This document shows positions 1 to 64,000 of a stretch of 64,000 bases of DNA, in pieces (positions within the stretch are counted from its first letter, which is position 1; each line of letters opens with the position of its first letter). A program made the translations under genes and the position numbers. A model generated the notes under the pieces. The model had not been told where the DNA came from and searched no databases. It worked only from the letters and a program-made list of their open reading frames with translations. The DNA is from Burkholderiaceae bacterium (GTDB taxonomy: Bacteria > Pseudomonadota > Gammaproteobacteria > Burkholderiales > Burkholderiaceae_C), in NCBI GenBank assembly GCA_919902775.1, contig CAKKRJ010000006.1, forward strand, positions 118,265 through 182,264, written 5' to 3'.

Positions 1-306
1 AGCTACCTGCAGTCGCGCGATGAGCTGCTCATGGTGAGCGGCTTCACGGACGACAAGGCGGTGGGCAGTCGCAACCGGCAGTTTGAAGACAACTGGGAAC
101 TCTCGGCGCAACGGGCGCTGAAGGTGACGCGCACCTTGATCGAAGAAGGCATGCCGTCTTCCATGCTGTTTGCCGCCGCCTTTGGTCAGGAACAGCCGCT
201 GGTGGCCAACACCAGCGAAAAGGCCCGCGCCCAGAACCGCCGCGTGGAAATGGCCCCCGTGCCCAAAGCCGACAAAGCCCCGCAGGCACCCCGCCAGCCT
301 GAGTGA
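1..306 (+). CDS. OmpA/MotB-like C-terminal domain protein (5' truncated by window)
   Basis: The reading frame is open from base 1 and ends at TGA 304-306, giving the last 101 residues of a longer protein. The fragment has the end of an OmpA-type peptidoglycan-binding fold: a G-x-T-D segment near residue 15, an S-A-x-R-A helix, a segment where family members have G-x-G-E, and the terminal N-R-R-V-E motif near residue 80. A charged, proline-rich tail of about 15 residues follows. Proteins with this domain anchor envelope complexes to the cell wall. The N-terminus lies outside the window, so the overall architecture is unknown. The stop overlaps the GTG start of the DUF2894 gene, which implies co-translation. 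Confidence 0.8.
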   Translation, partial: SYLQSRDELLMVSGFTDDKAVGSRNRQFEDNWELSAQRALKVTRTLIEEGMPSSMLFAAAFGQEQPLVANTSEKARAQNRRVEMAPVPKADKAPQAPRQPE

Positions 307-962
307 ACCACGCCTTGACCGAAACGCAATCCTCCACCGCTACCGCCTTGGCCTCATGGCCTGCCTTGCACGCGCTGCAAGCCACTTTGCGGGCGGCAGG
401 CGCGGCGCAGTTCGACGCGGTGGGCTGGCATTACACCGAGCGGTTGGCTGCACGCGCAAGCCAACAAACGGGTGCGGTGCAAGCCTTGCTGTGCGACAAG
501 CTGCAACAAAGTCTGCACGACCTGAAGGCACGCCTGGATGCGGCCACCGCCGCAGCAGACCATGGCCAGACAAAGGCCATAGCGCCCCGTGCTGATGCGC
601 CCTCTGCCTTGGCGGCCTTGTTGCAGGACATGACGCCCGCCATGGCCGATGCAGGCACAGGCACGGAGTCCAACGCGGGCATTCAAAGGCCTCTGGGTTG
701 GCGTGCAGAAAGCCCACGCATCCGGCAATTTCGCAAGCAACTGGGCCAGCTCCACGTGCAAAAACAGGTGTCGCAAGCCATGGCGCAAGCCCCGCAAAAC
801 GCGGGCCCCATCAACTCGCACATGCTGGTCTTGCGCTCGTTGGGCCTGATGCGCGCGGCTTCACCGGACTACCTGAACCGGTTCATGGCCTATGTGGACA
901 CCTTGCTGTGTCTGGATGACGCAGGGCAAGGCCAAGCGCCACCCAAAAAACCACGGCGCTAA
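303..962 (+). CDS. DUF2894 family protein
   Basis: 219 residues starting at GTG 303, which overlaps the stop of the OmpA-like gene. The protein is hydrophilic and alanine-rich, has no signal peptide or membrane segment, and carries a predicted coiled-coil or helical N-terminal half. The C-terminal half has the P-I-N-S-x-x-L-V-L-R-S-L motif and an S-P-D-Y-L-x-R-F-x-x-Y-V-D-T-L segment that I associate with the uncharacterised DUF2894 family. The family is often paired with an OmpA-like envelope protein, as here, so a role in the same envelope complex is likely but unproven. Its 3' end overlaps the convergent fumC by 4 bases. Confidence 0.75.
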
Positions 963-2356
963 ACCGCACGCGGGCCCAGCATCAACGCAGGTTGCAGCCA
1001 GGCGTCCAGTTCGGACTGGGTGGCATAGCCCAGTGCGAGGGCCGCCTCGGTCAGCGAGCTGTCTTTTTCAAAAGCCAGTTTGGCAATCTGCGCAGCACGG
1101 TCGTATCCAATATGCGGCACCAAGGCCGTCACCAGCATCAAGGACCGTTTCAAATGCTGCTCGATGCGCTGCGGGTTGGCCTTCAGACCGCGCACACAGT
1201 AACGCTCGAAACTGTGCATGCCATCGCTGAGCAGGCGAATGCTTTGCAGCAGGTTGTGCGCCAGCAAGGGTTTGTAAACATTCAGCTCAAAATGGCCCGA
1301 CGCGGCCCCCATGCTGATCGCCACATCGTTGCCCATCACCTGCGCGCACAGCATGGTCATGGCTTCGCATTGGGTGGGGTTGACCTTGCCCGGCATGATG
1401 GAGCTGCCAGGTTCGTTTTCAGGGATGGTGATTTCCCCCAGCCCTGAGCGTGGGCCCGACGACAGCCAGCGGATGTCGTTGGCTATTTTGCTCAGTGCCA
1501 CGGCCAGCATCTTGAGCATGCCATGCGCGGCCACCCACGCATCGTGTGCGGCCAAGGCGGCAAACTTGTTGGTGGCACTTTCAAACGGCAGTTGATGGTG
1601 ACTGGCCAGTTCGGCGGCCACGCGCGCGCCGAACTCCGGATGGGTGTTCAAACCCGTGCCGACTGCGGTGCCGCCAATGGCCAGAGGACAAAGCCAGTGC
1701 AAGGCCTCATGCGTCCTGACCCGCGCATGGTCCAGCTGGGCGGCATAACCTGAAAACTCCTGGCCCAGCGTGATCGGCGTGGCGTCTTGCAAGTGAGTGC
1801 GGCCCAGCTTGATGATGTCGGCAAACGCCTGCGACCGTTCCTGCAAGCTTGCATGCAAGCGGTCCAGCGCGGGCAACAGCTGCAGCGCGATGCCCACCGC
1901 AGCCGCGACATGCATGGCGGTTGGAAACACATCGTTCGACGATTGCCCCCGGTTGACATCGTCGTTGGGATGGACCAGCCGCAGTTGTCCGCGTGGCCCG
2001 CCCAGCAGCTCGGATGCCCGGTTGGCCAGCACCTCGTTCATGTTCATGTTCGTCTGGGTGCCCGAGCCTGTTTGCCAAACCGACAGCGGAAACGCGTCTT
2101 CGTGCTGACCGGCCATCACCTCTTCGGACGCGACCACTATGGCGTGCACCATGGGTGCGGGCAGCAGCCCCAAATCGCCATTCACCTTGGCACAAGCCCG
2201 TTTGACCGAGGCCAGCGCGTGGATCAACGGTGGCGGCATGCGCTCGGTGGAAATATGGAAATGCGCCAAAGCACGCTGCGTCTGCGCACCCCACAAGCAC
2301 TGTGCATCCACCTGCACGGACCCCAGTGCGTCGAACTCCTGACGGTGTGTACTCAT
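959..2356 (-). CDS. fumC: Class II fumarate hydratase
   Basis: 465 residues, the usual length for the oxygen-stable, iron-independent fumarase that interconverts fumarate and L-malate in the citric acid cycle. The superfamily signature [11 protein letters not shown] is at about residues 317-327, T-G-S-G-T at 96-100, and the catalytic-base region [10 protein letters not shown] near 185-194. I chose the ATG at 2356 because a GGAG ribosome site lies just upstream; an in-frame ATG at 2368 is the alternative. It sits alone between the convergent DUF2894 gene and wrbA. Confidence 0.96.
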
Positions 2357-2416
2357 CAACGGCTCCATCCTGTTGGCGATGCGCTCAGCATACGCCCCAA
2401 GCGCAGGCGGGTCACG

Positions 2417-3019
2417 TCAGGCGGCAAACAACTTGTTGGCGGTTTGGGCGATCAGCATGCCCTGGAAGCGTGCACCGTCCAGCTCGCTGGCGCTGGGCGA
2501 GCGCTCCCCTTTGCTGCCCGCAATGGTCGTGGCCCCATATGGGCTGCCACCGACAATTTCATCCATGCGCGACTGTCCCTGGTGGCTGTAAGGCAAACCC
2601 ACAATGAGCATGCCGAAATGCATCAGGTTGGTGATGATGGAAAACAGCGTCACCTCCTGACCACCATGCTGGGTCGCTGAGGAGGTGAAGGCCCCGCCGA
2701 CCTTGCCATGCAAGGCACCGCGCATCCACAGGCCACCGGCCTGGTCCAGAAAGCTGGCCATTTGCCCGGGCATTCGGCCAAAGCGTGTGGGTGCGCCGAT
2801 GATGATGGCGTCGTAGTTTTCCATCTCGGCCACCGTGGCCACGGGCGCCTTCTGGTCCAGCTTGAAGTGCGCACTTTGGGCAAGCTCGGTCGGCACGGTC
2901 TCGGGCACCCGTTTCAGATCCACCTGCGCACCGGCAGACCGGGCGCCCTCGGTCACGGCTTGGGCCAGGGTCTCGATGTGGCCGTAGGTGGAATAGTAAA
3001 GAACCAGAACTTTGGACAT
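2417..3019 (-). CDS. wrbA: NAD(P)H:quinone oxidoreductase, WrbA type
   Basis: 200 residues, matching the family length. WrbA is a tetrameric FMN flavodoxin-like enzyme that makes two-electron reductions of quinones and protects against redox cycling. The N-terminal V-L-Y-Y-S-T-Y-G-H is the FMN phosphate loop. G-A-P-T-R-F-G and [11 protein letters not shown] are the other flavin-contacting loops, and the chain ends in the conserved A-x-F-Q-G region. The ATG at 3019 has a clear AGGAG site 6-7 bases upstream, so the longer frame to 3067 is not needed. It follows the glutaredoxin on the same strand after about 130 bases. Confidence 0.95.
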
Positions 3020-3121
3020 GAGAACTCCTGAAGTGAACGGCACCTGTCTGGCGCCATGATTCTTCAAGCCTGAGTTCTCATCTGTCTGTCAGCCCACACA
3101 CCCGCGCAGCTGGCGCTTCAA

Positions 3122-3142
3122 GGCAGGCCAGCCAGGCCTGCC
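3122..3142. repeat. Perfect 8-bp inverted repeat after the glutaredoxin gene
   Basis: GGCAGGCC, five bases, GGCCTGCC. On the minus strand it lies 10 bases past the glutaredoxin stop and could end or stabilise that transcript. No T-run follows, so it is not a standard intrinsic terminator. Confidence 0.4.
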
Positions 3143-3151
3143 GGGCATCTC

Positions 3152-3394
3152 TCAACGCCCCAACTGCACCAATGCGGCTTGCAAGCCGGCCAGCCCACCC
3201 ACGCGCTGGTCGTTGATGAAAATCTGGGGCATTTGCCGCACGGCAGGCCCGCATTTTTCGTAAAAAGCCATGCGCTCGGCTTCGCCGTCGATCTTGATTT
3301 CTTCAAAATCAAGCGACTTGGTCTTGAGCAGCATCTTGGCGGACTCGCATTGTGGGCATGCGGACTTGGAATAAACGACGATGTTGAGTTGCAT
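3152..3394 (-). CDS. Glutaredoxin-family protein
   Basis: 80 residues forming a minimal thioredoxin fold. The redox centre is C-P-Q-C at residues 14-17, the cis-proline is in R-Q-M-P-Q-I-F-I (about residues 53-60), and the G-G-L-A-G-L glutathione-contact segment follows. This matches class I dithiol glutaredoxins of the NrdH/GrxC type. The gene begins 11 bases after the cobQ stop on the same strand, so it may be the last gene of the B12 operon, although a functional link to cobalamin is not evident. The partner (ribonucleotide reductase or general thiol repair) cannot be decided from sequence. Confidence 0.88.
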   Translation of the reverse strand: MQLNIVVYSKSACPQCESAKMLLKTKSLDFEEIKIDGEAERMAFYEKCGPAVRQMPQIFINDQRVGGLAGLQAALVQLGR

Positions 3395-3404
3395 GCGCAG
3401 GATT

Positions 3405-4886
3405 TTAACGACCGCTCGGCGCTTGAATCAGTTGGCGCAAGACCGCCCCATCGATGTGCTTTTCAATGAAATCGGCCAAGCCCTCCAACACCGTGTCCAG
3501 CGTCGGGGCCTGCGCACCAAACAAGGCGTGCAGCACGGCCGGGCATTCGAACAGGCCATGCAAGTAGGTGCCCAGCACCTGGCCATCGCCACTTTGCCAA
3601 GCCAAGCCCGGCATGACTTCGTGCAGCACCGTGCCCGCCGCCAACATGGCGCTGTGGCCTTGGGTCTGGCCATGGTGAATTTCATAGCCCGCCACAGGCA
3701 CCCCACTGAGCGCAGACCAGACACCGTGCACCTGCGCAAAACGCGCGTGGGTGCGGATGACGGTCTTGTCCTGTGCAAACTGCGTGACCAGCGGCAACAG
3801 GCCCAAACCGGGGGCGTTGCCGTCGATGCCATGCGTGTCGATGAGCGCTTCGCCCAGCATTTGCAAACCACCACAAATGCCCAGCACCGCCCCGCCCTGT
3901 TGTGCGTGGCGGGCAATGGCCGCGTCCAGTCCTTGCTGACGCAACCAGCGCAGGTCGCTGCTGGTGTGTTTGCTGCCCGGCAAGATCAGCCAGTCTGTGG
4001 CTTGCAGGCCGGCCAGATCGGCCGGGCTGCGTACCCACAGCAAGCGCACGCCGGGTATGTTTTTGAGGGGCTGGAATTCGTCCAGATTGCTGATGCGCGG
4101 GTACGCGATCACGGCCACCGTCTGGGTGACAGGCCCCTGTGTCCGGGACCGATCGTCAAAAACCCCGTCTTCTTCGGGCAAACCGTGTTCCCACCACATG
4201 GGCAGCACCGCCACCGTGGGCACGCCTGTGCGTTGTTGCAGCATCTCGGGGGCAGGGGCCAGCAAGCTGGCATCGCCCCTGAACTTGTTCAGCACAAAGC
4301 CCCGGATGCGCTTTTGGTCGTCGGGCGGCAACAAGGCCCAGGTGCCATACAGGTGGGCAAAGGCACCACCCCGATCGATGTCGGTCACCAACAGGCACTG
4401 CGCGTTGGCGTGGCGCGCCACGCGCAGGTTGACGATGTCGCTGTCCATCAGGTTGATTTCGGCGGGCGAGCCAGCACCTTCGATCACGACCACGTCGTTT
4501 TCGGCCATCAAGGCATCGAGGGCGGCGGCAATGAACGGCCACACCTTTTCGCTGCGGCCGCGCCAGGGGGTGTGGCTCAGGGCATGGTCGACTTGCCCCA
4601 TCAGCACGACCTGGCTGTGTGTGTCGGCCTCTGGCTTGAGCAGCAAGGGGTTCATGCGCACATCGGGTTCGGCCTTGGCCGCCAGCGCCTGAAAATACTG
4701 CGCGCTGCCGATTTCGCCAAGTCCGTGGGCACTGGCCACCACGCGGGCGTTGTTGCTCATGTTTTGCGCCTTGAAGGGCGCGACTTTCAAGCCCTGACGG
4801 GCGTAGTGGCGGCACAGAGCCGTGGTCAGCCAGCTTTTGCCAGCCCCGCTGGAAGTGCCCAGCACCATGATGCAACGCGCGCTCAT
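3405..4886 (-). CDS. cobQ: Cobyric acid synthase (glutamine-hydrolysing)
   Basis: 493 residues. It amidates four side-chain carboxylates of adenosyl-cobyrinic acid a,c-diamide, using ATP and glutamine. The N-terminal dethiobiotin-synthetase-like half carries the P-loop T-S-S-G-A-G-K-S at residues 11-18. The C-terminal class I amidotransferase half has the nucleophile Cys338 in G-I-C-G-G-L-Q-M and a histidine in the Y-E-I-H-H-G-Q segment. The start ATG overlaps the btuD stop (ATGA), so a longer start at 4910 is unlikely. It is the only corrin-biosynthesis gene in the window and is attached to an uptake operon. Confidence 0.96.
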   Translation of the reverse strand: MSARCIMVLGTSSGAGKSWLTTALCRHYARQGLKVAPFKAQNMSNNARVVASAHGLGEIGSAQYFQALAAKAEPDVRMNPLLLKPEADTHSQVVLMGQVDHALSHTPWRGRSEKVWPFIAAALDALMAENDVVVIEGAGSPAEINLMDSDIVNLRVARHANAQCLLVTDIDRGGAFAHLYGTWALLPPDDQKRIRGFVLNKFRGDASLLAPAPEMLQQRTGVPTVAVLPMWWEHGLPEEDGVFDDRSRTQGPVTQTVAVIAYPRISNLDEFQPLKNIPGVRLLWVRSPADLAGLQATDWLILPGSKHTSSDLRWLRQQGLDAAIARHAQQGGAVLGICGGLQMLGEALIDTHGIDGNAPGLGLLPLVTQFAQDKTVIRTHARFAQVHGVWSALSGVPVAGYEIHHGQTQGHSAMLAAGTVLHEVMPGLAWQSGDGQVLGTYLHGLFECPAVLHALFGAQAPTLDTVLEGLADFIEKHIDGAVLRQLIQAPSGR

Positions 4887-5650
4887 GCGGTGCAGGGCAA
4901 CACCACCCACTGCCCCTCCATGGCATGGATGCGGATGCGCCGGTCAAATACCGCTTCAATGGCGGCGTGGGTGGCGGTATCGGCGCAGGCACCGTGGTGC
5001 ACCACCTGGCCCTGCGCCATGACGATGATGTCGTCGGCGTGCAGCGCCATGCCGATTTCGTGCAGCACGCTGACCACGGTGGTGCCTTGGGCCAGCAGGC
5101 AGTGCACTTGTTCCAGCCAGTCCACCTGGTGCGGAGGGTCGAGGTTGGCCAGCGGTTCGTCCATCAGCATCGTGGCCGCGTTGCCCGCCATGGCACGGGC
5201 CAGCAACACGCGCTGACGCTCGCCACCTGAAAGCTCACCCAGCATGCGTTCACGCCAATCCCAGGCCTGGGTGGCTTTCAACGCAGCTTCTACCATTTGC
5301 GCGTCTTGCGCGGTGGGCGCACCCAGCCAAGTTTGGTGCGGCAGTCGGCCCAGCATGGCCACATCCCACACCCGCAAATCGAGTGTGCTGGCTTCGCCTT
5401 GCCCCAACCATGACAGCTGCAATGCCCGCTCGCGGCCAGAAAGGGTTTCCAGCGCCCGGCCTTGCCAAAGCACTTGCCCCGCGTGTGGCAACAAACCCGC
5501 CAACGCTTGCAGCAAGGTGGATTTTCCAGCGCCATTGGGGCCAACCACGCAGGTCCAGCGGCCCGCAGCGATCTGCAGGTCGATGCCCTTCAACACGGGG
5601 CGACCGCCCAACTGCACTTGCAGCTGACGGGTTTGCAACGCCAATTTCAT
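4883..5650 (-). CDS. btuD: Cobalamin/Fe-siderophore-type ABC transporter ATPase
   Basis: 255 residues with the full ABC ATPase motif set: Walker A G-P-N-G-A-G-K-S-T near residue 38, signature L-S-G-G-E-R-Q-R-V, Walker B M-L-M-D-E-P, and an H-loop H-E in V-L-H-E-I-G. It belongs to the FecE/BtuD group that powers import of B12 or siderophores. Both ends overlap neighbours by ATGA (btuC stop and cobQ start). The riboswitch and neighbouring genes argue for cobalamin as substrate. The ATG at 5650 is preferred over an in-frame start at 5689 because of the overlap. Confidence 0.92.
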   Translation of the reverse strand: MKLALQTRQLQVQLGGRPVLKGIDLQIAAGRWTCVVGPNGAGKSTLLQALAGLLPHAGQVLWQGRALETLSGRERALQLSWLGQGEASTLDLRVWDVAMLGRLPHQTWLGAPTAQDAQMVEAALKATQAWDWRERMLGELSGGERQRVLLARAMAGNAATMLMDEPLANLDPPHQVDWLEQVHCLLAQGTTVVSVLHEIGMALHADDIIVMAQGQVVHHGACADTATHAAIEAVFDRRIRIHAMEGQWVVLPCTA

Positions 5651-6651
5651 CGAACGCCTCCCACACTGGGGTCTCGGTAAACGCGCCACAACAAATAACC
5701 GCCACCGAGCACGGCCGTCAGCACACCGACTGGCAATTCCTGTGGAGCAAACAGCACGCGGGCCATCACATCGGCCAGGCCCAGCAGGGCGCCCCCCATG
5801 AGCGCGGCCAGCAGCAGACGCCAGGCATGGGTGGTGCGCACCAACGAGCGCACCAGGTGCGGTGCAGCCAAACCCACAAACGCCACCAAACCGATGTGCG
5901 CCACGGCTGCACCGGTGGCCAAAGAAACCACGCCCACCAGCACCAACCGCGCCTCACGCAGGGGCATGCCCAGGCTTTGCGCGGTGGATTCACCCAGCGT
6001 CAGGGCGTCCAGCACGCGGGCAAACGCCCAGGCCAGCAGCAGGCACACGGCCAACACCGCGGCCATGGTGGCGCAAGCGCTCCAGCTCACGAAGGCGGTC
6101 GAGCCCAGCATGAAGCCCTGCATGGCCTGCAAAACCTGCGGTTGCAGCAAGGACAACATGGACGTCACTGCCCCCAGCACCACCCCCACCACCACGCCAG
6201 CCAGCAGCAGGCGCAAAGTTTGCTGTACCCCACGCGCCAGCAGCAGCGTCAGCAGCACGGCCAGCACGGCGCCGACAAAAGCCGCGCCGGTCAGGCCCAG
6301 CCCCATCCACCAGGTCATGGCCCAGGCGCTGCCGCCAAACAGACTCCAATAAACGCCCACACCGAGTGACGCCCCCGATGCACTGCCCAGCAAATAGGGG
6401 TCGGCCAGCGGGTTGCGAAACAGCCCCTGCGCCACGGCCCCGGCCAGGCCCAGCAGGCCACCGCCCAGCCAGGCCCCCAGGCTGCGCGGCAAGCGGATGT
6501 CCAGCACAATTTGACGCGACACATCGTCGGCCATGACCCACCACCAGGCCTGCCAGCCCTGGCTGCCGGCGGTGGTGCCCAGCAGCACGGTGGCCACGCC
6601 CACCACCAGCAGAACGCCCGCACCACGAACGGCCAAAGCGCGCTCGTTCAT
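5647..6651 (-). CDS. btuC: Cobalamin ABC transporter permease, FecCD/BtuC family
   Basis: 334 residues with about ten hydrophobic segments. It has the FecCD-family core R-L-P-R-S-L-G-A-x-L-x-G-G-x-L-G-L-A-G near residue 60, N-P-L-A-D-P-x-L-L-G-x-x-x-G-A near 90, and the cytoplasmic coupling segment F-V-G-L-A-A-P-H near 245. The dimer would form the inner-membrane channel for B12. The ATG at 6651 overlaps the btuF stop by ATGA, and its own stop overlaps btuD. The family also moves Fe-siderophores and heme; assignment to cobalamin rests on the riboswitch and cobQ. Confidence 0.92.
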   Translation of the reverse strand: MNERALAVRGAGVLLVVGVATVLLGTTAGSQGWQAWWWVMADDVSRQIVLDIRLPRSLGAWLGGGLLGLAGAVAQGLFRNPLADPYLLGSASGASLGVGVYWSLFGGSAWAMTWWMGLGLTGAAFVGAVLAVLLTLLLARGVQQTLRLLLAGVVVGVVLGAVTSMLSLLQPQVLQAMQGFMLGSTAFVSWSACATMAAVLAVCLLLAWAFARVLDALTLGESTAQSLGMPLREARLVLVGVVSLATGAAVAHIGLVAFVGLAAPHLVRSLVRTTHAWRLLLAALMGGALLGLADVMARVLFAPQELPVGVLTAVLGGGYLLWRVYRDPSVGGVR

Positions 6652-7613
6652 CGCCCGGCCCCGGTTGATGGGCCCGCTGCGCGGTTCAGGCATTCGGCCA
6701 TGAGCCTTGCACCTTCGGCCATGCGGGGGCCTGCGCGCACCAGCATGTCGGAAGCGTCTGGCTTGAAGACACACAGGCGTTGCGCCTGCATGGCGCGCAA
6801 GGCGGACCAGCCTGGACGTTGGGCCATGCTGGCTTGGCTGCTGTCGCCGGCCATGATCACATCGGGCTGGGCTCGCACCACGTATTCGGGATTGACTTGT
6901 GGAAACGGCCCCATAGAGGCGGGCAGGATGTTGACCATGCCCATGCGCGTGAGCGTTTCGCCAATGAACGAGGCTTCACTCGCGCCATAGGGTGTTGGGC
7001 TGACCTCGAAATACACCCGTTGCCGACGCGCTTGCGGGCTGAGCGATTGCACCGCCGCTTGCACGCCCAGCTGGATGCCCTGCCAGACGCGCTCGCTGTC
7101 GGCCTGAGGCAGATGCAAAGCCTGGCCCACCGTTTTCAGCACGCGCTGGGCATCGGCATGGGTGCGCGGCTCCAGCCGCAACACCGTGAGGCCCAGCGCT
7201 TGCAGTCGGTCTGCACCTCGGGTGGAGTCGGCGGCCAGCACCAGATCGGGCTTGAGTGCGACGATGCTTTCGATGTTGGGGTCGATCCCGCCGCCCACGC
7301 GCGGCAGGTTTTTGATGGATTCAGGCCAATTGGAATAGCGGTCCACCCCCACCAGGCGCTGACACGCGCCCAGCGCGCACACGCTTTCGGTCAAGGAGGG
7401 CAACAGGCTCACGATGCGTTGAGGCGCTTGCGAGATCCCGATTTTTTGTTGACGATCGTCTTGCACCGTCACCGCCAAGGCCCACGCACTCCCCCCCCAC
7501 AAGGCCATGCCCAATGTCAGCGGCTTGACCCAAGCCCAAGCCTGGCGTGCGCTTGGCCAGCGGGCGGGGTGCAAGGCCTGCTGCATGACGTGGCGGCCAG
7601 ACGAATCACGCAT
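6648..7613 (-). CDS. btuF: Periplasmic cobalamin-binding protein, BtuF-like
   Basis: 321 residues. The N-terminus has basic residues, a hydrophobic stretch and an A-x-A-type cleavage region near residue 47 (or near 38 if the ATG at 7586 is used), so it should be exported. The mature part begins with R-I-V-S-L-L-P-S-L-T-E, typical of cluster A-II binding proteins, followed by G-V-D-R-Y and P-R-V-G-G-G-I-D-P-N-I-E-S-I. I chose the ATG at 7613 because it overlaps the upstream stop by 8 bases, which favours coupling. It delivers B12 from the outer-membrane receptor to BtuCD. Confidence 0.88.
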   Translation of the reverse strand: MRDSSGRHVMQQALHPARWPSARQAWAWVKPLTLGMALWGGSAWALAVTVQDDRQQKIGISQAPQRIVSLLPSLTESVCALGACQRLVGVDRYSNWPESIKNLPRVGGGIDPNIESIVALKPDLVLAADSTRGADRLQALGLTVLRLEPRTHADAQRVLKTVGQALHLPQADSERVWQGIQLGVQAAVQSLSPQARRQRVYFEVSPTPYGASEASFIGETLTRMGMVNILPASMGPFPQVNPEYVVRAQPDVIMAGDSSQASMAQRPGWSALRAMQAQRLCVFKPDASDMLVRAGPRMAEGARLMAECLNRAAGPSTGAGR

Positions 7614-8409
7614 GCTGGTCCACCCATTGGCTGATGATCCGGTGCAACTGGGCCACGCCATCGGTGAGCGCGGCGGGGCCGGGTTGCAAAATGTCGGCCG
7701 ACTTGATTTCAAACAATTGCCCATGGCGCACCGCAGGCACGTCTTGCCAACCCGGTCTGGCCGCGACCTTTTCGGGTCGAAACTTTTTGCCGCACCATGA
7801 GCCAATGACGATGTCAGGCGCACGCGCCACAATGGCCTGGCCATCGGCAATGATGCGGTCTTTGCCCATGGGCTGCTGCGCCAGTTCAGGAAAAACATCG
7901 TCCCCACCAGCGATGCCGATCAACTCGGACACCCAGCGAATGCCGCTGATGTGAGGTTCGTCCCACTCCTCAAAAAACACTTTGGGGCGGCGCTTGAAAC
8001 CCGCCGCCTTGCGCGCAATCGCATCCAGTTCAGCCTGCATGGCCAACAGCCTGGCGAGGCCTTGCTCGGCCTCGCCCACCATGGCCGCGACCTGGTAGAG
8101 CATCGAAAAAATCTCCGCCACACTGCGCTGGTTGAAGATGGTGACCTGCACGCCCGCCTTGATGAGCAAGGCCGCGATGTCGGCTTGCAGGTCTGAAAAT
8201 CCAAAAACACAATCCGGTTGGAGCGCCAGGATCTTGTCGATCTTGGCGCTCAAAAAAGCACTGACCTTGGGCTTTTCATCCCGGGCCCGCCGCGGCCGCA
8301 CCGTGTAACCCGAGATGCCCACAATGCGCCGCTCCTGCCCCAACAGGTAAAGCCACTCCGTGGCCTCTTCGGTGAGGCAGACGATGCGTTGGGGGGCAAG
8401 ATCATGCAT
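7606..8409 (-). CDS. Cobalamin-binding-protein paralogue without a signal peptide
   Basis: 267 residues of the same substrate-binding fold as BtuF (R-I-V-C-L-T-E-E-A-T-E at residues 8-18, then P-K-V-S-A-F-L-S-A-K-I-D-K-I). The chain starts directly in the first beta strand with only seven residues before it and no hydrophobic leader. The stop of btuB is immediately adjacent to its ATG (no spacer), and its 3' end overlaps btuF. As read, the product would be cytoplasmic. It could be an intracellular corrinoid-binding or handling protein. Leaderless proteins of this kind exist in other proteobacterial B12 loci, but I know of no assigned reaction. Confidence 0.85.
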   Translation of the reverse strand: MHDLAPQRIVCLTEEATEWLYLLGQERRIVGISGYTVRPRRARDEKPKVSAFLSAKIDKILALQPDCVFGFSDLQADIAALLIKAGVQVTIFNQRSVAEIFSMLYQVAAMVGEAEQGLARLLAMQAELDAIARKAAGFKRRPKVFFEEWDEPHISGIRWVSELIGIAGGDDVFPELAQQPMGKDRIIADGQAIVARAPDIVIGSWCGKKFRPEKVAARPGWQDVPAVRHGQLFEIKSADILQPGPAALTDGVAQLHRIISQWVDQHA

Positions 8410-10356
8410 TTAAAAATCGTGTCGAGCAGTCAGATAAAAAGCGCGTCCAGGCTCAGGATAAACCGATTTGGATGCCGCTGAAACACGAGTGCGGTAGTTG
8501 TAGTACGCACGGTCACCCAAGTTACGAACCTCAGCGGACAAGGTCCATTGGTTCAGTTTTTGGCTGTAGCGTAAGTTGGCGATCCCATAGCCCGGTATTC
8601 TTAGCAAACTGGCATTGGAGAAATCGTCGCCAATTCGTTGAGATGAAATCAGCTGCGTCGTCACTTGCCATTGCTGTGTTGCGCTCATTGCGTAAGTCAA
8701 ACGGGCGGTTAAACTTTGCGAAGGCACCAGCGGAATATCTTTGCCTGCATTCACGCCATCACGGAAAATTGCACGGCGCAATGCATATTGCAATCCCGCA
8801 TCTACGGTTTTTCCTAAACGGGCATTGACATCAAATTCAAGTCCATCCCGACGCGTTGGATCAAAGTTGATGTTGGCAAATTGACTGGGCACATAAGCGA
8901 TCTCATTCGTCAAGTCATGACGGTAATAACGAGCAGTCCAACGGCCATCCGAGAAATTTCGTCGATAGCCAAATTCCAGATCACGAGAAGTTTGAGGGCG
9001 CAAAAGATTTGCTGTATTCACAGGACAAAATTCACCGTCAAAACAGCTGAACTCATTGGCGTTCGGCAATCTGAAACTGGTGCCTGTCCGTGCAAAAATT
9101 TCCGCCTCAGCACCCACACGTTTAGCCGCCCCCATTTCCCAACTTGTGTTGGGTTGATCCAACGATCCCAAAGCAGATCCCGTAGCTTCTCGCAAGGCTT
9201 CGGTTCGTCTTGCGCCACCGAACATCTTCAGACCCTGCTCGGACAATTCGATTTCATGTCGTGCATAAAGCGCCGTTGACTCTTGTTCGATGTGGGTGCT
9301 TCCGTACGTGTTGTTATCTTGTTGATTCCAACGCTCAGAGTCCAGACCAATCAAAAATCGATGCCGTTGAGCACCCATTGAAAATTCATGCCACGTGCGC
9401 AATCCTGCACGGGTCGCTGTGGTTTTTGTATCTGAAATGTAGCTCGATGATTTCAAGTCGGTATCTTGTTGCGTAGCGCGGTGATTGACGTCCATCGCCA
9501 TTCGCCACGTGCCCATCGGCAACTCTGCGCTCAGTAACAAATTGCTCATTTCAGAGTGATTTTGATCAGCGGTCTTGTAGGCGAATTCAGGACGTGTTTC
9601 AAAATCTGCAGGGGTAAGGCCACCAGGTTGATGGCTTCGGGAGGTCTGTCCCCCCAATTGAGCAGACCATGTGACGTCAGCCTCAGACCAAGTGGCCCTC
9701 ACCAAGGCGTTACGCTGTTTGGTCTCATAACTGTTGCGGTGGTTATCGCTGTCAAAACTATTGGCATGCACCTGGAAACGCCACGGACCAGAAATCGTGT
9801 GGAGCCCCGCGCGTGCGTCTTGGGTACCAAATGATCCCAAAGTCAATGATGCAAAGCTGCCAGGGGCACCAGCGGACTTGTTGGTGATGATGTTGATCAC
9901 GCCAGCGGTTGCACCTTCTCCATACAGAACAGCACCACTGCCACGGAGAATTTCAATGCGTTCGATGCCATCAACGGGGATCCAACTGAGTGTTGTTCCA
10001 TTCATATCGCCTTCGTTTTGACGCACACCATCGATCAAAATGACTGTATTGCTTGCAGCAGTTTCACCAAAACCACGCAGATCAAGGACCGGTTCACGCC
10101 CTGTGGACGTATCCGTGCGAGTGACCACGCCAGCCAGCCAGCGAATGGCATCTCTGACTGTGGTGGCGCCAGAAGTTTTGAGGTCTTTGGCCGTGATCAC
10201 ATCAATGGCTTGCGGTTGTAAATCGAGCTTTTGAGGGGTTCTATAGGCAGTGATCTGAATTTCAGGCACTTCACTTTGTGCAACAGCAGCAGCTGATAAA
10301 GCAATAAGGGTCAAGGCAGGCGCAAAACGGCGTGCACGAAGGGAACGATTTTTCAT
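8410..10356 (-). CDS. btuB: TonB-dependent outer-membrane receptor, BtuB-like
   Basis: 648 residues. A signal peptide ends at about residue 27 (A-x-A-V-A-Q). The mature start E-I-Q-I-T-A is a TonB-box-like segment, followed by the plug domain (V-I-T-A-K-D-L, then a G-F-G-E plug loop and an I-L-R-G-S-G-A-V-L-Y-G segment) and a 22-strand barrel ending in F-Y-L-T-A-R-H-D-F with a C-terminal Phe. It imports cobalamin across the outer membrane. The gene follows a cobalamin riboswitch, which supports the substrate. Base composition is close to 50% GC in lines I counted, clearly lower than the flanking genes. The ATG at 10356 is preferred to a TTG at 10374. Confidence 0.93.
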   Translation of the reverse strand: MKNRSLRARRFAPALTLIALSAAAVAQSEVPEIQITAYRTPQKLDLQPQAIDVITAKDLKTSGATTVRDAIRWLAGVVTRTDTSTGREPVLDLRGFGETAASNTVILIDGVRQNEGDMNGTTLSWIPVDGIERIEILRGSGAVLYGEGATAGVINIITNKSAGAPGSFASLTLGSFGTQDARAGLHTISGPWRFQVHANSFDSDNHRNSYETKQRNALVRATWSEADVTWSAQLGGQTSRSHQPGGLTPADFETRPEFAYKTADQNHSEMSNLLLSAELPMGTWRMAMDVNHRATQQDTDLKSSSYISDTKTTATRAGLRTWHEFSMGAQRHRFLIGLDSERWNQQDNNTYGSTHIEQESTALYARHEIELSEQGLKMFGGARRTEALREATGSALGSLDQPNTSWEMGAAKRVGAEAEIFARTGTSFRLPNANEFSCFDGEFCPVNTANLLRPQTSRDLEFGYRRNFSDGRWTARYYRHDLTNEIAYVPSQFANINFDPTRRDGLEFDVNARLGKTVDAGLQYALRRAIFRDGVNAGKDIPLVPSQSLTARLTYAMSATQQWQVTTQLISSQRIGDDFSNASLLRIPGYGIANLRYSQKLNQWTLSAEVRNLGDRAYYNYRTRVSAASKSVYPEPGRAFYLTARHDF

Positions 10357-10424
10357 AAGAAACAAACAAGTCAAAACGCCCTCACCGCCTTCCCCGACAG
10401 TGCTTGGGCTTTACAACCGGTCTT

Positions 10425-10655
10425 GCGACAGGTCACCTTGTTGGCCGGTATCCGGGCTGACAGAGCGACCTTCATCACCTTCCCAACCGCCTGTTTCAGG
10501 GCGGCCAGTGGTTTGAGATGAAAGTGGAGTCTTCACGCAAATGAAGATCCGTCTGCTTACCGTTGCGGGGGCAGCGCAGGTTAGGTGGGCCGTGTGGGCA
10601 CATTCCTCCTGCTTCCCGTTGAACTGCGAACCGTGAACCGGTTTCGCGAGCACCA
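10425..10655 (-). promoter_or_regulatory. Cobalamin (adenosylcobalamin) riboswitch
   Basis: Read on the minus strand, the btuB leader contains the conserved core in order: the G-C-T-G-C-C-C-C-G-C-A-A-C-G-G-T-A element at about 10558-10574, the C-C-A-C-T-G element near 10505-10511, and the B12 box GTCAGCCCGGATACCGG at about 10445-10461. The pairing regions of a class I cobalamin riboswitch surround these. Bound cobalamin would shut down btuB and the genes behind it. The ends are approximate. The rest of the gap (10661-10744) holds only the zapB-side promoter region. Confidence 0.95.
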
Positions 10656-10712
10656 ACAGCCGCTATTTTAGGGCGTAACCTGTCGGCCAACCTACAGAAC
10701 TGCCCCACCCTC

Positions 10713-10718
10713 TACAAT
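10713..10718 (+). promoter_or_regulatory. Probable -10 element for the zapB-zapA pair
   Basis: TACAAT lies about 26 bases before the first start codon. No convincing -35 box is visible. The same C-TACAAT hexamer precedes the 6S RNA gene (11343) and the Bax-inhibitor gene (48556), which suggests a housekeeping promoter style in this genome. Confidence 0.35.
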
Positions 10719-10744
10719 GTGAATCCTCTTTTCCTTTGTCTGCC

Positions 10745-10975
10745 ATGGCCCATTCCGACACCATTGATCAAATTACCGAGCGTGTGGATCATTTGTTGCT
10801 GCGCCACGAAGAGCTGCAACGGACCAATGCGTTGCTGGCCCAGCAAGTTCAAGTGCTCACCCTGGAGCGCGATCAGCTCAAGTCCCGCCTGGCTGCGGCC
10901 AGAGCGCGCGTAGATGCCCTCATCGAGCGCTTGCCCGTCCCCAACGCCCCCGCATCTCCTGAGGCTTCAGCATGA
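10745..10975 (+). CDS. ZapB-like coiled-coil cell division protein
   Basis: 76 residues, almost entirely one heptad-rich helix (residues 5-60: I-T-E-R-V-D-H-L-L-L then L-L-A-Q-Q-V-Q-V-L and L-K-S-R-L-A-A-A-R), followed by a short Pro/Ala tail. Small coiled-coil proteins directly upstream of zapA are recognised as ZapB-like or TIGR02449-type partners of the Z-ring. The stop overlaps the zapA start by ATGA. I chose the ATG at 10745; a TTG nine bases earlier is possible. Confidence 0.8.
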   Translation: MAHSDTIDQITERVDHLLLRHEELQRTNALLAQQVQVLTLERDQLKSRLAAARARVDALIERLPVPNAPASPEASA

Positions 10976-11304
10976 GCAACAAACAATTGGATGTCCAGAT
11001 CATGGGCCAAAGCTACATCCTCGGATGCCCCGAAGGGGGTGAAGCGCGCTTGCTGGCAGCGGTCGGCAAAGTGGACACGGCCATGTGCAAAATCCGCGAT
11101 GCAGGCAAGATCAAGGCGCGCGACAAGATCGCCGTTCTGGCGGCATTGAACCTGGCTTTTGAATCACCCGAAGCCCCGTCCAGTCCGGCCATCGCTGACA
11201 CGGCCACGGCCGCGACGGATATGCCTCAGGCATCCCAGCAGCGCTTGACGCAGCTGCTCAAGCGCCTCGATCAGGTTCTGGAACAAGACGGTCAATTGAT
11301 CTGA
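10972..11304 (+). CDS. zapA: Cell division protein ZapA
   Basis: 110 residues. It begins with Q-L-D-V-Q-I-M-G-Q-S-Y-I-L-G-C-P (residues 4-19), the conserved FtsZ-interacting N-terminal domain. Next come L-L-A-A-V-G-K-V-D and the A-R-D-K-I-A-V-L-A-A-L-N helix near residue 60. The C-terminal third is a coiled coil for tetramer formation. ZapA cross-links FtsZ protofilaments at midcell. It is translationally coupled to the ZapB-like gene and is followed by the 6S RNA gene, a widely conserved arrangement. Confidence 0.95.
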   Translation: MSNKQLDVQIMGQSYILGCPEGGEARLLAAVGKVDTAMCKIRDAGKIKARDKIAVLAALNLAFESPEAPSSPAIADTATAATDMPQASQQRLTQLLKRLDQVLEQDGQLI

Positions 11305-11320
11305 CCCCGCTCATGGCGGC

Positions 11321-11348
11321 CTGACCGGCGTGAAGAAAGACCTACAAT
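11321..11348 (+). promoter_or_regulatory. Promoter of the 6S RNA gene
   Basis: A -35 like CTGACC (11321-11326), a 16-base spacer and a -10 TACAAT (11343-11348) lie about seven bases before the first base of the closing stem of the RNA. The element starts within 20 bases of the zapA stop. Confidence 0.6.
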
Positions 11349-11352
11349 CGCG

Positions 11353-11530
11353 CTGTCTGCGGTGCATGCCGGGCTTTATATTTCCTTGAACCAATGCTCT
11401 TAGAGCCCGGGCTTGGTACATTGGCTGGTGAGCGTGATCATCTCGCGTCAGATGAACCCAACGCCAGTCTGCCCTCGCCCACCTGAACCCCGGTTCAGGA
11501 TGCCGGTCCGGTGGCACTCGCAGACACCTT
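11353..11530 (+). ncRNA. ssrS: 6S RNA
   Basis: About 178 bases between zapA and the next gene fold as a long rod. GTCTGCG (11355-11361) pairs with CGCAGAC (11519-11525), and the adjoining TGCATGCCGG and CCGGTCCGGTGGCA extend the closing stem. Internal CCAATG/CATTGG arms pair further in. A CCTGAACCCCGGTTCAGG hairpin sits on the 3' side near 11482-11499, where 6S RNAs carry the template strand of the central bubble. CCTTGAACC occurs on the 5' side. Size, rod shape and location after zapA match 6S RNA, which binds sigma-70 RNA polymerase in stationary phase. Exact ends are inferred. Confidence 0.85.
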
Positions 11531-11553
11531 CTGCCCTTTATTCCCCCATCCCC

Positions 11554-12369
11554 ATGATCATCGAACCTCTGCTGTTGGCCGAATTGGCTGTACTTGGCCT
11601 GTGCACTGGCTTTTTGGCGGGTCTTCTGGGTATTGGCGGGGGCATGATCATGGTGCCCTTCCTCACCTATTTGTTGGGTGCGCGCGGCGTTGGCCCGGAT
11701 TTGGCCGTCAAGATGGCGATTGCCACGTCCATGGCCACCATCATCTTTACTTCGGTCTCCAGTGTGCGGGCACACCACAAGAAAAAAGCCGTGCGCTGGG
11801 ATCTGGTCAAAGGTTTGGCACCGGGCATTGTGATAGGCAGCCTGATCGGCAGCTTGGCCATTTTTGCGTTTGCCAAGGGCTCCACCCTGGCCTTGTTCTT
11901 CGCGGGTTTCGTCAGCTTCTCGGCCACGCAAATGTTTCTGGACAAAAAGCCTGCGCCGTCGCGTCAGGTGCCCGGGTTCACTGGCTTGCTGGGTGCAGGC
12001 GGGCTGATCGGCTTGCTGTCGGGCCTGGTGGGTGCGGGGGGTGGTTTCATCAGCGTGCCCTTCATGACCTGGTGCAATGTGGCCATTCACAACGCGGTGG
12101 CCACCAGCGCGGCCTTGGGTTTTCCGATTGCGCTGGCCAACGTGGCGGGCTACGTGGTGAGTGGTCAGAGCGTGCAAAACCTGCCCGACTACAGCTTTGG
12201 TTATTTGTGGTTGCCCGCGTTGGGGGTGATTGCGGCCTGCAGCGTGATGATGGCGCCTTTGGGCGCTGCCACCGCCCACAAGCTGCCCGTCAAACAACTC
12301 AAGCGCGTGTTCGCCAGCGTGCTGTATTTGCTGGCCGCGTACATGCTCTTCAAGGGCTTGTTGGCCTGA
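11554..12369 (+). CDS. TauE/SafE (TSUP) family membrane transporter
   Basis: 271 residues with eight or so hydrophobic segments. The family hallmark G-x-L-A-G-L-L-G-I-G-G-G appears near residue 20 and recurs in the second half as G-L-L-S-G-L-V-G-A-G-G-G-F near residue 160, reflecting the internal duplication. A short cytoplasmic H-H-K-K-K-A-V-R-W segment separates helices. TSUP proteins move sulfite, sulfonates or other organic anions; the substrate cannot be read here. The ATG at 11554 begins a hydrophobic first helix and clears the 6S RNA, so the longer frame from 11413 is rejected. Confidence 0.88.
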   Translation: MIIEPLLLAELAVLGLCTGFLAGLLGIGGGMIMVPFLTYLLGARGVGPDLAVKMAIATSMATIIFTSVSSVRAHHKKKAVRWDLVKGLAPGIVIGSLIGSLAIFAFAKGSTLALFFAGFVSFSATQMFLDKKPAPSRQVPGFTGLLGAGGLIGLLSGLVGAGGGFISVPFMTWCNVAIHNAVATSAALGFPIALANVAGYVVSGQSVQNLPDYSFGYLWLPALGVIAACSVMMAPLGAATAHKLPVKQLKRVFASVLYLLAAYMLFKGLLA

Positions 12370-12400
12370 TGGCCTGCAGGGCGTCGTTGCGCCTCCGGCC

Positions 12401-13150
12401 TCATTGCAGCTGAATGCTGCCTGAAATGTTGACCACCACCAGGGCCTTGCCCGCCAGCGTGGGCACGGGGGATGCCGAGGGGGCATCCATCTGGGCCATG
12501 GACACCCTGCGTGGCATGACGCCCTCGCTGGTTTCCTGCGCGCTGACGCGCACTTCCTTGAGTAAATAGCTGGCAAAGCCAAACTGCTTCGTCAGGGCTT
12601 GGGCTTTGCTCTGGAAGCGCTCGACGGCCTCCGCCTGGATGTGGGTTTCGGCCGCTTTTTTCTGCTCGGAACTCAAACGCCAGTCGATCTGCGACACCGC
12701 CAAATCCGTCAATTGGCCCGCCAGCGTGGCGATCTGCACGGCATCGCGTCCCTGCAAGACCAGCTGTGACGAGCCTTGCCAACCGCTGATTTTCCCGTCG
12801 CGACCGTAGCGGGGTGACACGTTCATTTCGCCTGTGCTGACCTCCACCGAGCCAGGTCGAATTTGCGGTGTGGCGGTTGCCAAGGCCGCTGCCAAAACGG
12901 TGTTCAACTGTTTTTGAACGCTCGGGGCGTGCAAGCCATCCCGTTGAAGCGACAAGACCATGACCAGCCAGTCTTGTGGCACCTCGGTTTGCGCCGATGC
13001 ACTCAGGTGCAGCACCTGGCTGGAGGCCGCCGGCATCGCGGCATGGGCCATCGCACCGGATGACGGGCTTTGTGCCTGACTGGGCAAACCCATCAGCGCC
13101 AAAGAGACGAACAGGCCAGAGGCCAAGGAGGGGATGCGGATGTCATGCAT
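12401..13150 (-). CDS. Periplasmic SIMPL-domain (DUF541) protein
   Basis: 249 residues with a signal peptide (cleavage near A-Q-A-Q at residue 27). The mature domain begins with L-H-L-S-A-S-A-Q-T-E-V-P-Q-D, like other DUF541 proteins, and continues through V-S-P-R-Y-G-R-D-G-K-I-S-G-W and an A-V-E-R-F-Q-S-K-A-Q-A-L helix. The C-terminus is a beta strand (V-V-V-N-I-S-G-S-I-Q-L-Q). SIMPL-domain proteins form oligomeric periplasmic assemblies linked to oxidative stress in some bacteria, but the precise function is unknown. It converges on the TSUP gene with about 30 bases between stops. Confidence 0.82.
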   Translation of the reverse strand: MHDIRIPSLASGLFVSLALMGLPSQAQSPSSGAMAHAAMPAASSQVLHLSASAQTEVPQDWLVMVLSLQRDGLHAPSVQKQLNTVLAAALATATPQIRPGSVEVSTGEMNVSPRYGRDGKISGWQGSSQLVLQGRDAVQIATLAGQLTDLAVSQIDWRLSSEQKKAAETHIQAEAVERFQSKAQALTKQFGFASYLLKEVRVSAQETSEGVMPRRVSMAQMDAPSASPVPTLAGKALVVVNISGSIQLQ

Positions 13151-13253
13151 GGCGGTCTTTCAAAAGATGCGGCGGGCCTGGTACGTTCGGCCTGGGGTGC
13201 CGATTGTGCGGGCCTGGCCAAGCCGCACAGGCTGGGGCCGGATTTGGGAGGTG

Positions 13254-13931
13254 TCAGGGTGTAACGCACCAAGGCGCCTGGTCGTGCACCAAGCCCATCC
13301 ACAAGGCCCAGGCCGACACAGCCGCCAAGGCGAAACCCGCCACGCGCATGCCCCAGGCGCCATCTCCCAGGCTTTGCATGCGCAAAAACACCCACGGCCC
13401 GGCCCACAAACTGAGGCTGCTGCCCAAAGCAAACAAGGCCATGGTGGCCGCACCCTCCAGGGGCTGGCTGGTCAAGGCTGCGACCATCAAGGCCGAGTAC
13501 AACAGGCCACAGGGCATCAAGGCCCACAGCCCGCCCACCATCCAGGGGGCCGCCCGGCCCCAGCGGGTGTTGAACGCGCGCACCCGTGCCCACAGGCGGC
13601 GCGCCGCACCATCGAGCCAGACGGGTTGCCGGGCCTGCAATATGAGCAAAAGCCCCAGAACGAAGGCGGCCAGGTGCAACAAAGTCCAGACCGGACGGAT
13701 GGCGGCCGACTGCGTGGTCAACCAACCCAGGCCTTGCACACTGGCAGCCGCCGCAGCGCCCAGCAACGAATACCCGCCCAAGCGGCCCAGCTGAAAGGCC
13801 AGCAAGGCCTGGCCCCGCCGTTCACCTGCAGCCTGGCCCAAGCCTGCGCAGGCCGCGCCACACATGGCGACGCAGTGGGGGCCACCCAAGACCCCCATCA
13901 TCAAGGCCGTGATGGCCAAAGAGCTTTGCAT
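13254..13931 (-). CDS. DsbD-like/TauE-type membrane protein of the cco locus
   Basis: 225 residues with about six membrane helices. The first helix carries G-G-P-H-C-V-A-M-C-G near residues 16-25, an H-C-x-x-M-C metal or thiol motif seen in a membrane family found next to cbb3-oxidase genes. A second conserved P-C-G-L-L-Y-S-A motif lies near residue 140. In pseudomonads a similar gene sits between ccoS and hemN; here it lies directly downstream of hemN on the same strand. A role in copper handling or in electron transfer to periplasmic thiols during oxidase assembly is plausible. Confidence 0.82.
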   Translation of the reverse strand: MQSSLAITALMMGVLGGPHCVAMCGAACAGLGQAAGERRGQALLAFQLGRLGGYSLLGAAAAASVQGLGWLTTQSAAIRPVWTLLHLAAFVLGLLLILQARQPVWLDGAARRLWARVRAFNTRWGRAAPWMVGGLWALMPCGLLYSALMVAALTSQPLEGAATMALFALGSSLSLWAGPWVFLRMQSLGDGAWGMRVAGFALAAVSAWALWMGLVHDQAPWCVTP

Positions 13932-14000
13932 GGAATATTTGTTGGAATGTCGTCAGACGCATTGTCTGCGCTGCTGCTGGCCGGGTGGCCTTGTTCTGCT

Positions 14001-15383
14001 TCAGATGATTTTTGAAAATCGGGTGCGGTTGCGGTCGGCCTGCACATAACGGTCAAACACCATGGCCACGCCGCGCACAAAAAACCAGCCCATGGGGGTA
14101 ACCTGGATACCTGTTTCGCTCAACTCAACCAGCCCTTGGTCTTGCATCGCTTGCAGTTGTTCCAGTTCTTTGACAAACAGGCTTTTGAAGTCCACCAGCC
14201 ACGCCAGATTGATGGACTCGTACTGCAAGTGCCCTTGGCACATCAGCGCCATGATGACCGAGCGGCGAATCAGGTCGTCCCGGGTCAGCGCCAGTCCACG
14301 CACCACAGGCAAATGCCCTTGGTCCAGCAAATCGCAATACTCGTCCATGGTCTTGGCGTTTTGGCTGTAAGTGGTCCCAACGCGGCCAATCGAGGACACC
14401 CCCAGGGCGATCAAGTCGCAATCAGCTTGCGTGCTGTAGCCCTGAAAGTTGCGGTGCAAACGCCCTTGCCGCTTGGCCACAGCCAAAGCGTCATCCGGCA
14501 AGGCAAAGTGGTCCATGCCCACATAAACGTAACCGGCGTTCACCAAAGCATCGAGCGAGCGTGACAACATGGCCACTTTGTCGCCGCCTGAAGGCAGCTC
14601 TTGCTCATGGATGCGCCGCTGGGGTTTGAAACGTTCGGGCAAATGGGCATAGGCATACAACGCGATGCGGTCTGGGCGCAAACTGTTGATTTGCGCCAAG
14701 GTGCGGTCAAACGACGCCGGGGTTTGCAGTGGCAAACCGTAAATCAAATCCACATTCACCGATTCGAAGCCCAAACGACGCGCCGCTTCCACCAGCTCGA
14801 AGACCTGCGCCGCAGGCTGGATGCGGTGGATGGCTTTTTGCACCGCTGGATCAAAGTCCTGCACGCCGAAACTCAGGCGATTGAAGCCCAACTCGGCCAG
14901 CACGGCCAGGCGGTTGGCGTCCACGGTACGGGGATCCACTTCGACCGAATATTCGCCGCCCGGGACAAACTGGAAATGTCTGCGCAGCATGGCCATGAGT
15001 TGGCGCAATTCATCGTCACTCATGAAGGTGGGTGTGCCGCCACCCAAGTGCAATTGGCTGACCGATTGCCCTGACCCCAGATGCCGGGTGTGCAGTTCAA
15101 CTTCTTTGCTCAGATAGCGCAAATAATCAGCGGCGCGCTCTTTGTGTTTGGTGATGATTTTGTTGCAGGCACAGTAGTAGCAAAGCGATTCACAAAATGG
15201 AATGTGAATGTACAAAGACAAGGGCGACTGCTTGCCGACCAAGCCCGATTTGCGCTGGGCCAAGGCCTGCACATAGTCAGCCTCACCAAACGCTTCGACA
15301 AAGCGGTCGGCCGTGGGGTAAGAGGTGTAGCGGGGGCCCGGCACATCGAAGCGTGTCAGTAATTCAGGCGTGATGACGGACAT
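14001..15383 (-). CDS. hemN: Oxygen-independent coproporphyrinogen III oxidase
   Basis: 460 residues. This radical-SAM enzyme decarboxylates coproporphyrinogen III to protoporphyrinogen IX without oxygen. The iron-sulfur motif C-E-S-L-C-Y-Y-C-A-C places cysteines at 64, 68, 71 and 73 (C-x3-C-x2-C-x-C, as in true HemN). G-G-G-T-P-T binds SAM and is followed by the E-V-D-P-R-T segment. The N-terminal P-R-Y-T-S-Y-P substrate loop is present, which separates it from HemW-type proteins. It is transcribed away from fnr, with an Fnr palindrome in the shared upstream region. Confidence 0.97.
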   Translation of the reverse strand: MSVITPELLTRFDVPGPRYTSYPTADRFVEAFGEADYVQALAQRKSGLVGKQSPLSLYIHIPFCESLCYYCACNKIITKHKERAADYLRYLSKEVELHTRHLGSGQSVSQLHLGGGTPTFMSDDELRQLMAMLRRHFQFVPGGEYSVEVDPRTVDANRLAVLAELGFNRLSFGVQDFDPAVQKAIHRIQPAAQVFELVEAARRLGFESVNVDLIYGLPLQTPASFDRTLAQINSLRPDRIALYAYAHLPERFKPQRRIHEQELPSGGDKVAMLSRSLDALVNAGYVYVGMDHFALPDDALAVAKRQGRLHRNFQGYSTQADCDLIALGVSSIGRVGTTYSQNAKTMDEYCDLLDQGHLPVVRGLALTRDDLIRRSVIMALMCQGHLQYESINLAWLVDFKSLFVKELEQLQAMQDQGLVELSETGIQVTPMGWFFVRGVAMVFDRYVQADRNRTRFSKII

Positions 15384-15453
15384 GTGGCGGCCCCTTGATG
15401 AGAGCGTATTCAGAACAAGGGGGGTACTTTGCCTTTGGATGTCAACCCGTGTT

Positions 15454-15467
15454 TTGACTCAGGTCAA
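15454..15467. promoter_or_regulatory. Fnr-type palindrome between hemN and fnr
   Basis: TTGAC-TCAG-GTCAA is a perfect inverted repeat matching the Fnr/Anr consensus TTGAT-N4-ATCAA except for one base per half. It is 71 bases upstream of hemN and 125 bases upstream of fnr, so it could serve either gene. The 208-base gap holds no other feature I can support. Confidence 0.7.
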
Positions 15468-15591
15468 ATGCAATACTTGTTTTTGGTGATTTTTTGCACA
15501 GACAGGGTAAACCCGCGAATTCGCACGATATTTCGGTTTAAGCTCAAGGCTTGATCCAAGGCAAATCCATCGCTCAACCATGAGATAGACC

Positions 15592-16311
15592 ATGAATCCC
15601 CAAGCCATCAAAGTCGCCTGCTCCAACTGCAACCTGCGCGAGTTGTGCATGCCCATGGGTCTGTCCGACCAGGATTTGAACCGTCTGGACGATCTGGTGG
15701 CTGTGCGCCGCAAGATCAAACGGGGCACCACCTTGTTCACGAATGGGGAAAAATTCACGTCGCTGTACGCCATTCGCACCGGTTTTTTCAAAACCTGCCT
15801 GGCCACCGAAGACGGGCGTGATCAGGTCACGGGTTTTCAGATGGCTGGCGAAATCATTGGGCTGGACGGCATTGTCAACGACCAGCACACCTGCGATGCG
15901 GTGGCCCTGGAAGACGCCGAAGTCTGCGTGATGCCGTTTGACCGGATCGAAGAAATCTCACGCGAAGTGACCGCCTTGCAACACCATGTGCACAAGATCA
16001 TGAGCCGTGAGATTGTGCGCGAACACGGTGTGATGCTGCTGTTGGGCAGCATGCGGGCCGAAGAACGTCTGGCGGCCTTCTTGTTGAATCTGGTGCAGCG
16101 CTTGCACGCTCGGGGATTTTCCCAGTCGGAACTGGTCTTGCGCATGACACGCGAAGAAATTGGCAGTTACCTGGGCCTGAAGCTCGAAACCGTGAGCCGA
16201 ACTTTTTCAAAATTTGTCGAAGACGGCATCGTCGAGGTCAAGCAACGGTATGTGCGCATACTAGACACCGAAGGTTTGCAGCGCCTGGTGAACAACAACC
16301 ACTGCCAATAA
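15592..16311 (+). CDS. fnr: Fnr/Anr-type oxygen-sensing transcription regulator
   Basis: 239 residues. The N-terminus has Cys10, Cys13 and Cys19 (C-x2-C-x5-C), and a fourth cysteine is at 101 in N-D-Q-H-T-C-D, which together can hold an oxygen-labile [4Fe-4S] cluster. A CRP-type beta-roll follows, then a long dimer helix and a C-terminal helix-turn-helix near residues 180-205 with E-T-V-S-R-T-F as recognition helix. The E and S-R residues are those that read TTGAT half-sites. It is the obvious activator for hemN, cco and uspA promoters in this window. Confidence 0.95.
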   Translation: MNPQAIKVACSNCNLRELCMPMGLSDQDLNRLDDLVAVRRKIKRGTTLFTNGEKFTSLYAIRTGFFKTCLATEDGRDQVTGFQMAGEIIGLDGIVNDQHTCDAVALEDAEVCVMPFDRIEEISREVTALQHHVHKIMSREIVREHGVMLLLGSMRAEERLAAFLLNLVQRLHARGFSQSELVLRMTREEIGSYLGLKLETVSRTFSKFVEDGIVEVKQRYVRILDTEGLQRLVNNNHCQ

Positions 16312-16359
16312 AGAAATCTTGCGCCGTGGTAGGCACCCCGGTGTGCCTCTCGGTTCAGA

Positions 16360-16656
16360 TCAGCAGCAACCATCACCTTTACGGACGCAGTCGCTGGGCC
16401 GCTCAGAACTGGGTACGGGGCAACGGTTAACCTCAAAGGGCGACATCGACAACAGCGTGGTCAGGCCGCTCGACACCATGGTCAACGCCCAGAAGGCAAA
16501 AAAAGCCAGCGTGTAAACCCCTTGCCGCGACAGCGCCAGGGGATGGCCAAACCAATGTAAATCCTGGGGATCAACCAGACCGAATACCAGCACTTCCAGC
16601 AAACCGGCCACCAGGAAGGCTGGCCATGCAATCCACATCATTCGTTTTGCCCACAT
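16360..16656 (-). CDS. Small two-helix membrane protein of the cco cluster
   Basis: 98 residues, starting at ATG 16656 with a CAGGAG site seven bases upstream. Two hydrophobic segments (about residues 4-25 and 40-65) are joined by a short acidic loop with D-P-Q-D-L-H-W-F. The tail holds paired cysteines (N-R-C-P and D-C-V, ending G-C-C). The last cco-strand gene downstream of fixH, it converges on fnr. I do not recognise a named family. Position suggests a role with the oxidase or its assembly, and the C-terminal cysteines could bind metal. Confidence 0.72.
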   Translation of the reverse strand: MWAKRMMWIAWPAFLVAGLLEVLVFGLVDPQDLHWFGHPLALSRQGVYTLAFFAFWALTMVSSGLTTLLSMSPFEVNRCPVPSSERPSDCVRKGDGCC

Positions 16657-16683
16657 ATTTGTCTCCTGCAACCCGTTCAGGGT

Positions 16684-16953
16684 TTATTTTTTGGAATTGG
16701 GACCAGGCAACGCGCCCGTAGTGGCGTGGTTTCTGGCCTGCATGGCGGGTGCCAGTGTGGTGCGTGCTTCCGGCGTGCTGGCATAACTGTCCACGCTGGA
16801 CTGCATCAAGACCGGGTCTTGCCCATGGGCTGCCAAATAATATGTGATGAACGAAGCCACCACCACCACCAAAGGACCGGCGATCACCAGCCAGACGTGA
16901 CCATAGGACCACCAGGGGTGCTTCGCCGGTTTGGAATCGTCGCGCTGGGACAT
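16684..16953 (-). CDS. ccoH: FixH/CcoH-family assembly protein (short form)
   Basis: 89 residues. It starts with a hydrophilic segment of about 13 residues, followed by one membrane helix (residues 18-40: W-L-V-I-A-G-P-L-V-V-V-V-A-S-F) and a short periplasmic part with the Y-Y-L-A-A-H-G-Q-D segment. FixH/CcoH proteins are usually nearer 150 residues and bring CcoN together with the c-type subunits. This short form, 21 bases after ccoG, probably does the same job but lacks most of the periplasmic domain. Assignment rests on position and the helix pattern. Confidence 0.7.
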   Translation of the reverse strand: MSQRDDSKPAKHPWWSYGHVWLVIAGPLVVVVASFITYYLAAHGQDPVLMQSSVDSYASTPEARTTLAPAMQARNHATTGALPGPNSKK

Positions 16954-16974
16954 GCAAAAACCTTTGTAAAAAAT

Positions 16975-18441
16975 TCAACGAGGGACCAGGAAAACCGATT
17001 TTTCCTGCAACTCGGACAGCACCTTGCCACCCTCTTGCACCGACTTGATTGTGAACACAATCGGATGCGAGCCGGGCGGGGCCGCGTCGTAGGGCAACTG
17101 CAAACGAACCGACACCCAAAGCGATTCCGTGGGGGCCACCCGCACCTCATGGTCGGTGACCAGTGACAAATTGGGCAGGCCCTGCGCCGTCAGCTGGAAA
17201 TCCAGCGGCGTTTCAGCCGCATTCATGATTTGCAGTCGGTACACGTTTTCGATATGGCCTCCGGCCACAATCCGGGCCAATGAAGCGCGGTCGCGCACCA
17301 CATCGACCTTGAACGGTTTGCGCAGACCCAGACTGGTTAGCAAGGCCGCCACCACCACCAGCAAAATACCGATGTAGAGCAAGACCCGAGGCCGGAACAC
17401 ATGGCGCCAGGTTTGCTCTGGCGTCCAGTGGTGGGTCATCGCGTTTTCGGTCGAATATTTGACCAGGCCACGCGGATAGCCCACTTTGTCCATCACGGTG
17501 TCGCACACATCGGCGCAAGCACCACAGCCAATGCATTCGTATTGCAAGCCTTTGCGGATGTCGATGCCAGTCGGACAAACCTGCACGCACAAAGTGCAAT
17601 CGACGCAAGCGCCCAAACCCAGCGCGGCCGGATCGGCCTTTTTGGAGCGCGCACCGCGCGGCTCGCCACGCTCGGCATCGTAGGTCACGATCAAGGTGTC
17701 CTTGTCGAACATGGCACTCTGAAAGCGCGCATAGGGACACATGTATTTACAAACCTGCTCGCGCATGAAACCGGCGTTGCCATAGGTGGCAAAGGCGTAG
17801 AAAAACACCCAGAAAATTTCCCAGGAGCCCATGTCCCCCAGGAAAAACGCCATGCCCAGGTCCTGGATGGGCGTGAAATAGCCCACAAAGGTGAAGCCCG
17901 TCCACATGGCAATGGCCAGCCAAACGATGTGTTTGTAGATTTTTTTGACCAGCTTTTCGAGCGACATGTCGCCGCCGTCAAGCTTCATGCGGGCTGTCCG
18001 ATCGCCCTCAATCTTGTGCTCCACCCACATGAAGATTTCGCTGTACACCGTTTGCGGGCAGGCATAGCCGCACCACAAACGACCGGCGATGGCCGTGAAC
18101 AGGAACAGTGAAAACGCCGAGATCACCAAGATCGCGGTCAGGTAGATGAAGTCTTGCGGGTAAAGGACAAAGCCAAAAATATAAAAACGGCGTGCGCCCA
18201 GATCAAACAACACGGCCTGGCGCTGACCCCACTCGATCCAGGGGAGTCCGTAAAAAACCAACTGCGTGAGGAACACCATGATCCAGCGCCATTTGGCAAA
18301 AAGGCCATGCACGCTGCGCGGGTAAATTTTTTGTGTCGCTTCGTAAAGCGACACCATCTGCACCTCTTCCCCACGGCTTGGCGAATCGCTCACAGGAACG
18401 ATGGGCACGATCTTGCGGGGAGGATTTTCTTTCGGATCCAA
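16975..18441 (-). CDS. ccoG: cbb3 oxidase accessory iron-sulfur protein CcoG
   Basis: About 488 residues, with several membrane helices in the first half (L-W-C-G-Y-A-C-P-Q-T-V motif near residue 110). Two [4Fe-4S] motifs follow: C-V-D-C-T-L-C-V-Q-V-C-P and C-I-G-C-G-A-C-A-D-V-C. A C-terminal Ig-like periplasmic domain ends the chain. CcoG homologues act as cupric reductases that supply Cu(I) to the oxidase. Three starts are possible: GTG 18462 (abutting a hairpin), TTG 18441 with GGAAGG upstream, and ATG 18357 with GAGG upstream. I chose 18441. Confidence 0.93.
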   Translation of the reverse strand: MDPKENPPRKIVPIVPVSDSPSRGEEVQMVSLYEATQKIYPRSVHGLFAKWRWIMVFLTQLVFYGLPWIEWGQRQAVLFDLGARRFYIFGFVLYPQDFIYLTAILVISAFSLFLFTAIAGRLWCGYACPQTVYSEIFMWVEHKIEGDRTARMKLDGGDMSLEKLVKKIYKHIVWLAIAMWTGFTFVGYFTPIQDLGMAFFLGDMGSWEIFWVFFYAFATYGNAGFMREQVCKYMCPYARFQSAMFDKDTLIVTYDAERGEPRGARSKKADPAALGLGACVDCTLCVQVCPTGIDIRKGLQYECIGCGACADVCDTVMDKVGYPRGLVKYSTENAMTHHWTPEQTWRHVFRPRVLLYIGILLVVVAALLTSLGLRKPFKVDVVRDRASLARIVAGGHIENVYRLQIMNAAETPLDFQLTAQGLPNLSLVTDHEVRVAPTESLWVSVRLQLPYDAAPPGSHPIVFTIKSVQEGGKVLSELQEKSVFLVPR

Positions 18442-18462
18442 AACGCTTACCTTCCAATGCAC

Positions 18463-18485
18463 AGGACACCCACAAGGGGTGTCCT
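18463..18485 (-). repeat. Perfect 9-bp hairpin between ccoP and ccoG
   Basis: AGGACACCC and GGGTGTCCT flank a 5-base loop. On the minus strand the hairpin lies 30 bases after the ccoP stop and before ccoG. No T-run follows, so a processing or mRNA-stability role that sets the ratio of structural to accessory gene expression is more likely than termination. Confidence 0.6.
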
Positions 18486-18514
18486 GATTTGCTTACCGAA
18501 CTTGAGTCTAGGTC

Positions 18515-19432
18515 TTATTTGCCAGCCGCGGTCGTCTTGTTAGACAAGCCCCAGACATAAGACGCCAACACATGGATCTGGCCTTCGGTCAACTTGGTGG
18601 CCTGTGCCGGCATTTGATTGACTTTGCCGTTGTTGATCATGTTCACGATGGCGTTTTCACCCCAGCCGTGAAGCCAGATGTCGTCGGTCAGGTTGGGCGC
18701 ACCCAGGGCATGGTTGCCTTTGCCGTCCATGCCGTGACAGGCAGCGCAAGCACCGAACTTGGATTTGCCCAGCGATGCACGCAAGGAGTCGTGCGGGCTG
18801 CCCGACAGGCTGAGAACGTAATGGGCCACGTTGCGCACGTCTTCAGGCGAGCCCACCGCAGCCGCCATGGGCGGCATGTTGCCGTTGCGGCCTTGCGTCA
18901 AAGTGGCCTTGATGGTCTCGGGCGACCCACCGTACAGCCAGTCTGCATCGGCCAGGTTCGGGAAGCCCTTGCTGCCGCGCGCGTCCGAGCCGTGGCACTG
19001 GGCGCAGTTGTTCATGAACAAACGGTCACCAATGGCCTGTGCCTGGGGATCTTTGGCCACCTCTTCAGGCGTCATGCCCGAAAACTTGGCATACAAAGGC
19101 GCCACCTCGGCATTGGCCTTGGCCACTTCGGCGTCGTATTGCCCCGCAGAGGTCCAACCGAACTTGCCAGCCAGATTGCCCACGCCAGGGTACATCGCCA
19201 AGTAGAGAAAAGCAAAAACGATGGTGATGACGAACAGGCCCACCCACCAACGTGGCAATGGGTTGTTCATTTCGCGCAGGTCGCCATCCCAGACGTGGCC
19301 TGTGGTGTTGTCGTTGGCCGTCATGGCCTTGGCTTTGCCGCTGAACCAAAGCAGGATCAGACAGGCGATGATGCTGACCAGCGTGATGCCGGCCACAAAC
19401 AAGTGCCAGAAATTGCTGACGAAGTCACTCAT
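18515..19432 (-). CDS. ccoP: cbb3-type cytochrome c oxidase subunit III (di-heme)
   Basis: 305 residues. Two N-terminal membrane helices (residues about 8-30 and 60-82) are joined by the conserved H-V-W-D-G-D-L-x-E-x-N-N-P-L-P-R-W-W loop. The periplasmic part carries two heme c sites, C-A-Q-C-H at 143-147 and C-A-A-C-H at 229-233. G-N-M-P-P-M and N-Q-M-P-A supply axial methionines. CcoP takes electrons from soluble cytochromes and passes them to CcoO. It lies 36 bases after ccoQ. Confidence 0.97.
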   Translation of the reverse strand: MSDFVSNFWHLFVAGITLVSIIACLILLWFSGKAKAMTANDNTTGHVWDGDLREMNNPLPRWWVGLFVITIVFAFLYLAMYPGVGNLAGKFGWTSAGQYDAEVAKANAEVAPLYAKFSGMTPEEVAKDPQAQAIGDRLFMNNCAQCHGSDARGSKGFPNLADADWLYGGSPETIKATLTQGRNGNMPPMAAAVGSPEDVRNVAHYVLSLSGSPHDSLRASLGKSKFGACAACHGMDGKGNHALGAPNLTDDIWLHGWGENAIVNMINNGKVNQMPAQATKLTEGQIHVLASYVWGLSNKTTAAGK

Positions 19433-19468
19433 TTCGATTCCTTTGATTTTTTATGGGCTGAGGACAAT

Positions 19469-19609
19469 TCAGTCGTCCTGACGAAACGGCAGTTGCGCCG
19501 CTTCGTCAAAATTAGCCTGGTTACGGCGTGACATGGCCCACCACACAATGCCCAGGAAGATGGCAAAGGTGAGCACGGTCACGATGGAGCGAAGGGTGTT
19601 GATGTCCAT
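19469..19609 (-). CDS. ccoQ: cbb3-type cytochrome c oxidase subunit IV
   Basis: 46 residues, between ccoO and ccoP. The translation starts M-D-I-N-T-L-R-S, has one membrane helix (T-V-L-T-F-A-I-F-L-G-I-V-W-W-A) and ends in a polar tail with Q-L-P-F-R-Q-D-D. The single helix, W-W-A end and gene position are those of CcoQ, which stabilises the assembled oxidase. A GGAGCAGACC stretch supplies the ribosome site. Confidence 0.92.
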   Translation of the reverse strand: MDINTLRSIVTVLTFAIFLGIVWWAMSRRNQANFDEAAQLPFRQDD

Positions 19610-19621
19610 GGTCTGCTCCGT

Positions 19622-20248
19622 TCACTTGCGGTGAATGCCCATGCCTTGCAGGTAGGCGATCACGGCGTCCAGTTCGGTTTTGCCCTTGACGTCCTCAGCC
19701 GCTTTGGCAATTTCCTCGTCGCTGTAAGGCGCGCCCAGGGTGCGCAGACCTTTCATGTGGGCAGGCAAACTGGCGCCATCCACCGTGTTTTTTTCCAACC
19801 ACGCATACGCGGGCATGTTCGACTCAGGAACCACATCACGTGGGTTGTTCAGGTGAATGCGGTGCCATTCGTCGCTGTAACGGCCACCCACGCGCGCCAG
19901 GTCGGGGCCTGTGCGCTTTGAGCCCCACTGGAAGGGGTGGTCGTATACAAACTCACCCGCCACCGAGTAAGAGCCGTAGCGCAGGGTCTCGGCGCGGAAG
20001 GGGCGGATCATTTGCGAGTGGCAGTTGTAGCAACCTTCGCGCACATAGACATCGCGCCCCGCCACTTGCAGTGCGGTGTAAGGCTTGAGGCCTTCGACGG
20101 GTTGGGTGGTGGACTTCTGGAAGTACAAGGGCACGATCTCGACGATGCCGCCAAACAGCAGCACGAGCAGGATCAGCACGATCATCAGGAAGTTGCTGGT
20201 CTCGATTTTTTCATGGGAGAGACCGCCCGATTTTTGGTTTTGCGCCAT
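19622..20248 (-). CDS. ccoO: cbb3-type cytochrome c oxidase subunit II (mono-heme)
   Basis: 208 residues. One N-terminal membrane helix (about residues 19-41) is followed by a periplasmic domain with one heme c site, C-Y-N-C-H at 73-77, directly before S-Q-M-I-R-P-F. The axial-ligand region E-S-N-M-P-A-Y lies near residue 143. It carries electrons from CcoP to the CcoN catalytic subunit. A GGAG site precedes the ATG. It starts 13 bases after ccoN, in the usual ccoNOQP order. Confidence 0.97.
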
Positions 20249-20261
20249 TTTCTATTTCTCC

Positions 20262-21698
<1,437 letters not shown>

Positions 21699-21758
21699 TT
21701 TCACCTCTTCTTTTTAAAAACTACTGTCTGAGTTTGACCGGGTATACACCGAGGTCAC

Positions 21759-21772
21759 TTGATCAAAATCAA
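21759..21772 (-). promoter_or_regulatory. Fnr box upstream of ccoN
   Basis: TTGAT-CAAA-ATCAA is a perfect match to the Fnr/Anr consensus. Its centre is about 67 bases before the ccoN ATG. The last bases of ccoS overlap it, so the box lies partly inside coding DNA. An Fnr-dependent class II start would fall near 21724. Confidence 0.85.
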
Positions 21773-21906
21773 TCGTTGCGCAAAATGCGCTCGCCTTCTG
21801 CCTCAATGTCCTCAAATTGGCCCCTGTGAATCGCCCACCACAGACCGGCCAGGATGAAAAACACCAAAGCGACCGACAAGGGAATCAACAAATAAAGAAT
21901 GTCCAT
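21769..21906 (-). CDS. ccoS: cbb3 oxidase maturation protein CcoS
   Basis: 45 residues. One membrane helix begins at the third residue (I-L-Y-L-L-I-P-L-S-V-A-L-V-F-F-I-L-A-G) and is followed by W-W-A-I-x-R-G-Q-F-E-D-I-E-x-E-G, the hallmark of CcoS. CcoS is needed for heme and copper insertion into CcoN. The ATG at 21906 is chosen because the membrane helix starts there; a longer frame to 21999 adds only non-conserved residues. It lies 43 bases after the ccoI stop. Confidence 0.95.
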   Translation of the reverse strand: MDILYLLIPLSVALVFFILAGLWWAIHRGQFEDIEAEGERILRND

Positions 21907-21949
21907 GGCTTGTTCCTGATGACCTTGTTCTGTGTCCGTTCGCTTAAAT

Positions 21950-24310
21950 TCATGGCCTGACCCAGGTGGTGGGCGTGTCTTGTGCCAAGCGCAAGGCATT
22001 GAGCACCACCAACAGGGAACTGAGGGCCATGCCCAGGCCGGCAGCCCAAGCAGGCAACCAACCCACCAGCGCCAAAGGCACGCAGGCGGCGTTGTACACC
22101 GCGGCCCAGATCAGATTTTGCTTGACGATGCGCAGGGTTTGACGGCTGCGCAGCACGGTACCCACCAGCACCTCCAGCTGCCCGCCCATCAGCACGAAGT
22201 CGGCTTTGGACTGTGCCAGAGGCACGGCCTGGCCCAGGGCAAATGACACATCGGCGCCGGCCAGCACGGGGCCATCGTTCAAACCGTCACCAACCATGGC
22301 CACACGGTGCCCCTGTGCCTGCCATGCCTGGAGGGCCTGCAGCTTGTCTTGCGGCTGGCAATGGCCGCGGGCATCTGAAATGCCCACCGACTGGGCAACC
22401 TGTGTCACTGCGCTTTGGCCGTCGCCCGACAGGATTTTCAGCGTCAACCCCATGTTGTGCAGCGCCGCCACCACGGCGGCGGCCTCGGGGCGCACTTCTT
22501 CGGCCAGTTCAAACGTGGCCAACCAGCCTTGCGCATCGGCCAGGCTGACCTGCAAATGTGCGCCAGCGAAAACGGGGGACGCGCAAAATGCGGCCGAACC
22601 CAGCCGCAAGGGCATGGCCGCTTGACCGGGCAGCTGCAACGTGCCACGCACGCCCTGCCCGGCTTGTTCAGAAACATCCCGGGCCATCAACGCGTCGAGG
22701 TCCGCCATGTGGGCCGCCGCTTCGGCTTGGCGTCGCGCCTCGGACCACAAAGCCCTGGAAACCGGGTGCAAAGAGTGCCGCGCCAAAGCCGAAGCCCAGG
22801 CCAGGGCTTGCGCCGCACTCACGCCCGCACGGGTGTGGGTGCGGGCCACTTCGAAGGCGTCACGGGTCAAGGTGCCTGTTTTGTCGAAAATGACCGTGTC
22901 GATGGTGGCCAGATTTTGCAAGGCTTCCAGTCGCCGCACGAGGACCCCGCTGCGGGCCATGGCCCCTGCGGTGGCCAACATGGCTGCGGGGGTGGCCAAG
23001 GACAAGGCGCAGGGACAGGTCACGATCAGCACCGCCACGCCAACCATCAGGGCGCGGGCTGGATCGGTCGGCCACCAGTAAACAGCCGAAGCCAACGAAG
23101 CCAGCAAAACAGCGACCAGAAAGGGCTTGGCCCAGCGATCGACCAGCAAGGCCATGGACGGCTTGGACACCGACGCGCTTTCCATCAGGGCCACTATTTG
23201 TGCATAGCGGGTGGCCGCCCCCACCTGTTCGATGCGCACTTCGACGCTGCCGCTCAGGTTGTGGCTGCCCGCAATGACCCGGTCACCCGCTTGCCGAAGC
23301 AGTGGCAATGACTCCCCGGTGAGCAGTGCCTCGTCCACCTGGGTTTGGCCCGACAGCACACGGCCATCACCGGCAAAGGCTTCACCTGGCAAGACCTCGA
23401 TCACATCGCCCACAGCCAGGCGGCGGATGGAAACGCGCACCCATTCGCCATCGGCCTGGCGCTTGCGCACGCTGTCGGGCAAGCGGTTGAGTACGGCTTC
23501 CAAAGCACCCGCTGTGCGGTCACGCAAGCGCAATTCCAGCCAGCGGCCCATCAGCAAAAAGAAGACAAACATGGTCAGCGAGTCGAAATAGACCTCAGCC
23601 CCAAAGGGCCCGTCTGGCTCGAACGTACCCAGACTGCTGACCACAAAAGTCACCACCATGCCCAGCGCCACCGGCAGGTCCATGCTGATCTGGCGCTCTC
23701 GCAAATCACGCCAGGCATTGCCTAAAAAGGGGGCACACGAGAAAAACATCAAGGGCAAAGACAACACCCACGAGGCCCAGCGCAGCAGGTGCATGGCTTC
23801 GGCCGAAATCTCGCCAGGCCCGGACAAATAGGCCGGGGTGGCGTACATCATCACCTGCATCATGCACATGGCGGCCACCGCCAAGCGCCAGACCATGCGG
23901 CGAGCTTCCTGACGCCGCCGTTCATGGGCATGGGCGTCGTTGGCGGGCACAGCCTTGTAGCCAAAGCGCTCGACCGACTGCATCCATTCAGAGGGCCGGG
24001 TTTCCTCGGGCGACCACACAATCTGCCCCCGGTGGCTGGCCGCGCTGATTTGCACCGAACGCACCCCCGGAACGGCGCGCAAGGCGTCTTCCAGGGTGAT
24101 GGCGCAGGCAGCGCAATGCATGCCTTCAAACACCACACTGGAACTCCAGCAACCCGAGGCCGTGGGAGCGGACAAGCTGAACGCAGCCCACTCTTCAGGG
24201 ACGTCCAGCAGTTTCAGGCGTTCAAGCTCTGCCATGGGCAACGCACCCGGCCCGGCCAAGGTGGCCGCAGGCAATTCAGGCAGCGATGGCAAAACATTGA
24301 CGCGTGTCAT
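21950..24310 (-). CDS. ccoI: Copper-translocating P-type ATPase of the cbb3 locus
   Basis: 786 residues. An N-terminal metal-binding domain has G-M-H-C-A-A-C at 63-69, followed by eight predicted membrane helices. The P1B-ATPase motifs are C-P-C (V-T-C-P-C-A-L-S) in the sixth helix, phosphorylation site D-K-T-G-T-L-T, T-G-E-S in the actuator domain, H-P in the nucleotide domain and G-D-G-L-N-D. CcoI exports or delivers copper for CuB of CcoN. ATG 24310 is favoured because the longer frame to 24358 would overlap the Fnr box and uspA promoter region. Confidence 0.94.
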   Translation of the reverse strand: MTRVNVLPSLPELPAATLAGPGALPMAELERLKLLDVPEEWAAFSLSAPTASGCWSSSVVFEGMHCAACAITLEDALRAVPGVRSVQISAASHRGQIVWSPEETRPSEWMQSVERFGYKAVPANDAHAHERRRQEARRMVWRLAVAAMCMMQVMMYATPAYLSGPGEISAEAMHLLRWASWVLSLPLMFFSCAPFLGNAWRDLRERQISMDLPVALGMVVTFVVSSLGTFEPDGPFGAEVYFDSLTMFVFFLLMGRWLELRLRDRTAGALEAVLNRLPDSVRKRQADGEWVRVSIRRLAVGDVIEVLPGEAFAGDGRVLSGQTQVDEALLTGESLPLLRQAGDRVIAGSHNLSGSVEVRIEQVGAATRYAQIVALMESASVSKPSMALLVDRWAKPFLVAVLLASLASAVYWWPTDPARALMVGVAVLIVTCPCALSLATPAAMLATAGAMARSGVLVRRLEALQNLATIDTVIFDKTGTLTRDAFEVARTHTRAGVSAAQALAWASALARHSLHPVSRALWSEARRQAEAAAHMADLDALMARDVSEQAGQGVRGTLQLPGQAAMPLRLGSAAFCASPVFAGAHLQVSLADAQGWLATFELAEEVRPEAAAVVAALHNMGLTLKILSGDGQSAVTQVAQSVGISDARGHCQPQDKLQALQAWQAQGHRVAMVGDGLNDGPVLAGADVSFALGQAVPLAQSKADFVLMGGQLEVLVGTVLRSRQTLRIVKQNLIWAAVYNAACVPLALVGWLPAWAAGLGMALSSLLVVLNALRLAQDTPTTWVRP

Positions 24311-24344
24311 GCGCAGACGATACGACAGAAGACGGAAAGAAATC

Positions 24345-24393
24345 TTGACATGCATCAATTGACAAGCTGCGTCACCCTTTTATGCTGGAGTTC
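24345..24393 (+). promoter_or_regulatory. Fnr-dependent promoter of uspA
   Basis: TTGAC-ATGC-ATCAA (24345-24358) is an Fnr box. A -10 TATGCT lies at 24381-24386, placing the start near 24393. The box centre is then at about -41.5, the class II activator position. The box also lies upstream of ccoI on the other strand and may act in both directions. Confidence 0.75.
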
Positions 24394-24416
24394 TTTCCAA
24401 TCAGCAGGAGCACTCC

Positions 24417-24860
24417 ATGTACAAACGCATTCTCGTAGCCACCGACGGTTCCACTTTGTCCAAAAAAGCTGTGGCCAGCGCCATTGAACTGGCCGCGACT
24501 TGTGGCGCCGATCTGGTGGCGCTCAAGGTGGTGCCACGCTATCCACAAGCCTACTTCGAAGGCAGCATCCCGCTGTCTGCCGAAGAAATTTCGCGCGTTG
24601 AAACCCAATGGACAGAATCGGCCCAGGTGCAACTGGCGGCTGTTGAAAAGACGGCCAAAGCCAAAGGGGTCACGACCAAGGTGATCACGGTCAAGTCGGA
24701 TGTGGTGTCCGATGCCATCATCGCGGCCGCCAAAAAGCAAAAAGCCGACCTGATTGTGATGGCGTCACATGGCCGCAAGGGCATCAAGCGTCTGCTCTTG
24801 GGCAGCGAAACCCAGCAGGTGCTGACGCACTCGCACGTTCCAGTGCTCGTTCTGCGCTGA
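24417..24860 (+). CDS. Universal stress protein A family
   Basis: 147 residues. It has the Usp fold: I-L-V-A-T-D-G-S near the start, a long middle helix, and the nucleotide-binding G-x-x-G-x9-G-S motif as S-H-G-R-K-G-I-K-R-L-L-L-G-S-E near residues 119-133, followed by V-P-V-L-V-L-R. Such single-domain proteins usually bind ATP and help survival under low oxygen or energy stress. The promoter with an Fnr box and placement next to the cco genes indicate microaerobic induction. An intrinsic terminator follows. Confidence 0.93.
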   Translation: MYKRILVATDGSTLSKKAVASAIELAATCGADLVALKVVPRYPQAYFEGSIPLSAEEISRVETQWTESAQVQLAAVEKTAKAKGVTTKVITVKSDVVSDAIIAAAKKQKADLIVMASHGRKGIKRLLLGSETQQVLTHSHVPVLVLR

Positions 24861-24875
24861 CACCAGCGTTCCGTT

Positions 24876-24906
24876 GCCGAGGGCCTGCCGGGCACTCGGC
24901 TTTTTT
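24876..24906 (+). terminator. Intrinsic terminator after uspA
   Basis: GCCGAG and CTCGGC form a stem around a 13-base loop, followed by six T residues. It starts 15 bases after the uspA stop and faces the convergent matB gene. Confidence 0.85.
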
Positions 24907-24938
24907 GAGGCCAAGGGGCGGGCAACCCCTTGCCGTGA

Positions 24939-26483
24939 TCAGCTCAAAAACAAGCCCTTGTACTGTTCACGCAACAGGTTCTTTTGGACTTTGCCCATGG
25001 TGTTGCGCGGCAACTCGGCCACCACAAAACAGCGTTTGGGGATCTTGAAGTTCGCCAGCTTGGCCTTCAGATCGGCCACGATGGCTTCGGGTTTCAAAGT
25101 GGCCGCAGGTTTGGCAATCACCACCGCCACGCCCACCTCGCCAAAGTCCGGGTGCGGCACGCCCACCACCGCGCTTTCGGCCACGCCTTGCATGTCGTTG
25201 ATGTAACCCTCGATTTCCGCCGGGTACACGTTGTATCCCCCGCTGATGATCAGGTCTTTGCTGCGGCCCACGATGGTCACGTAGCCGCGCTCATCGACCT
25301 TGCCCACATCGCCGGTCTTGAAATAGCCATCGGCCGTGAACTCTTCGGCGGTTTTTTCGGGCATGCGCCAATAACCCTTGAACACGTTCGGCCCCTGGAC
25401 CTCGATGCCGCCAATTTCGCCCACCGGCAAGTCCTGGCCATCGTCGCCGCGCACCCGAAGATGCACACCCGGCAATGGAAAGCCCACCGTGCCGCCACGC
25501 CGCTCGGACTGGTTGGCGTAGCGCGGATCGGCGGCATAGGGATTGGAGGTCAGCATGGCGGTTTCGCTCATGCCGTAACGCTCCAAAATCGTGTGGCCTG
25601 TGCGTTGCTGCCATTCGGTGAATGTCTCGATCAGCAAGGGGGCCGACCCGGCGATGAACAGGCGCATGTGGCGGGTGTTGGCCTGGTTCAGTGAAGGCTC
25701 GGCCAGCATGCGCACATACAAGGTGGGCACGCCCATGAACACGGTGGCCTTGGCCATCTGGGCAATGGCGCGCTGGGGGTCAAACTTGGCCATCCAGATC
25801 ATTTTGCTGCCGTTGATCAGGGCCCCGTGGATGGCCACAAACAGTCCGTGCACATGGAAGATGGGCAAGGCATGGATCAGCACATCGCTTTTTTTCCAGC
25901 CCCAATACGCTTGCAGCGTGCGCGCATTGCTGAGCATGTTGCCGTGCGTGAGCATGGCGCCTTTGCTGCGGCCTGTGGTGCCGCTGGTGTACAAAATGGC
26001 GGCCAGGTCATCGGCTTGGCGGGGCACGGCCTGGTGCTGGTCGCTGTGCTGCGCTGCACGCTCCAGCAAGCTGCCGGTACGGTCGTCGTTCAAGGTGAAC
26101 ACATGCTGCGTGCCCGCCTGGAAGGCGATTTGGCTGACCCAGCCAAAGTTGGCTTGGCTGCACACCACCACGGCAGGTTCGGCGTTGCCAATGAAGTACG
26201 CGATCTCGGCGCTTTGGTACGCGGTGTTCAACGGTAAAAACACATAGCCTGCGCGCAAGGTGGCCAGGTACAGGATCATCGCTTCGACCGATTTCTCGAC
26301 CTGCACGGCCACGCGGCTGCCCTCGGGCAGGTCCAGCGATTGCAGCAGGTTGGCCACCATGGCCGTGGCACGGTCCAGGTCTTGCCAGCTGTAGCACAAG
26401 CCTTCGTCGGTTTCGACCGCCACCGCAGTCAAGTCAGCAGGGAAAGCAGCCCGCAAGGCCGAAAACAGGTTGTCGTGGGTCAT
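24939..26483 (-). CDS. matB: Malonyl-CoA synthetase
   Basis: 514 residues of the acyl-AMP ligase (ANL) superfamily. It activates malonate with ATP and CoA. Motifs include the phosphate loop Y-T-S-G-T-T-G-R-S-K-G near residue 165, E-R-Y-G-M-S-E-T near 300, the hinge Y-x-x-x-G-R-S-K-D, and the catalytic lysine in P-R-N-T-M-G-K-V. Substrate cannot be fixed by motifs alone. The identification as MatB comes from its place in an operon with malonyl-CoA decarboxylase and a GntR regulator, and from overall resemblance to MatB proteins. Confidence 0.88.
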   Translation of the reverse strand: MTHDNLFSALRAAFPADLTAVAVETDEGLCYSWQDLDRATAMVANLLQSLDLPEGSRVAVQVEKSVEAMILYLATLRAGYVFLPLNTAYQSAEIAYFIGNAEPAVVVCSQANFGWVSQIAFQAGTQHVFTLNDDRTGSLLERAAQHSDQHQAVPRQADDLAAILYTSGTTGRSKGAMLTHGNMLSNARTLQAYWGWKKSDVLIHALPIFHVHGLFVAIHGALINGSKMIWMAKFDPQRAIAQMAKATVFMGVPTLYVRMLAEPSLNQANTRHMRLFIAGSAPLLIETFTEWQQRTGHTILERYGMSETAMLTSNPYAADPRYANQSERRGGTVGFPLPGVHLRVRGDDGQDLPVGEIGGIEVQGPNVFKGYWRMPEKTAEEFTADGYFKTGDVGKVDERGYVTIVGRSKDLIISGGYNVYPAEIEGYINDMQGVAESAVVGVPHPDFGEVGVAVVIAKPAATLKPEAIVADLKAKLANFKIPKRCFVVAELPRNTMGKVQKNLLREQYKGLFLS

Positions 26484-26505
26484 GGGTTCAAAAATGGAAA
26501 TATTG

Positions 26506-26527
26506 AAAAAGGCCTGCGCGCAGGCCC
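26506..26527 (-). terminator. Intrinsic terminator between the Bug gene and matB
   Basis: On the minus strand a GGCCTG/CAGGCC stem with a CGCG loop is followed directly by TTTTTC. It lies 20 bases past the Bug stop and 23 bases before the matB start. It would reduce read-through into matB or act as an attenuator. Confidence 0.7.
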
Positions 26528-26546
26528 GTTGAAACAGCCAACCGCC

Positions 26547-27542
26547 TCAATCCAGTTTGGCACCGGAGGCCTTGACCACCTGTGACCACTTGGCCAGTTC
26601 TTTCTTGATGAACGCGTCAAACTGGGTGGTGGTCAGATTGGGAAACTCTGCGCCCTGAGCGGCCCACACGTTTTTGGACTCGTCGGTCAGGGCTGCGCGG
26701 CGGATTTCCTCAATCGCCCGCGCCTGGGCATCGGCTGGCGTGCCTTTGGGTGCCCACACGCCATACCAGGTGGACACGGTGTAATCGGGCAAGCCCAACT
26801 CGGCGGAGCACGGCACATCCGGAAAAGCCGGGTTGCGCTTGCTGCCAGACACCATCATGGCCTTGATGCGGCCGCCCTTGATGTGCGCGGCCGAAGAACC
26901 CAGGCCGTCAAACATCATGTCCACATTGCCTGCGATCAGGTCTTGCAAGGCAGGTCCAGCACCGCGGTAAGGAATGTGGGTGATGAAGGTGTTGGTCTGC
27001 AGCTTGAACAACTCGCCCGCCAGATGGTGGGAGGTGCCGCCACCGGCCGAGCCGTAATTCAAGCGACCAGGGTTCTTTTTGACCAGATCCAAAAACGCCT
27101 TGTAGTCGGCCACCTGGACTTTCTTGGGGTTGACCACCAGCACCTGGGGCACGCTGGCCACCTGAATCAGTGGGATCAGGTCACGTTCCAGGTCATAGTC
27201 GAGCTTGGGGTACATGCTGGGCGCAATGGTGTGGTGCACCGCCCCCATGAACAAGGTGTAACCGTCGGGGCTGGCTTTGGCCGCCAGCCCGGCACCCAGG
27301 GTGCCGCCCGCACCGCCGCGGTTGTCGATGATGAGTTGTTTGCCCGTCAGACGCGAAAACTGTGCCGACAGGGGGCGTGCAAACGCATCGGTGCCACCGC
27401 CCGCCGGGAACGGCACGATCATCGTGACGGGCTTGTTGGGCCAATTGGATTGGGCTTGCGCACCGCAGACGCTGGCCGCAGCGGCCGAAGCTGCCAACTT
27501 CAAAACAGCACGGCGATCGAACAGAGGGTGGGATGGGGTCAT
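26547..27542 (-). CDS. Bug/TctC-type tripartite tricarboxylate receptor
   Basis: 331 residues with a twin-arginine-like leader (R-R-A-V-L-K-L-A-A-S-A-A-A-A-S near residue 10). The mature part has W-P-N-K-P-V-T-M-I-V-P-F-P-A-G-G-G-T-D near residue 38, the family signature, and R-G-G-A-G-G-T-L-G near 80. Bug receptors bind carboxylates in the periplasm. No TctA/TctB membrane genes are present here. Between decarboxylase and synthetase genes, malonate is the likely ligand and it may stand in for a MatC-type carrier with membrane partners encoded elsewhere. Confidence 0.9.
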   Translation of the reverse strand: MTPSHPLFDRRAVLKLAASAAAASVCGAQAQSNWPNKPVTMIVPFPAGGGTDAFARPLSAQFSRLTGKQLIIDNRGGAGGTLGAGLAAKASPDGYTLFMGAVHHTIAPSMYPKLDYDLERDLIPLIQVASVPQVLVVNPKKVQVADYKAFLDLVKKNPGRLNYGSAGGGTSHHLAGELFKLQTNTFITHIPYRGAGPALQDLIAGNVDMMFDGLGSSAAHIKGGRIKAMMVSGSKRNPAFPDVPCSAELGLPDYTVSTWYGVWAPKGTPADAQARAIEEIRRAALTDESKNVWAAQGAEFPNLTTTQFDAFIKKELAKWSQVVKASGAKLD

Positions 27543-27585
27543 GGTGTGTCTCCTTTTTGTGATGAATGCCAATGAATGCGCTGAG

Positions 27586-29067
27586 CTAGAAATACAAGCG
27601 TTCCACGCTGTCTGAAACCGGCACCTTGCCTTGTGCCATGCCTTGGCGGTGCCGGTCAATTTTGCGCAAATCGTACAGATAATTGACCATCAGGCCAAAC
27701 GACTGCTTGACTCCCTTGGTCGACAGATCGGCCGCCCAGTTGATTTGCTCGATGCGGGCACCGTTGCCCAGATGAAAGCGCGCCACCGGGTCGACGGGGC
27801 GCTCCTCGCTGAGCTCCTTGCCCAGGTAATGGGCGGCGCAACCCAGCAGCCACTGCCGCAAAACCGAGCGCTCGGGCAAGTGGGACACTTGCTCCAGTGC
27901 CGACAGCAAATGGCCTGCGGTGGGTGGCTCGAAACCCACGGCGCGACCGAGTTGGGCCTGCATTTTTTCTGGCGTGGCTTCCAGCATGCGACCCGCGTTT
28001 TTGCCCAGCCAGGTCCGAAAACCTGGAATGGGGGACAAAGTAGCAAAGGTTTTGAGCTTGGGAAAGTCGGCGCGCAAGGTTTCGACCACCCGCTTGATCA
28101 GCGAGTCGCCAAAGCTCACGCCCTTCAAACCCTGCTGTGTGTTGCTGATGGAGTAAAAAATTGCGGTTGTGGCCTTGCTCAGATCGACCGCTTCCGCCGT
28201 TTCATCCAGCAAGGGGCTGATGTTGGCGCCGATTTCGTTCATAAACGCCACTTCCACAAAAATCAGTGGCTCATCGGGCAAGCGGGGGTGGAAAAACCCG
28301 TAGCAGCGGCGGTCCGAATCCAGCCGGTTTTTGACATCCCCCCAGCTCTTGATGTCGTGGACCGCTTCGTACTTGATCAGTTTTTCGACCAGACTGGCCG
28401 GCGAATCCCAGCTGATGCGGCGCAATTCCAAAAAGGCCACGTCGAACCAGGTGGTGAACAGGTTCTCGAGTTCGGCTTCCAGTGCCAGCAGGCGTTTGTT
28501 CGATTTGAGTGCAGGGATCAGCTCCTGGCGCAAATCCACCAGAAAACGCATGCCTTCTGGAAAGACCGCAAAGCGCTGCAACAAGCGCGTGCGCGGCGAC
28601 ACCAGCGCTTTGCGCATGCGGATCTCGGCCACCCCTTCGTCGGGGGTGCCCACCGCCGCTTCGTACTGCTCACGGGCAGCCTTCACCTTGCTGGCATCGG
28701 GGGCAAATTGTTCGCTCATCAGCAGCCAGCAGTCCTGGCGCTGCTCAGGCGTGGCCTTGGTGTACCACTGGGCCACGCCGCAGGCCCGCTTGCCGCCTTC
28801 GACCTCGCTCACGCTGGGGTCCACGATCGCCTGCAATTCGGTCAGGGTGCGCCGCAAAACGCGGGGTGACAAGGCTTCTTCCTTGTGGCGCAAGGTGGCA
28901 TTGAGCCTTTCGCGTGAAGAACGTGCAGGCGCCTCTTTGCCCACAACAGCTTTCACTTTGCGCGCCTCCAGCTTACTGTCTGTGGTTGCCGTGGCATGGC
29001 CCCCCTCGCGTTTGCCTGATGGCAGCCAACCCGCTACCGTGCGGCCAATCCATTCCGATGTGTTCAT
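27586..29067 (-). CDS. matA: Malonyl-CoA decarboxylase
   Basis: 493 residues. It converts malonyl-CoA to acetyl-CoA and CO2. The N-terminal helical domain runs to about residue 180 and the C-terminal GNAT-like catalytic domain follows. In the latter, F-A-T-L-S-P-I-P-G-F carries the catalytic Ser region, and R-F-H-L-G-N-G-A with Q-I-N-W-A-A-D carries the catalytic His, as in eukaryotic MCD. ATG 29067 overlaps the regulator stop by ATGA, so the longer frame is rejected. With matB it makes a two-step malonate to acetyl-CoA route. Confidence 0.93.
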   Translation of the reverse strand: MNTSEWIGRTVAGWLPSGKREGGHATATTDSKLEARKVKAVVGKEAPARSSRERLNATLRHKEEALSPRVLRRTLTELQAIVDPSVSEVEGGKRACGVAQWYTKATPEQRQDCWLLMSEQFAPDASKVKAAREQYEAAVGTPDEGVAEIRMRKALVSPRTRLLQRFAVFPEGMRFLVDLRQELIPALKSNKRLLALEAELENLFTTWFDVAFLELRRISWDSPASLVEKLIKYEAVHDIKSWGDVKNRLDSDRRCYGFFHPRLPDEPLIFVEVAFMNEIGANISPLLDETAEAVDLSKATTAIFYSISNTQQGLKGVSFGDSLIKRVVETLRADFPKLKTFATLSPIPGFRTWLGKNAGRMLEATPEKMQAQLGRAVGFEPPTAGHLLSALEQVSHLPERSVLRQWLLGCAAHYLGKELSEERPVDPVARFHLGNGARIEQINWAADLSTKGVKQSFGLMVNYLYDLRKIDRHRQGMAQGKVPVSDSVERLYF

Positions 29068-29768
29068 GTTGCAATCCCAAGCTTGTCGTGTGGTGTGGCG
29101 ACCGCGGCAATGCGGCTTTTGTGCTGGCGCGCCAGCTGGCGCAAGGCTTCGCGCTGCCGTGTCAAATGGGTGCGCATCGCCGCATCGGCCCCTTCGGCAT
29201 CGTGCGCCTTGAGGGCGGCAAAAATCGCCATGTGTTCGGCCAGCGACTGGCTCAAACGCCCGGGCGCATTGAGTTGCTGCAGGCGTGCGAGTTTGAGGAT
29301 CTTGCGCAAGTCGCTGATCACCTGAGCCAACCATTTGTTGCCAGCGATGGCGATGATGGCTTCATGGATCGCGTAGTTGGCGGCGTAGTAATCCGGAATG
29401 CGGCCCTGCGCCGCGCTGTCCTGCAGTTGACTGTGCAGGCCCGCCAATGCGGCAATGTCGGCATCGCTCACCTGCTGGGCTGCTTCAAAAGCGCAACGCC
29501 CTTCGAGCAAGGCGATGACCGGGAAAATATCGTCCAGGTCCTGTTCGGTGACCTCGTTGACAAAACAACCCCGCCGAGGCTCGTGCCGGATCAGGCCTTC
29601 TGCTGTGAGCACCTTGAGCGCCTCTCGCAGCGGTGTGCGTGAAATGGCCAGTTTTTCACACAGCCGCGTTTCATCCACAAACCCCCCCGGCAACAACTCA
29701 CCCGCAAAGATCAGCCCTCGCAGCTGCTCTGCTACTTGGTCGTGTAGCGAATTGACGTGTCCAGCCAT
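29064..29768 (-). CDS. GntR-family regulator (FadR type), probable malonate regulator
   Basis: 234 residues. An N-terminal winged helix (L-H-D-Q-V-A-E-Q-L-R, then L-A-I-S-R-T-P-L-R-E-A-L and G-L-I-R-H-E-P-R-R-G-C-F) is followed by an all-helical FCD ligand domain with conserved D, H and H metal-binding positions. It is the first gene of the malonate operon, overlapping the decarboxylase gene. That position matches MatR of rhizobial mat operons. A TGTAATTACA palindrome sits 32 bases upstream of its start. Confidence 0.88.
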   Translation of the reverse strand: MAGHVNSLHDQVAEQLRGLIFAGELLPGGFVDETRLCEKLAISRTPLREALKVLTAEGLIRHEPRRGCFVNEVTEQDLDDIFPVIALLEGRCAFEAAQQVSDADIAALAGLHSQLQDSAAQGRIPDYYAANYAIHEAIIAIAGNKWLAQVISDLRKILKLARLQQLNAPGRLSQSLAEHMAIFAALKAHDAEGADAAMRTHLTRQREALRQLARQHKSRIAAVATPHDKLGIAT

Positions 29769-29799
29769 GGAAATATCTCTGTAATTTTTGATAATTATG

Positions 29800-29809
29800 T
29801 GTAATTACA
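29800..29809. promoter_or_regulatory. Candidate operator of the malonate GntR regulator
   Basis: TGTAATTACA is a perfect 10-base palindrome in the AT-rich region upstream of the regulator gene, with a related TGTAATT half-site at 29780-29786. FCD-type GntR proteins commonly bind such palindromes and autoregulate. Binding is inferred. Confidence 0.45.
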
Positions 29810-29888
29810 TACAATCGTGGTGGAGACTGTCGGCGAAAAACCACAGTTCAAGAGTCCAGATTAACCCTGACTGCAACCTGGCACACAG

Positions 29889-30545
29889 TCACAGACCGAG
29901 CAAGTTCAAGGCGCGCCGGTAAGAGTCGGCCGGCTGGGTTACATCGAACTGCACCGTCTGCCAGCCTCGTTTCATGGCACCCAGCACATTGCGGCTTTGG
30001 TCGTCCACAAACACACAGTCTGTTGCCGACACACCCAGTGCGGCGGTGCACATGTCATAGGCTCGGGGGTCGGGCTTGAGAACGCCGGTGTAGGTCGCGT
30101 CGATGATCACGTCAAAAAGATGCAACAAGGGCACGTGCTCCCGAAAGCTCGCGCCATAAAACAGGTCCAGCTCGTTCGACAACACCGCCAGCTTGCAGCC
30201 AGCCGCTTTGGCCTGGTGCACGGCAGCGATGGCTTCGGGCCGAATGACGGCATGCACATCGGCCCCCCTCGCACGCTGAACAAAGGTCTGCATGTCATTC
30301 CATTCTTCGCCCAACAATGCACCCACACTGCGGGTTCGGGCCAGCCAGTAGTCGCGCTCGGTGATGCGGTCGGCCTGCATGGCCTGCCACAGCGCATCGG
30401 TCTCGGGCGCAAAGGGCCCACGCCAGGTGAGCGTGCCGGGCGGCAAACCCAGCGCCACCTCGCTCAGCTCGTGCGTTTCAAACAGGGTGCGGCTGATGAC
30501 CCCGCCAAAGTCGAGCACCAACGCTTTAAAAGATGGTGCGTTCAT
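29889..30545 (-). CDS. HAD-superfamily hydrolase
   Basis: 218 residues. Motif I is altered to L-D-F-G-G-V (residues 11-16), as in the HAD-IA group that includes epoxide-hydrolase-like and phosphatase members; the second catalytic Asp of D-x-D is replaced by Gly. Motif II is L-S-N-E near residue 120, motif III lysine is in G-V-L-K-P-D-P, and the final acidic motif is F-V-D-D. Cytoplasmic, substrate unknown. ATG 30545 overlaps the stop of the Tm-1-like gene, so it is the last gene of the P450 operon. Confidence 0.85.
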   Translation of the reverse strand: MNAPSFKALVLDFGGVISRTLFETHELSEVALGLPPGTLTWRGPFAPETDALWQAMQADRITERDYWLARTRSVGALLGEEWNDMQTFVQRARGADVHAVIRPEAIAAVHQAKAAGCKLAVLSNELDLFYGASFREHVPLLHLFDVIIDATYTGVLKPDPRAYDMCTAALGVSATDCVFVDDQSRNVLGAMKRGWQTVQFDVTQPADSYRRALNLLGL

Positions 30546-31783
30546 GGCGCGACCTTCTTCACCAGCCCACGCGACAGCCAGTCGTCAAACACCGAGAGCA
30601 CCTGCTGCACAAACGCTGCGTCATTGATGTGGGCGTCGACGCGAGAGAGCTGCACAGCACCCCACTCGCAACGGGTCATTTCATCCACCAAGGCCGCCAG
30701 TCCTTCGGCATCGTGCAGCGGCCCACCAGGTCGGTCCCACTCTTCAATGCCTTGCAGGGGCAACACCAAATGCACCGGCCCTTGCGCCTGACGCAAACGG
30801 CTGGCCAGCTCGCGGGCCAATTCGCGGCGCATGTTGGCGTCAATGCCCACCGAGGCGATCAATCGGTTATGGTCGTGCGAGGGACGCCCAGCAAAACGCT
30901 CGGGCACTTGACCCCAGGCCGGGTAGTCCACCAAGTCGGTGGCCCCGGGGGCCACGATCATCGGCACGCCTTTCCGGCCCGCCCCCATCAAGCGGTCCGG
31001 CCCAGCACTCACCGCCGAGCCCCCCATCTGGTTGACCATTTCCTGCAAGCTGAAGTCCATCACGCAGGCGAATTGGCCTTGCATGGCCAGCGATTCAAAT
31101 GCCCTGCCACCCATGCCTGTGGTATGAAACACCGCCAAGTCAAAACCTCGCTGATCGAGCTCGGGCTTGAGTTGCACCATGTATTTCAGGCAGCTCGTTC
31201 CCAGCGAGGTCATGCCCACCACAGGCCGCGCAAAACGCGGCGCACGCGCCACGCGGCAGGCCCCCACCACGGCACCTGCGGCTTGCGCCAGGGCCGACTT
31301 GCACAGGCTGTTGAGACCATACAAGCCCCCGGCCCACAGCACCATCATCAAATCCGGCGGCATGCGATCGGGGGGCAACAGGGGCGAAAACGCCACCGTG
31401 GACAGCACCACCTTGGGCACGCCCAGCGGCAAACTGCTGGCCACATCCAGCGCCAAGTCGGTCCCCATGGTGCCGCCCAAAACCAACAGGCCATCCATGC
31501 GGCCCTCGCGCTGCAGTTGGGCGGCCAAAGTGCTTGCACCCTGCGCCATCAAGGCCATAGCACTGTTTTCGTCCCCGCTGTCCATCACCTGCTGCAGCGT
31601 CACACCCGCCGCCTGCGCGACCTGTGTGTTGACGAAGTCCGCCACCACCTGCCCATTGGCCAGCACCCCCACGTCCATGATCAGCGCCCGCCCTCCAGCG
31701 GCCAGCACCTGCTCGCGCATGAAGTCGATCTCGTCGCTCTTGGTGTCGACTGTGCCCACAATCAGGATGACCGGGTGCTTCAT
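30542..31783 (-). CDS. Tm-1-like ATP-binding protein (UPF0261)
   Basis: 413 residues. The N-terminal domain starts I-L-I-V-G-T-V-D-T-K-S-D-E, the nucleotide-binding signature of the family related to the N-terminal part of plant resistance protein Tm-1. G-G-T-M-G-T-D-L-A near residue 100 is another conserved loop, and the second domain has F-H-T-T-G-M-G-G-R near residue 245. Family members are found in catabolic operons but have no agreed reaction. ATG 31783 overlaps the aminotransferase stop and its own stop overlaps the HAD gene. Confidence 0.88.
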   Translation of the reverse strand: MKHPVILIVGTVDTKSDEIDFMREQVLAAGGRALIMDVGVLANGQVVADFVNTQVAQAAGVTLQQVMDSGDENSAMALMAQGASTLAAQLQREGRMDGLLVLGGTMGTDLALDVASSLPLGVPKVVLSTVAFSPLLPPDRMPPDLMMVLWAGGLYGLNSLCKSALAQAAGAVVGACRVARAPRFARPVVGMTSLGTSCLKYMVQLKPELDQRGFDLAVFHTTGMGGRAFESLAMQGQFACVMDFSLQEMVNQMGGSAVSAGPDRLMGAGRKGVPMIVAPGATDLVDYPAWGQVPERFAGRPSHDHNRLIASVGIDANMRRELARELASRLRQAQGPVHLVLPLQGIEEWDRPGGPLHDAEGLAALVDEMTRCEWGAVQLSRVDAHINDAAFVQQVLSVFDDWLSRGLVKKVAP

Positions 31784-33171
31784 GCACGACCCTCCTGCAC
31801 AGCGGCAAAGGCGGTTTCGAGCACATCGCACATGAAGTCCACCTCCTCGCGGGTGATGACCAGTGGGGGCGACAGGATCAGGTTGGGGCCCGAAATGCGC
31901 ACCATCAGGCCCGCCTTGTAAGCCGCTTTGGCCACGCGCGCCGGGATATCGCTGGTACGGGGCATGGGCGTGCGTTGGGCCTTGTCGCTCACCATCTCGA
32001 TCCCCAGCATCAGGCCCACGCCACGTACATCACCCACAAAACTGCAGGCATCCACCAACTTGCGCAAGCGGGTCTGCAGGTGCGCGCCCACGCGGGCGGC
32101 GTTGCCTGGAATGTCCAGTGACTCGATCTGGTCAAGCGTGGCCAGCGCCGCAGCAGCTGCGATCGGGTGGGCGCTGTAGGTGTAGCCGTGCGAGACCGAA
32201 GCCATGCCCGTGGTGTCGGCATCAAACACATCGGCAATGCGGCCGTTGATGGCCGTGGCCCCCAGAGGGACATAGCCCGATGAAATGCCTTTGGCCAAGC
32301 ACCACATGTCGGCGCGAATTCCACCCTGGCCCCACAGGCGGGTGCCGAACAGCTCGCCGCTGCGGCCAAAGCCGGTCACCACCTCGTCGGCAATCAGCAA
32401 CACCCCGTATTTGTCGCAAATCTGGCGCACCAGCGGCCAGTAGTTGGGTGGCGGCACGATCACGCCACCCGCGCCCTGCACCGGCTCGGCAATGAAAGCG
32501 GCGACCGTGTCCGGCCCCTGAAACACGATTTCGCGCTCTAACAGTTCCGCGCAGATTTCGCCCAGACGGATTGGGTCATCGGTGTAAGGGTTGTGATATG
32601 CCCAGGGCGTGTCGATGTGAAAACACCCGGGCAGCAGCGGCTCGTAGGCGCGGCGAAAGTTGGTGTTCCCGTTCACGCTCATTCCGCCAAAGTGCACGCC
32701 GTGGTAACCCTGGCGCAGGCTGATGAACTTGAAGCGGTCGGATTGGCCCTTGAGTTTCCAGTATTGACGCGCCACTTTCAGGGCACCTTCCACCGCGTCC
32801 GAGCCACCGTTGGAGAACATCACGGTGGCCACGCCTTCGGGCTGCATCATCTGCACCAAGCGCTTGGACAGCTCGATCGCCCGCACATGGGTGGTGCCAC
32901 GGAACACGTTGTAAAACGGCAGTTCGTCCATCTGCGCCACGATGGCATCGCGCACAGGCTTGTTGCTGTGCCCTAGGTTGCAAGCCCACAGGCCGCCCAC
33001 ACCATCGAGCATCTTGTGCCCGTCCACATCCCAGATCCAGCAGCCTTCGCCTCGGGCGATGATGTCCGGCGTCGACTTTTTCATCATGCCCGGGTGAGCC
33101 ATCGGGTGCCACAGGTATTGGGCATTATCGGCCTTGAGTTGCGCATTGTTCATGTTGTTTACTTTCATCAT
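31780..33171 (-). CDS. Class III aminotransferase (omega-amino acid:pyruvate type)
   Basis: 463 residues. PLP fold type I with the class III signature: L-L-I-A-D-E-V-V-T-G-F-G-R-S-G near residue 255 and the PLP lysine in L-A-K-G-I-S-S-G-Y-V-P-L-G-A near 288. The N-terminal H-P-M-A-H-P and L-D-G-V-G-G-L-W-A-C-N-L-G-H segments resemble SpuC-type putrescine/pyruvate and beta-alanine/pyruvate enzymes. ATG 33171 overlaps the aldehyde dehydrogenase stop by one base (TGATG). In context it would transaminate an omega-amino acid or diamine released earlier in the pathway. Confidence 0.9.
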   Translation of the reverse strand: MMKVNNMNNAQLKADNAQYLWHPMAHPGMMKKSTPDIIARGEGCWIWDVDGHKMLDGVGGLWACNLGHSNKPVRDAIVAQMDELPFYNVFRGTTHVRAIELSKRLVQMMQPEGVATVMFSNGGSDAVEGALKVARQYWKLKGQSDRFKFISLRQGYHGVHFGGMSVNGNTNFRRAYEPLLPGCFHIDTPWAYHNPYTDDPIRLGEICAELLEREIVFQGPDTVAAFIAEPVQGAGGVIVPPPNYWPLVRQICDKYGVLLIADEVVTGFGRSGELFGTRLWGQGGIRADMWCLAKGISSGYVPLGATAINGRIADVFDADTTGMASVSHGYTYSAHPIAAAAALATLDQIESLDIPGNAARVGAHLQTRLRKLVDACSFVGDVRGVGLMLGIEMVSDKAQRTPMPRTSDIPARVAKAAYKAGLMVRISGPNLILSPPLVITREEVDFMCDVLETAFAAVQEGRA

Positions 33172-34655
33172 CACAGCTGAATCCAGGCCGTTTTCAGGTC
33201 CAGGTATTTGTCCAAAGCGTGCATGGACTTGTCGTGTCCATTGCCCGACTGCCGCACGCCGCCCAACGGCACCGTCACGTCAGGTCCGCCGTAGGTGTTG
33301 ACGTGCACCACCCCGGCCTTGATGGCACGCACCATGCGATGCGCGCGCGAAAGGTTGCCCGTCCACACGGCAGACGCCAAACCGTAGGTCGAATCGTTGG
33401 CCAGGTGCACGGCCTCGGCTTCATCGTCGAACGGCAACACCGCCAGCACCGGACCGAAAATTTCTTCGCGGGCCAGGGTCATGTTGGGCGTCACGCCATC
33501 GAACAAGGCGGGGGCCATGTAACTGCCACCCGCCACAGGCTGCAGCGCACTGCCGCCCACACGCAGGCGGGCACCCTGCTGCTGCGCGGTCTGCACCGCC
33601 GCCAGGTTTTTGACCAGCTGGCGTGCGCTGTTCAACGCGCCGATCTCGGTCGTTACATCGAGCGGGTCACCCACACGCAGGCTGGCGGCGATGGTGTACA
33701 GGCGCTCCACGAATTCGTCGTGCACAGAGCGCTGCACCAACAGGCGCGAGCCCGCCACGCACACCTGCCCGCTGTTGCGGTAGATGCCCATGGCCGATAC
33801 TTTGGCGGCCTGCGCTAGATCAGGCGCATCGTCAAACACGATGTTGGGCGACTTGCCGCCCAGCTCCAGATACACCCTTTTGAGGTTGGACTTGGCCGAG
33901 GCCTTGAGTAGCATGCGCCCCACAGGGCCGGAGCCGGTGAAGGTCAAGATGTCCACATCCATGTGCTGCGCCAGCGCTTCACCCGCCTCTGCGCCGGTGC
34001 CGGTGACGACGTTGAGCACTCCCGGAGGCAAGCCCACGTCCAGACACAACTGCGCCAAGCGCAGCAAAGAAAGCGACGCGTCTTCGGACGGTTTGAGCAC
34101 CACCGAGTTGCCTGCCGCCAACGCGGGTGCGATCTTCCAGGCACCGATCATCAGCGGAAAGTTCCACGGCACGATGGCCGCAACCACGCCCACGGGCTCC
34201 TTGTGGATCAACCCCAGCGTTCCGTCCGGTGTGGGGGCAATCTCACCGTTGATCTTGTCCACACACTCGGCGTAGTAGCGAAAGGTGCTCGCCGCACTGC
34301 CCGGCTCGGCTTTCCAGGCCATGGCGATTTCGGTGCCGTTGTCGCGCACACCCAGCACCGCCAGCTCGGCGTGGTGGGCTTCGATGCGGTCGGCAATGTG
34401 GTGCAACACCTTCTTGCGCTCGGCAGGTGGCATGCGCGACCAGACACCCTGCTCGAAACTGCGCCGTGCCGACTGCACAGCGCGCTCCACATCCTCTGTC
34501 CCAGCAGCAGCGATGGTGCACAAAGTCTGACCGTCGATGGGCGAGACCACGGGCAGCGTCTGGCCTGAGGCCGCAGCAGCCCACTGCCCGTCGATCAGCA
34601 AACCCTGATCGGGGATGGGCAAGTGGCGCAGCGCGTTGATCTGTTCCTGTTTCAT
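33171..34655 (-). CDS. NAD(P)-dependent aldehyde dehydrogenase (PuuC-like)
   Basis: 494 residues. Catalytic Cys299 is in S-G-Q-V-C-V-A-G and the general base Glu265 is in L-E-L-G-G-K-S-P. The cofactor loop F-T-G-S-G-P-V-G is near residue 240 and P-W-N-F-P near 163. Overall resemblance is to gamma-glutamyl-gamma-aminobutyraldehyde and other amino-aldehyde dehydrogenases. It lies 6 bases after the ferredoxin and overlaps the aminotransferase, so it probably oxidises the aldehyde made after P450 attack. Confidence 0.92.
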   Translation of the reverse strand: MKQEQINALRHLPIPDQGLLIDGQWAAAASGQTLPVVSPIDGQTLCTIAAAGTEDVERAVQSARRSFEQGVWSRMPPAERKKVLHHIADRIEAHHAELAVLGVRDNGTEIAMAWKAEPGSAASTFRYYAECVDKINGEIAPTPDGTLGLIHKEPVGVVAAIVPWNFPLMIGAWKIAPALAAGNSVVLKPSEDASLSLLRLAQLCLDVGLPPGVLNVVTGTGAEAGEALAQHMDVDILTFTGSGPVGRMLLKASAKSNLKRVYLELGGKSPNIVFDDAPDLAQAAKVSAMGIYRNSGQVCVAGSRLLVQRSVHDEFVERLYTIAASLRVGDPLDVTTEIGALNSARQLVKNLAAVQTAQQQGARLRVGGSALQPVAGGSYMAPALFDGVTPNMTLAREEIFGPVLAVLPFDDEAEAVHLANDSTYGLASAVWTGNLSRAHRMVRAIKAGVVHVNTYGGPDVTVPLGGVRQSGNGHDKSMHALDKYLDLKTAWIQL

Positions 34656-34661
34656 CGTCGT

Positions 34662-34976
34662 TTAGTCCGGTACGTGCAACACGATGCCGTCGAGCGCACT
34701 CGACGCGATCAGCTGGCAGCTCAGGCGGCTGCCTGGCTGGCGTGGTGAAGTCACGATGTCGAGCATGGCGTTTTCAACTTCGTCCATGGGCGGACAGGCG
34801 GCCAGCCAGGCTTCGTCGACGTACACATGGCAGGTGGCGCACGAGAGGCAGCCCCCGCACTCGCCGGCCACGCCGGAGATGCCGTTGATTTGCGCAGCGT
34901 CCATCAGGTTGGTGCCGTCGTTGACGTCATCGCTCACGCGATCGCCGTTGCTCATGATCCAGTGCACTTGGGGCAT
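34662..34976 (-). CDS. 2Fe-2S ferredoxin (adrenodoxin/putidaredoxin type)
   Basis: 104 residues. The ligands are C-G-G-C-L-S-C-A-T-C (C-x5-C-x2-C pattern within G-E-C-G-G-C-L-S-C-A-T-C-H) near residues 39-48, with a distal Cys near 87 in L-S-C-Q. The H-V-Y-V and M-L-D segments are typical of ferredoxins that reduce bacterial class I P450s. It sits two genes after the P450 in the same operon. No ferredoxin reductase gene is present in the window. Confidence 0.93.
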   Translation of the reverse strand: MPQVHWIMSNGDRVSDDVNDGTNLMDAAQINGISGVAGECGGCLSCATCHVYVDEAWLAACPPMDEVENAMLDIVTSPRQPGSRLSCQLIASSALDGIVLHVPD

Positions 34977-34992
34977 GGTGTGGTCCTTTAGT

Positions 34993-36285
34993 TCAAATGA
35001 AACGGATGTAGTGGTCGCGCAGCGCGTCGCCTTGCAGGCTGGCCGTGCGTTCAATCTCGTGGCGCTTGATGCCCACATGGTTGGCCACCAGGCCTTCGCC
35101 CAGTGTCTGCGTCAACACGGTGTTGGCTTCCAATGCGTCCAATGCTTCGGCCAAGGTGACGGCCACGCTCTGGGTGGCATCCTTGTTTTCGAGGCAATCA
35201 CCGGTTTCCGCTGGCTGCAAGGGATAAGCATGGACAACGCCCAGCCGTGCGGCCTGCAACACTGCGGCCGTGTGAGTGTAGGGGTTGGCTGCGGCGTCGC
35301 CCATGCGGTGCTCGATGCGGGCACCCGAGCCGCTTTCAGCCGACAGGCGCACCGTCACGCCCCGGTGGTCTACCGCCCAGTTTTGCCAAAAGCCCGACAG
35401 ACTGGCCGGTTGCAGGCGCTGGTAGGAGTTGGTACTGGGGGCCAGCAGACCGGCCAGCGCCCGGTGGTGATGCATGAGCCCGGCGGTGCAGCCCAGGGTC
35501 AGCGCGTTGAACTGGTTGGCATCGCGGCCGCCCGAGATCGCGTTGAGGCCTTGGCCATCACGCAGGCTGAAGTTGATGTGGACGCCGCTGCCACCCACCG
35601 TGAGGATTGGCTTGGGCATGAAGGTCAGCACGATGCCATGCTGAAACGCCACCTCACGCGCCAGCAGGCGGAACAAAAAGATGTCGTCCACCGCCTTGAC
35701 GGCACGGTCGTAGGTGAGCGTGAACTCAAACTGCGGCGCATCGTATTCAGTGTTCATGCTGTCGATGCGAAAGCCGGCTGCCGTGGCTTTTTCCCACAGC
35801 ACATCGGTAAAACCGCGGGGATCGGCAAAAGGGCCCGTCGAATAAACATGGGCTGCGGGCGTGTCATAGGGTTTGAGCGAGCCATCGGGCTCGATCTGAA
35901 AGGCAAATGCCTCCAGTTCAATGCCCACCATCGGGTCATAGCCCATGGCTTGCCAGTCGGCCACAGCGCGCTTCAAGGCACTGCGCCCGCACATAGGCAG
36001 CGGCGTGCCGTCATTGGCTTTCAGGTCACCAATCGCCACCCGGGTGAAAGGCTGCCAGCCGGGGCGAATGTCCTCAGAGGTGTAGACGGCCTCCATGTCG
36101 GGCAGGCCTTCCAGGACCATCGCGCCGGGCGCCGGAATCAGTTCTTTTTCATAGCTCACGCCGAAGGTGCCACGGCAAAAGCGGGCGCCGCCGCCCTGGC
36201 CGGGTCGAAGTGTGACGTATTTGCCCCGAGCAATGGCCAAGTGGTCACAAAACAGCACCCGCAGGCGTTCTTGAACAGTCGTCAT
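34993..36285 (-). CDS. Glutamine-synthetase-like gamma-glutamyl ligase
   Basis: 430 residues, the size of GlnA-like type III/PuuA-group enzymes rather than the 470 of true GlnA. Active-site elements are present: the metal-binding glutamates in G-I-E-L-E near residue 138 and Y-D-A-P-Q-F-E-F near 205, the G-S-G-V-H-I-N-F-S loop near 260, and R-x-E-H-R with N-P-Y near 335. Such enzymes join glutamate to an amine using ATP. ATG 36285 follows the P450 stop by 11 bases. Its place beside P450, aldehyde dehydrogenase and amidotransferase genes argues for a catabolic, not assimilatory, role. Confidence 0.88.
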   Translation of the reverse strand: MTTVQERLRVLFCDHLAIARGKYVTLRPGQGGGARFCRGTFGVSYEKELIPAPGAMVLEGLPDMEAVYTSEDIRPGWQPFTRVAIGDLKANDGTPLPMCGRSALKRAVADWQAMGYDPMVGIELEAFAFQIEPDGSLKPYDTPAAHVYSTGPFADPRGFTDVLWEKATAAGFRIDSMNTEYDAPQFEFTLTYDRAVKAVDDIFLFRLLAREVAFQHGIVLTFMPKPILTVGGSGVHINFSLRDGQGLNAISGGRDANQFNALTLGCTAGLMHHHRALAGLLAPSTNSYQRLQPASLSGFWQNWAVDHRGVTVRLSAESGSGARIEHRMGDAAANPYTHTAAVLQAARLGVVHAYPLQPAETGDCLENKDATQSVAVTLAEALDALEANTVLTQTLGEGLVANHVGIKRHEIERTASLQGDALRDHYIRFI

Positions 36286-36296
36286 GGCGTTTCCCT

Positions 36297-37562
36297 TCAG
36301 ATGAGGTGCATGCGCACGGGCAAACGCTTGATGCCCGAGACAAAGTTGGATCGCAAAAACGCGTGCGGTGCGGTCTGCTCGATGCGGTCGACCCGCTTGA
36401 TCAGCTCCTGCATCAGAACGCGCAACTCCAGCCGTGCCAGCCACATGCCCAGACAGGCATGGGCACCGCCCTGCCCGAACGCCAGGTGGCGGTTCACGCC
36501 CCGGCTCAAGTCAACGGTGAACGGCCGGTCAAAAGCCCGCTCGTCGCGGTTGCCTGAGATGAACCAGAGCAGCACCTTGTCGCCCGCCTTGACCTGTTTG
36601 CCGTGGAAATCGAAGTTCTCGGTCGCGGTGCGGCGAAAGTGCGTGGCGGGTGAGGCCCAACGGATGAACTCATCGGCCACGCCCTCCCAGGCAGCCTCCC
36701 CCTGCACCGCCTTGAGCTGGGCCATGAGGCCTGGTTGGTTGGCCAGCGCGTGCAAAGCGGCGGCGATCGAATAACGCGTGGTGTCGTTGCCCGCAGCCAC
36801 GAGCAGGCAAAAGAAGTTGCGGAACTCGGTGTCACTGATCACGTTGCCCTGGGCATCGGGCTGGGTGATCAGGTGCAGCACGCCGCTGCTGTCGCCCGCT
36901 GTGCGCTTGCGTTCCATCAGGTGGGCCGCGTAGTCGTACAGGTCGGCCCCGGCAGGCGAGCGAAACGGCATGAAACGGTAGGCCTCGGTGTCCATCTTGT
37001 CGACCACATGGCTGGTGAAATCGCTGTCGGTATTGGCCATGAGCGCATCGCCCTTGTCCACCAGCCATTCCAGGTCTTCCTCGGGCAGGCCGGCGATGCG
37101 CCCAAGCATGCGCATGGGCAGTTGGCGGGCAATTTGATGCGTGGCGTCAAACTCGCCCAGCGCCAGTGCCTGGTCGAGGATGCCCACACACAGCGCGCGG
37201 ATCTGGTCTTCGTAGAGCGCCATCATGGGCTTTGAAAAGGCCTTGGCCACCAGCATGCGGGTGCGGGTGTGCTCGGGCGGGTCGGTCTCCTGAAAGGTGC
37301 GCCGCGCCATGTACTCCTCGTGCGTCTGGTCTTCCATGCGGATGCCCTGGGCTGAACTCAGGCGCTGGTGGTTGCGGTTGAGCTTCAAGATATCGGCGTG
37401 CCGCGTGACCGACCAGAAACCCTTGCCATCGGCCCAGTCGGACCAGGCCATGGGGTCTTCGTCGCGCAAGCGTTGGAAGGTGTTGTGCGGGGTGCCGTTC
37501 ACATAGCTATCGTGGTCCGACAGGTCGGCGTGGCCATCGTCATTGGGTGTCCAGACGGTCAT
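36297..37562 (-). CDS. Cytochrome P450 monooxygenase (class I)
   Basis: 421 residues, soluble. The oxygen-activating I-helix motif A-G-N-D-T-T is near residue 240, the E-x-x-R pair is in D-E-F-I-R-W near 285, and the heme-thiolate Cys is Cys370 in F-G-Q-G-G-A-H-A-C-L-G. The heme loop is one residue longer than the standard F-G-x-G-x-H-x-C-x-G, as in several sterol-type bacterial P450 families. Electrons should come from the ferredoxin encoded downstream. ATG overlaps the amidotransferase stop. The substrate is not known; the neighbours suggest an amine or its glutamyl amide. Confidence 0.95.
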   Translation of the reverse strand: MTVWTPNDDGHADLSDHDSYVNGTPHNTFQRLRDEDPMAWSDWADGKGFWSVTRHADILKLNRNHQRLSSAQGIRMEDQTHEEYMARRTFQETDPPEHTRTRMLVAKAFSKPMMALYEDQIRALCVGILDQALALGEFDATHQIARQLPMRMLGRIAGLPEEDLEWLVDKGDALMANTDSDFTSHVVDKMDTEAYRFMPFRSPAGADLYDYAAHLMERKRTAGDSSGVLHLITQPDAQGNVISDTEFRNFFCLLVAAGNDTTRYSIAAALHALANQPGLMAQLKAVQGEAAWEGVADEFIRWASPATHFRRTATENFDFHGKQVKAGDKVLLWFISGNRDERAFDRPFTVDLSRGVNRHLAFGQGGAHACLGMWLARLELRVLMQELIKRVDRIEQTAPHAFLRSNFVSGIKRLPVRMHLI

Positions 37563-38287
37563 GGGTTGGTTTCCTTTGCGTGTTCAAAAAACTGCACCAT
37601 CCACTGCCCAAACAGCGACACATCGGCGGCATTGGACAAGCTGGCGTGGGCGCGCGCCAGAGTGTCGGTATCGAGCTTGTCGGCCAGGTAGCCCAGCAAG
37701 GCCTGCATGAACACCAGCGGCATCTCGGGGTGGTACTGCGTGGTCCAAATGTGCTGGCCGATCTGCATCGAACCGATGGGGCAAAAATCGTTGCCGCCCA
37801 GGCACTCGGCCCCTTCGGGCATGCGGGTGACCTGCTCGTTGTGCGCGGCCATCAAGGTGGTGCGGGTCTGGCACGGCGTCATCCAGGGGCGTGCTGCCTG
37901 CCAGTGCGTGGGCGCGGTGCCCAGGCCCCAGCCGGCGGCGTTGCGCGCCACCTGCCCGCCCAGCGCACAGGCCACCGCCTGGTGGCCAAAGCACAGACCG
38001 ATCAAGGGTTGGCGTGCGGCGTGAACGGACCAGATGAATTCAAGCAACGGCCCCACCCATGGCAGGCGTTCATCATTCACCGAGGCCGGGCTGCCGGTGA
38101 TGACATAGCCGTCAAAGGCCTGCGCACTGACCGGGATCACCCCATCCTTGACCGGCACGACTTCGTAAGTCCAGTCGGCCCGCAGGGGTTGCATGAGCTG
38201 CACCACCTTTTGCCCATCGTTCGGAAAATGCGCTGCAAACGGCGAGGTATCGTCGTTGGTCAGCAAAACGGCAATGCGAGGGCTCAT
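37559..38287 (-). CDS. Class I glutamine amidotransferase-like hydrolase
   Basis: 242 residues, free-standing. The nucleophile Cys99 lies in G-L-C-F-G-H-Q-A, and the catalytic His and Glu are in Q-Y-H-P-E-M near residue 180. This is the GMP-synthase-type amidotransferase fold with no synthetase domain. In the Puu pathway a class I amidotransferase-like enzyme (PuuD) hydrolyses gamma-glutamyl-GABA; the same chemistry is the best guess here. First gene of the eight-gene operon; it overlaps the P450 start. ATG 38287 is preferred to an upstream start at 38302. Confidence 0.87.
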   Translation of the reverse strand: MSPRIAVLLTNDDTSPFAAHFPNDGQKVVQLMQPLRADWTYEVVPVKDGVIPVSAQAFDGYVITGSPASVNDERLPWVGPLLEFIWSVHAARQPLIGLCFGHQAVACALGGQVARNAAGWGLGTAPTHWQAARPWMTPCQTRTTLMAAHNEQVTRMPEGAECLGGNDFCPIGSMQIGQHIWTTQYHPEMPLVFMQALLGYLADKLDTDTLARAHASLSNAADVSLFGQWMVQFFEHAKETNP

Positions 38288-38442
38288 TCGGTGTCTTTCC
38301 AAGTCCCGCCAATGCTAGGCACAAGCCGGCCGGGTCACTATCAAGTTTGGGCACCGTGCACCCCGGGTTTTCACGACAATGTCCCAGGTCCCAAAGCAGG
38401 CACACTCAAAGGCATGTACCTGCATCGTGTTTTTCTTCGCCG

Positions 38443-39402
38443 ATGAGCGCCCCCACCCCCGATTCGCCCTGGGTCCAAGTGCTGGACACCCAGGACATGG
38501 ACCAACACGCCCTAGCGCAGCAGGGCTGGGCACTGCAATACGAGCAGCTCTCGCCCGGACAGTTCAGGGGTCACATCCATCAAGTGCAACTGCCTGAAGT
38601 CGCGCTGTTGCGCGAAGACACCAGCATCGCTTTACGTCAACGCGGGCGGCTCGACGACAGCGTGTACGGCTTTGCCATGGCGCTACAGGACTCGCCGGAC
38701 CTGTTTTTCAACGGCCAGCGGGTGCCGACCCACGCCATCATGTGCGGCAAGGGCGATGAGGTGGACCTGACCACCCCGCCCCACTTCACCCTGATCGCGG
38801 TGGTGGTCGAGCGCAGCCTGCTCAACCCGCTGTGGGAGCGCATGTACCAAAAACCCCTGGCGCACTGGCTCGAAAAGCAGCTGGTACTGCAAACCACTGA
38901 CATCAAGGCGCAGAACCTGCGCGACCTGCAGCTCACGGTGCTGGACCAGGCCAGCGCACTGGCGCTCCGCCAGCACGACCCGCAAGCCCTGCGCCAATTG
39001 CGCGATGAGATCCTGATGGAATGGCTCGAAGCCCTGCCCGCGCAGGTCGACACCTCGGAGCTGCCCACCCTGGAGCGGCGCAAGAAATTCGTGGACCGAG
39101 CCTGTGAACTGATGCTGGGCCACGCCGACGAGCCGCTGTCGATTCTCGAAGTGTGCAGCCGAGTGGGCACCAGCCGCCGCAAGCTCAATTACTGCTTTCA
39201 GGACGTGCTGGGTACCACACCGATCAAGTACCTGCGTTCGCTGCGGCTGAACAGCGTGCGGCGTGCCCTGCGCCAGGCCACCCCGGGCGTCACCATCCAG
39301 GACATCGCTTCGCACTGGGGCTTTTGGCATCTGAGCCAGTTCGCCCAGGACTACCGACACCTGTTTGGCGAGCTGCCCTCCGACACGCTTCACAAACGAT
39401 GA
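38443..39402 (+). CDS. AraC-family transcription regulator
   Basis: 319 residues. The C-terminal 100 residues hold two helix-turn-helix units: S-I-L-E-V-C-S-R-V-G-T-S-R-R-K-L near residue 230 and T-I-Q-D-I-A-S-H-W-G-F-W-H-L-S-Q-F-A near 280, ending in the F-G-E-L-P-S-D-T-L motif. The N-terminal part resembles regulators of amine catabolic operons of the EutR/FeaR kind. It is divergent from the amidotransferase gene across 155 bases, so it is the likely activator of the P450 operon. Its stop overlaps the DMT pseudogene start (ATGA). Confidence 0.9.
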   Translation: MSAPTPDSPWVQVLDTQDMDQHALAQQGWALQYEQLSPGQFRGHIHQVQLPEVALLREDTSIALRQRGRLDDSVYGFAMALQDSPDLFFNGQRVPTHAIMCGKGDEVDLTTPPHFTLIAVVVERSLLNPLWERMYQKPLAHWLEKQLVLQTTDIKAQNLRDLQLTVLDQASALALRQHDPQALRQLRDEILMEWLEALPAQVDTSELPTLERRKKFVDRACELMLGHADEPLSILEVCSRVGTSRRKLNYCFQDVLGTTPIKYLRSLRLNSVRRALRQATPGVTIQDIASHWGFWHLSQFAQDYRHLFGELPSDTLHKR

Positions 39403-40274
39403 GCGCCACCCGCCAACCCCAGTTCACAGCCATCTTGACCATGGTCGCGGCCATGGCTTGCCTGTCCACGCAAGACACCTTCAGCAAAAAGCTGATGCTC
39501 AGCGTGGCGCCGGTCATCATCATCTGGACGCGCTACGGTCTACAGACCGCACTGGTCAGCACTGCGCTCTGGCGCAGACGCGCCCCCGCGCTGTGACGCA
39601 CACGGCAATGGCGACTGCAACTGCTGCGCGGCTTGCTCGTCGTGGGGGCCAGCGTGTTCGGCTACGGTGCTTTACAGCGTATGCCTGTGGCCGAATTCAC
39701 CGCCATTTATTGCCTGGTGCAGCTGGCCGTGACTTTGGTGGCCCACTTCGTGATGGAGGAAAGCGTGTCCTGGCTGGGCTGGCTGTGCGTGGCAGGCAGC
39801 ATGGCGGGGACCCTGCTGGACGTGCGCCCGGGCGGCCATGTGGAACCGACGGGTGCCAGCCTGGCGCTGATGGGGGTGGTTTGCTGCACCGTCTTTCAGA
39901 CCCTGACGAGCGTCCTGGCGCGGCAGGACTCGCCGCTCACCATCCAACTGTGCAGCAGCGCGCTGGGCTTTGCGCTCATGTCGGCGGTGGTGCCGTTTTT
40001 CTGGCCTGCCCAGATGCCCTGGTCCGACTTGGCGCTGCTGGGCTTGGTGGCACTGGCGGGCTCATATGGGCAGTACTTCACCGTTTTGGCGTTTTCCAAA
40101 GCGCCTGCATCTGTCCTGTCCCCTTACCTGTACACAGCGATTGGGTTTTCTGCCTTGGGCGGCTAGTGGATGTTTGACCACCTGCCCGACGCCCTGGCCC
40201 TGTGTGGCATGGGCATGATCGCGGGCTTTGGCCTGGTGGCAGGCTGGCTCAACCAACGCAAGGCCACACCATGA
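39399..40274 (+). pseudogene. EamA/DMT-family transporter with two in-frame stops
   Basis: A single reading frame runs from ATG 39399 to TGA 40272-40274 but is interrupted by TGA at 39594-39596 and TAG at 40164-40166, with no frame change. Translating through both stops gives about 290 residues with ten hydrophobic segments, including F-T-A-I-L-T-M-V-A-A-M at the N-terminus and A-L-A-G-S-Y-G-Q-Y-F near the end, typical of drug/metabolite transporters. Both ends keep ATGA overlaps with araC and the DUF2817 gene. As read the protein cannot be complete. An internal start at 39633 would give 177 residues. Confidence 0.85.
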
Positions 40275-41341
40275 GCACACCGCTGTTCAGCCCCAGCTAC
40301 CGTGAGGCCCGAGCACGATTTGTGCAGGCCGCGCAAGCCTGCGACGCACAGTTGCACCGTTACGCCATGCCACTGCCAGGTGCAGATGGCGAAGAACTCG
40401 CCATGGATGTGGCCGTGCAAGGCCCGGCGGATGCGGCCCAAGTGCTGATGACCACCAGCGCAGTGCACGGCATCGAGGGCTTTTGCGGCTCGGCCATCCA
40501 GACCGGTTTGCTGCACAGCCTGTTGCTGCCGCCCGGTGTGGCCGTGGTGCATGTGCATGCGGTCAACCCGCATGGCTTTTCGCATGCGCGGCGGGTCAAC
40601 GAAGACAACGTCGACCTCAACCGCAACTTCATCAACTTTGCTCAGCCCGTGCCGGTCAACGCTGACTACGCGCAGGTCAACGAACTGCTGCTGCCTGACC
40701 GGTGGCCGCCCAGCCCGGAGGCCCGCGCTGCCTTCCAGGCTCAGGCCGACGCCTGGGGCGAGCGCCGCATGCAGCGGGCCATCACCAGTGGGCAATACCA
40801 GTTTGCCCAAGGCGTCTGGTTTGGGGGGCTGGCCCCCACCTGGAGTCACCGCACATTCAGGCAAGTGCTGCAAAACCATCTGGGGCAAGCCCGACAGATC
40901 GCCTGGATCGACCTGCACACGGGCCTGGGGCCGCACGGCCACGGCGAACGCATCTTTGCCTGCACCGACAACGGCGAAACCCTGCAACGCGCCCGCCAAT
41001 GGTGGGGGCCTCAAATTACCTCGGTGGACACGGGCACATCCCAAAGCGTGCCGCTGTCGGGGCCGATCCAGATGGCCATTTACGAAGAATGCCCTCAAGC
41101 GCAATACACCGGCATTTGCCTGGAGTTTGGCACCTTGCCTCTGACGCAAATGATCCAGTCCATGTGCGCCGACCACTGGCTGGCCCTGCACCCCGAAGCC
41201 CCGCCCGAGCAGCAAGGCACCATCCGCGCCGACATGCTGCAGGCCTTCAACCCGCCCTCGACCTTTTGGCAAGAACAGGTTTGGCAGCAGGGCCTGCAAG
41301 CAGCCTGCCAGGCGTTGCAGGGCTTGGCCACGCAAGGCTGA
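40271..41341 (+). CDS. DUF2817 (M14-like) metallo-hydrolase
   Basis: 356 residues, no signal peptide. Zinc-site motifs of M14-type peptidases are visible: H-G-I-E-G near residue 66 (H-x-x-E) and a distal His in I-D-L-H-T-G near 218. V-D-L-N-R-N-F near 118 is the substrate-carboxylate arginine motif, and a late Glu is in C-L-E-F-G-T. Members are predicted carboxypeptidase or amide hydrolases with unknown substrates. The start overlaps the DMT pseudogene stop, so it belongs to the AraC-led transcript. Confidence 0.88.
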   Translation: MSTPLFSPSYREARARFVQAAQACDAQLHRYAMPLPGADGEELAMDVAVQGPADAAQVLMTTSAVHGIEGFCGSAIQTGLLHSLLLPPGVAVVHVHAVNPHGFSHARRVNEDNVDLNRNFINFAQPVPVNADYAQVNELLLPDRWPPSPEARAAFQAQADAWGERRMQRAITSGQYQFAQGVWFGGLAPTWSHRTFRQVLQNHLGQARQIAWIDLHTGLGPHGHGERIFACTDNGETLQRARQWWGPQITSVDTGTSQSVPLSGPIQMAIYEECPQAQYTGICLEFGTLPLTQMIQSMCADHWLALHPEAPPEQQGTIRADMLQAFNPPSTFWQEQVWQQGLQAACQALQGLATQG

Positions 41342-41359
41342 ACCGCGCTTTTCTCGGGA

Positions 41360-41385
41360 AAACCCCGCGCAGGGTTTGCAATTTT
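41360..41385 (+). terminator. Possible weak terminator after the DUF2817 gene
   Basis: AAACCC and GGGTTT form a 6-bp stem around CGCGCA, followed by GCAATTTTT. The stem is short and the T-run is displaced, so termination would be partial. The rest of the 142-base gap to the Bug gene shows nothing I can support. Confidence 0.3.
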
Positions 41386-41483
41386 TCGATACCTTCAAAT
41401 TCGTATCTTGTTCAGACTGTGACACTGACCCGGGGTGGCAAGCACAAGCCCCCCCTCCAACAGGACATACAAGGACGACACCC

Positions 41484-42461
41484 ATGATTTCACGCCGTAC
41501 GATTTCACGCCTGCTCACCGGTCTGCTGGGCAGCCTGATGGTGCTCAGCGCCTCTGCACAGGGCTTCCCCAACAAAATGGTCACCGTGATGGTGCCCTAC
41601 CCAGCGGGCGGCCCATCGGATGCGGTGGCCCGCCTGGTACAAGTCGAGTATGAAAAGAACCTTGGCCAAAAATTGATGGTCGAAAACCTGGGTGGCGTGA
41701 GCGGCGCCCTGGGCATTCAGAAGGTGCTGGCGTCACCCGCTGATGGCTACTACCAGCTGATGGGCACACCCATGGAGTTGGTCATGGCGCCACTGGCCCT
41801 GTCGGCCGTTAAGTTCAAACCCGAAGAAGTGCGCTTGGCCAGTTTGATGGGCCGCACATCCATCGGTCTGGCCATCCGCAAGGACATCCCGGCCAAAAAC
41901 TTGCCTGAATTCCTGGCCTGGGCCAAGGGCAAACAAGTCAGCTACGCCAGCGTGGGTCAAGGCTCGCTCTACCACATCATGGGCGAGCGCTTCAAGACAC
42001 TGACCAGCCTGGACCTGCTGCATGTGCCCTATAAAGCGGCAGTGCAGATCTACACCGACTTGGGCGGCGGCAGCGTAGACATGGCGTTTGTGCCGGTCGC
42101 AGGACCCATCATTGGCATGGTCAAGGACAACCGCTTCAAGATCATCGGCATCACCTCCACCGCGCCTCACCCCCAACTGCCGGAGGCCGCACCGATCAGT
42201 GCGCAGCGCGGCATGTCCGACTTTGTGTTTGACATCTGGATCGGTCTTCAAGTGTCCAAAAACACGCCCGACGCTGTGGTCCAGAAGCTCAACCAAGCCA
42301 TGAATGAGGCAATCAAGTCCGAAGCCTTCGTCAAAGGCATGGCCACCACCGGCAGCCAAGTGCCTGCAGGCATGAGCCTATCCGAGTTGGACAAGTTCTA
42401 CACGCAAGAGGTCGTCCGCTACCGCGCCCTGTTCAAGGCCGCCAACGTCGAGCCACAGTGA
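41484..42461 (+). CDS. Bug/TctC-type periplasmic receptor
   Basis: 325 residues with a Sec signal peptide (cleavage after S-A-S-A-Q near residue 26). F-P-N-K-M-V-T-V-M-V-P-Y-P-A-G-G-P-S-D near residue 28 is the family signature, followed by V-E-N-L-G-G-V-S-G-A-L-G. Ligand residues are not identifiable. It is an orphan receptor without TctAB genes, in a transcript with amidases, so it may bind an amino- or amide-bearing carboxylate. ATG 41484 begins the leader; a longer frame from 41376 has no leader features. Confidence 0.9.
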   Translation: MISRRTISRLLTGLLGSLMVLSASAQGFPNKMVTVMVPYPAGGPSDAVARLVQVEYEKNLGQKLMVENLGGVSGALGIQKVLASPADGYYQLMGTPMELVMAPLALSAVKFKPEEVRLASLMGRTSIGLAIRKDIPAKNLPEFLAWAKGKQVSYASVGQGSLYHIMGERFKTLTSLDLLHVPYKAAVQIYTDLGGGSVDMAFVPVAGPIIGMVKDNRFKIIGITSTAPHPQLPEAAPISAQRGMSDFVFDIWIGLQVSKNTPDAVVQKLNQAMNEAIKSEAFVKGMATTGSQVPAGMSLSELDKFYTQEVVRYRALFKAANVEPQ

Positions 42462-42566
42462 AGTCCGGAGTGATCAGTACCCCCCGCGCTGACTCTCTCT
42501 CCGCCCGGGACATGCTCACCCCACGTGATATGCCCGGGTTTTTCATTCCTGCTTTCCTCGTCCCAC

Positions 42567-43146
42567 ATGACCGATTTCAATTACAGCACCGCCACCGTAC
42601 TGATGGCCCGCTTGCGCGCAAGCGAAGTAACCAGCACACAATTGCTGGAGCAGCACATCGCCCGCGTAGCGCAGTGCGATGGCCCCATCAACGCTGTGAT
42701 GGTGCACACCTTTGAGGTCGCCCGCGAACGCGCCGTCCAAGCCGATGCAGCGCGTACCCGTGGCGAAGACTGGGGACCGCTGCACGGTCTGCCCATGACT
42801 GTGAAAGAGATCTTTCGAACTGCCCGGCACACCCACCTGCTGGGGATTTCCAAAGTACAAGGACGACATCGCGCCGCAGCGCGCCGTGGCGGTGCAGCGC
42901 CTGCTGGACGCCGGTGCCGTGGTCTTTGGCAAGACCAATGTGCCTGTGGCACTGGCCGATTGGCAGTCATTCAATCCGGTCTATGGCACCACGAACAACC
43001 CCTGGGGCCTGAGCCGCACGCCGGGCGGCTTAACGGTTGGCGCGCAAATCATCGGCAACATCTTTTCCGACCCGATGTGCCTAGACATGGCTCGCTGGCT
43101 CGAAACCGAGTGGTGCGGCTTTGTGCCGCCACCGCACCTGGCGTGA
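42567..43146 (+). pseudogene. Amidase remnant with frameshift and internal deletion
   Basis: The N-terminal part (M-T-D-F-N-Y-S-T-A then L-H-G-L-P-M-T-V-K-E) is amidase-signature-family sequence up to about 42850. The frame then shifts by one base and continues as D-D-I-A-P-Q-R-A-V-A-V-Q-R-L-L and S-R-T-P-G-G. Where S-S-G-G and the catalytic serines should follow, the sequence jumps to V-G-A-Q-I-I-G and L-E-T-E-W-x-G-F-V-P-P-P, the normal C-terminal end of such enzymes. Roughly 270 codons are missing. The catalytic lysine remains but both serines are lost. Confidence 0.88.
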
Positions 43147-43167
43147 ACTTCTGAATTCCCCCTTCCC

Positions 43168-44610
43168 ATGACTGACCTCACCGACATTACCGACTTCAAC
43201 GCCAGCGAACTGTCTGAGCGAATCCACCAGCGGCAAGTGTCTTGCACCGAAGTGATGCAGGCTTACTTGGCTCGTATCGAGCGGCTGAACCTGCGCTTCA
43301 ACGCCATCGTCAACCTGGCCCCGACCGACACGTTGCTGGCGCAAGCGCGCCAATGCGACGCCGAGCTGGCCAGCGGTCAGTCGCGGGGCTGGCTGCACGG
43401 CATCCCGCAAGCCATCAAGGACACCGGGCACGCGGTGGGCTTTCCGACCACCTTTGGCAGCACGCTGTTGCAAGCGGCCCGGCCCCTCAAAGACAGCATC
43501 ATGACCGAGCGCATGAAGGCCGCCGGGGCCATCGTGATTGGCAAGACCAACATGCCCGAACTGGGCCTGGGCTCGCACACCTTCAACTCCCTGTTTGGGG
43601 CCACGCCCAACGCGTGGGATACGGCAGTCAGCGCTGGGGGCAGCAGCGGCGGTGCGGCGGTCGCGCTGGCCCAGCGCCTGTTGCCCGTGGCCGATGGCTC
43701 GGACTTCATGGGCAGCCTGCGCAACCCGGCGGGCTGGAACCACATCTTTGGCATGCGGCCCTCGCAAGGCCGCGTGCCATTTGGGCCGGGTTCCGATGTA
43801 TGGGTGGACCAGCTTGGCACCGAAGGCCCCATGGCCCGCAGCGTGCGCGACCTGGCCCAACTGCTGGCCACGCAGTCAGGGCATGACGCACGCCAGCCTC
43901 TGTCGATCAACGGCAGCGTGGATGTGTCGGTCCTGCAGTACACGCCCGATGCTTTGCGCGGACTGCGCGTGGGTTGGATTGGTGATTTGAATGGCCATCT
44001 GGCCATGGAAGACGGCATCCTGCCCGTGTGCGAAGACGCGCTGCGGGTGATGCAAGGCGCTGGTGCCGTGGTCGAGTCGCGCTCACTCGACTTTGACGCG
44101 CAAGCCCTTTGGAACTGCTGGCTGGTCTGGCGTCGGGCGCTGGTGGGGCCCAAGGTGGCGGCCTTGCTGCAGCTGCCGAGCGCCCGAGACCAACTCAAAC
44201 CCGAAGCCCTGTGGGAGCACGAGAACTCGGTCAAGCTGTCCTACATGGACTTCATGCAGGCCAGCCAAACGCGCAGCGCTTTTTACCAGCACCTGCTGGG
44301 CGTGTTCAAAGACGTTGACGTGCTGGCCCTGCCCGTGGCGCAAACCTGGCCGTTTGCGATGCATGAGCGCTGGCCGCAAAACATCGGCTCACGCGCCATG
44401 GACACCTACCACCGCTGGATGGAGTGCACGATTTACGCCACGCTGGCGGGACTGCCCGCCATCAGCCTGCCCGCAGGCTTTCACCCGACGCAGGGCTGGC
44501 CCATGGGTATGCAACTGATTGGCAAACCGCAAGGCGATGTGGCTTTGCTAGAGGTGGCTGCAGCTTACGAAGCTGTACGCGGCGATTGGCTACAACGCCG
44601 CCCCACTTGA
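43168..44610 (+). CDS. Amidase (amidase signature family)
   Basis: 480 residues, intact. The Ser-cisSer-Lys triad is recognisable: Lys in Q-A-I-K-D near residue 76, and the serines in S-A-G-G-S-S-G-G-A near 155 and D-G-S-D-F-M-G-S-L-R near 175. It hydrolyses a C-N amide bond; the family covers many amides and the substrate is not predictable. It starts 21 bases after the amidase remnant and ends one base before the convergent lgt stop. It is the only active amidase left in this transcript. Confidence 0.92.
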   Translation: MTDLTDITDFNASELSERIHQRQVSCTEVMQAYLARIERLNLRFNAIVNLAPTDTLLAQARQCDAELASGQSRGWLHGIPQAIKDTGHAVGFPTTFGSTLLQAARPLKDSIMTERMKAAGAIVIGKTNMPELGLGSHTFNSLFGATPNAWDTAVSAGGSSGGAAVALAQRLLPVADGSDFMGSLRNPAGWNHIFGMRPSQGRVPFGPGSDVWVDQLGTEGPMARSVRDLAQLLATQSGHDARQPLSINGSVDVSVLQYTPDALRGLRVGWIGDLNGHLAMEDGILPVCEDALRVMQGAGAVVESRSLDFDAQALWNCWLVWRRALVGPKVAALLQLPSARDQLKPEALWEHENSVKLSYMDFMQASQTRSAFYQHLLGVFKDVDVLALPVAQTWPFAMHERWPQNIGSRAMDTYHRWMECTIYATLAGLPAISLPAGFHPTQGWPMGMQLIGKPQGDVALLEVAAAYEAVRGDWLQRRPT

Positions 44611-44611
44611 T

Positions 44612-45415
44612 TCAAGTCTCAGCAGGCCTGCGGCCACACCAGGACCAAAAAACAGCACCCAGAAAGATCATCGGAAGGCACAACCACTGGCCCATGCTCA
44701 TGCCCAGGCTCAAGAGGCCCAAGTGTGCATCAGGTTCGCGGAAGTATTCGGCCAGAAAGCGGAACACGCCATAGCCAAACAAGAAAGCAAATGCCACCTG
44801 ACCCTGCGCCCGAGGCTTGCGGGCATACAGCCACAGCAGCACAAACAGAAGGACCCCCTCCATCAGGAACTGGTAGATCTGCGAAGGGTGGCGCGGCGCA
44901 TCGCCTGCGCCACGAAACAGCATGGCCCAAGGCAAGGATGGGTCAGCCACGCGGCCCCAAAGTTCACCGTTGATGAAGTTGCCGATGCGGCCAGCGGCCA
45001 GACCCGTAGGCACACACGGTGCCACAAAGTCCATGACCTGCAGGAATGGCCGCTGGCGTGACCACGCGAACCAGACCATCGCCGCCATCACGCCCAGCAT
45101 GCCGCCATGAAAACTCATCCCACCTTGCCAGACGGCAAAGACTTCGAGAGGGTGTTGCGCGTAATAGCCGGGCTTGTAGAACAGGCAATAACCGATGCGT
45201 CCACCGAGCACCACACCCAGCACCCCCATGAACAGAATGTCTTCGATATCACGGCGCGTCCATTCAGACAAGCGTGCAAACGGCAGATGTTTCAAACGCA
45301 GTGTGCCCAGCCAGTAAAACAGGCCAAAGGCCGCCAGATAAGTCAGGCCATACCAATGGATGGACAAGGGTCCCAGTTGCAGGGCAACGGGGTCAATTTG
45401 AGGATGGATCAGCAT
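44612..45415 (-). CDS. lgt: Prolipoprotein diacylglyceryl transferase
   Basis: 267 residues with seven membrane helices. It moves a diacylglyceryl group from phosphatidylglycerol to the lipobox cysteine of prolipoproteins. The Lgt signature [14 protein letters not shown] is at residues 142-155 and the essential His103 is in S-F-H-G-G. The N-terminal H-W-Y-G-L-T-Y motif is present. NlpD in this window has a lipobox and would be a substrate. Confidence 0.97.
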
Positions 45416-45454
45416 AGGTTACCGTGAAAGAACAGCCTTCGGCCGCAGGGGGGC

Positions 45455-45483
45455 CTCCCACAAAAACCCGAGCGCTGTGGGAG
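45455..45483. repeat. Inverted repeat between lgt and ilvD
   Basis: CTCCCACA and TGTGGGAG enclose 13 bases. It lies in the 101-base gap between the ilvD stop and the lgt start on the minus strand. No T-run follows; it may be a weak terminator or a repeat-element remnant. Confidence 0.4.
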
Positions 45484-45516
45484 CGCGCCCCTGCGCGCGA
45501 ATGGCCACAGTCCTCA

Positions 45517-47373
45517 TCAATCGAGCAAAGACACATCGCGCACAGCCCCTTTGTCGGCCGATGTGGCCAGCAAAGCATAGGCTTTCAGCGCCGCTGAAAT
45601 TTTGCGTGGACGTGGCAACGCAGGCTTCCAGCCCAACTGGTCTTGCAAGGCACGGCGGCTGGCCAATTCTTCGTCACTCACCAGCACGTTGATGCTGCGG
45701 TTGGGGATGTCGATGCGTATGCGGTCCCCGTTCTTGACCAAACCAATGGTGCCGCCCGCCGCCGCTTCAGGTGAGCAGTGCCCGATGGACAAACCCGAGG
45801 TACCGCCCGAAAAACGGCCATCGGTCAGCAAGGCACAGGCTTTGCCCAGGCCTTTGGATTTGATGTAGCTGGTGGGGTACAGCATTTCCTGCATGCCAGG
45901 GCCGCCCTTGGGGCCTTCATAGCGCACGACCACGATGTCACCCGCCTTGACCTTGTCGCTCAGAATGTTTTCCACGGCTTCGTCTTGCGACTCGACCACG
46001 TGGGCCGGGCCTTCAAACACCAAGAGGCTGTCGTCCACACCGGCCGTCTTGACCACACAACCGTCGATCGCGATGTTGCCGCGCAGCACGGCCAAACCAC
46101 CTTGTTTGCTGAAAGCGTGCTCGAATGAACGAATGCAGCCCTCGGCGCGGTCGGTGTCCAGGCTGGGCCAACGGGTGTTTTGGCTGAAGGCCACTTGCGA
46201 AGGCACGCCCGCCGGGCCTGCCATGTAAAACTGCTTCACAGCGTCGCTGGGGTTGCGCGCGATGTCCCATTGGTCCAGCGCGTCCTTCATGGTCTTGGCA
46301 TGCACGGTGGGCACATCGGTGTGCAACTTGCCGGCCCGGTCCAACTCACCCAAGATGGCCATGATGCCGCCAGCGCGGTGCACGTCTTCGATGTGGTATT
46401 TGTTGGTGTTGGGCGCCACTTTGCACAGTTGCGGCACGGTCTTGGACATGCGGTCGATGTCCGCCATGGTGAAGTCGATCTCGGCTTCCTGGGCAATGGC
46501 CAGCAAATGCAAGATGGTGTTGGTGGAGCCGCCCATGGCGATGTCCAGCGCAATCGCATTTTCAAAAGCCTTAAAGCCCATCGAGCGGGGCAGCAATGAC
46601 ACCTCGTCTTGCTCGTAATAGCGCTTGGCCATGTCCACAATCGTGCGGCCAGCCTGCTTGAACAGCTCTTCGCGGTCGGCGTGCGTGGCCACCACGGTGC
46701 CGTTGCCAGGCAAGGCCAGGCCCAGCGCTTCGGCCAGACAGTTCATCGAATTGGCCGTGAACATGCCCGAGCAGGAACCACAGGTCGGACAAGCCGAGCG
46801 CTCGACTTCGGCCAGATCAGCGTCACTCACTTTGTCATCTGCGGCCATGACCATGGCGTCGATCAGGTCGAGCTTCTTGAATTCGATGGTTTGTGTGGTG
46901 GGGTTGGCCAGGCGCACCTTGCCTGCTTCCATGGGGCCACCGGACACGAAGATCACCGGAATATTCAGGCGCATGGCGGCCATCAACATGCCAGGGGTGA
47001 TCTTGTCGCAGTTGGAGATGCAGACGATCGCATCGGCGCAATGGGCATTGACCATGTACTCGACCGAATCGGCAATGATGTCGCGGCTGGGCAGCGAATA
47101 CAGCATGCCGTCATGGCCCATGGCGATGCCGTCGTCCACGGCAATGGTGTTGAATTCTTTGGCCACACCGCCTGCGGCTTCGATTTCGCGGGCCACCAGC
47201 TGGCCCAGATCCTTCAAATGCACGTGCCCGGGTACGAACTGTGTGAACGAATTGGCAATGGCGATGATCGGCTTGCTGAAGTCATCGTCTTTCATGCCCG
47301 TGGCGCGCCACAGGGAACGGGCCCCAGCCATGTTGCGGCCGGCGGTGGAAGTCTTGGAACGGTAAGCGGGCAT
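45517..47373 (-). CDS. ilvD: Dihydroxy-acid dehydratase
   Basis: 618 residues. It dehydrates 2,3-dihydroxy acids in valine and isoleucine synthesis. Iron-sulfur cysteines are in [10 protein letters not shown] near residue 122 and [13 protein letters not shown] near 195. The C-terminal [14 protein letters not shown] segment with P-E-A is also conserved. The 616-618 residue length and cysteine spacing fit the oxygen-sensitive bacterial enzyme. ATG 47373 has CAGGAG six bases upstream. The gene upstream in the opposite direction is the small cytochrome; the 228-base gap holds no other gene. Confidence 0.97.
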
Positions 47374-47601
47374 CAATTGCTCCTGTCAGGAATACATGAA
47401 AAGTTACAAGATTATGGCCCACGGCAATGTACCAAGTGACGCACAAGGGGACTCACCAAGTGCCTCACCAGTTGACACTTCAGACAAAGACATCTTGACC
47501 TGGCCGCGCCCATGGATGCGGCCCCGATGTCGGTACACTCTTTCAGGTGATCCATCTGGGGCAGACCTCACCTGCCCATCTTTAGTCCATGAGGAATTGA
47601 C

Positions 47602-47907
47602 ATGAAAAAAATCGTTTTGGCCTTGACCCTGACCGTGGCCGGTGCCGCCCCTGCATTGGCTGATTTGGCACTGGCCACATCAAAAAACTGCATGGCCTGC
47701 CATGCTGTTGACAAAAAACTGGTGGGTCCTGCCTACAAGGAAGTCGCCGGCAAGTACAAGGGCGACAAAACTGCGGTAGACAAATTGGCCAGCAAAATCA
47801 TCAAGGGCGGCTCCGGCGCTTGGGGTGCCGTGCCCATGCCCGCCAACCCGCAAGTGAACGAAGCCGAGGCCAAGAAACTGGCCGCCTGGGTGCTGAGCGC
47901 CAAATAA
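47602..47907 (+). CDS. Small periplasmic c-type cytochrome
   Basis: 101 residues: a signal peptide ending near A-L-A-D (residue 20), then an 80-residue class I cytochrome. Heme attachment is C-M-A-C-H at 30-34 and the axial Met is in A-V-P-M-P-A-N near residue 75. This is the c551/c8 type that carries single electrons between the bc1 complex and terminal oxidases such as cbb3. A strong terminator follows. Confidence 0.94.
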   Translation: MKKIVLALTLTVAGAAPALADLALATSKNCMACHAVDKKLVGPAYKEVAGKYKGDKTAVDKLASKIIKGGSGAWGAVPMPANPQVNEAEAKKLAAWVLSAK

Positions 47908-47926
47908 TCACCGCGCACCGCCATAG

Positions 47927-47954
47927 AAAAAGCCGCTTTCAAGCGGCTTTTTTT
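47927..47954 (+). terminator. Intrinsic terminator after the cytochrome c gene
   Basis: AGCCGCTT and AAGCGGCT enclose TC, followed by eight T residues. A-rich sequence on the other side would let it also work for minus-strand transcripts. Confidence 0.9.
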
Positions 47955-48010
47955 ATGGACCTGGGCTTGTTCAAACCCCATGCGATCTGAACAGCCCCCA
48001 CGTCACAGGG

Positions 48011-48418
48011 TCACAAGCCAATGGCTGCGATACCGGCTTTGGCAACTTGCGCATCTTCGTTCGATTTGACACCGCTCACGCCCACCGCACCCAGGCAGAA
48101 GCCGTCTTTCATGATCGGCACACCGCCTTCGAGCATGCCCTTGATGGTGGGCGCCGACAAGAACGAGGTGCGGCCACCATTGATGACGTCTTCGTAGCCC
48201 TTGGTTTCGCGACGCCCCAACGCGGCGGTGTTGGCTTTGGCGGGTGCAATGTGCGAAGAGACCGGGGCTGCACCATCCAGACGGGCAAAGTGCAACAAAT
48301 GACCGCCTGCATCCACGATGGCGATGCTCACGGCCCAGTTGTTCTTGACCGCTTCGGCTTCGGCAGCCGCTGCAATGGCTTTGACATCGGACAGTTCGAG
48401 GGTGGCTTGTGTTTTCAT
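48011..48418 (-). CDS. GlcG/HbpS-family protein
   Basis: 135 residues. The chain has the family pattern A-E-A-E-A-V-K-N-N-W-A-V-S-I-A-I-V-D-A-G-G-H near the N-terminus, K-A-N-T-A-A-L-G-R near residue 62, and the G-G-V-P-I-M-K-D-G-x-C-L-G-A-V-G-V-S-G loop near residue 100. Members bind heme or corrinoids, or are encoded beside glycolate or diol metabolism genes. No signal peptide, so cytoplasmic here. ATG 48418 chosen because conserved sequence starts there. Confidence 0.85.
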   Translation of the reverse strand: MKTQATLELSDVKAIAAAAEAEAVKNNWAVSIAIVDAGGHLLHFARLDGAAPVSSHIAPAKANTAALGRRETKGYEDVINGGRTSFLSAPTIKGMLEGGVPIMKDGFCLGAVGVSGVKSNEDAQVAKAGIAAIGL

Positions 48419-48600
48419 GTGTCTTGAAACGCTGAGTTTGAAAACAACGAGGATACACGGCAGCGCCCCCACCATTGCACACCCCAGCGCAAAACTGCTT
48501 CACCCGGATAACCACACGGCAGTCCGGAAATGGGCCGACCCAGGCCGCCTGACCCTACAATGCAGATGCCCTGAAATCAGGGTTTGAACAGGAGACCCTC

Positions 48601-49296
48601 ATGAGCGAGATTCGCACCATCAACACCACCGACTGGGGCCATGGCTCCGATCTGGCCACCCGCCACCGCGTTTTGCGCAACACCTATTGGCTGCTGGCCT
48701 TGAGCCTGCTGCCCACTGTTTTGGGTGCCTGGCTGGGCGTGACCACCGGCATCACCCGCTCGCTGTCGGGTGGCTTGGGCTTGGTTGTTTTCATGGCGGG
48801 TGCCTTCGGCTTCATGTTCGCCATCGAGAAAACCAAAAACTCCGCTGCAGGTGTGCCCGTGCTGCTGGGCTTCACCTTCTTCATGGGTTTGATGCTTTCG
48901 CGCATGATCGCCATGGTGCTGGGCTTCAAGAACGGCACCGACCTGATCATGACGGCCTTTGCAGGCACCGCCGGTGTGTTCTTCGTCATGGCCAGCTTGG
49001 CCAGCACCATCAAGCGTGACATTTCGGGACTGTCCAAGTGGTTGTTTGTGGGTGCCCTGGCCATCATGATCGGCGGCATCATCAACATGTTCATCGGCTC
49101 GACCGTCGGCATGATGGTGATCTCGGTCATGGCCATCGGCATTTTCAGCGCTTACATGCTGTATGACCTGAAACAGATCATCGACGGCGGTGAAACCAAT
49201 TACATCAGCGCCACACTGGCCTTGTACCTGGACATCTTCAACGTGTTCCAGAGCTTGCTGGCCTTGCTGGGCATCATGGGCGGCGAACGCGACTGA
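48601..49296 (+). CDS. Bax inhibitor-1/YccA family membrane protein
   Basis: 231 residues with seven hydrophobic segments. T-H-R-V-L-R-N-T-Y near residue 22 and Y-D-L-K-Q-I-I-D-G-G near 190, ending in the L-Y-L-D-I-F-N-V-F-Q segment, are typical of bacterial BI-1 proteins. E. coli YccA of this family modulates FtsH proteolysis; some homologues are calcium channels. A TACAAT -10 at 48556-48561 lies in the promoter region, and a strong terminator follows. Confidence 0.92.
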   Translation: MSEIRTINTTDWGHGSDLATRHRVLRNTYWLLALSLLPTVLGAWLGVTTGITRSLSGGLGLVVFMAGAFGFMFAIEKTKNSAAGVPVLLGFTFFMGLMLSRMIAMVLGFKNGTDLIMTAFAGTAGVFFVMASLASTIKRDISGLSKWLFVGALAIMIGGIINMFIGSTVGMMVISVMAIGIFSAYMLYDLKQIIDGGETNYISATLALYLDIFNVFQSLLALLGIMGGERD

Positions 49297-49330
49297 CCCC
49301 GGCTCCCCCCCGAAAGGGCGGGCACCATGA

Positions 49331-49361
49331 AGAAAGGCTCCAAACGGAGCCTTTCTTTTTG
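49331..49361 (+). terminator. Intrinsic terminator after the Bax-inhibitor-1 gene
   Basis: GAAAGGCTCC and GGAGCCTTTC form a 10-bp stem with an AAAC loop, followed by TTTTT. It faces the convergent rlmD. Confidence 0.9.
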
Positions 49362-49384
49362 GGGGCCTGAAAACCAGCGAACGC

Positions 49385-50821
49385 TCAAGCCAGCTCGAAC
49401 ACCGCCATGCTTTCCACATGCGCCGTGTGCGCAAACATGTTGATCACGCCCGCACTCACGCAGCGGTAGCCTGCGCGGTGCATCAAAATGCCCGCATCGC
49501 GTGCCAAGGTGGCCGGATTGCAGCTCACATACACAATGCGCCGGGGCGGTAACCAGCCTTGGCGCAGTGCCTGGTTTTCGTTCAGCTCGGCCAGCGCCTT
49601 GCTCAGGGCAAACGCGCCTTCGCGTGGGGGGTCCACCAGCCACTTGTCGGCGGTGCCGTCGGCCACCAGCATCTCGGGCGTCATCTCAAACAGGTTGCGC
49701 GCCACAAACTGGGTGGGTGCCAAGGGCTGACCTTCGGGGCGCAACGCCTGGTTGCGGGCGTAGTTGTCGCGGGAACGGGCGACCAGGGTTTCCGCGCCCT
49801 CAATGCCCAGCACTTGCGCCGCCTGTGTGGCGATGGGCAAGGTGAAGTTGCCCAGACCGCAGAACCAGTCGATCACGCGTTCGGTCTTTTGCGCCTGCAG
49901 CAAGCGCAAGGCCCGAGCCACCAGGACCCGGTTGATGAACGGGTTGACCTGGGTGAAGTCGGTGGGCCGAAATGGCATGGTGATGCCAAAGTCGGGCAAA
50001 CCATAGCGCAGCTGTGGGCCGCCCTCTTCCAACAGATGCACCGTATCGGGCCCTTTGGGTTGCAGCCACCATTGCACATTTTGCTGGGCAGCAAAGGCAC
50101 GCAACAAGGCTTTGTCGCCTTCGCTCAAGGGCTCCAGGTGGCGCAGCACCAAAGCGGTGACGTCATCGCCACAGGCCAGTTCCAGTTGGGGCAAGGTCTC
50201 GCGGGCATCCATCTGGCCGATCAATGTCCGCAGTGGCATCAGCATGCGGCTGACATGGGGCGGCAACACCGGGCACACCTTCATGTCGGCGATGTAGCGG
50301 CTTTTGCGCTCATGGAATCCGATCAGCACTTCGCCCTTTTTGATCACATAACGCACGGACAAACGGGCGCGGTAACGGTAACCCCAGGTGGGCCCCTCAA
50401 TCGGGCGCAGCATGGTCTCGGCCTTGACCTTGCCCAGGTGCCAAAGGTTGTCTTCGAGCACGCGCTGTTTGATGGCCACCTGCGCCGAAACCTCCAGGTG
50501 TTGCATCTTGCAGCCACCACAAGAGCCGGTGTGCAGCCCGAAATGCGGGCAGCCTGGGCGCACACGCTGTGACGACTCATGGTGAATCTGGGTGACGGTT
50601 CCCTGCTCCCAGTTGTTCTTTTTGCGGCCCAGCTGCACGGACACCACCTCAAAGGGCAAGGCCCCTTCGATGAACACGACTTTGCCATCAGGCCGACGGG
50701 CAATGCCCTGGGCCTCCATGTCCAGGGATCCGACGCGCAACCAGCCATCGGGCAGGTCGTCACTGCAGTGGCTGTCTTGGTCGGCGTGGGCTTGTGAAAG
50801 GGAAATATCTTGTTCGCTCAT
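49385..50821 (-). CDS. rlmD: 23S rRNA (uracil-1939-C5)-methyltransferase
   Basis: 478 residues. An N-terminal TRAM domain is followed by a [4Fe-4S] motif, [14 protein letters not shown] near residues 90-104. The SAM-binding domain has [12 protein letters not shown] near residue 320. The nucleophile region is [10 protein letters not shown] near 445, preceded by D-P-P-R-E-G-A. This set defines RlmD-type m5U methyltransferases. In many Burkholderiales it follows rpoS; here it follows the exonuclease. Confidence 0.95.
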
Positions 50822-50885
50822 GCCCCGATTGTCTCAGGATGTGGGGGCCTCTTTGGCTTGGAGACACCACGCGGTGAGCGAAACA

Positions 50886-51683
50886 TCAAGTCCAGGCGCG
50901 CAGGTATTCTTGCCAATGCGGCTCTTGCCCGGACAAGGCGGCCACGTTGTCTTTGACAAATTGGATTTCTTGCGCGTATTCGGCTTCCGTCAAGCCGCCG
51001 CGCATTTTCTGAAAGCGGCAATACAGCAGGTAGGTGTTCATGACATCGGTTTCGCAATAGCGCCGGATGTCATCGGTGTGGCCGGCCTGGAACTGGGCAT
51101 AGACCTGCGATCCGTCCATGCCCAGCTTGCCCGGAAAGCCGCAGAGCTTGGCCAGCGCATCCATCGGTGCGTTGTTTTTGGGGGTGTATTTGGCCAGCAA
51201 ATCCATCAGGTCCAAGTGACGCATGTGGTAGCGCGAGATGTAGTTGTTCCACTTGAACTCGCGGTCGCTGGCCTGACCACCCTCACCCATGTCCCAGTAT
51301 TTATCGGCCACCACGCCATGCTGCATGCCCCTGTAGTGCAGCACTGGCAGATCAAAACCGCTGCCGTTCCAGCTCACCAGTTGAGGCTCGTGCTTTTCGA
51401 TGGTGTTGAAAAACGCCTGGATGATCCGGCCTTCACCCAGGCCATCGCGGTCGACAAAAGAATGCACACGCAGCCCTTCGGCATTGCGAAAGACGCAGCT
51501 GATGACCAGCACCCGCTGCAAATACAAAGGCATGAAATCGCTTTGGCCTTGCTCGGCCCGCGCGGCTTTCCACTGGGCGTGCACTTGAGCGTCGCTCTGA
51601 TCAGGCGGTGTCGGGTTCAGTCGGCGCCACCCGGCCACATCGGGCAGGGTTTCGATGTCAAAAACCAGGACGGGCCAAGGCAT
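50886..51683 (-). CDS. 3'-5' exonuclease, DnaQ-like (polymerase-B exonuclease type)
   Basis: 265 residues. Exonuclease motifs are in order: V-F-D-I-E-T near residue 8 (ExoI, D and E), W-N-G-S-G-F-D near 105 (ExoII), and the last Y-C-E-T-D-V-M-N-T-Y near 215 (ExoIII). This is the free-standing group annotated as predicted polymerase-B 3'-5' exonuclease. Substrate is likely single-stranded DNA or RNA ends. It starts 18 bases after the nlpD stop and is followed by rlmD 65 bases on, so it occupies the place where rpoS stands in related genomes. Confidence 0.88.
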   Translation of the reverse strand: MPWPVLVFDIETLPDVAGWRRLNPTPPDQSDAQVHAQWKAARAEQGQSDFMPLYLQRVLVISCVFRNAEGLRVHSFVDRDGLGEGRIIQAFFNTIEKHEPQLVSWNGSGFDLPVLHYRGMQHGVVADKYWDMGEGGQASDREFKWNNYISRYHMRHLDLMDLLAKYTPKNNAPMDALAKLCGFPGKLGMDGSQVYAQFQAGHTDDIRRYCETDVMNTYLLYCRFQKMRGGLTEAEYAQEIQFVKDNVAALSGQEPHWQEYLRAWT

Positions 51684-51700
51684 GGGCGGGTCGCCTGCGC

Positions 51701-52534
51701 TCAGCGGGCAGGCAAATACTTGGCGGGGTCCACCGGTTTGCCTTGCCTGCGCACCTCAAAGTGCAGCTTGACGCGGTCCGCATCGGATTTGCCCATTTCG
51801 GCAATCTTCTGCCCTTTGCGCACTTTCTGGTCTTCTTTGACCAGCAGCGCCTGGTTGTGCGCATAAGCCGTCAAAAACGTGTTGTCGTGCTTGAGAATGA
51901 TCAGGTTGCCGTAGCCCCGCAAGCCTGAACCGGCATACACCACCTGGCCATCCGCTGCGGCACTCACAGGATCACCCGCCTTGCCCGCGATGTCGAGGCC
52001 TTTGTTTTTGGTCTCGTCAAATCCGGTGATCAGCGAACCATTGGCAGGCCAGACGAAGCCCAGACCATCGTCGCTGGCTGTCGTCGCTGGGGCCGCACTG
52101 GTTTCCGCTTTGGGCGGTGTTGCATTCGCTGATGAATTGGCCGACGGTGTGATCGGGCGAACCACCACGCCAGAAGTTTCGACCGCACCACCAGGTGGCG
52201 CCACGCGCAACACCTGGCCCACTTCGATCAGGTCCGGGTTGGTCAGGTTGTTCCAGCGCACCAAATCACGCCAGCTTTGCCCGTTGTCCAGACTGATGCG
52301 GGTCAATGTGTCGCCGCGCTGGACGGTGTAGTACCCCGGTTTGCCCGCGTTTTCACTGCCAGGCAAGGGCTTGGCCACCTCAGCCGCAGGCGGGGTTGCA
52401 GAGACGGACGAGCGGCCCATGGCGGTCCGGTCTTCCACAGGGGCAGGGACGCGCGGTGAAGAACTGCATCCGACCAGCAATGCGCTGAGCAAAGCCATCA
52501 AAACCAGAGGGCGGGAGTTAATAAATGAAGTCAT
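51701..52534 (-). CDS. nlpD: NlpD-like lipoprotein with LysM and degenerate M23 domain
   Basis: 277 residues. The signal peptide ends in a lipobox L-L-V-G-C-S (Cys23). A LysM domain starts at Y-Y-T-V-Q-R-G-D-T-L (residue about 68). A linker rich in Ser/Ala leads to an M23 domain from about residue 158. The catalytic H-x-x-x-D is changed to N-K-G-L-D and the H-x-H to K-L-H, so zinc cannot be held fully. This matches NlpD/EnvC amidase activators, which guide AmiC at septum splitting. It follows pcm by 14 bases. Confidence 0.93.
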   Translation of the reverse strand: MTSFINSRPLVLMALLSALLVGCSSSPRVPAPVEDRTAMGRSSVSATPPAAEVAKPLPGSENAGKPGYYTVQRGDTLTRISLDNGQSWRDLVRWNNLTNPDLIEVGQVLRVAPPGGAVETSGVVVRPITPSANSSANATPPKAETSAAPATTASDDGLGFVWPANGSLITGFDETKNKGLDIAGKAGDPVSAAADGQVVYAGSGLRGYGNLIILKHDNTFLTAYAHNQALLVKEDQKVRKGQKIAEMGKSDADRVKLHFEVRRQGKPVDPAKYLPAR

Positions 52535-52548
52535 AGGGTTTTACTTGT

Positions 52549-53343
52549 TCAGGCAACGCCAGATTTTAGAGGTACAAAATGCACCGCCTCGAGCACCTGG
52601 CGTTCAAAACCCTGTGCTGTTCTCAAAAACACCACCAGGGCTTGGTGACCCGCAGGGGTGATGGTCGGGGCAATCAAACGCCCACCCACAGCCAGTTGCG
52701 CCAGCCAGGCTTCGGGCACCGCCTCACCGCCTGCCGCCGAGATGATGCCCGCATAGGGTGCGCCCTTGGGATAGCCCAGCATGCCGTCACCAAAGATCAG
52801 GTGCACATTGTGCAGGCGAAAGGGCCGCAGGTTGGTTCTGGCTTTTTCATGCAAACCGCGCAAGCGCTCGATGCTGTAGACCTCGGTGGCCACATGGCTG
52901 AGGACAGCCGCCTGGTAACCACAACCGGTGCCAATTTCCAGCACGCGCCCCAATTTTCCCGGCGCATCCTGGCACAGCAACTCCACCATGCGTGCCACCA
53001 CGTTGGGTTTGGAGATGGTCTGCCCCAAGCCAATGGGCAAACTGGTGTCTTCGTACGCCTGGTTGACCAGCGCGCTTTCAACAAACCGGTGCCGCTCGAC
53101 CTGCCCCATGGCCTCAAGCACACGGGCGTCCTGCACACCCTGCTCGGCCAGTTTGCGCACCATGCGCGCCCGAACGGCCCCGGAGTCCAGCCCTAACCCC
53201 GAGACAGACACACTGCGCGGCACCACGGTGGCAAGGGGTGTGCCCGGGTTGGAACGGGCAGACAAGGCGACTGAAGCTTTGACGGATGGACCGGCCGCAC
53301 CGGTTTGCGTCAGCTTGATCGGAAAACCCGGGCGCTGGCTCAT
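52549..53343 (-). CDS. pcm: Protein-L-isoaspartate O-methyltransferase
   Basis: 264 residues, longer than the usual 210 because of a 60-residue Ser/Ala/Val-rich N-terminal extension. The catalytic core begins at S-G-A-V-R-A-R-M-V near residue 58. The SAM motif I, V-L-E-I-G-T-G-C-G-Y-Q, is near residue 129, and D-T-S-L-P-I-G near 98 is the substrate motif. It repairs damaged aspartyl residues. Overlaps surE by ATGA and precedes nlpD, a classic trio. Confidence 0.95.
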   Translation of the reverse strand: MSQRPGFPIKLTQTGAAGPSVKASVALSARSNPGTPLATVVPRSVSVSGLGLDSGAVRARMVRKLAEQGVQDARVLEAMGQVERHRFVESALVNQAYEDTSLPIGLGQTISKPNVVARMVELLCQDAPGKLGRVLEIGTGCGYQAAVLSHVATEVYSIERLRGLHEKARTNLRPFRLHNVHLIFGDGMLGYPKGAPYAGIISAAGGEAVPEAWLAQLAVGGRLIAPTITPAGHQALVVFLRTAQGFERQVLEAVHFVPLKSGVA

Positions 53344-54110
53344 GCTGGGTCCTGTGCGGTGAAACGGCCAAACGTGTCGGTCCAGGGGCACAGGTGCGCA
53401 TGGTCGGTCAAGTCCACTTTGAGTGGCGTCACCACCACATGCCCACACGCTGCGGCATGAAAGTCGGTGCCTTCGCTATCGTCCATGGCGGCACCCGCAT
53501 TGCCAATCCAGTACATCGTCTGGCCACGGGGGTCCACCTGGGTGATCACCGGCTCGGCGGCATGGCGCCGGCCCAGGCGGCACAGCTTGGCTGCCTTGAT
53601 CTGCGCCAACGGCAAGTTGGGAATGTTCACATTCAGCAACCAAGGGCGAGTGGCCACCAAGTCACCCGACTGCAACTGCTGCACCAGTTCCCTGACTTTG
53701 ACCGCTGCGGCGTCCACATGCGCCCAGCCTTTGTCAATTTGGGAAACGGCCATGGCAGGAATGCCAAACAGATAGCCTTCCATGGCCGCGCCCACGGTGC
53801 CCGAATAAATGGTGTCATCCCCCATGTTGGCGCCGTTGTTGATACCGGAAATCACCAGATCCGGGCGGTAACCCAACAAACCCGTCAGCGCAATGTGCAC
53901 GCAGTCGGCCGGTGTGCCATTGACATAACGAAAACCGTTGTCGGCGCGGTGCACATACAAAGGGGTGTGCAAGGTCAAGGCGTTGGATTTGGCGCTGTTG
54001 TTGTGTTCCGGTGCCACCACTTCCACATCGGCCACGGTTTTCAGCGCCTCGTAAAGGGCCACAATCCCTTCGGCGCGAAAGCCATCGTCGTTGGAAATGA
54101 GAATTTTCAT
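53340..54110 (-). CDS. surE: 5'/3'-nucleotidase SurE
   Basis: 256 residues. Metal-site motif I-S-N-D-D-G-F is at residues 5-11, with N-N-S-A-K-S-N near 42 and S-G-I-N-N-G-A-N near 91. It dephosphorylates nucleoside monophosphates and is tied to stationary-phase survival. ATG 54110 starts the conserved M-K-I-L-I-S-N strand; the longer frame to 54179 adds no conserved residues. First gene of the surE-pcm-nlpD run. Confidence 0.96.
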   Translation of the reverse strand: MKILISNDDGFRAEGIVALYEALKTVADVEVVAPEHNNSAKSNALTLHTPLYVHRADNGFRYVNGTPADCVHIALTGLLGYRPDLVISGINNGANMGDDTIYSGTVGAAMEGYLFGIPAMAVSQIDKGWAHVDAAAVKVRELVQQLQSGDLVATRPWLLNVNIPNLPLAQIKAAKLCRLGRRHAAEPVITQVDPRGQTMYWIGNAGAAMDDSEGTDFHAAACGHVVVTPLKVDLTDHAHLCPWTDTFGRFTAQDPA

Positions 54111-54267
54111 GGGAATCCCTGTCGTTGGGCCCAATTGTAGGCGGCAGCCCCTGTTCTTCAAGCCGTGCTCACCCGCCAAAATTGGTCGCTAGGGGGACAT
54201 GGCTGACCCCCTCGGGCTGCCTAAGATGCCGGTTGATTTCATGACGCACCACACAAGGAGAAGTTGC

Positions 54268-55242
54268 ATGCACGCCTGGCTTTGCGAGAACCCTACTGGG
54301 ATTGACGCGCTCACCTGGAAAGAACGGCCAACGCCGATGCCAGGCCCGGGTCAGGTCCTGATCGAAATTCAGGCGGCCAGCCTGAATTTCCCGGATTTGC
54401 TGATCGTTCAAAACAAATACCAGATGAAACCCGAGCTACCCTTCGTGCCCGGCTCTGAATACGCCGGGGTGGTGCAAGCCATCGGCGAAGGCGTCACCCA
54501 CCTCCAAGTCGGCCAAACCGTGGCCTGCCTGTCGGGCACCGGGGGCTTTGGCACCCACACCTTGGCGCCGGCCAAACTCTGCATGCCTTTGCCCGCCGGT
54601 TTTTCGGCCGTTGACGGCGCGGCCTTCATCATGACCTATGCCACTTCGCACCACGCCCTGGTGGACCGCGCGGCACTGAAAGCCGGTGAAACCGTACTGG
54701 TGCTGGGCGCCGCAGGCGGCGTGGGCACAGCGGCCATCCAGATTGCCAAGGCCATGGGTGCCAAAGTGATTGCGGCGGCCTCCACCGCCGAGAAATGCGC
54801 CCTGTGCACCTCGCTGGGTGCAGACGCCACCATCAATTACAGCCTTGAGAACCTGCGCGAAGCCCTGAAAACGCTGACCGAAGGGCGGGGCCCCGATGTG
54901 ATTTATGACCCCGTGGGTGGGGATCTGGCCGAGCCGGCTTTTCGCTCCATCGCCTGGCGCGGGCGTTACCTGGTGGTGGGGTTTGCGGGTGGTCCCATCC
55001 CTGCCCTGCCCTTGAACTTGCCTTTGCTCAAAGGCGCCTCATTGGTCGGTGTATTTTGGGGTGATTTCGCCCGGCGCGAACCCCAGGCCAACACCGCCAT
55101 GATGGCGGAGCTGGCCCAGTGGTACGGCCAGGGCAAGATCAAACCCGTCATTGACCGCACCCTGCCCATGAGCGAGTTGAAAGCGGCATACACCTTGATG
55201 GGCTCGCGCAGCGTCATGGGCAAACTGGTCATGGTCAACTGA
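54268..55242 (+). CDS. NADPH:quinone oxidoreductase (zinc-free MDR family)
   Basis: 324 residues. The medium-chain reductase fold has an N-terminal catalytic domain (A-A-S-L-N-F-P-D near residue 45, G-S-E-Y-A-G-V-V near 67). The Rossmann motif is L-V-L-G-A-A-G-G-V-G-T-A-A near residue 148, the quinone-reductase form, with no zinc-ligand cysteine set. It reduces quinones or enoyl compounds. AAGGAG lies just before ATG 54268, which settles the start. A strong terminator follows. Confidence 0.92.
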   Translation: MHAWLCENPTGIDALTWKERPTPMPGPGQVLIEIQAASLNFPDLLIVQNKYQMKPELPFVPGSEYAGVVQAIGEGVTHLQVGQTVACLSGTGGFGTHTLAPAKLCMPLPAGFSAVDGAAFIMTYATSHHALVDRAALKAGETVLVLGAAGGVGTAAIQIAKAMGAKVIAAASTAEKCALCTSLGADATINYSLENLREALKTLTEGRGPDVIYDPVGGDLAEPAFRSIAWRGRYLVVGFAGGPIPALPLNLPLLKGASLVGVFWGDFARREPQANTAMMAELAQWYGQGKIKPVIDRTLPMSELKAAYTLMGSRSVMGKLVMVN

Positions 55243-55292
55243 CCCTGGTGCGGTGCGCACAGCGACAGTCAAGCACTGTCCGTGTTTTCCAT

Positions 55293-55326
55293 GAAAAAAG
55301 GAGACCTGAAAGGTCTCCTTTTTTGT
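55293..55326. terminator. Bidirectional intrinsic terminator between the quinone oxidoreductase and clpA
   Basis: AAAAAAGGAGACCT and AGGTCTCCTTTTTT form a long A-to-T flanked stem with a GAA loop. It lies 50 bases past the oxidoreductase stop and 30 bases past the clpA stop, so it can serve both converging genes. Confidence 0.92.
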
Positions 55327-55355
55327 TTTCCCTCCGGCACCAAGCCGACCGGTGT

Positions 55356-57695
<2,340 letters not shown>

Positions 57696-57752
57696 GTGAA
57701 TTCCTTTTTGCCTTGCTGAGAGAGATAGAAACGATGTGGGGGGAATATCCCA

Positions 57753-58112
57753 CTATTCAATAGGTTCACTGACACATTGCAATGGATGCCCCGCCTGCTT
57801 GGCGGCATCCAGTACCTGGTCCACCTTGGTGGCAGCCACATCACGGGAATAAACCCCGCAGACTCCTTTGCCATCCAGATGGATCTTGAGCATGATCTGC
57901 GTGGCCGCTTCGCGGTCTTTGCTGAAAAACTCCTGGATCACCATCACCACGAATTCCATGGGGGTGTAGTCATCGTTGAGCATGGCCACCTGGTACATCT
58001 GGGGTGGTTCAATTTTCTGGGCACGTCGTTCGAGCACCACCGAATCACCGCCATCGGGCGCTCGGGGCATCACGGTCGGCAGCGTGGGATGGGTGGGTTT
58101 TTTCGTTGCCAT
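57753..58112 (-). CDS. clpS: ClpA adaptor protein ClpS
   Basis: 119 residues. After a 35-residue flexible N-terminus, the core has [20 protein letters not shown], the N-degron pocket segment, and [11 protein letters not shown] near residue 79. ClpS delivers N-end-rule substrates to ClpA, encoded directly downstream. The divergent cold-shock gene starts 155 bases away. Confidence 0.96.
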
Positions 58113-58267
58113 GAATTCATTTTATCGACGCTTTGAGCCATCTCTTAACGGCCGCGACAAAAGTCTTGAAAGGAAATGGTCATCCCAACAGGCATCGGGG
58201 AAAACCTTAATTTGACAAAATTAACAAGAACCATCCACACTGAGCCCAACAAGATGGGAGACATCGT

Positions 58268-58528
58268 ATGCCCAGCGGAACGGTCAAATGGTTCAACGAT
58301 GCCAAAGGTTTTGGGTTCATCCAGCCCGACGGAGGCGGGCCTGACGCTTTCGCCCATTTTTCAGCGATTCAGGCGGAAGGCTACAAAAGCCTGAAAGAAG
58401 GCGCTCGGGTCAGCTTTGAACTGACCCAGGGCAGCAAAGGCCTCATGGCCGCCAGCATCCGCGCTGAAGAGGCCAGTGGCATGGCAGTGGAAGTGCAAGA
58501 ACCATCCAGCGCCCAACCCGAAACCTGA
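58268..58528 (+). CDS. Cold-shock domain protein
   Basis: 86 residues. The CSD carries RNP1 K-G-F-G-F-I at about residues 13-18; RNP2 is D-A-F-A-H-F in place of the usual D-V-F-V-H-F. A 20-residue tail of Glu, Pro and Ser follows the domain. It is an RNA/DNA chaperone. Starting context is ATG 58268 with GGGAG upstream. TTGACA at 58212-58217 could be a -35 element, but no clear -10 is visible. Whether it is cold-induced cannot be told. Confidence 0.93.
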
Positions 58529-58624
58529 AAAAAACTTTGGCCACGAAGGCGTTCGCATGGCGCACCGTCGCGGGTCCGCAGTTATCCTCTCTGGCTTGAC
58601 CATTGTTCGCCACCGCTTCAAACC

Positions 58625-59107
58625 ATGACTTTTTCCGTATTTTTGAATTCCCGGCCCTTGTGTGATCTGCGCCGCGCTGGCCTGGTGTGTGTCGCCTTGC
58701 TGGCTTTTGCGGCCACGGCACAAACGGGTCCACAGCTTCAATTGCCACGTACCAAACTCAATGCAGGCATGCATGTTTTGGATGTTCAGTTGGCCCAGAC
58801 GCCCGAACAGCGGCAAATTGGCCTGATGTGGCGCAAGGAAATGCCCCAACACGAAGGCATGCTGTTTGTGTTCGAGCAGCCTTCCACGCAGTGCTTCTGG
58901 ATGCGCAACACCTTGCTGCCTCTGTCGGCTGCGTTCCTGGCGGATGATGGCACCATCGTGAACATCGCCGACATGAAACCCCAAAGCGATGACTCGCACT
59001 GCTCGGAAAAACCCGTGCGCTACGTGCTTGAAATGAACCAGGGCTGGTTTGCCAAGCGCCAATTCAAGGCGGGCTACAAACTGAGTGGCCCCGCGTTCAT
59101 CCGCTGA
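58625..59107 (+). CDS. DUF192 family secreted protein
   Basis: 160 residues. A signal peptide (F-A-A-T-A-Q, cleavage near residue 33) precedes a DUF192 domain with T-P-E-Q-R-Q-I-G-L-M-W-R near residue 60, G-M-L-F-V-F near 78 and F-W-M-R-N-T near 91. The domain is a small beta-barrel of unknown function, seen in the envelope of many bacteria. It converges on the DUF1840 gene. Confidence 0.9.
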   Translation: MTFSVFLNSRPLCDLRRAGLVCVALLAFAATAQTGPQLQLPRTKLNAGMHVLDVQLAQTPEQRQIGLMWRKEMPQHEGMLFVFEQPSTQCFWMRNTLLPLSAAFLADDGTIVNIADMKPQSDDSHCSEKPVRYVLEMNQGWFAKRQFKAGYKLSGPAFIR

Positions 59108-59116
59108 AGATGCCCC

Positions 59117-59452
59117 TCAAACGCCCCAAACCACGTCAGCCTCTTCCGCCAGGCTGCGTTTGAGCATTTTGAGCATGGGCGCGGCGCGTTGCGACAAACG
59201 CACGCCATTCAACACGACAGGCTTACCGTCTTCGCCAGTCACCAGCGGCGCGACCTGTTCTGCACGTTGTTTCCTGTCCGCTTCATCCTGGGCGACTGCC
59301 AATTCCATTGCGGCAATGGCGCGCGGCAAGTCGTTGAATTGAACGATGCCTTTGGCGGCATCGTCGCCCAGCATGATTTGGAGCAACCTGCGGGCATCGG
59401 CTTCTAGCATGATGAGATCGCTGGTCGCCTTGGATTTGAATTTGAACAGCAT
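59117..59452 (-). CDS. DUF1840 family protein
   Basis: 111 residues, cytoplasmic. The N-terminal F-K-S-K-A-T-S-D-L-I-M-L-E, then L-L-Q-I-M-L-G and A-I-A-A-M-E-L-A-V-A, match a small family of betaproteobacterial proteins of unknown role. It lies 25 bases after ihfA on the same strand, so it could share that transcript. Confidence 0.82.
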   Translation of the reverse strand: MLFKFKSKATSDLIMLEADARRLLQIMLGDDAAKGIVQFNDLPRAIAAMELAVAQDEADRKQRAEQVAPLVTGEDGKPVVLNGVRLSQRAAPMLKMLKRSLAEEADVVWGV

Positions 59453-59477
59453 GCTGTGCGCTCCACACGTGAACGAT

Positions 59478-59828
59478 TCAGCGGCCGACCGTCTCCACGC
59501 CCTCGTCTTCGTCGGTATCGCCCTGAATCAAAGCCTTGAGTTTATGGCTGGCATGAAAGGTCGCAACACGACGTGCGTCAATGGGAATCAATTCTCCGGT
59601 GCGCGGATTGCGCCCTGGCCGTGCGGCCTTGGTTCGAATCTGGAAGTTGCCAAAGCCAGAAATCTTGACATCGTCACCGGCAATCAGGCTGTCCACGACC
59701 AGATCAAAAAAAGCATCCACCATGTCCTTGGATTCACGCTTGTTCAAGCCAATCTGCTCGAACAGCAAATCGGCCAGGTGCGCCTTGGTGAGCGCAGGCG
59801 TTTCCAGTGATTCAAAACTGATTTGCAT
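59478..59828 (-). CDS. ihfA: Integration host factor subunit alpha
   Basis: 116 residues. The HU/IHF fold begins at [22 protein letters not shown] and [10 protein letters not shown] are the DNA-bending arm, and residues P-I-D-A-R-R-V follow. A 15-residue acidic tail closes the chain. Subunit alpha is indicated by placement directly after pheT, the normal ihfA position. Confidence 0.95.
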
Positions 59829-59838
59829 GGCGAAGGTC

Positions 59839-62268
59839 TCAGGAACGCAGACGCGCAGCCACTTGCTGCGTCAACTGGGCCATCACGCTGTTCATGGCGG
59901 TTTCAATTTGTGCGTCGGTCAATGTGGCCTCGTCGCTGTGCAAGGTCAAGCGCACCGCCAGACTTTTCTCGCCCACCGCCAAGCCGCCGGCAGACTCTGC
60001 CTTGGGGCGGTAGATGTCAAACAGCACCGCATCACGCAACAAGCCCTGCGTGGGCGCGCTGTGGATGGCGTGCATCAATTGGGCGTGCGTGACCTGTTCG
60101 TTCACGATCACCGCCATGTCGCGCAGGGCCGACTGCAGCTTGGCCACAGGCTGGGCCTCGGGGACGGCACGCTGGGTCACCGCTTCCAGATCCAACTCGA
60201 AAACCATGGGCGCATGCGGCAAGTCCCAAGCCTGACGCCAGCGGGGGTGCAGTTCCCCCACATGACCGACCACACGGCCATTCAATCGCACCTGGGCACA
60301 GCGGCCAGGGTGCATCGCAGGATGTTCGGCCGCGACAAACTCGGCGCGTGCGGGTGCCAACAGGCTTTCCACATCGGCTTTGGCATCGTAGAAATCGACC
60401 ATGCGGGACTTGCCCGTCCAGTTCAGCGGCTCCAAGGGCCCCCAGGCCATGCCCGAAGCCTTCATGGGTTGATCAAAACCCTGGACCGTGGTGTCACTGC
60501 CTTGCACGCTGGGGTCGCGCTTGAACACCCGGCCCAACTCGAATACGCGCACGCGGTCGGCCTTGCGGTCGGCGTTGAACTTGACCACCTGCAGCAAGGA
60601 ACCAATCAGGCTTGAGCGCATGACGCTCATCTGGCTGGCGATCGGGTTGAGCAGGCGGATCGGTTCTGCGTTGCCCGCCAGATCGCGCTCCCAGCTTTCT
60701 TCGACAAAGCTGAAGTTGATGGTTTCCTGGTAGCCCAATGCGGCCAAACTGCGGCGCACTGTGAAGGGGCTGCGCGAATTTTCAGGACGAATTTTGGCCG
60801 TGATGGGCGCCAAAGGAGGGGTCGTGGGCAAGTTGTTGTAGCCCACCATGCGCGCCACTTCTTCGATCAGATCTTCCTCGATTTGCAGGTCGAAACGGAA
60901 ACTCGGCGGCGTCACGGTCACCGTGCCCTCCCCCTCCGCCACTTGCAGACCCAGGCCGCACAAAGCGTCAGCACACTGCTGCTGAGTCAAAGGCATGCCG
61001 ATGACCTTGTTGGCGCGCGCCACGCGCAGCGTGACGGGCTTGGCGGTTGGCACATTGAGCGTCTGGTCGTCGATGGGTGCCACCTGGGTCGCAGGTGTGC
61101 CACAAATGTCGAGCACCAACTGGGTGATGCGCTCGATGTGTTCCACCGTTTGCGCCGGATCGACGCCACGCTCGAAACGGTGACCGGCGTCGGTCGAGAA
61201 GTTGTAGCGGCGTGAACGGCCGGCAATCGCCGTGGGCCACCAAAAGGCGGCCTCAATGTAGATGTTCTGCGTGTCGTCAGACACGGCGGTGGCGTCTCCG
61301 CCCATGATGCCGGCCAGCGATTCGACCTGGCTGTCGTCGGCGATCACGCCCACCTTGTCGTCCACCGTCACCGTGTTGCCGTTCAGCAGCTTGAGTGATT
61401 CACCCGTTTGGCCCCAGCGCACCTGCAGGCCGCCGTGGATTTTGTCGAGGTCGAAAATGTGCGAGGGGCGACCGAACTCGAACATCACATAGTTGGAGAT
61501 GTCCACCAAGGGGCTCACGCTGCGCTGGCCGCAACGGGCCAAGCGGTCAACCATCCACTGTGGGGTTTGGGCCTGGGTGTTCACACCTTTGACCACACGG
61601 CCACTGAAACGGCCGCACAGGTCGGTCGCCAATACTTTCACAGGGAGCTGGTCGCGGATCTGTGTGGGCACTGCAGGAAAAGTCGGGGCCAAAAGCGGCG
61701 CTCCCGTCAGGGCCGAGACTTCACGGGCGATGCCGTACACGCTCAGGCAATGCGCCAGGTTGGGCGTGAGCTTGAGTGTCAACAGTGTGTCGTCCAGATT
61801 CAGATACTGGCGGATGTTTTGGCCCAACGGCGCGTCGGCGGGCAACTCCAGCAAGCCCCCGTGGTCGTCGGCGATCTTCAACTCCTTGGCCGAGCAGAGC
61901 ATGCCCTGGCTTTCCACGCCGCGCAGTTTGCCCACCTTGATCAAAAACGGCTTGCCGTCTTCACCCGGTGGCAGCTCTGCGCCCACCATCGCGCAAGGGA
62001 TGCGGATACCGACGCGGGCGTTGGGGGCACCGCAGACGATGTTCAGCAGACTGCCCTGCCCCACGTCCACCTGGCACACGCGCAGGCGATCGGCGTTGGG
62101 ATGTTGCACGGCTTCCTTGATCTCACCGATCACGATGCCGGTGAACGGCGGGGCCACGGGCTCGAGCTCTTCCACTTCGAGGCCGGCCATGGTCAGGGTT
62201 TCGGCCAGTTGCTGGGTGGTCAGGGGCGGGTTGCAGAACTCGCGCAACCAGGATTCAGGAAATTGCAT
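59839..62268 (-). CDS. pheT: Phenylalanyl-tRNA synthetase beta subunit
   Basis: 809 residues. Domains in order: an N-terminal tRNA-binding OB fold (from V-A-P-P-F-T-G-I-V near residue 38), the B3/B4 editing region in the middle, the B5 domain, a degenerate catalytic-like core and a C-terminal anticodon-binding domain ending near [12 protein letters not shown]. Together with PheS it charges tRNA-Phe. It starts 55 bases after pheS and ends 10 bases before ihfA. Confidence 0.97.
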
Positions 62269-62293
62269 CGTCTTGACTCTGTGGCGTAAAAGG

Positions 62294-62314
62294 CCTGCAG
62301 CGCCGGGCTGCAGG
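62294..62314. repeat. Inverted repeat in the pheS-pheT gap
   Basis: CCTGCAGC and GCTGCAGG enclose five bases within the 55-base gap. It has no T-run and probably acts on mRNA folding or translation of pheT rather than as a terminator. Confidence 0.4.
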
Positions 62315-62323
62315 TGGTCATGG

Positions 62324-63361
62324 TCACTGGAATTGGCTCAGGAAACGGATGTCGCCATCAAAAAAGAGGCGCAAATCGTTCACGCCATAACGCAGCATGG
62401 TCAGGCGGTCCGGCCCCATGCCGAAGGCAAAGCCGATGAAACGCTCGGGGTCCAGGCCCATGTTGCGCACCACGTTCGGGTGCACCTGGCCGGAACCGGC
62501 CACCTCGAGCCAGCGGCCGGCCAACGGCCCGGTCTGGAACTGGATGTCGATCTCGGCACTCGGCTCGGTGAATGGGAAAAAGCTCGGCCGGAAGCGCAGC
62601 ACCAGGTCGTCGCTTTCGAAGAAGGTGCGACAAAAATCGGTGAAGACAACCTTGAGGTCCTTGAAGCTCACGTTCTCGCCGATCCACAGGCCTTCGCACT
62701 GGTGGAACATGGGCGAATGGGTGGCATCGCTGTCCACGCGGTAGGTGCGGCCCGGTGCGATCACGCGGATCTCGGGCATGCCCTGGCCGGCATCGAGTTG
62801 ATGGCGGTAGCGCTTGACGTGCTGCACCGCGTGACGAATCTGCATCGGGCTGGTATGGGTGCGCAGCAAATGACCGCCTTCAACGTAGAAGGTGTCGTGC
62901 ATGGAGCGCGCCGGGTGGTCTTCAGGCGTGTTGAGCGCGGTGAAGTTGAACCAGTCGGTCTCGATCTCGGGGCCCTGGGCCACTTCAAAGCCCATGGAGC
63001 CAAAAATATTTTCAATTCGTTCCAGCGTCAGCGACACAGGGTGCAATCCGCCCGTCCCTGGGTTGCGTCCGGGCAAGGTGACATCCAGCGCTTCGGCTTT
63101 GAGCAAGGCTTGCAACTCGGCATCGGCCAAACCCTGACGGCGGTCATTCAGCGCGGCTTCGATGGCTTGTTTGGCCAAATTGATGGCAGCGCCGCGTGTT
63201 TTTTTGTCTTCCACGCTCAGAGCGGCCATGCCCTTCATCAGCTCGGTGATGCGGCCCGCTTTGCCCAGGTACTGGGCTTTGGCGTTTTCGAGGTCAGCAG
63301 GTGTCAGTGCCTGCACAAAACTCTGGCGGGCAGATTCAACCAGGGTGTCCAGCTCGTTCAT
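62324..63361 (-). CDS. pheS: Phenylalanyl-tRNA synthetase alpha subunit
   Basis: 345 residues. A coiled-coil N-terminal arm is followed by the class II catalytic core: motif 2 region with F-H-Q-C-E-G-L near residue 219, [15 protein letters not shown] near 130, and motif 3 G-F-G-M-G-P-D-R near 320, here as F-A-F-G-M-G-P-D-R. It forms an alpha2-beta2 enzyme with PheT. A terminator hairpin lies in the gap before it. Confidence 0.97.
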
Positions 63362-63468
63362 GGTGTGGGATGGGTGAGTTTCAGAATAAAAAAGGGATTG
63401 AAGCTTTTGTGAGCCTCAATCCCTTTGATCGAGTGCGCGACATGGACCCGAAGGCCCACGTCACTCAT
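63358..63468 (-). other. Small ORF across the pheS attenuator (possible leader peptide)
   Basis: A 36-codon frame starts at ATG 63468 in the rplT-pheS gap and ends at a TGA that overlaps the pheS ATG. It reads K-S-F-N-P-F-F-I across the 3' arm and T-run of the hairpin, so it holds three Phe codons. No strong ribosome site is visible. Real pheST operons in enteric bacteria are controlled by a Phe-rich leader peptide, but the Phe codons here are in an unusual place. Confidence 0.3.
63386..63427 (-). terminator. Attenuator-like hairpin between rplT and pheS
   Basis: On the minus strand AAAGGGATTGA pairs with TCAATCCCTTT (11 bp) and runs straight into more T residues. It is a good intrinsic terminator 25 bases upstream of pheS, so it would separate rpmI-rplT from pheST unless read through. 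Confidence 0.85.
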
Positions 63469-63472
63469 GAAC

Positions 63473-63835
63473 TCAAGCTGCGGCCAATTTGGCTTTGACT
63501 TGGTTCACGATACCAGCGAAAGCGGCCTTGTCGTGCACGGCGATGTCCGCCAGCATCTTACGGTCGATCTCAATGGCAGCCTTCTTCAGGCCGTTGGCGA
63601 ACTGGCTGTAGGTCAGACCGCATTCACGCGCAGCGGCGTTGATACGGGCAATCCACAACTGACGGAACACACGCTTTTTGGTGCGGCGGTCACGGTAGGC
63701 GTATTGGCCAGCCTTCATCACCGCCTGTTTGGCGATGCGGAAGACATTGCCGCGGCGACCGCGGAAACCTTTTGCAAGGGCCAGGACTTTCTTGTGACGG
63801 GCGCGTGCCGTTACACCACGTTTAACGCGAGGCAT
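63473..63835 (-). CDS. rplT: 50S ribosomal protein L20
   Basis: 120 residues, highly basic. [13 protein letters not shown] at the start and [12 protein letters not shown] near residue 60 are diagnostic. L20 binds 23S rRNA early in large-subunit assembly. It follows rpmI by 25 bases. Confidence 0.98.
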
Positions 63836-63860
63836 ATTTATTCTCCTTGTTCGTCAGTAA

Positions 63861-64000
63861 TTACAGGCCAGCCATGGGCAGCATTTGCGCGATGTGACCC
63901 ATATTGGTCTCATGCACAGCCACTGCACCGCGAAGGTGGCGCTTGTTTTTGGTGGTCTTCTTGGTCAGGATGTGACGTTTGAAGGCTTGACCGCGTTTAA
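63861..64000 (-). CDS. rpmI: 50S ribosomal protein L35 (5' truncated by window)
   Basis: The last 45 residues of L35. The minus strand reads [22 protein letters not shown], then ends Q-M-L-P-M-A-G-L and TAA at 63861-63863. The start lies beyond the window edge. It is first in the visible rpmI-rplT-pheS-pheT-ihfA run; infC would be expected just outside. Confidence 0.95.

Follow-up and report, generated by a model that had tools for sequence, protein, structure and literature searches.

What is the substrate of an operon in which a cytochrome P450 gene is set between those of a glutamine-synthetase (GS)-like ligase and an amidotransferase-like hydrolase? The operon lies in a window of 64,000 nt (the whole stretch of DNA that was analyzed: contig CAKKRJ010000006.1 of assembly GCA_919902775.1, positions 118,265–182,264 of the forward strand; all positions below are counted within the window) from a Burkholderiaceae bacterium (Burkholderiales; Burkholderiaceae_C). 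Its eight genes are all on the minus strand. From the highest coordinates down, a class I glutamine-amidotransferase (GATase)-like hydrolase (37559..38287; PF00117), predicted to hydrolyze gamma-glutamyl amides, is followed by the P450 (36297..37562; PF00067), the ligase (34993..36285; PF00120), predicted to join glutamate to an amine, and a [2Fe-2S] ferredoxin of the putidaredoxin type (34662..34976; PF00111), the predicted electron donor to the P450; then come a PuuC/KauB-like aldehyde dehydrogenase (ALDH; 33171..34655; PF00171), a class III aminotransferase (31780..33171; PF00202) and two genes to which no pathway step is assigned, encoding a Tm-1-like UPF0261 protein (30542..31783; PF06792 and PF23189) and a HAD-family hydrolase (29889..30545; PF00702) for which no NCBIfam equivalog model scores over its cut-off. 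Pfam and NCBIfam bear out all eight genes and the family names given in the preliminary description, which had also called the junctions mostly ATGA overlaps; this holds at three of the seven, where the coordinates give 4-base overlaps (GATase/P450, aminotransferase/Tm-1 and Tm-1/HAD), but not at the other four, where ALDH and aminotransferase overlap by 1 base and the remaining junctions are gaps of 11, 16 and 6 bases. An AraC-type gene (38437..39402, plus strand; PF12833), which scores below the cut-off of the EutR NCBIfam model, is divergent from the operon and is its predicted regulator.

Is the grouping of these genes more than an accident of one contig? A neighborhood search, which the preliminary description had proposed, found the full eight-gene set, with order and strand unchanged, in 26 of the best 80 related loci kept (47 non-Burkholderiales and 33 Burkholderiales-type; all locus counts refer to these 80). 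The P450 and ligase genes are directly adjacent in 79 of the 80, and on the same strand in every one of the 79 loci that hold both; the full-order loci and this adjacency together indicate that the grouping exceeds chance. Carriers of the P450–ligase core are found among Alpha-, Beta- and Gammaproteobacteria; the GATase gene lies within 500 bases of the P450 gene in all 65 loci with both, the AraC regulator is divergent and less than 1 kb upstream of the GATase gene in 22 loci, and the Tm-1-like gene is also near the cluster in alphaproteobacterial relatives. Genes in the relatives’ loci were called by conservation and their neighbors labeled by reading the sequences; for each label on which the argument rests, one member was verified with an HMM or a PDB sequence search, while the ADC-like, IclR, GntR, TctA/B/C, DMT and C5 methyltransferase labels, and paa-type labels outside TM1040, come from reading only. 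Malonate, suggested as an end product by malonyl-CoA decarboxylase and synthase genes downstream, was considered and rejected: relatives of the two (at least 45% identity) are near the cluster in only 11/80 and 20/80 loci, respectively, all of Burkholderiales type; the downstream genes are treated as a neighboring malonate operon.

Could the ligase simply assimilate ammonia? Its family is named just “glutamine synthetase” in the sources. The protein scores below the cut-offs of the NCBIfam equivalog models for GlnA, GlnT and PuuA. The ammonium-site Asp and Ser (which we take to be D50 and S53, Salmonella numbering), present in all three GlnA sequences compared, are missing from the window’s ligase and its 13 aligned relatives; E129, E131, H269 and R321 are retained, and the N264 position is Gly. 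In a 25-row tree, 14 P450-linked ligases share one side of a branch with a support of 100/100, and the three GlnA sequences fall elsewhere, as do IpuC, PuuA and NpaA1. Because the ammonium-site residues are gone and the clade is separate and well supported, the ligase is not an ammonia-assimilating GlnA, the placement that the preliminary description had named as fatal to its reading. By activity, it is predicted to be a gamma-glutamyl amine ligase.

The remaining enzymes carry the catalytic motifs expected of them: a motif search found these in the P450, the GATase (G-L-C-F-G and H-P-E), the ferredoxin (C.{5}C..C), the aminotransferase and the ALDH. The heme loop of the P450 is one residue longer than the plain F..G...C.G search pattern, and the closest solved sequences are of the CYP125/268/126/124 types; a structure model, with a mean pLDDT of 65 and values below 50 in the presumed substrate loop, was set aside. 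The nearest solved relative of the ferredoxin is putidaredoxin (E about 1e-27), and the top solved match of the aminotransferase is the omega-transaminase 5lh9. None of the eight genes encodes the reductase of a class I P450 system; a reductase gene is within the cluster in 12 of the 80 loci, three of them of Burkholderiales type.

With which known pathway should these parts be compared? The preliminary description saw a Puu pathway with its flavin oxidase swapped for a P450, a combination of which it knew no description; the first claim is not supported, and the second does not hold in that form. The E. coli Puu enzymes (PuuA, PuuB, PuuC and PuuD compared in full, PuuE in part) resemble the operon in the roles of ligase, hydrolase, ALDH and aminotransferase, but only the ALDH is close to its counterpart (51% identity to PuuC): the ligase shares 29% identity with PuuA, the match between GATase and PuuD spans only 70 residues (E 0.008), and PuuB has no match among the eight proteins. 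The isopropylamine (Ipu) pathway, reportedly first described in Pseudomonas sp. KIE171, is the closest functional analogue. In Paenarthrobacter aurescens TC1, the pTC2 cluster brings ligase, P450, ferredoxin, class I GATase, ALDH and class III aminotransferase together in one region, and the window’s operon likewise unites the first four in one cluster. According to the excerpted text of PMC6776027, the Ipu reactions run from glutamylation through P450 hydroxylation to hydrolysis. Yet the likeness does not amount to orthology: identity to TC1 is 27% for the ligase, which lies outside the IpuC branch, and 29% for the P450; the ferredoxin is of another type and has no match to that of TC1; the GATase is 28% identical to the TC1 copy apart from the P450 and has no match to the copy beside it; the reductase gene of the TC1 cluster is absent from the operon; and the Tm-1-like and HAD genes, as well as the aromatic neighbors in relatives, are extra here. 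Pathways for aniline and 1-naphthylamine (AtdA/TdnQ type, NpaA1) also place a GS-like ligase and a GATase around a ring oxygenase, an arrangement that recurs in the excerpt of PMC11335346, and the window’s GATase is 31% identical to NpaA2 of JS3066; their oxygenase, however, is a Rieske dioxygenase rather than a P450, and the window’s ligase, 27% identical to NpaA1, belongs to another clade.

If the operon is Ipu-like, which amine does it act on? Aromatic-pathway genes adjoin the cluster in relatives, and in one family sample carriers are enriched for HpaD, the homoprotocatechuate dioxygenase; both observations are new here. Genes for homoprotocatechuate breakdown, fumarylacetoacetase or aromatic-amino-acid decarboxylase are beside the cluster in 21 of the 47 non-Burkholderiales loci, or 16 of 47 on excluding the Dongia-type loci, where the sole such gene is HpaD-like and falls short of its cut-off (L037, the one protein tested, reaches 142 bits, the cut-off being 316). 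HpaD of both types, HpaE, HpaH, HpaR and fumarylacetoacetase score over curated cut-offs in the relatives’ loci; the HpaI-like proteins scanned fall slightly under theirs. HpaD is present in 23 of 35 carriers; uncorrected for relatedness, it is found in 20/48 carriers vs. 17/247 non-carriers in the family sample around Shimia thalassica, and in 4/4 carriers vs. 51/196 others in a sample of the window’s family. The window’s own genome has an hpa operon elsewhere, with the ring-cleavage genes: HpaR, HpaG-C, HpaE, HpaD and HpaH score over cut-off, HpaG-N below, and HpaF is identified via Pfam CHMI. The hpa meta-cleavage pathway adjoins the cluster in some relatives and accompanies it in this genome, but HpaB, its classical feeding enzyme, was not found there.

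We tentatively read the operon as an Ipu-like pathway whose tagged amine could well be an arylethylamine such as tyramine; the aromatic neighbors, the HpaD enrichment and the genome’s own hpa operon are the grounds on which we infer oxidation of a gamma-glutamyl arylethylamine; each reaction, the order of the reactions and a link to the hpa pathway are inferred as well. The make-up and order of the genes, a ligase that is not GlnA, the reaction order described for Ipu and the ligase–GATase pairs around ring oxygenases also count for this reading. The ligase would couple glutamate to the amine, and the P450, drawing electrons from its ferredoxin, would hydroxylate the product. Once the GATase-like hydrolase had removed the tag, the aminotransferase would convert the freed amine to an arylacetaldehyde, which the ALDH would oxidize to an arylacetate. 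A chain in which the amine is glutamylated, oxidized by the P450, deglutamylated and transaminated, and the resulting aldehyde oxidized, accounts best for the parts; to that extent, the preliminary description is supported. With tyramine, gamma-glutamyl-tyramine would become gamma-glutamyl-dopamine, dopamine, 3,4-dihydroxyphenylacetaldehyde and homoprotocatechuate, whose ring the hpa enzymes may cleave. The near-invariance of the P450 loop and I helix across 17 relatives (17-row alignment) counts for an arylethylamine; the conservation of two further substrate-region stretches, no higher than that of the whole protein, counts against it. So do the carboxylate transporters of the TctC type that many relatives have close to the cluster (labeled by sequence reading), which are ill-suited to a plain amine; the paa genes next to the cluster in Ruegeria sp. 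TM1040, which point to unhydroxylated phenylacetate; the absence of aromatic neighbors from all 33 Burkholderiales-type loci and of the decarboxylase from all 15 Burkholderiales carrier genomes tested, the window’s own included; and the absence of HpaD from all 10 genomes that have only a sister-clade ligase.

Might the amine be of another kind? A small aliphatic amine, hydroxylated by the P450 on the alkyl chain of its gamma-glutamyl amide, would make the aromatic neighbors a matter of chance or shared niche; the parts are of the same kind as in the TC1 isopropylamine cluster and an amino acid permease gene adjoins the cluster in 14 of the 80 loci, but the distance of ligase and P450 from TC1, the unmatched ferredoxin, the ligase clade apart from IpuC, the aromatic neighbors and the co-occurrence of HpaD make this reading rather unlikely. 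The hydroxyls could instead already be on the amine, as in dopamine made from DOPA, leaving the P450 to O-demethylate the tagged amine or oxidize its side chain. A gene whose product has DOPA decarboxylase as its top solved match is beside the cluster in 11 of the 47 non-Burkholderiales loci and present in 20/20 alpha- and gammaproteobacterial carriers tested (carriers only were counted); set against its absence from the Burkholderiales carriers, it leaves such a catecholamine route improbable.

Two further readings, both touched on in the preliminary description, fare worse. For a polyamine pathway with the P450 in the place of PuuB, the ALDH speaks: KauB is its best solved match and a gamma-glutamyl-gamma-aminobutyraldehyde dehydrogenase is another, although it scores below the PuuC equivalog cut-off; with PuuB unmatched, PuuD weakly matched, the ligase outside the PuuA group and far under the cut-off of the gamma-glutamylputrescine synthetase model, this is very unlikely. 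Opening by the P450 of a cyclic amine such as morpholine, piperidine or pyrrolidine has a precedent in gene order, in that the excerpt of PMC9477822 places PipA/MorA-like P450 genes of Gulosibacter next to glutamine synthetase genes. No genes of such a pathway were noticed in the neighborhoods examined, where genes for aromatic amines and arylacetates appear instead, and a cyclic substrate is most improbable.

Returning to the arylethylamine, does the P450 stand in for HpaB as the source of the catechol? The presence of HpaD without HpaB was considered as a sign of this and rejected on controls. HpaB is missing from 19 of the 23 HpaD-positive carriers; among genomes with HpaD in the Shimia thalassica sample, it is missing from 18/20 carriers and 16/17 non-carriers, and from 39/55 HpaD-positive genomes in the sample of the window’s family. 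Because its absence is common in carriers and non-carriers alike, replacement of HpaB by the P450 could not be shown.

It is possible, if doubtful, that ring hydroxylation of an arylethylamine held by glutamate (gamma-glutamyl-tyramine to gamma-glutamyl-dopamine) is the task of a dedicated bacterial P450, that aquatic Proteobacteria thereby gain a way from tyramine-type amines to homoprotocatechuate which bypasses 4-hydroxyphenylacetate, and that ligase, P450, ferredoxin and hydrolase have spread as a single cassette, joined to transporters and ring-opening modules that vary by lineage. Searches of an open-access library listed no paper joining a P450, gamma-glutamylation and arylethylamines, which is no proof of absence; the excerpt of PMC6776027 describes the combination of glutamate tagging and P450 oxidation for isopropylamine. 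If the arylethylamine reading is true, this combination would be joined into a natural aromatic amine route in common water bacteria, pointing to a little-noticed recycling of natural amines in water; a ligase family without a more telling name would gain a function, and the P450s, a conserved family in Limnohabitans and in bacteria of the Roseobacter type, would become directly testable.

The operon is real and conserved. Its eight genes run along the minus strand from a class I GATase-like hydrolase starting at 38287, through a P450, a GS-like ligase, a [2Fe-2S] ferredoxin, an aldehyde dehydrogenase (ALDH), a class III aminotransferase and a Tm-1-like protein, to a HAD hydrolase ending at 29889; Pfam and NCBIfam agree with the family names that the preliminary description gave to these same-strand genes. 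Neighbouring genes overlap by ATGA, which it took for the usual case, at three of the seven junctions; at one they share one base, and at the remaining three they are 6 to 16 bases apart. In the opposite direction, a gene for an AraC-type regulator (Pfam) starts at 38437. A consensus scan returned three promoter-like sites (1.4 in shuffles) and six terminator-like sites (7.2 in shuffles), no clear excess of either, and neither kind in the GATase-AraC intergenic stretch. The host genome is a draft (3.49 Mb, 84% complete). Two genomes assigned to its genus carry HpaD at positions identical to those in the genomes of Limnohabitans loci L006 and L015, and we therefore assign the window to Limnohabitans. 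The assembled part of the host genome encodes two GS catalytic domain proteins, one GlnA and the operon ligase, and two P450s.

How widely is this arrangement shared? Species genomes scanned with an 18-ligase alignment yielded at least 374 stretches encoding a relative, of which the best 80, the basis of all locus counts here, were kept; we sorted them into 33 of a Burkholderiales type and 47 others (Dongia type, Rhizobiaceae, Rhodobacteraceae type and some titled Gammaproteobacteria). The P450 adjoins the ligase on one strand in all 79 loci holding both (L072 has no P450 seen in its stretch). GATase and P450 are no more than 500 bases apart in 65 of 65 loci with both, and in 34 of these the GATase is on the opposite strand. 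Ferredoxin and ligase keep to the same spacing in 62 of 65 loci, 22 loci have a divergent AraC gene at most 1 kb from the GATase, and the complete set recurs in identical order and strand in 26 of the 80. In places, the second half of the operon accompanies the first. The order in Ruegeria sp. TM1040 is Tm-1-like, ALDH, TctA, TctB, TctC, IclR, aminotransferase, FkbM methyltransferase, ligase, P450, GATase, GntR; among Burkholderiales-type loci, the clusters of L016, L024 and L027 include a ferredoxin reductase, and those of L023 and L024 an amino acid permease. Ten genomes around Shimia thalassica have as sole ligase a sister-clade form 45-51% identical to the Shimia ligase. In each of four sister-clade loci, ligase, P450, GATase, TctC and TctA fall within 18 kb, joined by an aminotransferase in three; ligase, P450 and GATase are same-strand neighbours in three, and in L101 the P450 and ferredoxin are reversed and separated from the ligase by a GntR gene.

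Several loci have features of their own. An opposite-strand gene reading by eye like a DNA cytosine methyltransferase sits between ferredoxin and ALDH in L013 (11600-13400), L021 (6420-8220) and L016 (4450-6250). L005, titled Akkermansia muciniphila, holds a Limnohabitans-like cluster (ligase 93%) and L064, titled Flavobacteriia, an alphaproteobacterial-type one; both look like mislabelled or contaminated bins. In the window, a malonate-type operon (24939-29768, minus strand: GntR/FCD regulator, malonyl-CoA decarboxylase, TctC-type binding protein, malonyl-CoA synthase) lies past the cluster. Downstream of the AraC gene, a plus-strand frame (39399-40166) with in-frame stops at 39594-39596 and 40164-40166 reads by eye as a DMT-type transporter; its open piece has no Pfam match, and similar DNA is present in nine related loci. 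At 40202-44610 (plus strand) follow a DUF2817 protein, a TctC-type binding protein with no TctA/B adjoining, and an amidase; the DUF2817 protein has a relative close to the cluster in nine of the 80 loci, the TctC-type protein in ten.

The ligase is distinct from ammonia-assimilating GlnA, as initially suggested. We aligned it with the GlnA of its own genome, two more GlnA, GlnT, PuuA, IpuC, NpaA1, an aniline-type ligase, others and 13 relatives. At what we take to be the ammonium-site positions, Asp and Ser are absent from the window ligase and the 13 relatives; E129, E131, G265, H269 and R321 are kept, and N264 is Gly. In a 25-row tree, 14 P450-linked ligases fall on one side of a 100/100 branch and the three GlnA group elsewhere. 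Among 17 P450 relatives (70-95% identity; substrate regions placed by us), conservation reaches 24 of 28 positions in the presumed substrate loop and 22 of 23 in the I-helix stretch, versus 48% overall; two other presumed substrate stretches are near average (7/12 and 6/13). This pattern fits a presumptive single, fixed substrate, whose identity it does not indicate; the closest solved sequences are of CYP125, 268, 126 and 124 types.

Which known pathway does the operon resemble? In the isopropylamine (Ipu) pathway, one report places P450 hydroxylation of the gamma-glutamyl amide between glutamylation and hydrolysis (PMC6776027); another has ligase and GATase flanking a Rieske dioxygenase step in aniline and 1-naphthylamine pathways (PMC11335346). 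Plasmid pTC2 of Paenarthrobacter aurescens TC1 encodes the ipuC ligase, a P450, ferredoxin, reductase, two GATases, ALDHs and an aminotransferase, yet identities to the window are low: ligase 27%, P450 29%, ALDH 41%, aminotransferase 32%, and 28% for one GATase; the other GATase is unmatched, and the window ferredoxin has no match in TC1. The earlier reading, an E. coli-like Puu pathway with a P450 for the flavin oxidase, is not supported: nothing in the operon matches PuuB, PuuD matches weakly over 70 residues, the ligase is 29% identical to PuuA, and the ALDH alone scores high (51% to PuuC). From these comparisons, we regard it as a predicted P450-dependent gamma-glutamylation operon that would work like Ipu yet belongs to neither Ipu nor Puu. 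The amine would receive a gamma-glutamyl tag, the P450 would act on the tagged amine, and deglutamylation, transamination and then aldehyde oxidation would follow; this scheme as a whole is probable.

But what is the amine? An arylethylamine is a tentative candidate, a little short of an even bet; ring hydroxylation of gamma-glutamyl-tyramine as the P450 step is rather unlikely. Aromatic genes share the stretch in 21 of 47 non-Burkholderiales loci (16 after removing five Dongia-type loci with an HpaD-like gene alone) versus 0 of 33 of the Burkholderiales type; scanned members exceed curated cut-offs for HpaD (both types), HpaE, HpaH, HpaR and fumarylacetoacetase. Near the cluster lie a fumarylacetoacetase and an FAD-dependent oxidoreductase in six loci and a decarboxylase, its best solved match DOPA decarboxylase, in 11. 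The paaABCD genes next to the TM1040 region would suit phenylacetate, not a hydroxylated product. Seven Dongia-type loci (L034, L037, L039, L040, L043, L044, L048) hold P450, ligase, ferredoxin and reductase with an HpaD-like dioxygenase, an HpaE-like ALDH and an amino acid permease; because GATase and aminotransferase were not seen within these stretches, ring cleavage of the still-tagged amine is conceivable.

Genome content points to the homoprotocatechuate (hpa) pathway too, all associations being uncorrected for kinship. The dioxygenase HpaD (TIGR02298) exceeds its cut-off in 23 of 35 genomes carrying the P450-linked ligase versus 0 of 14 controls. Among 295 genomes sampled around S. thalassica, it occurs in 20 of 48 carriers (identity to the Shimia ligase of 57% or more) versus 17 of 247 others (one-sided Fisher p 8e-9), in 20 of all 58 ligase carriers versus 17 of 237 (p 5e-7), and in 0 of the 10 with a sister-clade ligase alone. 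In the 200-genome sample of the window's family, the counts are 4/4 versus 51/196 (p 0.005); around an Ahrensia-labelled genome, 7 of 199 genomes have the ligase. On another contig, the window's own genome carries HpaR, HpaG-N-like (below cut-off), HpaG-C, HpaE, HpaD, HpaF (CHMI) and HpaH in one run. The hpa operon at G000:C8 (L090 8990-14758), G000 being one of the Limnohabitans-type carriers, has no HpaB/HpaC pair in its run.

If the P450 replaces HpaB, the classical 4-hydroxyphenylacetate hydroxylase, carriers should have HpaB less often. The window's genome lacks it, as do all 12 Limnohabitans-type carriers (G000-G011). Yet a missing HpaB does not set carriers apart: HpaD without HpaB occurs in 34 of 37 HpaD-positive genomes of the Shimia sample (18/20 carriers, 16/17 non-carriers) and in 39 of 55 of the family sample. 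Since it is common throughout the latter, homoprotocatechuate must widely be supplied by another hydroxylase or in another way. Counted in carriers alone, the decarboxylase is present in 20 of 20 alpha- and gammaproteobacteria and 0 of 15 Burkholderiales; Limnohabitans would have to take up its amine ready-made.
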